Part shown: one piece after another, positions 1-35,212 of the stretch | Numbering within the stretch: the stretch's first letter is position 1 | How the letters are laid out: each line of letters starts with the position of its first letter | DNA from: Candidatus Eisenbacteria bacterium | Lineage (GTDB): Bacteria > Eisenbacteria > RBG-16-71-46 > SZUA-252 | NCBI GenBank assembly: GCA_005893275.1 | Contig: VBOW01000001.1 | Location: 1 to 35,212 of the forward strand | Direction of reading: 5' to 3' | Length of the DNA: 35,212 nt | Made by a program: the position numbers and the translations under genes | The notes under the pieces: model-generated | Databases searched by the model: none | Told to the model about the DNA's origin: nothing | Seen by the model: only the letters and a program-made list of their open reading frames with translations

Positions 1-14
1 AGGCGCGACGGTGA

Positions 15-884
15 TCAGGAACGGTTCGTGATGAGCACGGCCGCGAGGGCCGCGGCCCCGGCATTCCCCTGATCCCTGTATCCGACCGTCCTCAGGTCGC
101 GGGGCTCAGCCGCCTTCCATCCGCTCGTCCGCGTGTGCTGGTAATAGAGCTCCTGGACCGTCGTGCGCCGGCGAACGGGATTCAGGAGTCTTTGGAGACG
201 AGCTTCGTCAAAGTTCCGAAACCAGCCGTGGTCCTCGTAACGGCCGAACGGCACGGTGATGAGAAGGCAGCCGCCGGGCCGGAGCAGGCGCACCATCTCC
301 GAGAGCGCGGCTTCCGGCGTGGTTTCTCCGACCTCTCCCTGCACGTACCCCGAGTTATCCATGCCGACGTGCTCCAGGGAGGAGATGCACCAAATCAGAT
401 CGAAGGTCTCGTCGCCGAACGGCGTCGCGCCGATACTTCCGCGGATCGACTTCGTGTAGCAGGACGACGTGTCGTAGGCGGCTTCCGCGATGTCGATTCC
501 GGTGAGATCGCGCGGCGAGGGCAGAGATCGAAGCATGGCCAGGTGGCACTCCATGCCGTTGGCATGTCCGACGTCCAATACCTTCATTCCCGGCTCGTAC
601 GTGAGCCGCGCGAGGAGTAGCTCCACGACACGTTCCGGGAGGTGCTTGCCATACCGGAACGGCAGATCCACGCGCGCCGGAAAGTCATGCCGGCCTTCCC
701 GGAATGCACGCTCGTATTCCCTCACAATCTCCCGCTGAAGATCCCGTCCCAGCTTCCGTCGCAGAAAGTCCGCAGCTCGCTCGAGGAGGGCTTGCTCGGG
801 GGCAAACGCCGGGAGTCGGCGAATCTCCGGGACCGCGCCCGCAACCTCTGCCGCGGCGCGCTTCGGCTTCGGCGACCCGAACAC
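15..884 (-). CDS. SAM-dependent class I methyltransferase
   Basis: A probable small-molecule or sugar methyltransferase using S-adenosylmethionine. From the chosen start, the SAM-binding motif I (KVLDVGHANG) lies near residues 101-110, followed by LTGIDIAE (the acidic ribose-binding region), then FDLIWCISSLEHVG and LLRPGGCLLITVPFG, which are the usual motifs of the Methyltransf_11 fold. The roughly 80-residue N-terminal region is charged and helical and may give substrate specificity. I chose the GTG start because a GGAGG sits at 890-894 with five bases between; a TTG at 944 would add 20 residues without a better ribosome site. It is transcribed away from the CheR-like gene and its substrate is unknown. 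Methyltransferases often accompany EPS loci, but the distance from the core locus makes a link only possible. Confidence 0.8.
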   Translation of the reverse strand: MFGSPKPKRAAAEVAGAVPEIRRLPAFAPEQALLERAADFLRRKLGRDLQREIVREYERAFREGRHDFPARVDLPFRYGKHLPERVVELLLARLTYEPGMKVLDVGHANGMECHLAMLRSLPSPRDLTGIDIAEAAYDTSSCYTKSIRGSIGATPFGDETFDLIWCISSLEHVGMDNSGYVQGEVGETTPEAALSEMVRLLRPGGCLLITVPFGRYEDHGWFRNFDEARLQRLLNPVRRRTTVQELYYQHTRTSGWKAAEPRDLRTVGYRDQGNAGAAALAAVLITNRS

Positions 885-1037
885 CTTTGCCTCCGACTGG
901 GGACCTGATGCGACGTTGCGGCGAGAATCGGGAGGAGCACGCAATAGATCGGCTGCCAGGCTCGCTGTCTTGAGCGTCGCCGCGCGGGATGCCGTGGAGG
1001 TGAGGCACGAGCGCTACCCGCGGCCCACGGAAGCTGG

Positions 1038-1043
1038 TATAGT
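1038..1043 (+). promoter_or_regulatory. Possible extended -10 promoter element
   Basis: TATAGT preceded by TG one base earlier (TGGTATAGT) resembles an extended sigma70 -10 box just before the CheR-like gene. There is no good -35 at the expected distance. The implied transcript start falls very close to the GGGAG ribosome-binding sequence at 1047-1051, which weakens the case. Confidence 0.3.
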
Positions 1044-1060
1044 CCTGGGAGTTTGCTGCA

Positions 1061-1963
1061 GTGAAGGATGATTGTCCCCGTCAGGAATTCGCCGCCGGTC
1101 AAGGCCCCGAAATGCACCCAATAGCCGAGCTGGTGAAAAGCGTCCCGGTTGTGAGGGCGTTCCTCAAGACCGGGCTCTGGAAGCGCGTCCGCCACAGCAT
1201 CGTGCTCATGGCGGCGCCTCGGGCTACCGGGATAACCTTTACAAGATTCTTGAGACGTCCGAGCCAAGCAGACGCGCTTGCGGGTCCGGTCTACAGCTTC
1301 CTTCGACACGGCGGGGTTCGGGAAGCTCTCCGGATCCTGGTGCTTGGGTGCTCCAATGGATCCGAGGCCTACACGATAGCGTCCGTTCTCCGCCAAGCGT
1401 GGGCCGATGCCGAGTTTTCCGTTCATGCGGTGGATATCAACCGGGATGTCATTCAAAAGGCGGAGAGCGCCGCCTACAGCCATCGAGAGGTCTTCTCAAC
1501 TCCCGAGCTGCCCGACGCCTTCGTACAATCCACGTTTGATTTGGAGGAAGGCGCGTACCGCGTAAAGCCGGGGATTCGGAGACAGGTATCGTTTGGCGTC
1601 GCCGACATCCTGGATCCAAACCTGGCGCATGTCCTGGGGAAAGCCGACGTCGTCTTCGCCCAGAATGTGCTGATCAATATGCGACCGAGGATGGCCAGGC
1701 GGGGGTTTCAAAACATATGGACTCTCTTGAAGCCAAGGTCGGTGCTTTTCATCGACGGTATGGACCTCGGGTTGCGGACCAAGCTCACACGTCAATTCCG
1801 CCTCCGGCCGCTGGAATACAAGCTGGAAGAGATTCACTCTGAAGCGGAACGAGAGAGATCTGGACCCGCTCAATGCTCCTACTCGACACTCGAGCCGTTG
1901 TCACGCGATCGACCCGACTGGCAGCGAAGGTACGGCACGATCTTCCTCCGGGACGACGCCTGA
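1061..1963 (+). CDS. CheR-like methyltransferase-fold protein
   Basis: The central and C-terminal parts look like the catalytic domain of CheR-type protein methyltransferases. LGCSNGSEAYTIA (residues 95-107) matches the CheR motif I pattern, DINRDVIQKAESAAY (from about 125) matches the acidic-loop region, and QNVLINM (about 201-207) matches the CheR NVLIYF motif. The N-terminal 90 residues do not look like the CheR all-alpha domain, and no chemotaxis genes are near, so glutamate methylation of a chemoreceptor is not implied. GTG at 1061 has GGGAG nine bases upstream; an internal ATG at 1112 would remove 17 residues. The gene is single and is followed ten bases after its stop by a strong hairpin. 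The actual substrate is unknown. Confidence 0.75.
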   Translation: MKDDCPRQEFAAGQGPEMHPIAELVKSVPVVRAFLKTGLWKRVRHSIVLMAAPRATGITFTRFLRRPSQADALAGPVYSFLRHGGVREALRILVLGCSNGSEAYTIASVLRQAWADAEFSVHAVDINRDVIQKAESAAYSHREVFSTPELPDAFVQSTFDLEEGAYRVKPGIRRQVSFGVADILDPNLAHVLGKADVVFAQNVLINMRPRMARRGFQNIWTLLKPRSVLFIDGMDLGLRTKLTRQFRLRPLEYKLEEIHSEAERERSGPAQCSYSTLEPLSRDRPDWQRRYGTIFLRDDA

Positions 1964-1973
1964 CGGCCCAGCG

Positions 1974-2008
1974 GCGCGTGGTAGTGGGTCTGACCCACTA
2001 CCACGCGC
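1974..2008 (+). terminator. Perfect 16-bp inverted repeat, likely transcription stop
   Basis: Bases 1974-1989 are exactly complementary to 1993-2008, leaving a three-base loop (CTG). The hairpin begins ten bases after the stop of the CheR-like gene and ends before the tRNA promoter, which is a natural position for a terminator. There is no T-run on either side, so it is not a textbook intrinsic terminator; it could also be an RNA processing or 3' stabilising element, or a protein-binding palindrome. Confidence 0.6.
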
Positions 2009-2017
2009 GTCGCAGGC

Positions 2018-2046
2018 TTCCCACGGAGACATCAAATCGTTAGAAT
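2018..2046 (+). promoter_or_regulatory. sigma70-like promoter of the tRNA-Arg gene
   Basis: TTCCCA at 2018-2023 (four of six bases of TTGACA) and TAGAAT at 2041-2046 (five of six of TATAAT) are separated by 17 bases. The expected transcript start is about five bases before the mature tRNA 5' end. The position after the hairpin and before the tRNA supports the call. Confidence 0.5.
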
Positions 2047-2057
2047 GCCGGCAGCTT

Positions 2058-2134
2058 GCGCCCGTAGCTCAGCTGGATAGAGCGTCTGCCTCCGGAGCAG
2101 AAGGCCAGGGGTTCGAATCCCTTCGGGCGCACCA
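2058..2134 (+). tRNA. tRNA-Arg (anticodon CCG)
   Basis: The cloverleaf can be drawn by hand. The acceptor stem GCGCCCG (2058-2064) pairs with CGGGCGC (2124-2130), followed by discriminator A and an encoded CCA (2132-2134). The anticodon stem TCTGC/GCAGA (2085-2089 with 2097-2101) encloses the loop CTCCGGA, giving anticodon CCG, which reads the arginine codon CGG. The T-stem AGGGG/CCCTT encloses TTCGAAT. CGG is a natural codon to serve in such a GC-rich genome. The next reading frame begins only ten bases after the CCA. Confidence 0.97.
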
Positions 2135-2144
2135 CCAACGCTCC

Positions 2145-2390
2145 ATGCCGACACCCGCCCCATTCCGCTGGACCGAACGCAGGATCGCGCGGCTTTCCAC
2201 GCTCATCGTCGCGGGGGCCGTGGTGGTGCTCGATATCGTCCTCTTCTTCGTCTATTTCCGGACCGTGGCCCCGATGCTCCAAGACTTGCCGCTCTACCGG
2301 TACATGATTCCGACCGGGATTTTGGCGGTCCTTCTCTTCGCGCTCCGCCGCTTCCTCACACAACTCCGTCTGTTCCGGCAAGATCAGTAG
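2145..2390 (+). CDS. Small two-helix membrane protein, unknown
   Basis: An 81-residue protein that I do not recognise. It has a short basic N-terminus (WTERRIARL), a long hydrophobic helix near residues 17-40 rich in V, I, L and F, a short polar loop, a second helix near 53-68 and a basic tail (RRFLTQLRLFRQDQ). This suggests an inner-membrane protein with both ends cytoplasmic. It starts ten bases after the tRNA CCA end and shows no clear ribosome-binding site, so it may be read from the tRNA transcript after 3' processing. The hydrophobic pattern favours a real gene, but no homology can be claimed. Confidence 0.55.
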   Translation: MPTPAPFRWTERRIARLSTLIVAGAVVVLDIVLFFVYFRTVAPMLQDLPLYRYMIPTGILAVLLFALRRFLTQLRLFRQDQ

Positions 2391-2407
2391 CTTCGGCCCG
2401 CCGCGGC

Positions 2408-3487
2408 ATGGAGGTTGCACCGATCCTCTGCGCCATGAATCGCCATGACCAAATCGTGCGTTCTGCAACGACCGACCTCTCGGAGAGCGATCTGTTCTTT
2501 GCCACCCTTCAGGAAATTACCAGCCTGATCAACGGCGGCAGGGCGCAGGAAACGATTTTCGAATCGGTCCTGGACTGTGCCCTCCAGATCCTCCACGCGC
2601 AGGCGGTCTTCCTCATAACCGTCGAGGGGAGGAAGGTGCGGAAGTACGCGCGAAGGATTTCGAACGACGGCCAGCTCCACAACCTCGAGCGGTACGACAT
2701 CGAGAGCCAGAGCGGCATTTCCCGGTGGGTCATGCTCGAAGGGCAACCGCTCCACGTACCCGATGTGGGAGCCGATCCGCGCTACCGTCCGGAGGCCGAC
2801 TCGCTGCCCGGACTGAACACAACCGCCTGCCTGGCAGCTCCCCTCAAGGTGCGTGACACGACGCTCGGCGTCCTCGTCGCGGTGAACCGGATCGATGGGT
2901 CGCCGTTCGATGTACGCCACCTCCGCGTCCTTTCCCTTCTTGCCAATCACACGGCGATCGCGATCGAAAACGGAAAGCTCTTCCGGCGGGCGGAGCAGCT
3001 CGCCGTCACCGACGATCTCACCCAGGTCTACAACTACCGGTTTCTGAAGATGGCTCTGCGCCGCGAGGTGAAGCGGGCGGCTCGATTCGGGCAGTACTTC
3101 TCGCTCATGATGCTCGACGTGGACAATCTGAAAACCTACAACGACCGGCACGGACATTTGCGCGGGAGCGAAGTGCTGAAGCTCGTGGCGCAGGCGCTCG
3201 TGCGCGAGGCGCGCGCGATCGATCTCGTGGCAAAATACGGCGGTGACGAATTCGTGGTCATCCTGCCGCAGACGGCCCGCGAAGGCGCGTGCGTGCTCGC
3301 GGAACGCGTAAAGCAGGCGGTCGAATCCAGGGCCTTCCCGCTCGTGGATCCAGGCGCGATCACCATCAGCGTGGGCGTCGCGACGTTTCCGGAAAGCGGG
3401 GCCACCGCCGGGGAGCTGCTCGAAGCCGCGGACATCGCCCTTTACGCCGCCAAGCAATCCGGCAAGAACCAGGTTTCCACCGCTTAG
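2408..3487 (+). CDS. GAF-GGDEF diguanylate cyclase
   Basis: Makes cyclic di-GMP from two GTP. A GAF sensory domain spans about residues 40-190 (note CLAAPLKVRDTTLGVLVAVN), followed by the GGDEF domain: TDDLTQVYNYRF (201-212), DVDNLKTYND (237-246), the intact active-site GGDEF (278-282) and a product-inhibition I-site RAID (269-272), exactly five residues before the active site. There is no membrane segment, so it is a soluble enzyme sensing a cytoplasmic ligand or partner. An internal ATG at residue 10 is an equally possible start. It precedes the DUF4388 gene by 15 bases and probably shares a transcript with it. c-di-GMP commonly controls EPS output, so a regulatory link to the locus downstream is reasonable but not shown. 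Confidence 0.92.
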   Translation: MEVAPILCAMNRHDQIVRSATTDLSESDLFFATLQEITSLINGGRAQETIFESVLDCALQILHAQAVFLITVEGRKVRKYARRISNDGQLHNLERYDIESQSGISRWVMLEGQPLHVPDVGADPRYRPEADSLPGLNTTACLAAPLKVRDTTLGVLVAVNRIDGSPFDVRHLRVLSLLANHTAIAIENGKLFRRAEQLAVTDDLTQVYNYRFLKMALRREVKRAARFGQYFSLMMLDVDNLKTYNDRHGHLRGSEVLKLVAQALVREARAIDLVAKYGGDEFVVILPQTAREGACVLAERVKQAVESRAFPLVDPGAITISVGVATFPESGATAGELLEAADIALYAAKQSGKNQVSTA

Positions 3488-3502
3488 GATGGAAAGCAAT
3501 CG

Positions 3503-4150
3503 ATGGCGCTTGTAGGCAGCCTGCGCGATCTCAGCCTGCCGGAGCTGCTCGCTATCATCGCGAACGGAGAGAAGAGCGGCGTGATCACGATCCGTTCCGA
3601 CGCGGCTACGGCGCAGATCCATTTGAACCGGGGCAAGATCGTCCGGGCCTCGGACACCCTTCGCGACGAGCGGTTCGGCGAGATCATGCTGAAGCTGGGA
3701 AAGATATCGCAGGAAACCCTGGCCGCGGCGCTCCGAGCGCAGGAAACGGCCGGCGGATCACGCCGGCTCGGCGCAATCCTCGTGGACATGGGAGCGATCA
3801 CGGGCGCCGATCAGAGCGGGGCGGTTCTCTATCAGACCTGCGAGGCGCTCTACGACCTCTGCACCTGGCAGGTCGGCTACTTCCAGTTCGACGCACAGGA
3901 GGCGCCGGAGGAGACCGGGATCGCGATTCAGGTCGACACGCTCCTCGAGGAGGTGGATCGCAGAGCGCAGGCCGGCGAGCGCGCGCGAATCGAGTCGATG
4001 CGCCACGTGCCCGACTCTCCTCTCCGCGGGCGACGCGAGCTGACGCCGGACAAGCTGGAGTTGATCCGGCTCACCCGGAGCTTCCATCTCAGGACCGAGG
4101 AATTCACGCCGCTGGCCGACGAGGACGCCCCGGAAGGGGAATCGCTTTGA
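3503..4150 (+). CDS. DUF4388 (PATAN-type) protein
   Basis: A 215-residue soluble protein. Residues 1-55 (GSLRDLSLPELLAIIANGEKSG, then IHLNRGKIVRAS) match the DUF4388/PATAN pattern found in response regulators and signalling adaptors of many deep-branching bacteria. Residues 57-105 carry two short repeats (RFGEIMLKLGKISQETLAAAL and RLGAILVDMGAIT) resembling the N-terminal MshEN-like motif of type II/IV pilus ATPases, a motif that in MshE binds c-di-GMP. The adjacency to a diguanylate cyclase makes a c-di-GMP effector role attractive, but the repeat match is by eye and short. The C-terminal part is charged and not recognised. Confidence 0.75.
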   Translation: MALVGSLRDLSLPELLAIIANGEKSGVITIRSDAATAQIHLNRGKIVRASDTLRDERFGEIMLKLGKISQETLAAALRAQETAGGSRRLGAILVDMGAITGADQSGAVLYQTCEALYDLCTWQVGYFQFDAQEAPEETGIAIQVDTLLEEVDRRAQAGERARIESMRHVPDSPLRGRRELTPDKLELIRLTRSFHLRTEEFTPLADEDAPEGESL

Positions 4151-4153
4151 CAG

Positions 4154-4169
4154 CCGCTCACCCGAGCGG
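4154..4169 (+). terminator. Small GC hairpin after the DUF4388 gene
   Basis: CCGCTC and GAGCGG pair across a four-base loop, three bases beyond the stop codon of the DUF4388 gene. The stem is short and no T-run follows, so it may be a weak stop or nothing. Confidence 0.2.
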
Positions 4170-4182
4170 ATAAGGTCCGGCC

Positions 4183-4851
4183 GTGCCTGCGCGGCTCCAC
4201 GATCCTTCGCTGGTCCTGGTCTCGATCGGTCTGGTCGCGCTGCTTCTCCGCATCGCGCGGTGGGCCCAAGGGCGCGAACAGCGCCTCCCGCATTTTCTCT
4301 TCCGGAAGCTTCTCCACGCGCTCATCGGCGCGGTGACGCTTTTCATGACGGCCCTGTTCCATTCCCGGGGGTGGGCGCTCGTTCCACCCGCGCTCTTCAT
4401 CGCGCTCAACGCCTCGCCGAAACTCCGCGACTTCGTCCCAGGTCTGGCCGACGGCGAAACGGAGGCCCGCGGGCTCTGGATGTTCCCCCTGGGGGTATGC
4501 ATGACCTACCTCTTCTTCTGGGATGTTGGCCATCGAGGGGCGGTCCTCGCGGGAATCGCCGCGCTGGCGTTCGCGGATCCGGCGGCCGCCCTCGTGGGAA
4601 CGAATCTGGGCCAAAGGCGGTACGCTCGGTGGGCCCACGGGCGCACGGTGGAGGGCTCACTCGCGTTCTTCCTGATCGCCGCGGCGGCCGTCGCCGTCGT
4701 TGCGGCCGTCTGTCCGGGAGGGCCGCCTGCGGCGCGCGCGGGCGTGGGCTGCGGCATCGCGGGGGCCGTGGCGGAGGCGCTTTCCCCTCCGGGGGTGGAC
4801 AATGTGACGGTTCCGCTCCTCGTCGCCGCGGCGTACCGTTTTTTAGCGTGA
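4183..4851 (+). CDS. Dolichol/phytol kinase-like CTP-dependent polyprenol kinase
   Basis: A 222-residue polytopic membrane protein resembling the SEC59/DGK1/VTE5 kinase family, which uses CTP to phosphorylate lipid alcohols (dolichol, phytol, diacylglycerol). The supporting motifs are RKLLHALIG near the first helices, FADPAAALVGTNLG, HGRTVEGSLAFF (the family's K/R-T-x-E-G-S signature) and a C-terminal ALSPPGVDNVTVPLL with the conserved acidic and asparagine residues. Hydrophobic segments alternate through the whole protein. It begins at GTG after a 32-base gap containing an AAGG, and its stop lies four bases before the DUF92 gene. The pairing with DUF92 repeats that of VTE5 with VTE6. Undecaprenol or another isoprenoid alcohol is a plausible substrate here. 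Confidence 0.72.
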   Translation: MPARLHDPSLVLVSIGLVALLLRIARWAQGREQRLPHFLFRKLLHALIGAVTLFMTALFHSRGWALVPPALFIALNASPKLRDFVPGLADGETEARGLWMFPLGVCMTYLFFWDVGHRGAVLAGIAALAFADPAAALVGTNLGQRRYARWAHGRTVEGSLAFFLIAAAAVAVVAAVCPGGPPAARAGVGCGIAGAVAEALSPPGVDNVTVPLLVAAAYRFLA

Positions 4852-4855
4852 CCGG

Positions 4856-5593
4856 GTGAGGCTCAACCCCTCCGCGCCGTGGGGAGCGCTCCTCGCTCTC
4901 GCCGGGGCGGCTCTGGTGCTGGTGACACGCCAGGGCACGCGCAGCGGCGCCCTGGCGGGATTTCTGGTCGCGCTGATCGCCACGGCTGGGCTCGGCGCCG
5001 CCGCCTTCGTGCCGCTCGCGCTGTTCGTATTGGGCTCGGGTCTCCTGACGCGCACCGGCCGCGCAAAGAAAGAGCGTCTTGGGATGGCGGAGAATAACGA
5101 GGGTCGCCGCGGCGTACGGCATGTAACGGCGAAGCTCGCGCTGCCGGCCGCCGCCGGAGGGCTCGCCCTGTTCGGCGCGGCGCCGGACGCCATCCTGGTT
5201 CTCGCCTATGTCGCCGCCCTCGCGGGCGCCTTCGCCGATACCGCGGCTACCGAGCTGGGGCCCGTCATCGGCGGGCGCGTGCTTGCCCTGCATGGCTTCC
5301 GCATTGTCGCGGCGGCGCACGGAACCCCGGGCGGCGTGAGCGCCCCCGGGCTCCTCGCGGGCGCGGGATCGGCGCTCCTCGCAGCGATCGCGGCCTCCGG
5401 AGTCGGGCTGCTTCCGGCGACCTCCGCCTGGATCGCGGCGTGCGCGGGATTTCTTGGGAGCGTGCTCGAGAGCGCGCTTGCGCCCACCGCCCTCGGAGCC
5501 CGCGTGGGTCATTTCGGCCGGAACGTCTTCGTTTCTGCGGCGTCGGCGGGTCTGGCGCTCGGTGCGAGCGCCCTCGGACGGATCGGATCGTGA
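4856..5593 (+). CDS. DUF92 family membrane protein (VTE6-like)
   Basis: A 245-residue integral membrane protein of the DUF92/TMEM19 type, whose plant and cyanobacterial member VTE6 converts phytyl phosphate to the diphosphate. Visible family features are GFLVALIATAGLG, the KERLGMAENNEGRRG loop after the second helix, AFADTAATELGPVIGG (the DTxxSE-type motif), HGTPGGVSAPGLLAG (the GTxGGVSxxG motif), GSVLESAL and a terminal GHFGRNVFVSAASAG. The start is GTG at 4856. Its stop overlaps the GTG start of the 2-epimerase gene (GTGA, 5590-5593), so the kinase pair and the sugar epimerase are translationally linked. The biochemical function is inferred only from family and neighbour. Confidence 0.75.
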   Translation: MRLNPSAPWGALLALAGAALVLVTRQGTRSGALAGFLVALIATAGLGAAAFVPLALFVLGSGLLTRTGRAKKERLGMAENNEGRRGVRHVTAKLALPAAAGGLALFGAAPDAILVLAYVAALAGAFADTAATELGPVIGGRVLALHGFRIVAAAHGTPGGVSAPGLLAGAGSALLAAIAASGVGLLPATSAWIAACAGFLGSVLESALAPTALGARVGHFGRNVFVSAASAGLALGASALGRIGS

Positions 5594-6681
5594 GCGAAAT
5601 CCTTTGCGTGGTCGGCGCGCGCCCCAACTTCATGAAGATGGCTCCCATTTTGAGGAGCCTTCGCCCTTTTCCGCAGATTCGGCCGTACCTCGTTCATACG
5701 GGCCAGCACTACGACGAGGACATGTCGCGGGTCTTCTTCGACGAGCTGGGCCTCCCCGTTCCGGATCGCGATCTCGACGTGGGATCGGACTCGCACGCGC
5801 GACAGACCGCGCGAATCATGACGGCCTTCGAGCCGGTTGTGGAGGATCGCGCTCCGAAGCTGGTCATCGTGGTGGGGGACGTCAACTCCACGCTGGCGTG
5901 CAGCCTCGTTGCGGTGAAGCTCGGGGTTCCCGTGGCGCATGTGGAAGCGGGGCTGCGGAGTCGCGACCGCACGATGCCCGAGGAGATCAACCGGCTCGTC
6001 ACCGACGCGGTCTCGGATCTCCTCTTCGCGACCTCGGCGGACGCGGTGGACAATCTGCGCGCCGAAGGGGTCCCTTCCGCGAAGATCCACCTCGTCGGGA
6101 ATCCCATGATCGATACGCTGAGGCTCCACTTGCCGGCGGCACGCGAGCGCCGCGCGGCCGAGCGGCTGGGACTCAAGGAGCGCTCCTACGCTCTCGTAAC
6201 GCTCCACCGCCCCAGCAACGTGGATCAGCCGGAGAATCTCCGTAGGGTCATGGAGGCGCTCGGCCAGCTGGCCGCCAAGATCCCCGTTCTGTTCCCGGTT
6301 CATCCGCGCACGCGCGAGCGGATGGTGCGCGGAGGACTCGATCCTCCCGCCGGTCTCCGAATCACGGAACCGCTCGGCTACCTCGACTTTCTGAGCCTCA
6401 TGGACCGGGCACGATTTCTGCTCACCGACAGCGGGGGCATTCAGGAGGAAACAACGGCGCTCGGCGTTCCATGTCTCACGCTCCGTGCCAACACAGAACG
6501 ACCGGTCACAATCGCCGAGGGTACGAACAGGCTTCTTGGCGACGATCCCGCTTCCATCATGCCAGCGGCCCTACCGCTGCTGGAGGGCCCGCTTCCCCCA
6601 GCGCGTTGCCCGTCCCTCTGGGACGGACAATCCGGTGGCCGGATTGCGCGCGTGCTGACCCAGTACCTGGGTGTTCGTTGA
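5590..6681 (+). CDS. wecB: UDP-N-acetylglucosamine 2-epimerase (non-hydrolysing)
   Basis: Interconverts UDP-GlcNAc and UDP-ManNAc in the cytoplasm. The 363-residue length is normal for the family. The start VSEILCVVGARPNFMKMAPI contains the GxRPxxxKxxP signature, and HTGQHYDEDMS, VVGDVNSTLA, HVEAGLRSRDRTMPEEINRL, VTLHRPSNVD, FPVHPRTRERM and LTDSGGIQEE are all present and in order. The GTG start overlaps the DUF92 stop; the frame stays open upstream but that part reads through DUF92 in another frame. With the dehydrogenase at 10187 it would supply UDP-ManNAcA, as in enterobacterial common antigen and many capsules. A promoter-like sequence overlaps its stop codon, so the export genes may form a separate unit. 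Confidence 0.95.
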   Translation: MSEILCVVGARPNFMKMAPILRSLRPFPQIRPYLVHTGQHYDEDMSRVFFDELGLPVPDRDLDVGSDSHARQTARIMTAFEPVVEDRAPKLVIVVGDVNSTLACSLVAVKLGVPVAHVEAGLRSRDRTMPEEINRLVTDAVSDLLFATSADAVDNLRAEGVPSAKIHLVGNPMIDTLRLHLPAARERRAAERLGLKERSYALVTLHRPSNVDQPENLRRVMEALGQLAAKIPVLFPVHPRTRERMVRGGLDPPAGLRITEPLGYLDFLSLMDRARFLLTDSGGIQEETTALGVPCLTLRANTERPVTIAEGTNRLLGDDPASIMPAALPLLEGPLPPARCPSLWDGQSGGRIARVLTQYLGVR

Positions 6682-6706
6682 CACCCCCTTTGGTGAATGC
6701 TAGTTT
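6678..6706 (+). promoter_or_regulatory. sigma70-like promoter before the export gene
   Basis: A perfect TTGACA at 6678-6683 overlaps the 2-epimerase stop codon. Seventeen bases later comes TAGTTT (6701-6706), preceded by TG to give an extended -10 (TGCTAGTTT). The region is AT-rich compared with its surroundings. The predicted start would leave a leader of only about ten bases before the ATG at 6724, with no visible Shine-Dalgarno sequence. Confidence 0.5.
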
Positions 6707-6723
6707 GAATATTTGACAAAAAC

Positions 6724-7728
6724 ATGCGTAGAAACCCTACCATTTTGGCGGTGACTGGGCTCGGGGCGGCACCGGGTTTTGGTTTCCGGTTCTTGAGCGG
6801 TCTGGTGGCTCTGGCACTAATCGTGCTGGGGCCTGAACCCCTTACCCAGGCCTCCGCCGCGGAGGAGCTCCGGATTGGGCCAGGCGATGTCGTCAACGTT
6901 GTGGTTGCGGGGCGGACCGATTTGACGGGGAAGTACACCGTCGGCGCCGACGGCCAGCTTTTCTTGCCGCTGGTCGGTGGAGTCGACGCGAAGGGGAAAA
7001 CAGCGAGGGAGTTGTCCGCCGATCTCTCCCGGCGCCTCTCCGTCTTCGACCGGGACATCACGAGGGTGGATGTCTCGATCGCGCAGTCTCTAAGTCTGAA
7101 TATCCTCGTCCTAGGAGCCGTTACGCGGCCGGGAAAGTATGCGTTCGCGAAGCTTCCGAACATTTGGGAAGCGATCGGTGAGGCCGGCGGTCCTGTTGAG
7201 GATGCGGTCCTCTCCGCGGTTGAGATTATTCCCGGCGATCCTTCCTCAGGAAGGGGCGTGGTCGTTGTGAATGTCGAGTCGGCGCTTCGTGAAGGGCGCC
7301 TCGACCAGCTCAGCCAGGTGAAGCCCGGGGACACGATTCGCGTGCCCCGCCAGAGCTCCACCTCGGTGGCGCTGACGCCCAATACCGTGTTCGTATTCGG
7401 CGCCGTCGTCCGGCCCGGTATGTTGAACCTCGAGCGCGGCGGCGACTTGATCGGCGCGTTGGCAAGGAGCGGTGGCCCCAGCCCGGACGCCAGCCTTTCG
7501 AACATAGAGATCGTCCGCAAAAGCGGCGCCCAGACGATCCCCCTCAAGGCCAACCTCAGGGAGTATCTCGGAAAGGGCAACACCTCCGGCAATCCGCTGC
7601 TCCGCCCGGGGGATGCCATATTCGTACCGCACATTCGTCCTGGCGGAAGCGGCTGGGCCAACGCGGTCCGCACGATCATGCCCTTGGCAACGCTTGCCGT
7701 GTCCATCGTCGCTATCTCCCGCCGGTAA
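6724..7728 (+). CDS. Wza-type polysaccharide export protein (Poly_export/SLBB)
   Basis: An outer-membrane or periplasmic export component. An N-terminal signal segment (hydrophobic residues about 23-36, probable cleavage near QASAA at 42-46) is followed by LRIGPGDVVNVVV, the start of the Poly_export domain, then by two SLBB domains, each opening with a LGAVTRPGKY / FGAVVRPGML type turn (about residues 130 and 225). The C-terminus (WANAVRTIMPLATLAVSIVAI) is a hydrophobic helix, as in Wza, where it forms the outer-membrane alpha-barrel. There is no lipobox cysteine. It lies 42 bases after wecB and 16 bases before the chain-length gene. I keep the ATG at 6724, although the signal peptide would look tidier from a later internal start. 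Confidence 0.9.
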   Translation: MRRNPTILAVTGLGAAPGFGFRFLSGLVALALIVLGPEPLTQASAAEELRIGPGDVVNVVVAGRTDLTGKYTVGADGQLFLPLVGGVDAKGKTARELSADLSRRLSVFDRDITRVDVSIAQSLSLNILVLGAVTRPGKYAFAKLPNIWEAIGEAGGPVEDAVLSAVEIIPGDPSSGRGVVVVNVESALREGRLDQLSQVKPGDTIRVPRQSSTSVALTPNTVFVFGAVVRPGMLNLERGGDLIGALARSGGPSPDASLSNIEIVRKSGAQTIPLKANLREYLGKGNTSGNPLLRPGDAIFVPHIRPGGSGWANAVRTIMPLATLAVSIVAISRR

Positions 7729-7744
7729 CCTATCGAGCGTCATC

Positions 7745-9394
7745 GTGAACGGTTCCTCCCCACTTGATCTGCGCGAGATCCTATGGAAGGTCCGTCATCT
7801 TCTCTGGGTTGCGCTCCTGCCCATCGTGACCGCCGCCTGCGCGGGCCTCTTGTACCTGGTGATCACCCGGCAATACGAAGCGGCCGCCACCGTCTCCGTG
7901 GGGGAGCAGACGAGCGTGTCTCCCGCGTTGGAGCCGCTCGTGGGCGACCAGCGAGGGCCCGCGGAATCGTCCACTCCGACGGTCATTCAAATCGACAACC
8001 GTCTCCACAGCCGTTCCTTTCTCACTAGCATCGTGAACCAGCTGGGGCTCGCGCACACCAGGGAGATTCGTCTTCGGGCCGCCGAAGAGGCCCAGCATCT
8101 CGAGGGGGTTACCACGGACGAGCTCGCGCTCCGGAGGGCAATCTCGGTGGTTTCGCGGCGCATCTTCGCTTCGCCCGTCGGCCCCCCGGCCAGATCGTCA
8201 GTAACCCTCGTTCGGATTTCGGCCCTTGGGGATGATCCCGCCACGGCCCGGCAGCTCGCCACAACGGTGGTGAACACGCTCGTGCAGGAGAACGCGGTCA
8301 CGGCCCGGGAGCAAGCCCGTGCCAGGGGGGCGTTCAGCGCCGACCAGATCAAGATCTATGAAGAGAAGCTGCGTCAGTCCGAGAACGCGCTTCGCCAATT
8401 CGAGGAATCCGTGATTGGCAGCCAACTCGCGGATGTCCCGGTCAATGCCCAAAACGCCGACCTAGCACGAGAGACGGTTCGGACGACCGACGCGGAGATG
8501 AACCAGATTCGTGAACGGCTTCGGACGGAGCAACTCCAGTTGAGGGGGCTCGCCGGCGTCGACGCGACGATCCCCAACCTTGAAAACGGGAACACCAGGG
8601 CCCTCGAGGCGCGGCTCAAGGAGCTCGAGGTCAACTTGGGAGTCGCGGACCTCCGGGGCGCCGCGGGAACGGGGGACATCTCGGCGCAGAAGCTCAGGAT
8701 CGGGGCCACGCGGCAGGCTCTGTTCGCCGCCTACCGGGACCTGGCCAGCGCTCGCGGGGGGCTCCTCAGCGACGATGCGCGCGACCTGGTCGCGGGAATC
8801 GCACTGGACCGATCCGAGCTCCGATCCCTGCGCGAGAAAAAGGATCGGATGAACGCATATATCCAGAGCTATTCGCGGGGGATGCAGCGGTCCCCGCGGG
8901 ACCAGATGGAGGAGCAGCGATTGAAGGACGAGGCTCAGAGGAATCGAGACCTGCTGACCGCCCTTCAACGAGAGGCCACATCGTCGCACCTTTCCGAAGC
9001 AATCCAGGAGAGCCAGCTTGGATTCCAAGTGGAGGTCGTCGAGCCGGCGTTGATTCCGCTGACCCCGTACCCGACTCAGCGCCTCATCAAGATCCTCTCC
9101 TCGGCATTGCTCCTGGGCGCCTTCCTCTCCGTGATCGTGGTCATTGGAATGGTGCGGTACAACGCGTCTCTATGCTCCCTGGAGACGGCGGAAGAAGCCC
9201 TCCAGGTCAAAGCGCTCGGGGCGATCCCACGGATCGAAGCCTGGTCCCCACCCGGAACATTCCTCAGCCGAAACTGGGCCCCGGTTTCGCTCGCGATCGT
9301 CATACTCGCCACGGCAGCTTTCTGTGTCGTTAACGGCTCCGACCACAGGGGACCGGTAGCGACGGGCCACGACGCCACAACCCAGCAGCAGTGA
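7745..9394 (+). CDS. Wzz/GumC-type chain-length determinant protein
   Basis: A 549-residue inner-membrane co-polymerase that sets EPS chain length and contacts the export channel. A short cytoplasmic start (DLREILWKVRHLLW) leads to a first helix near 19-40, then a long periplasmic region rich in R, E, Q and L with coiled-coil character (about 200-440). A GNVR-like segment (VEVVEPALIPLTPYPTQR) precedes a second helix near 447-470. The following cytoplasmic part (LETAEEALQVKALGAIPRI) is typical of proteins that present a BY-kinase, but instead of a kinase domain there is a third hydrophobic segment near 512-530 and a polar tail. The GTG start was chosen because the longer frame overlaps the export gene. 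Its stop overlaps the kinase start. Confidence 0.87.
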   Translation: MNGSSPLDLREILWKVRHLLWVALLPIVTAACAGLLYLVITRQYEAAATVSVGEQTSVSPALEPLVGDQRGPAESSTPTVIQIDNRLHSRSFLTSIVNQLGLAHTREIRLRAAEEAQHLEGVTTDELALRRAISVVSRRIFASPVGPPARSSVTLVRISALGDDPATARQLATTVVNTLVQENAVTAREQARARGAFSADQIKIYEEKLRQSENALRQFEESVIGSQLADVPVNAQNADLARETVRTTDAEMNQIRERLRTEQLQLRGLAGVDATIPNLENGNTRALEARLKELEVNLGVADLRGAAGTGDISAQKLRIGATRQALFAAYRDLASARGGLLSDDARDLVAGIALDRSELRSLREKKDRMNAYIQSYSRGMQRSPRDQMEEQRLKDEAQRNRDLLTALQREATSSHLSEAIQESQLGFQVEVVEPALIPLTPYPTQRLIKILSSALLLGAFLSVIVVIGMVRYNASLCSLETAEEALQVKALGAIPRIEAWSPPGTFLSRNWAPVSLAIVILATAAFCVVNGSDHRGPVATGHDATTQQQ

Positions 9395-10173
9395 CCCCTC
9401 CTATGGCCAGGGCAGGCCGCAATCTGTTCACGGGCTTCTCGCTCGATGCCCCCTACGTCACAGAAACTCGTCGCATCCTCCAGACTCTGGGCCGAAGAAC
9501 CCAGGACTCCGGTCAGCGCGTGTTCATGGTTACGAGCGCGGCACGAGGCGAAGGCAAGAGCACGATTTGCGCTCTTCTTTCGATCGTCGCCGCGAAGGCC
9601 CTCGGCCGCAACACCCTCCTCATCGACGCGGATTTGAGACGGCCGACGATCCACCACCTGCTGGGGATGAGCCCGCGGCCCGGATTGTTCGAGTTCCTCG
9701 AGGGAAGGGTCTCGTTCGATACGGCGATGCGTCCGACCTTGCTTCCGAAGTTGTCCGTCATCTCGAGCGGAGCGCATCCGGCGCGCCCTGGAGAGGCATA
9801 CCGCGACGAAACATTCGCGGCACTGGTGAAGAGGGTCCGCGGTGCGTTTGATCTGGTCTTCATAGACAGCGCCCCCGTCGTACCCGTCGTGGAACCCCTT
9901 CTCATGGCGGAACACGTCGACGGCGTCATCGCCGTCGTCATGGCCGGAAAGACGCCCGTGCCTCTCGTCAGGAGAATGCGCGACATTCTCACGCCGGCGG
10001 CCCAGAAGCTCGTGGGCGTGATTGTCAACAACGCGTCCAGCCAGCTCCCGTATTACTACGACTACCGCTACTACGGATACCCGGGGCAGGAGGCTCACTC
10101 CAGACGCGCGCGGCAGGGCCCCACCATCCATTCCGATTCGCACCCTTCGGGCTCCCGCGCCTACAAACTCTGA
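9391..10173 (+). CDS. Bacterial tyrosine kinase (BY-kinase, CpsD/Wzc cytoplasmic domain)
   Basis: A 260-residue cytoplasmic P-loop kinase that autophosphorylates on a tyrosine cluster and so drives cycling of the polymerase-export complex. It shows Walker A ARGEGKST (51-58), Walker A' LLIDADLRRP (76-85), the BY-kinase SSGAHPARPGE region (125-135) and Walker B DLVFIDSAP (154-161). The C-terminal stretch 221-230 contains seven tyrosines out of ten residues. It is split from the Wzz-type protein, as in Gram-positive CpsC/CpsD and PEP-CTERM-type loci. The GTG at 9391 overlaps the previous stop by four bases; an ATG at 9403 is an equally good start, four residues shorter. Confidence 0.93.
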   Translation: MTPPMARAGRNLFTGFSLDAPYVTETRRILQTLGRRTQDSGQRVFMVTSAARGEGKSTICALLSIVAAKALGRNTLLIDADLRRPTIHHLLGMSPRPGLFEFLEGRVSFDTAMRPTLLPKLSVISSGAHPARPGEAYRDETFAALVKRVRGAFDLVFIDSAPVVPVVEPLLMAEHVDGVIAVVMAGKTPVPLVRRMRDILTPAAQKLVGVIVNNASSQLPYYYDYRYYGYPGQEAHSRRARQGPTIHSDSHPSGSRAYKL

Positions 10174-10186
10174 CCTGAGGAAGCTC

Positions 10187-11515
10187 ATGTCGAAAGCGTC
10201 GGCCACACGCTCCCCCTTGAACCGCTTTCTTCGCCGCGTCGACCGACGCTCCGCAAAGGTCGGCATCGTCGGGCTGGGCTACGTCGGGCTTCCCCTCGCG
10301 GTCGAATTCGCCAAAGCGGGGTATCCCGTCACCGGGTTCGAGATCAACAACCGTCGTGCCGCAGCGATCAACGCCGGGCGCTCGTACATTCAAGACGTTC
10401 CACGCACCGAGGTCCGGCATCTGGTCGCGGCCGGCGGGCTCCGCGCCACGACCGACTTTGAACACCTGCGCGAGATGGACGCCATCGATATTTGCGTCCC
10501 GACGCCCCTCCGCAAGACCCGAGATCCCGATGTCTCGTACATCGTCGCGGCCGTGGACGAGATCGCGCCGCGATTGCGCCGGGGTCAGCTGATCGTCCTC
10601 GAGAGCACAACCTACCCGGGAACGACGGAAGAGCTGGTGGCGCCCGCCCTCGAGAAGCGAGGGCTGCGCACGGGGCGGGATTTTTTCCTCGCCTTTTCGC
10701 CCGAGCGAGTCGACCCCGGCAACGCGGTTTATCAGACCAAGAACATCCCCAAGGTCATCGGCGGCGTCAGCCGGGATTGCACACGAGCCGCCTCGGCGCT
10801 CTACGCCTCCGTTCTGGACAGGGTCATCCCGGTCAGCTCGACCCGCGTCGCCGAGATGGTGAAGCTGCTCGAGAATACGTTCCGGAGCGTGAACATCGGA
10901 CTCGTCAACGAGCTGGCGCTCATGTCCGACAAGATGGGCATCAACGTGTGGGAGGTCATTGAGGCGGCCGCCACGAAGCCGTTCGGATTCATGCCCTTCT
11001 ACCCCGGTCCGGGGCTGGGAGGCCACTGCATCCCGATCGACCCCTTTTATCTTTCCTGGAAAGCTAGGGAGAGCGGCTTCGAGGCACGCTTCATCGAGCT
11101 CGCGGGGCAGATCAACGCCAGCATGCCGTACCACGTGGCGAAGCGGGTGGGGGAGGCCCTCAATTCTCTCCGGCGGCCGATCCGCGGCTCGAGGGTGCTC
11201 ATCCTCGGCGTCGCGTACAAGGCCAACATCGATGACGTGCGCGAGTCGCCTTCCTTGGATCTGATGGAGATCCTCGCCCGCGAGGGCGCCAAGGTCAGCT
11301 ACTCGGACCCCCACGTCCCATCCATCGTCCATTCCGGACACACGATGCGTGGAAAGCCCTTCCGGGCAAGCTCCCTGCGCGCGGCGGACTGCGTCGTGAT
11401 CGCCACGGCACACAAGGCGTTCGACTTCAAGGTGATCGCAAAACACGCGCGCACCGTCGTCGATACCCGGAACGCGCTCAAGGGCCGCCGCACGCACGGC
11501 GTCTTTCGGCTCTAA
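10187..11515 (+). CDS. UDP-HexNAc 6-dehydrogenase (WecC/WbpA family)
   Basis: An NAD-dependent nucleotide-sugar dehydrogenase that oxidises C6 of a UDP-sugar to the uronic acid. The 442-residue protein has the dinucleotide-binding GLGYVG (29-34), CVPTPLRKTRDPDVS, a FSPERVDPGN motif typical of the UDP-N-acetyl sugar branch rather than UDP-glucose dehydrogenase, EMVKLLENTFRSVNI and the catalytic cysteine in GGHCIPIDPFYL (Cys281). The ATG is preceded by GAGGAAG at a good distance, 13 bases after the kinase gene. With wecB upstream the likely product is UDP-ManNAcA; with UDP-GlcNAc as substrate and the next epimerase it could be UDP-GlcNAcA and UDP-GalNAcA (the WbpO/WbpP or TviB/TviC route). Confidence 0.92.
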   Translation: MSKASATRSPLNRFLRRVDRRSAKVGIVGLGYVGLPLAVEFAKAGYPVTGFEINNRRAAAINAGRSYIQDVPRTEVRHLVAAGGLRATTDFEHLREMDAIDICVPTPLRKTRDPDVSYIVAAVDEIAPRLRRGQLIVLESTTYPGTTEELVAPALEKRGLRTGRDFFLAFSPERVDPGNAVYQTKNIPKVIGGVSRDCTRAASALYASVLDRVIPVSSTRVAEMVKLLENTFRSVNIGLVNELALMSDKMGINVWEVIEAAATKPFGFMPFYPGPGLGGHCIPIDPFYLSWKARESGFEARFIELAGQINASMPYHVAKRVGEALNSLRRPIRGSRVLILGVAYKANIDDVRESPSLDLMEILAREGAKVSYSDPHVPSIVHSGHTMRGKPFRASSLRAADCVVIATAHKAFDFKVIAKHARTVVDTRNALKGRRTHGVFRL

Positions 11516-11522
11516 GGCGTCC

Positions 11523-12473
11523 ATGCAACACTACCTCGTAACCGGGGGCGCCGGGTTCATCGGCTCTCACCTCGCGGTACGGCTTCTCCGAGACGGACAT
11601 CGCGTTCGTGTGCTCGACGATCTCTCCACCGGGCGGCGGGAAAATCTCGAGGCCATCGCGGCGGCGGGAGCCCAAGACCGTTTCGAATGGATCGAGGGAG
11701 ACGTCCGGTCCTCCACCACGTGCCTTCGGGCGTGTAAGGGGATCGATTTCGTGCTGCACCAGGCGGCCCTCGCGTCCGTGCCCCGGTCCGTCGAGGATCC
11801 GGTCGGGACGACGCAGGTGAATGTCATGGGCACCCTGACCGTACTGGAGGCCGCGCGCCGGTGCGGCGTCCGACGGGTCGTCCTTGCGAGCTCCTCCTCT
11901 GTCTATGGCGACACCGAGGTCCTTCCCAAGTCGGAGGACATGGAGCCGAGGCCTCTGTCCCCCTACGCATGCGCCAAGCTCGCGGGGGAAACCTTCGCGA
12001 GGGTCTTTGCGGTCACCCTCGGTCTTCCTACCATTTCCCTCCGTTACTTCAACGTGTTCGGTCCGCGCCAGAATCCGGACTCAGCTTATGCCGCGGTCGT
12101 CCCGCGCTTCGCCCGGGCGCTCCTCGAGCGCCGCCGACCTCAGGTCTTCGGTGACGGGCACCAGAGTCGTGACTTCACCTTCGTGGACAACGTTGTCCAG
12201 GCCAACCTGGACGCGTGCACCCGAGGTGAGGGGCGCGGGGAGGCGATCAACATCGCCTGCGGAGAGCGATATTCGCTGATGAATCTCTTGGACGAGCTCG
12301 CCTCGCTCACCGGGCAGACCCCCGACCCTGAAATGCTTCCGCCGCGGCCCGGGGATGTCCGGCACTCCCAAGCGAGCATCGACAGGGCCAGGCGGCTCCT
12401 CGGCTTCTCTGTCCAGACGGGGTTTCGCGAGGGCCTGGAGCGAACGGTGCAGTACTACCGCGATGCAGGCTGA
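11523..12473 (+). CDS. NAD-dependent UDP-sugar 4-epimerase (WbpP/TviC-like SDR)
   Basis: An extended short-chain dehydrogenase of 316 residues. GGAGFIGSH (8-16) binds NAD, LDDLSTGRRENL contacts the adenosine ribose, HQAALASVPRSVEDP and the SSSSVYGD segment line the active site, and the catalytic pair is Y148/K152 in SPYACAKLAGE. RYFNVFGPRQNPDSAYAAVVP and GDGHQSRDFTFVDNVVQAN are typical of UDP-GlcNAc or UDP-GlcNAcA 4-epimerases. It begins seven bases after the dehydrogenase and its end overlaps the FemAB gene by 11 bases. The likely job is to convert a UDP-gluco to a UDP-galacto HexNAc or HexNAcA; a decarboxylase or 4,6-dehydratase is less likely given these motifs. Confidence 0.88.
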   Translation: MQHYLVTGGAGFIGSHLAVRLLRDGHRVRVLDDLSTGRRENLEAIAAAGAQDRFEWIEGDVRSSTTCLRACKGIDFVLHQAALASVPRSVEDPVGTTQVNVMGTLTVLEAARRCGVRRVVLASSSSVYGDTEVLPKSEDMEPRPLSPYACAKLAGETFARVFAVTLGLPTISLRYFNVFGPRQNPDSAYAAVVPRFARALLERRRPQVFGDGHQSRDFTFVDNVVQANLDACTRGEGRGEAINIACGERYSLMNLLDELASLTGQTPDPEMLPPRPGDVRHSQASIDRARRLLGFSVQTGFREGLERTVQYYRDAG

Positions 12474-13527
12474 GCCCGCCTCCGAAGCTCCGGAGCCCGT
12501 GCGCGTAAAGCCCGCCTCGGACGTACCTGCGAGCTGCTGGGATGACTACGTCCGTCGCAACCCGCAGGGAACCCTGTGCCACCTCCGAGCCTGGCTCGAC
12601 ACAGTCGGAGCCGCGTACCCGTATGAGTCTCACTCTCTCGTCGCCGAGCGAGGCGGCGTCCTATGCGGAGCGCTCCCCCTGTACCGGGCTCCGGTATTCC
12701 CGTCCGGCGCGGCGCTCATCTCCTCACCCGCCGCGATCTATGGCGGCATCATCGCGGACGATCCCGCCGCCGCGCGCGCCCTCTTGACCTCGGCCGCCGA
12801 GCTCGCGGATCGATTTCGGGTCCGATACCTCGAGCTGCGAAACAGGACGGCGACGGGCAATCTTCAAGTCAAGAACCTCTACGTGACCTTTCGAAAGCCG
12901 ATCGCTCGCGATCCGGAGCGCAACATGAGAGCCATTCCCACCCGGCCTCGCACCGCGATTCGCCGGGGCATTCGTCTCGGACTCGAGGCCGAGCTGGGAG
13001 GAGAGGAGCTGTTGCGGGAATTCTACCGGGTCTACTCCATCAACATGCGGGACCTGGGGAGCCCGCCCTATCCTCCGTCTTTCTTCCAGGGCTTGCTCCG
13101 CGCGTTCGGCAACGATTGCCGAATCCTGATTGTCCGGCACAAGAGTCGCGCCGTGGGGGGGGCGGCGGCGTTTTTCTTCCGGAACGAAGTATTACCCTAC
13201 TGGGGGGCTTCCATCCGCTCGGCCGCGCGAGAGCTTTGCGTCAACGATTTCATGTACTGGACCCTGCTGAGCCGCGCTGCAGAGCGGGGGTGCGAGCTGT
13301 TCGACTTTGGCCGCAGCAAGGTGGGGACGGGAGCCTACCATTTCAAGCGTCACTGGGGCTTCGAGCCGACCCCGCTCCCGTACCAGTATCATTTGGTAAC
13401 GCAGAAAAACTTGCCTGATTTGAGCCCGCTGAATCCTGGATTCTCGCTGCCGATCCTTCTCTGGAAGCGGATGCCCATTTCCATCACCCGCTGGCTGGGC
13501 CCCAAGCTCCTGCGCTTTTTCCCGTGA
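12463..13527 (+). CDS. FemAB-family protein, XrtA/PEP-CTERM locus type
   Basis: A 354-residue protein with the double-GNAT fold of FemAB peptidyl/acyl transferases, most like the subfamily found in PEP-CTERM EPS loci (TIGR03019 by recollection). Supporting segments are YVRRNPQGTLCHLRAWLDTV near residues 28-50, ALPLYRAPVFPSGAALIS, YGGIIADDP, the YLELRNRT strand, FYRVYSINMRDLGSPPYPPS in the second half, and CELFDFGRSKVGTGAYHFKR, which closes the fold. No signal peptide or membrane helix is seen. In known FemAB enzymes the acyl donor is an aminoacyl-tRNA; in the EPS-locus group the donor is not established. The start ATG overlaps the epimerase stop. It differs clearly from the three acyltransferase-like genes that follow. 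Confidence 0.85.
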   Translation: MQAEPASEAPEPVRVKPASDVPASCWDDYVRRNPQGTLCHLRAWLDTVGAAYPYESHSLVAERGGVLCGALPLYRAPVFPSGAALISSPAAIYGGIIADDPAAARALLTSAAELADRFRVRYLELRNRTATGNLQVKNLYVTFRKPIARDPERNMRAIPTRPRTAIRRGIRLGLEAELGGEELLREFYRVYSINMRDLGSPPYPPSFFQGLLRAFGNDCRILIVRHKSRAVGGAAAFFFRNEVLPYWGASIRSAARELCVNDFMYWTLLSRAAERGCELFDFGRSKVGTGAYHFKRHWGFEPTPLPYQYHLVTQKNLPDLSPLNPGFSLPILLWKRMPISITRWLGPKLLRFFP

Positions 13528-14744
13528 AGATTCTCTGTCTGTGCCATCGGATTCCATATCCCCCGGACAAGGGCGACAAGATTCGGTCCTTCCATCAAGT
13601 GCGCGCGCTTTCAAAGAATCACCGCGTTCACCTCGCGTTCTTGATCGATGATCCCGCCGATCGCACCCACCTGGATGCCGTCGAGCGATTCAGCGCCACG
13701 GTGGACTGGGCCTACCGTGGCCGGCAGGCCTCGATGGCCCGAGCGGCCTTTGCGTTGCCTTCACGGACCCCTTTCTCGGTCGCGGCATTCCACTCGCCCA
13801 CGCTCCATCGTAAGGTGCGCGATCGCATCCGAGCGGAGCGCCCCGATGCGGCTCTCGTCTTCTCCACGGCAATGGCGCCCTACGTTCGCGGGGAGCGGGG
13901 CATGGCGAAAGTCCTCGATCTGGTCGATGCGGACTCCGCGAAATGGCGGTCCTACGCCGACTCTCACACCCCGCCCTTATCGTGGATGTACCGCGAAGAG
14001 GCGAAGCGCCTTTCGCGGTACGAGGTCGCGGCGGTGGAAGACTTCGACGAGGCCATCGTCGTTTCGGAGGCGGAAGCCGAGCTTCTGCGCGCTGCCGGCT
14101 CGCGACGGGAGATCACGGTGATCCCCAACGGCGTCGATGTGGAGTACTTCCAGCCCGAGGCAAACTCCCCCGAAACGGCCGCGGAGCCCGCGGTGGTTTT
14201 TTGCGGGGCGATGGATTACCTCCCCAACGTCGACGGCGCCCGCACCTTTGCCGCGGAAGTCTTTCCACTCATTCGAAGCAAGGAAGGGACCTGCACCTTC
14301 TACATCGTCGGCCGAAATCCGACGGCGGCCGTCCGCAAGCTCGCCGAGCTACCGGGCATCGTGGTGACCGGAAGCGTGCCGGATACCCGGCCCTACCTTC
14401 GCCGCTCGCGGGTGGCGGTCGCCCCCCTGCGGATCGCGCGCGGCATCCAGAACAAGGTCCTGGAAGCGATGGCCATGGGTCTTCCCATCGTTGGAACACG
14501 GGTCGCCTTCCAGGGAATCGGCGCGACCTCGGAGGACGGTGCTCGGATCTCGGACTCGCCCCGCGAGATGGCGGAAGCCGTGCTGGAGCTCCTGAAATCC
14601 CCCGAGGCTCGTCGCCGTTCCGGCGCTCGCGCGAGACAATTCGTGATGGAGCGTCACCGCTGGGAAGGCCACCACGGCATGCTAGAGGCGTTGCTCCAGC
14701 GGGCGTGCGAGCGGCGCATCGCCGCCGGAGAGGTCACGCCATGA
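13524..14744 (+). CDS. Glycosyltransferase, PEP-CTERM locus type (TIGR03087-like)
   Basis: A GT-B fold retaining glycosyltransferase of 406 residues that should add one sugar to the lipid-linked repeat on the cytoplasmic face. The N-terminus VKILCLCHRIPYPPDKGDKIRS with HQVRALSKNHRVHLAFLIDDP closely fits the stp1 sugar-transferase family of exosortase A loci. The C-terminal GT4 part has VIPNGVDVEYFQP, VVFCGAMDYLPNVDG, APLRIARGIQNKVLEAMAMG with the E in the EX7E-type motif, and a closing RHRWEGHHGMLEAL. The GTG start overlaps the FemAB stop (GTGA) and the stop overlaps the next ATG (ATGA), so it is embedded in the operon. The donor sugar is not readable from the sequence. Confidence 0.9.
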   Translation: MKILCLCHRIPYPPDKGDKIRSFHQVRALSKNHRVHLAFLIDDPADRTHLDAVERFSATVDWAYRGRQASMARAAFALPSRTPFSVAAFHSPTLHRKVRDRIRAERPDAALVFSTAMAPYVRGERGMAKVLDLVDADSAKWRSYADSHTPPLSWMYREEAKRLSRYEVAAVEDFDEAIVVSEAEAELLRAAGSRREITVIPNGVDVEYFQPEANSPETAAEPAVVFCGAMDYLPNVDGARTFAAEVFPLIRSKEGTCTFYIVGRNPTAAVRKLAELPGIVVTGSVPDTRPYLRRSRVAVAPLRIARGIQNKVLEAMAMGLPIVGTRVAFQGIGATSEDGARISDSPREMAEAVLELLKSPEARRRSGARARQFVMERHRWEGHHGMLEALLQRACERRIAAGEVTP

Positions 14745-15856
14745 CGGAAGGCGCGTACGCTTTCGAGGAGATTCAGACCTTTCAGGAATTCCTCGCCCTC
14801 GAAGACGAGTGGAACGACCTTCTGGACGGAAGCCTCGCGGATCTGCCCTTTCTCCGACACGAATGGTTTCGCATCTGGTGGTCGCAGTTCGGCGTCCAGC
14901 ACAGGCTCGCGATCATTCTCGGAAGACGGGGGAGGAAGGTCTGCTTCGCGGCCCCCTTGATGGAGCGGAGCCGACGGATGATGGGACTGCCGCTCACCTG
15001 CCTGCAATCGTTGACGAATGATCATTCCTGCCGGTTCGACCTCTTGGTGCGGGAGGGAGAGGAATCGGCCCTGGAGCGGTTCTGCGGATACCTCGCCCGA
15101 AGGCCGCGACCGTGGGACCTGCTCCTCCTCCAAGATGTGGCGGAGGACAGCCCGGTGCTTCCCGGACTGATCCGCGCCGCCCGCAATGCCGGGTACCGCG
15201 CGGAAGCCGATCATGCGTACACCTGTCCGTATCTCCCGCTGGGCGGATCGTGGGCGGATTACTGGAGCGGGCTCAAACCAAAGTTCCGCTCGAACATTCG
15301 GAATCGCTCCACGAGAGTCGTTCTCAGGGGCCCCCTCGATTTCCGCGTCGCTTCCGATCCCGAGCAGGTTGCGGCCGCGTTGGCCGTCGGGATCGAGCTG
15401 GAACAGAGGAGCTGGAAAGGCAACGCAGGAAGCGCGATCGCATCCGATCCGTCCGTCGCGGCCTTTTACACCCAGTGGATGCAGGTCGCCGCCGACCGGG
15501 GATGGGCCCGTCTCTCCCTGCTGACCGTTGGCTCCGAGCCCGCCGCCTTCGACTGCGGGCTGCGTTACCGGGACCGCTTCTACTCGGTCAAGATCGGCTA
15601 CGACCCCGAGTTCGCACCGTACTCCGTCGGCCAGCTGCTGAAGCGAGAGCTGCTCCAGAGGCTCTTCGCGGAGGGCGTGAGAGAGTACGACTTCTTGGGC
15701 GAAATCAATGATTCGAAACGAGACTGGCTCCCGCGGACACGGGAGCACGAGTGGATCTTCGTGTACGGACGGGGAATCCTCCCGCGCTTGCACTACGCAT
15801 ACAAATTCCAGCTTCGTCCAAGAGTGAAGGCGCTGTTGAAACGGGCGGGGAAGTGA
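14741..15856 (+). CDS. FemAB/GNAT-like (BioF2/CelD-type) acyltransferase 1
   Basis: A 371-residue acyltransferase-like protein with a double-GNAT fold of the Acetyltransf_6/CelD type seen in polysaccharide loci. Family landmarks are EFLALEDEWNDLLDGS, FLRHEWFRIWWSQFG, LAIILGRRGRKVCFAAPLM in the N-terminal half and KPKFRSNIRNRSTRV, LEQRSWKGNAG, RLSLLTVGSEPAAFDCGLRY and FYSVKIGYDPEFAPYSVGQL in the C-terminal half. The YSVGQLLKRELL segment corresponds to the SPG-type turn of this family. Probable role: N- or O-acylation of an EPS sugar. It is a diverged paralogue of the genes at 17198 and 18414, sharing the EW-x2-LL and WW-x-QFG patterns. ATG overlaps the previous stop; GTG of the next gene overlaps its stop. 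Confidence 0.85.
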   Translation: MTEGAYAFEEIQTFQEFLALEDEWNDLLDGSLADLPFLRHEWFRIWWSQFGVQHRLAIILGRRGRKVCFAAPLMERSRRMMGLPLTCLQSLTNDHSCRFDLLVREGEESALERFCGYLARRPRPWDLLLLQDVAEDSPVLPGLIRAARNAGYRAEADHAYTCPYLPLGGSWADYWSGLKPKFRSNIRNRSTRVVLRGPLDFRVASDPEQVAAALAVGIELEQRSWKGNAGSAIASDPSVAAFYTQWMQVAADRGWARLSLLTVGSEPAAFDCGLRYRDRFYSVKIGYDPEFAPYSVGQLLKRELLQRLFAEGVREYDFLGEINDSKRDWLPRTREHEWIFVYGRGILPRLHYAYKFQLRPRVKALLKRAGK

Positions 15857-16992
15857 AGCCAAGGATCCCGTTCATCCAGCCGCTTACTCCCGGGGATTTC
15901 CTGGGCGCCAGACGAGAAACGTTGGCATCCATCGCGCCGCCAGGCACGCGACACCAACTCTACTACCTGGCGCGAAACGCGATTTGGCACGGAGTCCGGG
16001 CGCTCGGGCTCAAGGAGGGGGATGAGGTGCTGGTGCCCGCGTATTGCCACGGGGTGGAAATCGACGTGCTCCTCGCGCTCGGGCTCAAGCTCCGCCGCTT
16101 CCGGATCGATGCCTCGGTGCGCCTCGACCCCTCGGAGATCGCCCGGCTCATCTCCCGCGACACGCGGGCGATCTACGTCACTCATTACTGGGGCTTTCCT
16201 CAACCGATCGAAGCCATCCGAAACCTGGCGGATGGCCACGGTCTGCCTCTAATCGAGGACTGTGCTCTCTCCATGTTTTCCAAGTCCGGAGACAGACTCC
16301 TGGGCACATTTGGCAGCATGGCGATCTATTGCATCTACAAGACGCTGCCGGTTCCCCATGGAGGGGTCCTTGTGCTCAACCGGGACTCCCTGCCGATGCC
16401 GGCGGCACCGATACCGCCCGATCGCACATCGACCGCCGCCTATTGCGTCCACCGCGGTCTCGACTGGTTGGAGTTGAGATGGGGGGAGCCGGGGCACCGG
16501 GTTGCCGAGCTGGCCCGTTCCGTGGCCCGAGCCCTCAAGGGATGGAGCAAGCATGCGCCGGTGTTGGTCGACACGAACCGCCTGGATCCCCGTTTCCTCG
16601 ACCTCGGCATCTCACCCCTGGTGTCGTACCTGATCTCGCGAGCCGACGCCGAGGCAATCGCGCGTCGACGCAGAGAGAATTACGCCTGCCTGCTGAAGCA
16701 CCTCGATCCTCAAGTCCGCGTGGTCCACCCCGATCTGCCTGCCGGGGTCTGCCCCCACTCCTTTCCGATCCTCGCGCAGGACAAGGAATCGCTCCAAGCG
16801 AGGATGCAGGAGGAGGGGATCGAGACCATAAATTTTTGGTCTCGGACCCACCCCGCCATCTCCGAGGAGTCCTTTCCCGAGATCGGGTTTCTCAGGCGGC
16901 ACGTCCTCGAAATCCCGGTTCATCAGAGGCTTCACCCGGGGCACATGAAATACATGGCCCATACCTTGAACCGGGTGGCCCGGTGGACATGA
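15853..16992 (+). CDS. DegT/DnrJ/EryC1-family PLP aminotransferase
   Basis: A 379-residue PLP-dependent enzyme of the sugar aminotransferase family, expected to convert a nucleotide-linked ketosugar to an aminosugar with glutamate as amino donor. Motifs in order: LYYLARNAIWHGVRALGL, EGDEVLVPAYCHGVEIDVLL, YVTHYWGFPQPIEAI, LIEDCALS (the aspartate that holds the pyridine nitrogen), LLGTFGSMAIYCIYKTLPVPHGG with the probable Schiff-base lysine, and HQRLHPGHMKYMAHTLNRV at the end. The lysine context is KTLPVPHGG rather than the common K-x-G-E-GG, so activity on a usual substrate is not certain. Its GTG overlaps the acyltransferase stop, and its stop overlaps an ATG that now begins only a degenerate gene remnant. 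Confidence 0.85.
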   Translation: MKPRIPFIQPLTPGDFLGARRETLASIAPPGTRHQLYYLARNAIWHGVRALGLKEGDEVLVPAYCHGVEIDVLLALGLKLRRFRIDASVRLDPSEIARLISRDTRAIYVTHYWGFPQPIEAIRNLADGHGLPLIEDCALSMFSKSGDRLLGTFGSMAIYCIYKTLPVPHGGVLVLNRDSLPMPAAPIPPDRTSTAAYCVHRGLDWLELRWGEPGHRVAELARSVARALKGWSKHAPVLVDTNRLDPRFLDLGISPLVSYLISRADAEAIARRRRENYACLLKHLDPQVRVVHPDLPAGVCPHSFPILAQDKESLQARMQEEGIETINFWSRTHPAISEESFPEIGFLRRHVLEIPVHQRLHPGHMKYMAHTLNRVARWT

Positions 16993-17190
16993 ATCTTGTT
17001 GCGGAGGCCGTTCCTGCCCTCGCGCGCCGCGGCTCCATCGTGCCCGACGCGCGCCTCAAGAAGTCGCAGTATACTCTTGGGGGGGCGCTGATTTGGGCCG
17101 CTGGAGCGCCACGTTCCGATTGGAAGCGGAGATGCTGAACCGGAGCCTGCGAACGACCGCGAAAACGGCGCTGCGCCGAAAAGATCCCGA
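16989..17190 (+). pseudogene. Collapsed remnant of a FemAB/GNAT acyltransferase gene
   Basis: Three blocks match the intact gene that follows, in order but with the sequence between them missing. 17001-17033 is identical over 33 bases to 18002-18034. 17046-17094 resembles 18149-18197 (protein DARLKKSQY versus DPRLKQTQY). 17096-17185 closely resembles 18326-18415 (RWSATFRLEAEMLNRSLRT versus RWGAAFRLEAERLDRSLRT). The gap between blocks one and two equals a 102-base in-frame deletion; that between two and three equals 127 bases and shifts the frame. The ATG at 16989 overlaps the aminotransferase stop (ATGA), as functional genes here do, so it may be the original start. What remains in that frame encodes only about 49 residues and cannot form an acyltransferase. 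Confidence 0.85.
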
Positions 17191-17197
17191 GGACGAA

Positions 17198-18433
17198 GTG
17201 ATCGAACCGGCATCGAGGAGCCTCAAGAAGGAGATCGGGGGCCGAGATGGGTTTGCGCGGGCGACACGCCCTCCTACGAGTCTTGTTGCGAGCCTATGCC
17301 GAAGCACCGAGGAATTTTCCCTTCTGGCGGACGAATGGGACGGGCTCCTGGAGCGGAGTCGATCCCATTCCGTGTTCTTGAGCTGGGGATGGCTCTATGC
17401 CTGGTGGCGCCAGTTCGGAGGCGGGCGAGAGCTCGCTCTGATCCTCGTCCGGGATCCCGCGGGGCAGCTTGTGGGGATCGCGCCGTTCTGCCTCGAGCGC
17501 CGGGGGAGGATTCCTTCGGTCCGGGTGGTTTCCTTTCTGGGAACGGAGCGGGTCAGCTCGGAATACTTGGACGTGATCGCGGACCCGGCACGCGAGGAAG
17601 ATGTTCTGGCGGCGGTGTGGCATGCCCTCATGGGGGAGGGGAAGAATTGGGACTGGCTCCGGCTCACGGACCTGCTCGAGTCGTCCCTGGTTCTGCGGCA
17701 TCTCAGGCCCCTGTGCGAGCAGGCGGGCTACCGAACGGTCCTGTCCAACTCGGAGGTCTGCCCCTATTTGACCCTTCCACCCACGGCGGAGGCGCTCCCG
17801 AAGTGCTTGGGACCGAATATGAGGGGAAACGTCAAACGCAAGATTCAAAAGCTTCGTGAGATCGGAGCGGACCTCGTTCCCCTCGAAACCGTGGAGGAAA
17901 TGAAGTCCGCGTTGCCGACCCTCTTCGATCTCCACGCGAAGCGCTGGGCCGCCCGGCGGCTCCGCGGGAACTTCTGGGATCCCCGCGTTCGCGCTTTTCA
18001 CGCGGAGGCCGTTCCTGCCCTCGCGCGCCGCGGCAGGATTCGTCTCTTCGAGCTCCGCGTCGATCGCCGCCCGATCGCGTTCCAATACGCGCTTCGCTTT
18101 CGGGACACCTTTTTCCTGTATCAGGTCGGCTTCGATCCGCTTACTCCGGACCCGCGTCTCAAACAAACTCAATACAGTCCGGGTGTGGCGTTGATCGGGC
18201 TCTGCCTGGAAGACGCCGTACGAGAAGGCCTCCGGGAGGCTGATTTCCTGCGCGGAGGGGAGGGCTACAAGCTCGAATGGACCAAATCCTCGAGAACGAC
18301 TTCGTGCCTGACGGCCGTCACCCCCGGCCGCTGGGGCGCCGCGTTCCGATTGGAGGCGGAGAGGCTGGACCGGAGTCTACGAACGATCGTGAAAAAGGTG
18401 CTGCGCCGCCAGGGTGCCGATGTCTCGCTATGA
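17198..18433 (+). CDS. FemAB/GNAT-like (BioF2/CelD-type) acyltransferase 2
   Basis: A paralogue of the gene at 14741, sharing EEFSLLADEWDGLLERS, FLSWGWLYAWWRQFGGG, LALILVRDPAGQLVGIAPF, then PNMRGNVKRKIQKLRE, FDLHAKRWAARRLRG, RIRLFELRVDRRPIAFQYAL and FFLYQVGFDPLTPDPRLKQ. A double-GNAT acyltransferase of EPS decoration is the likely role. The start is uncertain. The frame is open back to TTG 17093, with ATG at 17132, but that part is the tail of the decayed upstream copy. GTG 17198, with GAGGA at 17189-17193, is the first start after the remnant and gives 411 residues. The first 20 or so of these still have no family counterpart. The end overlaps the next gene by 20 bases. Confidence 0.85.
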   Translation: MIEPASRSLKKEIGGRDGFARATRPPTSLVASLCRSTEEFSLLADEWDGLLERSRSHSVFLSWGWLYAWWRQFGGGRELALILVRDPAGQLVGIAPFCLERRGRIPSVRVVSFLGTERVSSEYLDVIADPAREEDVLAAVWHALMGEGKNWDWLRLTDLLESSLVLRHLRPLCEQAGYRTVLSNSEVCPYLTLPPTAEALPKCLGPNMRGNVKRKIQKLREIGADLVPLETVEEMKSALPTLFDLHAKRWAARRLRGNFWDPRVRAFHAEAVPALARRGRIRLFELRVDRRPIAFQYALRFRDTFFLYQVGFDPLTPDPRLKQTQYSPGVALIGLCLEDAVREGLREADFLRGGEGYKLEWTKSSRTTSCLTAVTPGRWGAAFRLEAERLDRSLRTIVKKVLRRQGADVSL

Positions 18434-19604
18434 ATCGGCGTTGACTTCCGAGCCTCACGACCCCGTTTCGGTCGAGGTGGATTGGTACGACCGACTCGAG
18501 CACATCGAGGCGCTCGAACCCGCTTGGCGAAGCCTCGAAAAGTGCGTGGGATCCCGGATGATTTTCGCGGGTCCGGATTTCGTCATTCCCTGGTACCGCC
18601 ATTTCTGCGGCTCCGGATGGACTCCCCTCCTGGGAACCGCGTGCGCGGGCGGCCGGCTGGTCGGGCTGGCACCCCTCGTGATGTGGAACGGATCGCTGGG
18701 GAAGGTCCCGCTCCGCCGCGTTGATTTCGCCGGGCACCAGTGGGATGCGGGGGAGTTCCTTGCGGAGGAAAACGCTCCGCGACCGGCGGGCGCCCTGCTG
18801 GAGGCCCTCGCGCAGCGGAGGAAGTTCGACGTTCTTTGTTTCGGAGGATTCGAGCCCCAGTCCAGGATACTGGGAGAGCTTCGCGACGCGGCGGCTCGCG
18901 TCGGATTTCCGGCGATCACGAAGAGCTATGCCTATGCGACTGTCGACCTGCGTGGCGGATTCGAAGCGTATTGCCGTTCCATGACCAACAACTTCCGGCG
19001 GAATCTGAGACGGCACAGGTCCAAGGTGGAGTCCGCGGGCGTGCCGGGCCTGGATCGCTTTCTCCCGCCTCAGCCGATCGGAGCGTTGCCCGAATACCTG
19101 GAGCGCGTGTTCCGGATCCAGGAACGCAGCTGGAAGGCCCGAATGGGACCGCCTTCTCCACGGCACCGCGGTTTTTTCGACGAGTCGGTCCGTCGCTTTG
19201 CGGAGCGGGGGATGATCGACATCGGCATTCTGACAATCGATGGAGAAGACGCCGCGTTTCTCGTGGGGGTTGTCGAGCGAGGTGTTTACTATGATTTCAA
19301 CATCTCCTTCGACTCGAGATTCGAGAACCTCTCTCCCGGCACGTATCTGTTACATGAAATCTTGAGAACGCTCCCGGACGCCGGTGTGCATACCGTGGTC
19401 TCCCACGGAGACCACGAGTACAAGCGTCGCTGGGCCACCGGTCTTGTTCCGCAGACGCGGGTATTTTTCTTCGGGTCGGGCCCGCGGGCCGTCCTTGCGC
19501 GGGCGACCAGATTCATGCTCCCCGCCGCATGGAGGAGCCTCCGCCGACGATCCGCTCGAGCGGCGTCCAAAGATCCGGGTAGCCAGAGATGGACGCGATC
19601 GTAG
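18414..19604 (+). CDS. FemAB/GNAT-like (BioF2/CelD-type) acyltransferase 3
   Basis: A 396-residue protein of the same acyltransferase group but further diverged. Landmarks: HIEALEPAWRSLEK, MIFAGPDFVIPWYRHFCGSG, LLGTACAGGRLVGLAPLVM, RVDFAGHQWDAGEFLAEE, FEAYCRSMTNNFRRNLRRHR (the basic helix after the strand), IQERSWKARMG, IDIGILTIDGEDAAFLVGV and YDFNISFDSRFENLSPGTYL with the SPGTYLLHE turn that is characteristic of Acetyltransf_6 proteins. The start is GTG at 18414 or, two codons later, ATG at 18420; both lie inside the end of acyltransferase 2. The last 30 residues are basic and may be disordered. Its tail overlaps the start of the GT-deacetylase fusion by 16 bases. Confidence 0.85.
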   Translation: MPMSRYESALTSEPHDPVSVEVDWYDRLEHIEALEPAWRSLEKCVGSRMIFAGPDFVIPWYRHFCGSGWTPLLGTACAGGRLVGLAPLVMWNGSLGKVPLRRVDFAGHQWDAGEFLAEENAPRPAGALLEALAQRRKFDVLCFGGFEPQSRILGELRDAAARVGFPAITKSYAYATVDLRGGFEAYCRSMTNNFRRNLRRHRSKVESAGVPGLDRFLPPQPIGALPEYLERVFRIQERSWKARMGPPSPRHRGFFDESVRRFAERGMIDIGILTIDGEDAAFLVGVVERGVYYDFNISFDSRFENLSPGTYLLHEILRTLPDAGVHTVVSHGDHEYKRRWATGLVPQTRVFFFGSGPRAVLARATRFMLPAAWRSLRRRSARAASKDPGSQRWTRS

Positions 19605-21856
19605 CCACGGGGTCCGAACGGGGACCGCGGCGGGACGCCGCCTCGCGTCGGCCGCTTCGAGTGATGCACGTAGTGAATGCCCTGGGGGTCGCAGGCCTGG
19701 AATACGGGGTGATCAAGATCTGCAACGGGCTGGACCCCACCCTGTTTGAGCCGAGCGTCTGCAGCATCCGCTTCGAGGGAGACGGGGCGCGGGAGATTCT
19801 CCATAGCCGTATCCCGAGCTTCCAGCTCGACAGGGGGCCGGGCGAGGATTTTCGGGTGGTGCCTCGCCTGGCCGAGCTTCTTCAACGCCAGCGGATCGAT
19901 ATCCTCCATTCTCACAATTGGCTGACGTGCTTCTACGCCCTCGCCGCCGCCTACCTCGCCAGGACTCCCGTCGTGATCCATGGCGAGCACGGCCGCGACG
20001 AGCTGGAGGTTCCAGCCGAGCGTCTGGGCCGGAGACGCCTCCTGGCGCAGCGGGCGCGTCACCTTGTGACCGTGTCGGAGAATCTCCGCATGGAGATGAT
20101 CAATCGGTGGCTGCTTCCAGGGGAACGGATCACCTCCATCCCCAACGGAGTGGACTTGGCCGCCTTCGGGTCCGACTACGATTGCGATTCCCTCCGGCGT
20201 GAATTCAATCTCGAGCCGTCCCACCGCGTCATCCTGAACATCGGCCGGATTGAACCCATCAAGGATCACGCGACGCTTCTCGAGGCCTTCGCGAGGGTGC
20301 ACCAGCGCCGCCCGGAATGCCGCCTGCTCCTCGTCGGGAAAGGAGAGCGCGCGGGTCTGGAGTCCCAGACAGCCGCCCTGGGAATCCGGAGCACCGTTCT
20401 GTTCGCCGGCCTCCGGCGGGAGATTCCCCCGATTCTTCGAATGAGCGCGGTCTACGTTAACTCATCGCGCTTCGAGGGAATGTCGAACACCATTCTCGAG
20501 GCGATGGCCTCCCGGCTTCCGGTGGTGGCGACGGCCGTGGGCGGCAACCCGGAGCTCGTTCGCGACGGTCGAACGGGCTATCTGGTTCCGCCGGGAGACC
20601 CGGCCTCGATGGCGGACCGTCTGGAGCGACTCCTGGGGGACCCGAACCTGAGCGCGGAGATGGGTCGCGAGGCCCGGCGAATCGTGGAGACCCACCACTC
20701 CCTCGATGGAATGATTCGTGCCTACGCGGAGCTCTACACCAGCGTGTGGCAACGACGGTCCCTCGAGCGACACGCTCCCATCGCGGAGCGGCTGCGGCTG
20801 GCGGCGGCGGGCGTCCTCTGTCGTGCGCGGCGGCGACCGCCCAGGAGTCCGCGGACACCGCCGCGGCTGATCATTCTTGCCTACCATCGGGTCCTCCCCC
20901 TGTCGGAGGCGCTCCGGTACCCATTCCCGGGAATGGTCCTTGCTAAGGATCTCTTCGAAGCTCAGATGTGGCACCTCTCGCGGCGATACAACGTCCTGCC
21001 GTTAGGACGCGCGATCCGTTCCCTCCAAACGGGTGATCTTCCCGAGGGGGCGGTCGCGCTTACCTTTGACGACGGCTACGCCGACAACTACGAACACGCA
21101 TGGCCCATTCTGGAGCGGTGCGGGCTACCCGCGACGTTCTTCCTCGTCACCCGCGCCGTGGATCGAGAGCTCGTTCTGTGGTGGGATGAAGTCGCCGCGG
21201 TCGTGGAGCGTCTCGCCACGGGGGGAGCTGCGGCCAAGGCGGTCGATCTCGTCCGGCTCCCGAAGCCCGTGGGCGAAATTCTTTCGGCCCTCGATCATGG
21301 AGCGTCCGCGCAGACCGTGTGCCTCCGGCTGGTTCGAGCGCTCAACGGGACTCCGCGCGAGGGACGGACGAGCGTGCTGGAACGGCTCGGAATCCCGCAG
21401 CCGCGCGTGGATGGGGATCGTCCCAACATCATGATGACCTGGGCGCAGGTCCAGGAAATGCGCGCCTCCGGCGCGGAGTTCGGCGCCCACACGGAAGCAC
21501 ACGAATTCCTCGACGAGACGGACCCGCTGACGACGCGACGCGAGATCGGCGGCAGCGTCCGGACGATCACCGAGCGTCTGGGGGCCCGAGTGACGCTCTT
21601 TGCCTACCCCAGCGGACGCTTCTCGCCTTCGGTTCTTCCCGCGCTCCGCGAAGCCGGAATCGAGGCCGCGGTGACCACCGAGGGGGGGTGGAATGGCCCG
21701 GGACAGGACCTCTACCGGCTGAAGAGGATGGACGCGGGATTCGCATCCACCCGGACGCGATTCTCGCGCAGCCTATTCGATGCCGAGGTGCAGGGAGTCT
21801 TCAATCCAATCCGAAAACTCGCAGAGGGACTGATCTCACAGAGGATCGACGCCTGA
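19589..21856 (+). CDS. Fusion of GT4 glycosyltransferase and CE4 polysaccharide deacetylase
   Basis: A 755-residue two-domain protein. Residues about 22-385 form a GT-B glycosyltransferase like the stp2 (TIGR03088) family of PEP-CTERM loci: VMHVVNALGVAGLEYGVIKI, DILHSHNWLTCFYA, VVIHGEHGRDELE, VSENLRMEM, SIPNGVDLAAF, VNSSRFEGMSNTILEAMAS. A basic proline-rich linker (about 405-425) leads to a NodB-like CE4 domain: LIILAYHRVLP, LTFDDGYADNYEHAWPIL with the catalytic Asp pair at 494-495, the metal-binding H634-x3-H638 in FGAHTEAHEF, and LFAYPSGRFSP. The expected role is sugar addition followed by N-deacetylation of a HexNAc residue by one polypeptide. No signal peptide is visible, so both domains appear cytoplasmic, unlike most exported CE4 enzymes. 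No stop or start signal separates the domains. Confidence 0.92.
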   Translation: MDAIVATGSERGPRRDAASRRPLRVMHVVNALGVAGLEYGVIKICNGLDPTLFEPSVCSIRFEGDGAREILHSRIPSFQLDRGPGEDFRVVPRLAELLQRQRIDILHSHNWLTCFYALAAAYLARTPVVIHGEHGRDELEVPAERLGRRRLLAQRARHLVTVSENLRMEMINRWLLPGERITSIPNGVDLAAFGSDYDCDSLRREFNLEPSHRVILNIGRIEPIKDHATLLEAFARVHQRRPECRLLLVGKGERAGLESQTAALGIRSTVLFAGLRREIPPILRMSAVYVNSSRFEGMSNTILEAMASRLPVVATAVGGNPELVRDGRTGYLVPPGDPASMADRLERLLGDPNLSAEMGREARRIVETHHSLDGMIRAYAELYTSVWQRRSLERHAPIAERLRLAAAGVLCRARRRPPRSPRTPPRLIILAYHRVLPLSEALRYPFPGMVLAKDLFEAQMWHLSRRYNVLPLGRAIRSLQTGDLPEGAVALTFDDGYADNYEHAWPILERCGLPATFFLVTRAVDRELVLWWDEVAAVVERLATGGAAAKAVDLVRLPKPVGEILSALDHGASAQTVCLRLVRALNGTPREGRTSVLERLGIPQPRVDGDRPNIMMTWAQVQEMRASGAEFGAHTEAHEFLDETDPLTTRREIGGSVRTITERLGARVTLFAYPSGRFSPSVLPALREAGIEAAVTTEGGWNGPGQDLYRLKRMDAGFASTRTRFSRSLFDAEVQGVFNPIRKLAEGLISQRIDA
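21841..21845 (+). promoter_or_regulatory. Ribosome-binding site that supports a CTG start
   Basis: GAGGA (within AGAGGATCG) is followed by seven bases and then CTG at 21853-21855. The CTG overlaps the stop codon of the fusion gene as CTGA, in the same manner as the ATGA and GTGA overlaps elsewhere in this operon. No ATG, GTG or TTG lies in frame nearby. Confidence 0.6.
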
Positions 21857-24288
21857 TTCTGTGGCTCAAAGAACTTCCGGGTTGCGATCCCCGCATTGTT
21901 GGAGGCAAGGCGGCTCGCCTGGGTGATCTCCGGCGGGCCCAGCTCCTTGTCCCCGACGGCTTCTGCGTCACCGTGGAGGCCGCGCGCGCGGCGCTGGAGC
22001 GCGTGAAGCAGGCTTCGGGACGCTCGCTTCAGGCAACGACCCACGCGCGAGAGGTACAGGATGCGCTTCGGAAGGAGCCGCTCCCGGCGCAGCTCTTGGA
22101 GCGCCTGGAGGGAGCCTATTCACTCCTTCGCGCTCGAAACAGGCCCGATCCGGCCCTCGTGGTTCGCTCGTCCGCCGTTTTTGAAGACAGCGCCCACCAC
22201 AGTTTTTCGGGCGTCTACCATACGTCTCTGGGGGTCACCGACTTCTCCGGACTGGTCGACGCGATTCGTGAGTGCTGGGCGTCGGCCTGGAGCCCCGAGG
22301 CGCTGGCGTACTGCGAGCGGATGGGCTATCCCGTCGGCGACGCGTCCATGGCGGTTCTGGTCCAGGTTCAGATGCGCGGGCGCGTCTCGGGGGTCATCTT
22401 CACCGCGAATCCGCTCACCGGAAATCCCTTCCAGATCTGCATCAACGCGGTGCCCGGTGCCGGCGAGGCCTTGGTGTCGGGCGACGCTTCCGCGAGCGAG
22501 TGGATTCTCGGCCGCGATGCACGCGTCGAACGAGCATCGAGCGGGTCGGCGGACCTTCTCTCTGAGAAGGAGCTCCGGGCGCTCGTCGACATCGCGAACC
22601 GAGTCGAGGACTTGATGCGCGGGCCGCAGGATGTGGAGTGGACGCTGGGGCAGGATGGGATCTTCGTCCTCCAGGCGCGACCGATCACCGCACTCCCTCC
22701 GTACTTCCCGGCGCCCGAAGAGCATTCGAGCCGGGTCTGGAAGCTGGCCTTCGTCGGCCTCTTTTCCCCTTTCGGTCTCTCCTTGGAGTCCATCAAGAAC
22801 CCGATCTACGAGGACGCCATACAAAGGACTCTGGGGCGGGTCGTCCGGCACCACCAGCGGGTCGTGCATGGATACCTCTACGATCGGAAGGTGACTCCCC
22901 GTTGGAGCTGGCTTCTGCTCCCGTGGTCGCTCTACAAGCACATCCGGCTCCTGGCTCGCATTCCTTCTCTCGACCGGGAGTACTATCGACAGCTGGAGCC
23001 AAGCTACCGGACCGTCATAGCAAAGCAGGTGGAGGGCGCCGAGCGGGAACGACATCTCCCGGCCCTCTGCGCCGGTGTGGACGCCCTGGTGGAAGCGTAC
23101 CTCGAGTTCCAGCGGCGTTCGGTCGCGCCCGGGAGCCTGTCGAATCTTTTCCCGCGGCTCGTGCGCCGTCTCGTCCTGGCGAGCGGCCTGAGCGAGGAGC
23201 CCACGGAGGCGCTGGATATTTTCGGAGGGCTCGCGAATGCCACTCTGGCGCGAGATCGGACCCTGGCGGGGTTTTGCCAGGAGCTGACCGAGTCAGGTCT
23301 TGCACGGGAGCTTGCGGGCTCGAGGGATTGGGACGAATTGAGACGCCGCTTCAGCGCCCGCGCGGACGGGCACCGCTTTCTGGAACGCTGGGACGCGTTC
23401 TATCGCGATTTCGATTACACCTGGGCGGAGGGAAATCCCAAAGATCCTGGATGGAGAGAGGATCCCTCCACGGTGTTGACGGTCCTGCGCAAGATGGTGG
23501 AGACGGGATCGAGCCGCGCCACAATCGAGCGCCTCGCCTTTCAGACGCGGCGAAGGCACGAATTGCTTGCGCTTTGGTCCCGGCGACTGGATCCGGTCCG
23601 CCGCGCGCTCCTACGCGCGCTCGTGACCTATGCCTGGCGCTATTTCCCCATTCGCGAGGACCACAACCACATGTTCTATCGCGGCGTGGCCGCGATTCGA
23701 CAAGTCCTCTTGGCGATCGGGAAGGAGCTTGTCGCAAGGGGCGTTCTTCTCCAACCGGAAGAAGTTTTTTTCCTTCGTTATGAAGAAGTCAGAGACCTCG
23801 CGGGGGTTTGGGATCCGTCCAATCTCACACGCGTCGTCAGGGACCGGCGCGAGGAATTCAAACGGAATCGAAGGCTCACGCCGCCCTACGAGCTGGGGGC
23901 AAAACCTGCGCCCCGAACCGCCTCCATCGCGGGAGAGGACGGGGCGCTGCGCGGAAACGGGGCGAGCGCGGGGGTCGCCCGTGGGCCCGCCCGCGTCGTC
24001 CTGGATCCCGTCCGCCTCCCGGAGCTTCGGCAGGGGGAGATCTTGGTCTGCCCCAAGGTGCGCCCGTACTACACCCCCTTCCTGGCCATGGCGGCTGGGC
24101 TGGTCACGGACGAGGGCTCCTTGCTCTCCCACGGCGCCAATCTCGCCCGGGAGTACGGAATTCCCGCGGTTCTCGGGATCCACGGGGCGACACGGCACAT
24201 CCGGACGGGCGAAGTCGTCGTCGTCGACGGCTCGGCGGGGACCGTTCGGATTCTCGAAGCCCCGGCCGTGGGGGGGCGCGGCGCGTGA
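21853..24288 (+). CDS. PEP-synthase/rifampin-phosphotransferase-like protein
   Basis: An 811-residue protein with the PEP synthase layout. The N-terminal ATP-grasp PEP/pyruvate-binding domain (1-280) shows IVGGKAARLGDLRRAQLLVPDGFCVT, VVRSSAVFEDSAHHSFSGVY, AVLVQVQMRGRVSGVIFTANP and GPQDVEWTLGQDGIFVLQARPI. A long helical middle part is poorly conserved. The C-terminal swivelling domain has GPARVVLDP, EILVCPKVRPYYTPFLAMA and LLSHGANLAREYGIPAVLG with the phosphoryl-accepting histidine near residue 760. There is no C-terminal PEP/pyruvate TIM barrel, so it resembles rifampin phosphotransferase more than PpsA; it may move a phosphate from ATP to an EPS intermediate. The family N-terminus aligns with the residues right after CTG 21853; an upstream GTG near 21688 would add about 55 residues lying inside the fusion gene. 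Confidence 0.82.
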   Translation: MILWLKELPGCDPRIVGGKAARLGDLRRAQLLVPDGFCVTVEAARAALERVKQASGRSLQATTHAREVQDALRKEPLPAQLLERLEGAYSLLRARNRPDPALVVRSSAVFEDSAHHSFSGVYHTSLGVTDFSGLVDAIRECWASAWSPEALAYCERMGYPVGDASMAVLVQVQMRGRVSGVIFTANPLTGNPFQICINAVPGAGEALVSGDASASEWILGRDARVERASSGSADLLSEKELRALVDIANRVEDLMRGPQDVEWTLGQDGIFVLQARPITALPPYFPAPEEHSSRVWKLAFVGLFSPFGLSLESIKNPIYEDAIQRTLGRVVRHHQRVVHGYLYDRKVTPRWSWLLLPWSLYKHIRLLARIPSLDREYYRQLEPSYRTVIAKQVEGAERERHLPALCAGVDALVEAYLEFQRRSVAPGSLSNLFPRLVRRLVLASGLSEEPTEALDIFGGLANATLARDRTLAGFCQELTESGLARELAGSRDWDELRRRFSARADGHRFLERWDAFYRDFDYTWAEGNPKDPGWREDPSTVLTVLRKMVETGSSRATIERLAFQTRRRHELLALWSRRLDPVRRALLRALVTYAWRYFPIREDHNHMFYRGVAAIRQVLLAIGKELVARGVLLQPEEVFFLRYEEVRDLAGVWDPSNLTRVVRDRREEFKRNRRLTPPYELGAKPAPRTASIAGEDGALRGNGASAGVARGPARVVLDPVRLPELRQGEILVCPKVRPYYTPFLAMAAGLVTDEGSLLSHGANLAREYGIPAVLGIHGATRHIRTGEVVVVDGSAGTVRILEAPAVGGRGA

Positions 24289-25799
24289 TGCGGCGGACTC
24301 TGACGGAGCGGGCGGGTGTGCTCGCGGGTGGGAACGCGCTGAACATCCTCGCGCTGTTCTTCATGCCGCTGATTTTGACGCGGATCCTGAGCAAGGAGCT
24401 CTTTGGGATTTACAACCAGGCCACGCTCATGGGGAATATTCTCTATCCGATCTTCACGGCCGGTATCGCGGCAAGCATCTACTATTTCCACGCCAGCCTG
24501 GAGCCCGCGCGGAGACCAACCCTGATCGCCCAGAGCATTGCCGGGTTCTTCTGCCTGGGCCTCGTGGCGGCGGCTCTGCTTTATTCCGGATCGGGTCCGA
24601 TCGCCGGGCTGTTCCACAACCCCGGGGCATCGCCCGTCCTGCGGGCCTACAGCCTCTATCTTTTTTTCTTCATCGCCGGAGATGTGCTCTTTCCGTACCT
24701 CGTGCTCTTCGACCACATTCGATGGGCCGTCCTGGCGGGGCTGTTGGAGGCGCTTCTCCGATATCCGGCGGTCCTGCTTGCGGTGCACTTCGGATTCGGG
24801 CTGCCAGGGATCTTCATCGGGCTCGCCGCTCTCATGGCCTTGAAGTACGCCCTGACGCTTGGCTTCCTAACGCGAAAGGTTCGTTGGCAGGACCTCCGCC
24901 CGCGGCCCGGGTTGATTTCCGCCCAGGTACGGTACGCGGCCCCTCTCGGCGTCTCCAACGCCATCGGCACGCTGGGCCAATACGCCAACCGGGCCGTGGC
25001 CGCGGGCGGACTCACCGCGACCCAATACGCGGTCTACACGGTAGGAAGCATCCAATTTCCGGTGTCCTCTATTTTCAACAAGGCGATCCGGCCGATCCTT
25101 CGCGAGGAATTCTCGCGCGCGGGGTCGGAGGGGCGTCATGCCGACATCGTCGCCGTGTGGAGGGAATCGGTTCGAAAGCAGTCGTTGATCGTGAACCCGC
25201 TGTTCGCGTTTCTGATGCTCTTTGCGGGTCCCGTGATCGAGGTGCTTTACACGTCCGCCTACCTGGAGAGCGTCCCGGTGTTCCGAGTTCTCCTCGTCCT
25301 GCTCCTCCAGACCGTCGTGAGCTTCAGCATCATACCCGAGTCCCTCGGAAGAACCGACATCACGCTGCGAGCCTCGGCCATCTCCCTGATCGTGAGCCTC
25401 GGGCTGAGCCTCGTCCTCATCCGGCCCCTCGGCCTCCTTGGACCGGCGATCGCCATCGTCGCCGCGACGTATCTGAACGGGTGGTACTCGATGGGTTGGG
25501 TTCGGCGCCTCACGGGCGTTTCCTATCGGCACCTATTCCCGTGGCAGGAGATGGGGCGCATTTTGGGGGTATCGATGGCGAGCGCGGCCGCGGCTTATCC
25601 GGCCCTCTGGGCGCCGCTTCCTCTGATGGCGCGTCTCGGAGGGGCGGGGGTCTTGTTCTCGGCGGTCTACCTCTTTGCGGCCCTGCGCTTGAAGCTTCTC
25701 ACCCATGAAGACCGCGCCTTTCTCCGGCAGGTTTTCGAGCGGCTTCGTGTTCCGCGCCCACTCCTGCGAATCCTCGATCACGCCACACAGGAGCGCTGA
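24288..25799 (+). CDS. Wzx-type oligosaccharide flippase (MVF/polysaccharide transporter)
   Basis: A 503-residue polytopic membrane protein that should flip the lipid-linked repeat unit across the inner membrane. LTERAGVLAGGNALNILALFFMPLILTRILSKELFGIYNQA is the typical beginning of this family (split here into the first helix and the G-x-Y/F-x2-A turn). About 12-14 hydrophobic segments follow, with short basic loops such as LTRKVRWQDLRPRPG and WRESVRKQS between them. The ATG overlaps the previous stop by one base (TGATG); a GTG at 24285 would add one residue. The gene sits between the phosphotransferase and the polymerase/ligase, the classic Wzx next to Wzy arrangement. Confidence 0.9.
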   Translation: MRRTLTERAGVLAGGNALNILALFFMPLILTRILSKELFGIYNQATLMGNILYPIFTAGIAASIYYFHASLEPARRPTLIAQSIAGFFCLGLVAAALLYSGSGPIAGLFHNPGASPVLRAYSLYLFFFIAGDVLFPYLVLFDHIRWAVLAGLLEALLRYPAVLLAVHFGFGLPGIFIGLAALMALKYALTLGFLTRKVRWQDLRPRPGLISAQVRYAAPLGVSNAIGTLGQYANRAVAAGGLTATQYAVYTVGSIQFPVSSIFNKAIRPILREEFSRAGSEGRHADIVAVWRESVRKQSLIVNPLFAFLMLFAGPVIEVLYTSAYLESVPVFRVLLVLLLQTVVSFSIIPESLGRTDITLRASAISLIVSLGLSLVLIRPLGLLGPAIAIVAATYLNGWYSMGWVRRLTGVSYRHLFPWQEMGRILGVSMASAAAAYPALWAPLPLMARLGGAGVLFSAVYLFAALRLKLLTHEDRAFLRQVFERLRVPRPLLRILDHATQER

Positions 25800-27277
25800 T
25801 GTCCCTGCGATTGCTCTTTCTGATGGCGCTTACACCGGTCGGCGTCATTCTCACGCTCATCACTCCGTTCGTCGGGGCGGTGATCCTCATTTTGATCTAT
25901 TTCATACGCCCCGAGGTATGGGGCATGCCCTCGGCCCTGAGTCCCAGCCTGGTCATCACGGGCGCCATGCTCCTGACCGTGATCCTAGGAAAGACAAGGT
26001 TCAGGCTTCCGACCGGCTCTCTATGGCCGATGCTTCTCCTCGGATGCATGGTGAACTCGAGCTTTTCGGCTCTCATCTCGCCGGCCGCGAGCTTTCAACA
26101 GACCTCCGATTTTGCGAAGCTGGCCGTGATGTGGCTCCTGATCGTGCTCGTGGCCGACTCGCCCCGGAGGCTCTACCTCCTTCTCTGGAGCACGGTCGGA
26201 GGAGTCCTGTGGCTCATCAAGTCCGCGATCTACTTTTACGTCACAACGGGCGCGCCGCGGGTGGAAAGGGTAGGCGGGCAGGGAAGCGGGGCCAACTACA
26301 TGTCGGCCATGCTGCTCTTGACGCTCCCGCACTTGCTCTTCGAGGCGTTTGAATCCCGATCGAAGTTCAAGTGGCTGGCACGCGCGCTGGTGCCCCTCTG
26401 GCTCTGGGTGTTCATGCTGACCGGTTCCCGCGGGGGTCTGGTTGGTTTCGTGGTGCTGGTCCTGCTCTACCTGCTTCAGAGCTCGAGGAAGGGGACCGCC
26501 ACGATTCTGACGGTCGTTCTCGCCGGATTTCTGCTCTTCGCAGGGTCGGAGGTGTACTGGAGCCGGATGCGTTCCATAACATCGTACGAGGAGGACGAGT
26601 CCGCCCGTAGCCGGCTGGAGGTATGGCGGGGCGCTCTGGATCTGGCTCGGAAGTACCCGCTCACCGGGATCGGGCTCCAGAATTTCGTTCTGGTGAGCCC
26701 CATGTACACGACCTCCAGAGCCAAAACGACCGGCGAGGGGCTCGAGGCGCACAACACGTACCTTCAAGTCCTGGCCGAGGGAGGCTTCCCGACGCTGATC
26801 GTATTCTTCTGCATGCTCCTCGGGGCGTTCCGGAAGCTGAACCGGGTCGGGCGGGACCCGCCGTCCTCCGGCGACCAAGCGGAACCGAGTCTATGGCAGA
26901 TCCGGTCCGCGGTCCTGACCGGGCTTGGCGCTTTTCTCGGACAGTCCTTCTTCGACAGCAATTTTCACAAAGACCCGCTCTGGTGGTTCCTGGCATTCGC
27001 CGAGGCGCTCGCATGGGTCGCCGCGCGTCAGCCGTCGGCGGAGGCAAGGGGGACGGCTCCCGCCGCGTTGGCCGTGCAAAGAGCCGGGACGTCTACCAGA
27101 AGCGGCCGATCGCCTGCTCGACCATCCGGCGTGCCGTGCGGGTCACCGGGGAGCGAAGCGGCGTTGCCTGGTCCGTCAGCCTCCAGTCCGGAGAAGCAAT
27201 GTCGTCGAATCCAACCGTTCGGAACTTGTCCGGGTGCCGGGCCAGAAACCGGCAGAGGTTCTCGAATCGGTGGATGA
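25799..27277 (+). CDS. O-antigen ligase/polymerase (Wzy-like, exosortase A type)
   Basis: A 492-residue inner-membrane protein. The N-terminus (LITPFVGAVILILIYFIRPEVWG) recalls the DUF5935 region of the ligases found in exosortase A loci (TIGR03097 type). A Wzy_C/O-antigen ligase core follows with WVFMLTGSRGGLVGFVVLVL, YPLTGIGLQNF in the large periplasmic loop, and LEAHNTYLQVLAEGGFPTLIVFF, which has the conserved histidine. It would polymerise the repeat or attach it to an acceptor. GGAG lies just upstream of the ATG, which overlaps the flippase stop. The last roughly 75 residues are low in hydrophobicity, rich in P, S, G and R, and lie antisense to the end of the converging deacetylase gene, so the true functional end may be near residue 415. 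Confidence 0.87.
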   Translation: MSLRLLFLMALTPVGVILTLITPFVGAVILILIYFIRPEVWGMPSALSPSLVITGAMLLTVILGKTRFRLPTGSLWPMLLLGCMVNSSFSALISPAASFQQTSDFAKLAVMWLLIVLVADSPRRLYLLLWSTVGGVLWLIKSAIYFYVTTGAPRVERVGGQGSGANYMSAMLLLTLPHLLFEAFESRSKFKWLARALVPLWLWVFMLTGSRGGLVGFVVLVLLYLLQSSRKGTATILTVVLAGFLLFAGSEVYWSRMRSITSYEEDESARSRLEVWRGALDLARKYPLTGIGLQNFVLVSPMYTTSRAKTTGEGLEAHNTYLQVLAEGGFPTLIVFFCMLLGAFRKLNRVGRDPPSSGDQAEPSLWQIRSAVLTGLGAFLGQSFFDSNFHKDPLWWFLAFAEALAWVAARQPSAEARGTAPAALAVQRAGTSTRSGRSPARPSGVPCGSPGSEAALPGPSASSPEKQCRRIQPFGTCPGAGPETGRGSRIGG

Positions 27278-28060
27278 CGATTCGTGCCGGCCTGGGTTTT
27301 TTCCCCGGCCGGCGCTCGCGTTGCAGCAGCTCGAAGCTGTGGAAGACGATGACGAAGGAGTGCCATCCTTGTTCCCATGCGGCGAGCAGCGCGGCCTCGA
27401 GCTCGGGAGAGGAACAGGCGCAGAGCTGAGCCGGCCTCCAGTGCCCTGGGAAGTCGCGGAAGCAGGAGACCGGGTATTCCTCGATCCCGTGCAGACGCCG
27501 AGGCTGAACCAGGAGGGGATCCACCTCGATCGAGCACCCCGATCCGACAAAGGCGATATTATGACTCGTATCCATCTGCATCCCGCGCGCGGACAGGGCC
27601 CTGAGGGTATCGTGGTTCGCCCCGAAGTTGCCGGCACGAAAGGCCCGCGTTCCGGTGACGCCGCATCGCGCCAGGTTCTCCCTGCCCAGGGTGATGAGGA
27701 TCTCCTGCTCGGCGACCGAAAAGTCCTTCATATTCGGACCGAAATGAGCCCCGAGCGGTGACCTCTCCATCCGCGCCAGCCACTCCGTGTGGATGTGGAG
27801 CTGCATCTCCTGCCCAGCGCTTCGAAGGATCTCCACGATCTGCTGAAGCCTCTCGATGCCGACGACGCACGCGAAGAGCGATTCCACGAAGAAAACAGCC
27901 CTGAGACCGTGCTCGCGAAGGAGCGCTGTCTGATAGGGCAAACCGTAAGAACCCTTCGTCGTCGCTCCCCAGATGTAGCAGTCCATCTCCTCGCCGAGCC
28001 GTGTCTCCCGCCAGTGGGGGGTGTAGGGCCACACCTCGGTGTCCACCGTGATCAACACGT

Positions 28061-28067
<7 letters not shown>
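27093..28067 (-). CDS. Polysaccharide deacetylase-like protein (NodB fold, DTE variant)
   Basis: A 324-residue protein of the polysaccharide deacetylase superfamily. LNVLITVDTEVWPY carries the catalytic acid in a TVDTE rather than TFDDG context; LREHGLRAVFFVESL is the usual second strand; MQLHIHTEWLARM supplies the metal-binding histidines (91 and 93); AFRAGNFGANHDTLRAL and FVIVFHSFELL complete the fold. It should remove acetyl groups from a glycan or its lipid-linked precursor. There is no signal peptide. The GTG start at 28067 overlaps the upstream glycosyltransferase stop by seven bases, with GGAGA nine bases before it; GTG at 28058 is an alternative. It is the last gene of the minus-strand operon and overlaps the convergent ligase gene by about 185 bases. 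Confidence 0.85.
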
Positions 28068-29301
<1,234 letters not shown>

Positions 29302-29305
<4 letters not shown>

Positions 29306-30525
29306 CGGCGGCGGCCGCCCCCCGCGGCATCGCGCCCGCGGCGCGCCTCGTTCCGACTCTGAAGCGCGGCATCGAACGTGCGGACCAACGCCTCCGAGAC
29401 CCGGTCCCACCCGCGCGCCGACGCGGTCTCCGCGATGCTCGCCCGGTCCCACACCCTGCCGAGCCCCAGGGAAATCGCGCGGATGAAATCTGGCGTCGTC
29501 CGCTCAGCCAGAATCCCGACCGACCCGGAATCGACGATCTCAGGAATCCCGCCCGCGCGGCTGGCTACGACCGGGGTCCCGCAGGAGATCGACTCGAGGA
29601 TCACGTTGGGGCAGCCCTCCTGGGCGCTCGCAAGGCAGAAGAGATCCGCCGCGCTGTACCAGAGGGGGAGCGTCGCCTGGTCCTGGGCCCCTCGGAGCAT
29701 CGCGACACCTTGAAGCTCGAGCCGCTGAATCAGCGCCTCGAGCTCACCACGAGCCGGACCTTCGCCCAGGATGACGAGAGAGATTCCTGGAAAAGAGCGC
29801 CGCAGCTCCTGCATGGCACGGATCAGGATGTCGAATCCCTTGTTCCTGGTCAGGTTGCCCGCCGACAGAAGCACGGGCCCCGACGGGACGCCTAGGCGCT
29901 CCCGAGCGGCCGTGCGGCACCAAGGGTGAAACTTCAGGGCGTCGACTCCGTTGGGAATGACATCCACGCGGTCCGCAGCGGCGCCGAGCTCGCACATCTG
30001 GCGCTTGAGCGCGGCGGACACGGCGATCAGGCGATCCGCCTGCGTGAGGCAGCGGCGGAGGATTCCGCGTATCGATCGAAGCCTGGGATAGGTGTGAATA
30101 TCGGTTCCACGCGCGGACAAGACCACCGGAAGACCCAGGTCTTTCCCGATGCGCAGCGCGGCGTATCCATCCGGGAATACGTAGTGTGCGTCGATCAAAT
30201 CGAACGGCGCGCGGCGGTGGAGCTCCGTGACGAGACGGCGTGTTCCCCGGTACATGAGCCAGCCGTAGGAGAACATGCCGACCTTGGGCGTCATGAAATA
30301 CCGCGGATGGTGCACTTCCAGCCCGGACAAGCGCTCGAGTCTTGGGACTTGCGTAAGCTCCCAGCGGTGCGTCCAGCGCAGGGGCGGGAAGTAGGGAACC
30401 GGCGCGACCACCTGGACGGTGTGGCCGGTGTGGCGCGCAAGCTGCGAGATTCGCTCCTGGATGAAGACGCCGTGTCGGGGGCGCACGGAGCTCGGGTACA
30501 GGGAAGTGAAGGTGAGAATTCTCAC
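29302..30525 (-). CDS. GT4 family glycosyltransferase (TuaC-like)
   Basis: A 407-residue GT-B glycosyltransferase. VRILTFTSLYPSSVRPRHGV is the N-terminal nucleotide-fold start, HTVQVVAPVPYFPPL and FDLIDAHYVFPDGYAALRIG follow, and the C-terminal half has VIPNGVDALKFHPW, LLSAGNLTRNKGFDILIRAM, ADLFCLASAQEGCPNVILES (the donor-binding EX7E region) and VGILAERTTPDFIRAI. Of the known groups it looks most like the TuaC/WcaL-type enzymes, but the donor and acceptor cannot be told. The GTG start overlaps the amidotransferase stop (GTGA, 30522-30525); the frame stays open for another 68 codons upstream but those lie inside the amidotransferase gene. The tail is very rich in R and G. Confidence 0.9.
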
Positions 30526-32420
30526 GCGTTCGGCGTCGAAGACGCGAAGCGGCGGCCCCAGCACTCGAGGACCAGCAGCGCCCAAAGCTGGGTCGCGAAG
30601 TTGTGCGTCCCGCGCTGGTGCCCGCTCCAAAGGGATCGAACTCCGACCGGATCCAACAGCTGCGAGACGAACGCTCCCTCGTCCAACACGTGCCCTTCGA
30701 AAACCGGCCGGAGCGGGCCTCGGAACCACGCCGCAAGCGGAACGGAGAAGCCCATCTTCCGCCGATACAATATTTCCCGCGGCAGGCGGCCCGACAGGGC
30801 CTTCTTGAAAATATACTTTCCCTGTCCGCCTCGGATCCGGAGCCCCGGCGGGATCTGCGCCGCGAATTCAATCACCTCGTGATCCAGGAGCGGCACCCGG
30901 ACCTCCAGCGAGTGAGCCATGCTCGCGCGATCCACCTTGGTGAGGATATCGTCCGGCAGGTAGGTCTTCATGTCCACGTACTGGATGCGCGAAAGCGGAT
31001 CCCATCCCACGCTCCGGGCGAAGTGGGGCTCGAGTACGGTGAACGGGTCGTACCCTTGGAGGGCGCGGCGGAGCTCCGGCCGATAGATCTTCGCGCGAAG
31101 ACGCTCATCCATCCACGTCATGGTCCGGAAGTAGCCCCGCTCCCCGGTGAGGGAGAGGGAAGTGAGGAGCGTCTTGCCGCGGAGCGGCCGGGGAAGCCAA
31201 TCCGCCTTGGGATAGATCCCGCCCAGAATCCCGAATAAAGGCCCGCGGATCGACGCGGGAAGCCATCCGCGAACCCGGTTCTCGAAGAGATCGAATCGGT
31301 ACCGCTCGTAACCGGCGAACGCCTCGTCCCCGCCGTCCCCCGAAAGGGCAACGGTCGCGCGCTCCCGGGCCACCTGCGATACATAGTACGTCGGCACCAT
31401 CGACGAGTCGGCGAACGGCTCGTCGTAGTGCCAGACCAGGGAGTCCAGGATCGCGACCGCATCGGCCCGGACGATCTTTTCGTAGGCATCCGCATGAACC
31501 AGCTGCGCCATACGCCGCGCGTACGGGAGCTCGTCGTAAGCCCGCTCCCCGAAGCCGATCGAGGACGTGATGACCGGTCGACCCAGGATTTCCGAGATGA
31601 ACGCGACCACGGCGCTGGAATCGATCCCGCCCGAGAGGAACGCCCCGACCGGAACGTCGCTCACCAGGTGGGCCCGCACCGAATCCCGTACCCGCTCCAC
31701 CAATTCTTCGACGTAGTCGGACTCGCTCCTGCCGTCGCCGGACTCGAAGGTCACGTCCCAGTAGGTGGAGGCCCGGAGTCCCCGGGCCGATACGGTCAGC
31801 CTTTCCGCCGGGGCGAGCTTTCGAACGTCGCGGAAAATCGTCTTCGGGCTGGGAACGTAGAGGTAGGTGAGATAGTCGTCGACCGCCTCGAGATCGATTC
31901 GACGAGGATGCTTCTCGGCCTCCAGGACGGCCTTGATCTCCGATCCAAACGCAAAGCGGGATCCGTCCCAGGAGTAATACAAAGGCTTGATTCCCAACCG
32001 GTCGCGCGCCAAGAACAGCTCCGAGCTGCGCGCGTTCCAGATCGCGAAGGCAAACATACCGCGCAGGTGTCGCACGCAGTCTTCGCCGAAGGCGTCGTAG
32101 GCGTAGAGGATCGTTTCGGTGTCGCTCGTCGTCCGGAACCGATATCCCCGGGCTGCGAGCTGATCGCGAAGCGAACGGAAGTTGTAGATCTCGCCGTTGA
32201 ATACGACGGCGAGGGCCCCGTCCTCGCTCAGCATCGGTTGGCTTCCGGTCTTCAGATCAATGATCTTCAGACGCCGGTGCCCCAGCCCGACCGGCCCGGA
32301 GACGTAGCGTGACCCCTCGTCGGGGCCCCGATGCCGGAGCACGGCGGACATCCGGTCGATTTGATCCGGATCGACCGCACGAGAGGCGTCGATGCAAAAG
32401 ATGCCCGCAATACCGCACAT
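30522..32420 (-). CDS. asnB: AsnB-type amidotransferase, exosortase A locus type
   Basis: A 632-residue glutamine-hydrolysing amidotransferase. After removal of Met1, Cys2 (MCGIAGIF) is the nucleophile of the class II glutaminase domain, supported by LRHRGPDEG, FNGEIYNFRSLRDQL and TSDTETILYAYDAFG. The synthetase half has the ATP PP-loop FLSGGIDSS (residues 261-269), LSGDGGDEAFAGYERYRF and VDMKTYLPDDILTKVDRASM. Length and order fit the EPS-associated amidotransferase 1 family (TIGR03108) better than a housekeeping asparagine synthetase. In this context a likely job is amidation of a uronic acid carboxyl, which would fit the UDP-HexNAc dehydrogenase of the plus-strand operon. The ATG has no evident ribosome site and begins about 100 bases after the lyase-like gene. 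Confidence 0.92.
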   Translation of the reverse strand: MCGIAGIFCIDASRAVDPDQIDRMSAVLRHRGPDEGSRYVSGPVGLGHRRLKIIDLKTGSQPMLSEDGALAVVFNGEIYNFRSLRDQLAARGYRFRTTSDTETILYAYDAFGEDCVRHLRGMFAFAIWNARSSELFLARDRLGIKPLYYSWDGSRFAFGSEIKAVLEAEKHPRRIDLEAVDDYLTYLYVPSPKTIFRDVRKLAPAERLTVSARGLRASTYWDVTFESGDGRSESDYVEELVERVRDSVRAHLVSDVPVGAFLSGGIDSSAVVAFISEILGRPVITSSIGFGERAYDELPYARRMAQLVHADAYEKIVRADAVAILDSLVWHYDEPFADSSMVPTYYVSQVARERATVALSGDGGDEAFAGYERYRFDLFENRVRGWLPASIRGPLFGILGGIYPKADWLPRPLRGKTLLTSLSLTGERGYFRTMTWMDERLRAKIYRPELRRALQGYDPFTVLEPHFARSVGWDPLSRIQYVDMKTYLPDDILTKVDRASMAHSLEVRVPLLDHEVIEFAAQIPPGLRIRGGQGKYIFKKALSGRLPREILYRRKMGFSVPLAAWFRGPLRPVFEGHVLDEGAFVSQLLDPVGVRSLWSGHQRGTHNFATQLWALLVLECWGRRFASSTPNA

Positions 32421-32444
32421 GGGGTTTCGTTGGAGCTCGGAGTG

Positions 32445-32460
32445 GCGGGCGTTCGCCCGC
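32445..32460 (-). other. Short GC palindrome between the lyase-like and amidotransferase genes
   Basis: Seven complementary bases on each side of a two-base centre (GCGGGCG and CGCCCGC) lie in the 102-base gap between the lyase-like gene and the amidotransferase. No T-run follows on either strand. It could be a weak terminator or attenuating hairpin, or chance in GC-rich DNA. I see no clear promoter in the same gap. Confidence 0.2.
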
Positions 32461-32522
32461 GATCAGCACCTCGCGTCAGAGGGCGAGCGGTGCCCTCGGA
32501 GGCCCCGGCGGGTCCGTGCCGT

Positions 32523-35129
32523 CTATCTCACTCGGAGGTTGGTTACGGGCGAAGGCAGAATGCTATCCGTGGGCGCCATGCGCATCATTGTATTTAGATG
32601 GATGGCGTTGCGCAACGATTGTGTCGCTCGCCCAAAGCCCACGAATCCAGATCTCCCTGGGACCGATTCGTCGGCGAGGTCCTGCAATCGATTCTTGTAG
32701 AGGGGTAGGAGGAAATCCCGGTAGGTCGTGCTCCCGGAGACCTGCGCCGCCGCCCAGAGACCTCCCATCAGCTCCAGATTCGTCTGGGGATAGCACGCCC
32801 AGTGATTCTCGAATGTCTGGGACGTGCCGGCCACGTTGAGGAACCAGACGCGACCGGTGCACTCACCGGAGGCCTGATATCCCGCATAGCCCAGGAAATC
32901 ACCGTAGTAACCGTTTCCCTCGATCTGGCCCGTCGAAGGATTCCGGTCCTCCTTCATCGTCCAGTTGGCCACGGTGGTGATCGCGTTGGCCCAGGTCGCG
33001 CGCGTCCGGCCCGTGATGTCCCAGGCGCGGAACATGGCCGGCAGCAGGACGCCGACCACCTGCCGCATCCCCACGTCGCGGAAGTTGGATCGACCCGCGA
33101 TATTGTCCGCGAAGGCATTCATGGCCGTGGTCAGCCTGGCGGCGTACGCCGGGTCTCTCGTGAGCTCGTACGCATGCGCGAGCCAGTCCAAGGACTGCCC
33201 GCAGAGCCGGCCCAGCCATACGCCGCCGGCGCTCAGCGCGGAGCCGCCCCCCGACAACACGTAGTCGTTCGTGAGCAGGGAGGTGGCGCCTTCCAGGGCT
33301 CGTTCCCGCGCCCGCTCGTCTCCCGTGAGGTAGTAGTAGTAGAAGAGCCCCGATCCCCAACAGTGCTCCACATGCACGTTGTCGCGATAATACCCTTCGT
33401 ATGCTGGGGAGAGACCGTTGTAGTTCGTCCGATCCACACCCCCATCATCGTAGGGATTGTCCGGATAGACGTGGTAGGCCTCGGTCTCCATGTAATGGCG
33501 CGCGGCCTCGGTGAGCAGGCCGAGCCACGCGAGACCGTCTCCCGATCCACCCTCCACGTCGGCCCGCCTCACGAAATTGTGCGCGATGACGTAGACGCCG
33601 TCGTAATAGTTGACCCCGTGCTCCAGGTCCGCATCCCGCGACGATCCCAGCGGCATCGTGTTCCGGTCGAGGAAACCCCCGAAGTTGAGCCCGCCGTACA
33701 GGAGATTCGCCTCCCGGAACTGGAGGGTCTGGGAAAAGTTCGCGTCGAGGTCGTAATCCATCAGGCAGGTCACGTCATTCCCGCAGTTCGGATAGCGGAG
33801 CGGAGATACCGGCGGAAGGGGAGCGAAGGCGCCGCTCTGCCGGTACCAATTCGAGCTGGCCTTCGCGTACAGAGGGTTCTTGGCGAAACCGAAGACGATC
33901 GGGGTGATGGATGCTTCAGGCACGTTGGGGCCGTGGAAATACACCGTCACGTCGTCGCTCAGACCTTGCGCCTCGCGGAGCTTGTCATTCTCGGAGAGAT
34001 CCAGCCGGATGGAGCCCCCGTCGCTCACGGTGAGGCGCTTCTCATAGCGCTGCCAGAACCACCGATCCGCGACCGTGAGCCCACCGGCCACATCCGACAG
34101 ATCCGCCCAGCCCTCGGCGCGCCTCGAGACCGTGGAGGTCGTTCCTTGATTGTTGAGCGTATATACGAGCGAGGACGCGTCGTCGGCGTTATTCGCATTG
34201 ATCCAGACGGAGCCGCCGGTCGAGAGCGTGCCGCTGACGGAGGCGCCCGCCTCCTTGCCCATGATGAATCGCTTGGGACCCACCATGGTCAGGCCTAGGT
34301 TCATCCACACGCTGGAGTAATCGATGTCGTCCGCGGGATTGCTGCTGCTGTTTTGAAAATCGCTCGCCAAATTTCCGTTGTAGTAGGAGTACACGATCCG
34401 AACGTAGCTCTTGTCCTTGTAGGCATAAATCCGAGCCACGTAGCCCAGCGAGGGCGTGGAGCCGCTCCGGTGCCTTCCCTTGATCTTGATCACCGCCCGG
34501 AGAGGTCCGTTCTCTTCGATCGCGAATTCGGAGGGCGTGTCGCTCGCCGTGGAATAGATGGAGGATCCCGACTGAACGAAGCCGCCGAGGGCACCTCCCG
34601 GGGAGAGGATTGGGGATGCGAATCGCCCGAGGGGGTCGTACCAAACGCCGCTGAGAAGCTGAAAGCGGCCCTGGTCCACCGTGAACTTGAGCGGCCCCGT
34701 CACGACGGTCACGATTCCGCCTGCTTGGACGGCGAGCGGCGAACCCGAGCCCCCGGAGCCGCCCGTCCTGAGCTGCAGCGACTTCACGGAGTACGGGCTC
34801 ACACCGACCTGCGTGTCGACCAGGAGCCATTTGATCGGCCGGCTCCCATCACTAGGGGACCCGTCCCATCGGGCCAGCACGCGAAACTGTGACGGAAGCT
34901 CCACACCACCGTCGAAGACACCAAGGCCCGATGTCGAGAGCAGGTTTGCCGAGCGTGGGATCGGGACCCCCGAGGTCACGGGCTCGTTCGCGCGCGTCAC
35001 CCCCGCGGTTTCCGGAACCCGGAGGGTCACCGACAGGGGAGCCTCGCTATCCTGGGCCATGAGCGCCCGGGGGAAGCTCGAGAAGAGAACGGCACAGAGA
35101 AGCGCTGTCGCACGAGCGCGAGATCTCAA
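32523..35129 (-). CDS. Secreted polysaccharide-lyase-like protein (PcRGLX/YetA, PL26-like)
   Basis: An 868-residue exported protein. A signal peptide (ALLCAVLFSSFPRALMAQ, cleavage about residue 25) precedes a beta-rich N-terminal part (APLSVTLRVPETAGVTR, FRVLARWDGSPSDG, IKWLLVDTQVGV) resembling the RIFT-barrel of PcRGLX/YetA-like exo-rhamnogalacturonan lyases. A beta-sandwich region follows (about 200-420), then an alpha/alpha toroid-like half with repeated helices (YYYLTGDERARERALEG, LGRLCGQSLDWLAHAYEL, FRDVGMRQVVGVLLPAMFRA). This would fit periplasmic or outer-surface trimming of an acidic polysaccharide. The start is TTG with an excellent GGGGGAGG six bases upstream. The C-terminus SPVTNLRVR looks like the first strand of a fibronectin III or sorting module cut short. 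The family call is by eye. Confidence 0.65.
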   Translation of the reverse strand: MRSRARATALLCAVLFSSFPRALMAQDSEAPLSVTLRVPETAGVTRANEPVTSGVPIPRSANLLSTSGLGVFDGGVELPSQFRVLARWDGSPSDGSRPIKWLLVDTQVGVSPYSVKSLQLRTGGSGGSGSPLAVQAGGIVTVVTGPLKFTVDQGRFQLLSGVWYDPLGRFASPILSPGGALGGFVQSGSSIYSTASDTPSEFAIEENGPLRAVIKIKGRHRSGSTPSLGYVARIYAYKDKSYVRIVYSYYNGNLASDFQNSSSNPADDIDYSSVWMNLGLTMVGPKRFIMGKEAGASVSGTLSTGGSVWINANNADDASSLVYTLNNQGTTSTVSRRAEGWADLSDVAGGLTVADRWFWQRYEKRLTVSDGGSIRLDLSENDKLREAQGLSDDVTVYFHGPNVPEASITPIVFGFAKNPLYAKASSNWYRQSGAFAPLPPVSPLRYPNCGNDVTCLMDYDLDANFSQTLQFREANLLYGGLNFGGFLDRNTMPLGSSRDADLEHGVNYYDGVYVIAHNFVRRADVEGGSGDGLAWLGLLTEAARHYMETEAYHVYPDNPYDDGGVDRTNYNGLSPAYEGYYRDNVHVEHCWGSGLFYYYYLTGDERARERALEGATSLLTNDYVLSGGGSALSAGGVWLGRLCGQSLDWLAHAYELTRDPAYAARLTTAMNAFADNIAGRSNFRDVGMRQVVGVLLPAMFRAWDITGRTRATWANAITTVANWTMKEDRNPSTGQIEGNGYYGDFLGYAGYQASGECTGRVWFLNVAGTSQTFENHWACYPQTNLELMGGLWAAAQVSGSTTYRDFLLPLYKNRLQDLADESVPGRSGFVGFGRATQSLRNAIHLNTMMRMAPTDSILPSPVTNLRVR

Positions 35130-35212
35130 AGATTTCCTCCCCCGGCGCGGATTCGGTCCTAAGCAAACGCAAGGAAGCGAGCAGAAACAGTGCCAGCAAG
35201 GATCGAAGGGTT
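35130..35212. other. Upstream region of the lyase-like gene
   Basis: These 83 bases lead into the minus-strand TTG start. Apart from the purine-rich GGGGGAGG ribosome site (complement of about 35136-35143) I see no convincing promoter, repeat or second gene; the region is cut by the window edge. Confidence 0.5.

Follow-up and report, generated by a model that had tools for sequence, protein, structure and literature searches.

What could an enzyme resembling PEP synthase and rifampin phosphotransferase (RPH) contribute to polysaccharide assembly? The question is raised by a gene in an exopolysaccharide (EPS) operon of a Candidatus Eisenbacteria genome, which we examined within a window of 35,212 nucleotides (contig VBOW01000001.1, the whole stretch of DNA analyzed here). 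A sequence-only reading of this window had described the product, P0001, as an ATP-grasp and swiveling-histidine protein with a large unrecognized helical middle, and had suggested that it might phosphorylate a lipid-linked sugar, polyprenol, or EPS precursor before flipping. The RPH superfamily is described as large, with substrates that for the most part have yet to be explored (PMC4844700).

Gene boundaries and the surrounding EPS locus

The open reading frame at 21853 to 24288 on the plus strand (811 codons plus stop) is a real gene, with PPDK_N and PEP-utilizers matched by Pfam in its translation and a fold match to RPH. Its first codon is CTG (21853 to 21855), not ATG, GTG, or TTG. A Shine-Dalgarno-like AGAGGA (21840 to 21845; 21840 to 21855 with the codon, plus strand) ends 7 nt 5′ of it, and in pairwise alignment the protein of the nearest relative, L038, begins three residues earlier than P0001; from this spacing and alignment, CTG at 21853 is the probable start. 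The CTGA at this junction shares bases with the TGA of the upstream gene, and the stop codon and the ATG of the flippase gene overlap as TGATG, so the gene overlaps its neighbors on both sides.

Pfam identified these neighbors as the two named in the earlier reading, a fusion of a GT4 glycosyltransferase and a polysaccharide deacetylase directly upstream (19589 to 21856) and a Wzx-type flippase directly downstream, with a one-base overlap (24288 to 25799), both on the plus strand. A Wzy_C/TIGR03097-like polymerase-ligase, under its curated cut-off, follows at 25799 to 27277 (plus strand). The upstream EPS genes (5440 to 19604, plus strand) encode WecB, Wza-like export, Wzc-like chain length, tyrosine kinase, and NDP-sugar dehydrogenase proteins, as well as an epimerase, a FemAB protein (TIGR03019), a GT4, GNATs, and DegT. 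Two GT4 glycosyltransferases (one TIGR04063) and a TIGR03108-type amidotransferase lie on the minus strand (28061 to 32420). The plus-strand EPS block extends from ~5.4 to 27.3 kb and holds several families associated with XrtA/PEP-CTERM systems, not all of them above cut-offs. TIGR03019 (358 against 260) and TIGR04063 (533 against 442) mark the locus as XrtA/PEP-CTERM type; TIGR03108 was just under its cut-off (806 against 817), and TIGR03097, TIGR03007, TIGR03018, and TIGR03027 were under theirs. A search for exosortase (PF09721) in this genome, which is 99.65% complete, gave no match; 33 of the 46 searched genomes of the phylum have one.

Several other genes of the region are of separate interest. 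Four Acetyltransf_6 (GNAT/FemAB-like) proteins are encoded in the operon (12355 to 13527, 14741 to 15856, 17093 to 18433, and 18414 to 19604), one of them the TIGR03019 protein above cut-off, a redundancy that would fit several decorations with aminoacyl or acyl groups. A DUF92/TIGR00297 integral membrane protein is encoded near the beginning of the EPS region (4856 to 5593); its plant relatives are phytyl-phosphate kinases. Just 5′ of the EPS genes, a GGDEF diguanylate cyclase and an MshE-type c-di-GMP-binding protein (2408 to 4150) suggest control of the EPS genes by c-di-GMP. An 868-codon open reading frame that adjoins the region (32523 to 35129, minus strand) is partially matched by PcRGLX_2nd, a domain resembling polysaccharide lyases.

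Domain architecture and family assignment

The two domains expected from the earlier reading are present: Pfam matched PPDK_N (E = 3e-57; two stretches, the best at residues 15 to 223) and PEP-utilizers (E = 6e-22; residues 726 to 796). No Pfam domain beyond these was found in P0001, and the PEP/pyruvate barrel (PEP-utilizers_C, PF02896), whose absence had also been claimed, is missing from both the Pfam matches and the predicted structure. PEP synthase and pyruvate phosphate dikinase (PPDK) share the ATP-grasp and swivel domains with P0001 but carry this PEP/pyruvate-binding barrel, which was matched in the genome's true PPDK. It could be argued that P0001 is nevertheless a PEP synthase or PPDK that supplies PEP, for example, for pyruvyl groups, and NCBIfam does list PEP synthase models among its matches. 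However, all of these are far under their curated cut-offs, the fold of the acceptor domain is that of RPH and not of PPDK, and another locus of the genome encodes the complete PPDK with its barrel, so PEP metabolism has no need of P0001. Architecture and the separate PPDK rule out this role, which is contradicted by the data and has a negligible probability.

P0001 comprises an ATP-grasp domain (residues 1 to 284; 21853 to 22704), a helical RPH-type acceptor-binding domain (residues 285 to 695; 22705 to 23937), both with approximate boundaries, and a phosphohistidine swivel domain (residues 696 to 805; 23938 to 24267), all on the plus strand. An AlphaFold model built from an alignment of 72 family members had a mean pLDDT of 88.6 and a pTM of 0.84; prediction from a two-sequence alignment alone gave a pLDDT of 34.8. 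With this model, Foldseek ranked RPH structures first over the whole length (~880 columns; E = 7e-40), and PEP synthase and PPDK followed with shorter stretches or whole-chain TM-scores of ~0.25. Whole-chain TM-scores against RPH were ~0.5 (rmsd, ~14), modest values that differing placement of mobile domains may explain. Because the alignment behind the model included true RPH proteins, the fold match depends in part on the sequence match. Listeria RPH structures are also the best solved relatives by sequence (E = 6e-60), and the proposed likeness to RPH is therefore borne out in both comparisons. The helical middle is by AlphaFold and Foldseek the RPH-type substrate-binding domain, and the description of it as unrecognized does not hold, as the fold is not new. 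Sequence homology to RPH in this domain is clear for the C-terminal half only, and a profile comparison of residues 293 to 531 with true RPH was not significant.

RPH uses K22, R117, and T136 for the first half-reaction and R666-E667 for the second, with H825 as the phosphate carrier (PMC4844700). By alignment, the counterparts in P0001 are K19 (21907 to 21909), R105 (22165 to 22167), T124 (22222 to 22224), R601-E602 within REDHNH (residues 601 to 606; 23653 to 23670), and H760 (24130 to 24132), with a further ATP-grasp residue at E262 (22636 to 22638), all on the plus strand. K19, R105, E262, and H760 are common to 72 of 72 aligned family members, which puts the family match far beyond chance; R601 is Lys in L038. 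P0001 thus has the domain order of the RPH-architecture superfamily (ATP-grasp, helical acceptor, and C-terminal swivel His, with no barrel) along with its ATP-site Lys/Arg/Thr, acceptor-site Arg-Glu, and swivel His, and it appears from its sequence to be a complete single-chain dikinase of that architecture, with a predicted activity.

The likeness does not extend to rifampin inactivation. P0001 scored 281.8 bits against the model for rifamycin-inactivating RPH (NF041857; cut-off, 999), and of the Gln pair and Lys that mark contact with rifampin phosphate, Gln336-Gln337 are deleted or replaced and Lys670 corresponds to N605. Since the catalytic residues are kept while these contacts are missing and the score is under the cut-off, P0001 is RPH-like in outline and outside the rifampin-inactivating family. 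The NF041857 score and the missing Gln pair rule out rifampin resistance as a family assignment.

Nearest relative, phylogenetic placement, and distribution

Homologous loci were taken from GTDB contigs, and the best 80 among the matches listed were compared. Among these matches, the highest score belonged to L038, from a Thermodesulfovibrionia MAG (Nitrospirota), which is 31% identical to P0001 over its full length (446 bits, versus 321 for the next). Its locus is an XrtA-type EPS locus with deacetylases, glycosyltransferases, and a Wzy/TIGR03097-like protein; a TIGR03108-like amidotransferase gene is directly upstream, and a GT2 gene is directly downstream, followed by a FemAB-like GNAT gene. 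The immediate neighbors and the phylum differ from those of P0001, which lies between the GT-deacetylase fusion and the flippase, but the full-length match, the private motifs, and the type of EPS locus are shared. Central-metabolism genes, the context that would have spoken against an EPS role, are therefore not the setting of this nearest relative among the matches listed.

Two motifs, WAxxNPKDPGxxEDPS and EDxNH, are private to P0001 and L038 and unlike the rest of the family. The first corresponds in P0001 to WAEGNPKDPGWREDPS (residues 524 to 539; 23422 to 23469, plus strand), where the rest of the family has a motif like EID...PRWxEDP. A similar EDHN motif occurs in L053, a Gemmatimonadota protein whose locus has no EPS context. 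In a careful tree, P0001 and L038 formed a clade with support of 100/98, away from the clade with true RPH, and they were joined at an SH-aLRT of 94 in a larger, quick tree; both branches are long. Of the 79 other RPH-family loci among the best 80 listed, 77 had no EPS-type neighbor and 2 had one, in a count seeded with the EPS proteins of the P0001 locus and L038, which divergent genes could escape and for which some contigs were short. Taken together, the sequence comparisons support P0001 and L038 as a clade outside RPH proper that occurs in EPS loci. As only two members are known, 31% identical and on long branches, the shared EPS context rests on two loci.

The gene is rare in both lineages. 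A dikinase of the L038 kind was found in 1 of 230 Thermodesulfovibrionia genomes (its own), with a distant partial match in one other; exosortase was above cut-off in 97 of 229 genomes of this class. The P0001 gene was in no other genome searched from its Eisenbacteria genus, the other eight genomes of the host family had weak partial matches only, and in the phylum only distant paralogues were found. One of these, an RPH-like dikinase from another genome (L028), is encoded in a run of genes (L028:5903-16387) that also specifies HMG-CoA reductase, a DUF3419 protein, a GNAT, and an AMP-ligase and that may form a pathway for isoprenoids or lipids. No full-length match was found in 398 Pseudomonadota or 284 Myxococcota genomes; the RPH-like matches in these and in 64 Gemmatimonadota genomes were all partial and distant. 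No homologues were found in viral contigs. A gene this rare and accessory would fit better with decoration or tailoring than with core assembly.

This sporadic distribution would also fit an enzyme whose phosphate acceptor is a small molecule with no link to EPS, such as an antibiotic or a phenolic, and whose gene entered the operon by chance; rifampin and phenols are the substrates of most characterized relatives (PMC4844700, PMC12167813). The overlapping junctions with both neighbors, the second EPS locus in L038, and the absence of the rifampin-contact Gln residues argue against such a function, which we consider unlikely.

Proposed function and comparison with known systems

The reading we favor, at about an even chance, is that P0001 is a dikinase that uses ATP to phosphorylate a hydroxyl group of an intermediate in the EPS pathway; our confidence in any single acceptor is lower. 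H760 would first be phosphorylated by the ATP-grasp domain with the beta-phosphate of ATP, and AMP and Pi would be released. Movement of the swivel domain would then bring the phosphate to the helical domain, where R601-E602 would assist its transfer to the hydroxyl of a nucleotide-sugar, of a lipid-linked repeat unit, or of the lipid that carries this unit. Transfer would probably precede flipping by the adjacent Wzx. Because the nearest relative, from another phylum, is in the same kind of operon, P0001 may phosphorylate a polysaccharide building block. The more specific version, in which a lipid-linked or nucleotide-activated EPS sugar receives the beta-phosphate before flipping and a phosphorylated exopolysaccharide results, is tentative and somewhat improbable as stated. 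The enzyme type and the EPS link are supported by the data; we infer the activity, the direction of phosphate transfer, and the acceptor, and some relatives with this architecture, PigC and RedH, are ligases, not kinases.

The main rival reading comes from those two enzymes. P0001 could be an ATP-dependent ligase in which the phosphohistidine phosphate activates an EPS precursor for condensation and no phosphate is kept in the product. NCBIfam places PigC and RedH among its best matches to P0001 (270 and 302 bits), and the FemAB/GNAT and amidotransferase genes of both EPS loci would make a locus suited to such an enzyme. However, these scores are well under the cut-offs of 1300 and 1350 bits, P0001 is apart from PigC in the careful tree, it lacks a prodiginine context, and loci of this type generally carry amidotransferase and FemAB genes. 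We consider a ligase rather unlikely, though less so than the small-molecule function.

More doubtful still is a role in phosphorylating an alcohol that serves as the lipid carrier for EPS assembly, such as polyprenol or a related isoprenoid. The distant L028 homologue adjoins an HMG-CoA reductase gene, a DUF92/TIGR00297 protein is encoded in the region, and a Trp-rich stretch of P0001 (residues 351 to 368) ranked 3rd of 72 for interface affinity. L028, however, did not group with P0001 in the larger, quick tree, and the DUF92 gene is ~16 kb from the P0001 gene. A search of the acceptor domain for a membrane-binding signature returned the hydrophobic stretch with a low moment, shared beyond the clade. 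The data do not distinguish among a phosphorylated sugar, a phosphorylated lipid carrier, and a ligase product.

The fold, domain order, and chemistry of P0001 are already known. In a search of open-access literature, we found no report that describes this clade or links it to polysaccharide loci and no dikinase in EPS or exosortase systems. If the favored reading of an EPS-pathway dikinase is true, the clade would add a new substrate class to the RPH superfamily and a new chemical step to EPS assembly, and it would warn against labeling such genes as PEP synthase or rifampin resistance. We know of no polysaccharide pathway with a phosphorylation step of this RPH type, which would differ from the known routes to phosphorylated EPS.

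A precedent for a dikinase that places the beta-phosphate of ATP on a polysaccharide is plant glucan water dikinase. Its domain order is unlike that of P0001, and it has carbohydrate-binding modules, whereas Pfam finds only PPDK_N and PEP-utilizers in P0001. The phenol dikinases HpeHI, PpsAB, and CreHI share chemistry and domain types with P0001 (PMC12167813) but consist of two chains and act on phenolic substrates; P0001 is one chain of 811 residues. PigC and RedH, the prodigiosin ligases, have its domain order and catalytic motifs, but they catalyze condensation, occur in pigment gene clusters, and belong to a separate clade. Closest by sequence and by fold among solved structures is RPH of Listeria monocytogenes (PDB 5HV1/5FBS), with which P0001 shares the three-domain order, the fold, the ATP-side residues, the Arg-Glu pair, and the swivel His. 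It differs from RPH in sequence (~22% identity in the fold alignment), in having no Gln336-Gln337 and Lys670, in its separate clade, and in its place within an EPS operon.

Follow-up and report, generated by a model that had tools for sequence, protein, structure and literature searches.

A 185-base tail-to-tail overlap in an exopolysaccharide locus of Candidatus Eisenbacteria, very probably a non-conserved 3' extension of the ligase gene

Introduction

Long overlaps between convergent genes are a described class. In the sections of their study drawn on here, Palleja et al. (2008, PMC2478687) judged 124 of 178 long convergent overlaps to be 3' extensions, and errors of assembly or sequencing are among the causes given there for such extensions. 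In the part of Lillo and Krakauer (2007, PMC2174442) used here, 123:132 accounts for 49% of convergent overlaps of at least 5 bases, more than any other register. A regulatory side is taken up in a review of the excludon concept (PMC7154746), whose relevant passages describe convergent genes that lack an intervening terminator as a source of 3' ends that overlap, and count this arrangement among the layouts of that concept. The portions of PMC3389743 and PMC7457138 consulted hold nothing decisive for the overlap treated here.

We analysed a window of 35,212 nucleotides, the whole stretch given above, in which an O-antigen-ligase-like gene and a polysaccharide-deacetylase-like gene run tail to tail through 185 shared bases. 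As in group iii of PMC2478687, so far as its consulted sections describe that group, the ligase reaches further at its 3' end than related ligases do, and the overlap exceeds 60 bases and is not conserved. The facing gene in group iii is of normal length; here it has 324 residues, compared with 325 (start chosen here) and 316 in the sole two homologues found, both distant. The case is the same in kind as those in the sections cited, with the differences that codon statistics here support the extension and that only distant relatives were compared. The register is that of the commonest class of PMC2174442, and we found no difference from that class as the consulted part presents it. The pair also resembles the excludon layout in the passages of PMC7154746 used, being convergent with no intrinsic terminator found between the genes, a likeness in gene layout. 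The overlap belongs to an already known kind, that of the 3'-extension convergent overlaps.

Methods

Coding signal was scored with a home-made codon model, for which 439 frames out of 760 kb of the genome, the window included, served as the training set. Genes were surveyed in 40 stretches of the genome (725,188 bases) plus the window, with genes at the ends of the stretches lost. The 473 controls are called genes of sufficient length with a score of at least 50; the deacetylase is itself among them, and the codon model was trained on the same sequence. The start of the deacetylase, a GTG at 28067, was chosen in this analysis, and its frame is open upstream to 28832. Ligase lengths were compared in the five matches exceeding the TIGR03097 cut-off, leaving out the lower-scoring relatives, since many of these differ in C-terminal layout and some carry additional domains. 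Structures predicted from single sequences were of poor quality (mean pLDDT 33.4 and 47.7) and were excluded from the evidence.

Results and Discussion

The region 2408-35129 of the window looks like an exopolysaccharide locus of the XrtA/PEP-CTERM type, with family matches over the cut-off for TIGR03019, TIGR03087 and TIGR04063 and below it for TIGR03108, TIGR03027, TIGR03007 and TIGR03018. In this locus, 19589-21856 is a single frame in which a TIGR03088-like glycosyltransferase is followed by a C-terminal portion similar to the deacetylase PgaB. A phosphoenolpyruvate-synthase/rifamycin-phosphotransferase-like protein is encoded at 21319-24288 within the exopolysaccharide operon; its listed start falls inside the preceding gene and its codon signal runs from about 21919. 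The features at the convergent junction are the following.

25799-27277, plus strand: O-antigen-ligase-like (Wzy_C) gene, last of the plus-strand exopolysaccharide operon (PF04932, TIGR03097)
25811-27025, plus strand: portion of the ligase with coding signal (codon-model core; mean 0.262 per codon over 25799-27025)
27026-27277, plus strand: ligase tail, about 22 codons ahead of the overlap and then the antisense extension (codon scores)
27093-27277, both strands: convergent overlap of the two coding frames, 185 bases, register 123:132 (from stop and frame positions)
27093-28067, minus strand: polysaccharide-deacetylase-like gene, last of the minus-strand operon (weak Polysacc_deac_1 match, homologues, codon-model core 27099-28070)
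28061-29452, minus strand: XrtA/PEP-CTERM-system glycosyltransferase of the TIGR04063 family, the gene before the deacetylase (532.8 bits, cut-off 442.05)

The ligase frame runs from an ATG at 25799 to a TGA at 27275-27277 and encodes 492 residues, with a match to Pfam PF04932 (Wzy_C) at an E-value of 3.6e-23 and a TIGR03097 score of 157.9 bits, under the cut-off of 188.1. The facing frame ends in ...TARRMVEQAIGRFW followed by a TAG at 27093-27095. Its own match to Polysacc_deac_1 is weak (E-value 0.19), and a search of PDB sequences gave best E-values of 0.12 and 0.5. One of its two distant homologues exceeds the Pfam cut-off, and both of them have D9, H91, H93 and R144 in common with it; residues like these are probably the catalytic ones of polysaccharide deacetylases. 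The initial annotation had given these stops, 27277 and 27093, and an overlap of about 185 bases, all of which agree with our coordinates. Its position of 27040 falls close to where the ligase codon signal fades (27025), but the overlap starts at 27093. Its report that no terminator hairpin is visible also stands, with 0 intrinsic terminator-like sites found in 26600-27800 against 0.7 expected, and with neither strand folding better than its shuffles (z of 0.99 and 0.38); on these results we reject a hidden terminator hairpin.

In the overlap, the coding-like reading looks to be that of the minus strand only. This becomes apparent from the GC content at the three codon positions, which is 0.59/0.46/0.81 in the ligase core (25799-27013) and, within the overlap, 0.62/0.51/0.82 for the minus frame as against 0.61/0.82/0.50 for the plus frame. 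By the codon model the coding cores end at 27025 for the ligase and 27099 for the deacetylase. The ligase tail has a score of -0.115 per codon over 27026-27091, which drops to -0.529 over its last 60 codons (27095-27274). Ranked among the 473 antisense controls of matching register (mean -0.573, sd 0.143), the latter value comes out at the 66th percentile, and it is lower than every one of the 473 true C-termini read in sense (mean 0.244, sd 0.131). In the overlap the score of the minus frame is +0.102, which exceeds every antisense control and corresponds to the 11th percentile of the sense C-termini. With the plus frame at -0.529 there is no coding signal in both frames of the kind that dual coding would call for. 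The composition of the plus tail favours antisense over sense by 16.6 log units, and its richness in G, P, S and R is equally found in antisense sequence of this genome in this register. Two values point the other way: next to the overlap, over 27281-27460, the minus frame reaches no more than 0.004 per codon, and a shifted plus frame has a score of 0.174 over 27092-27184.

Comparison with relatives gives a second line of evidence. The ligase was matched in 29 of 59 genomes, the best matches being 25-29% identical. Beyond the column of L398 the five related ligases have 41, 42, 39, 40 and 48 residues, and the window ligase has 94, an excess of about the size of the overlap; given this distance, and given that they are over the TIGR03097 cut-off and the window ligase under it, these relatives are distant homologues and perhaps not orthologues in the strict sense. 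Among 47 genomes of the phylum the deacetylase turned up in one, namely its own, and at 28-29% identity in two further genomes among 385. In a genome of the same genus (G001) an amidotransferase, two glycosyltransferases and a ligase lie in a similar convergent layout, but there the two genes that face each other are a glycosyltransferase of the TIGR04063 family and a gene resembling a flippase (named from its sequence, not by family search), separated by a 52-base gap with no deacetylase between. Scans of genome contigs yielded no relative of either protein, and no close relative showing the old ligase stop was found.

The openness of the ligase tail frame is no greater than chance gives. In 106 of the 473 genes of the sampled genome, the register of the overlap has no stop within 180 bases of the 3' end. 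Among 5000 synonymous shuffles of the deacetylase, at least 185 bases are open in 6.6% for this register and in 87% and 65% for the other two.

We therefore consider it very probable that the ligase gene lost its stop and was extended at its 3' end, and that this non-conserved extension is what makes up the overlap. The ligase may formerly have ended near the present end of the deacetylase; from the lengths of the related ligases the old stop would fall at about 27110-27137, close to the stop of the deacetylase itself. This stop could have been lost through a base change or through the arrival of the deacetylase gene alongside, after which the ligase frame would have read some 60 codons of the deacetylase 3' end in reverse complement until it met a chance stop at 27275. 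The deacetylase frame would be the one under selection in the overlap, and the extra tail of the ligase, which follows its last membrane helix, is probably unstructured. The reading builds directly on the overlap itself, the coding signal of the minus strand alone, the excess length over relatives and the chance openness of the register; from these we infer that a stop was lost, in what order this happened with respect to the arrival of the deacetylase, and that the tail does nothing. That the ligase frame had lost its original stop was already suggested in the initial annotation, and it gains support from the codon statistics, the related-ligase lengths and the finding that relatives lack the deacetylase. 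A long tail shared by orthologues, named there as what would speak against this, was seen in none of the five related ligases when the C-termini were compared.

It is quite unlikely that the overlap is a selected regulatory device, similar to an excludon, in which the two operons are transcribed into each other and are mutually dampened as their mRNA ends pair or their polymerases collide; antisense RNA with mutual dampening was the other reading offered in the initial annotation. The lack of an intrinsic terminator in 26600-27800, the membership of both operons in one exopolysaccharide locus and the described behaviour of convergent genes without a terminator (in the passages of PMC7154746 cited above) would fit such a device. 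However, the overlap is not kept at the same-genus locus, the 46 other genomes searched in the phylum lack one of the partners, the deacetylase, neither strand has an unusual fold, and overlapping transcripts do not require that the coding sequences overlap. It is very unlikely that head-on transcription through the overlap balances the two halves of the locus and so tunes chain ligation against chain modification.

An error of assembly or sequencing at the 3' end of the ligase that lengthens the frame artificially also seems quite improbable. The genome is a draft of 95 contigs, and the cited sections of PMC2478687 name errors of this kind among the causes of 3' extensions. However, a frameshift near 27040 can be rejected, since an indel at that point would lead into one of the other two plus frames, which stay open longer, with their next stops at 27427 and 27761. 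The error would have to be a wrong base where the old stop was, and the codon-model survey shows no visible frame break within the ligase core.

The least likely reading, which we reject, is that the long tail is a selected part of the protein and the stretch truly codes on both strands: 61 codons are indeed open in a register where only 6.6% of the synonymous shuffles are, but the tail has an antisense-like codon score and composition and is present in none of the five related ligases.

The extension is most likely an ordinary accident in GC-rich bacterial DNA. With a convergent frame open for 180 bases in about one fifth of the genes of this GC-rich genome in this register, some caution is in order, and such overlaps should be checked by codon statistics and against relatives before they are assigned a regulatory meaning. 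The survey called 65 convergent pairs in 760 kb; of these, 22 have an overlap, 9 of them by at least 60 bases and 4 by at least 185, the window pair included; two of these four rest on weak calls, one partner scoring 22 in stretch L059 and 15 in L061. Elsewhere in the same genome (stretch L051) a penicillin-binding-protein-like gene (12321-15578, plus strand) and a glycogen-debranching-enzyme-like gene (15360-17543, minus strand) overlap tail to tail by 219 bases. Both of their frames score as coding in the overlap (0.159 and 0.328 per codon), in a register, 123:321, that is unlike that of the window pair and may favour such scores. Of the two pairs, this one is the stronger candidate for true dual coding.
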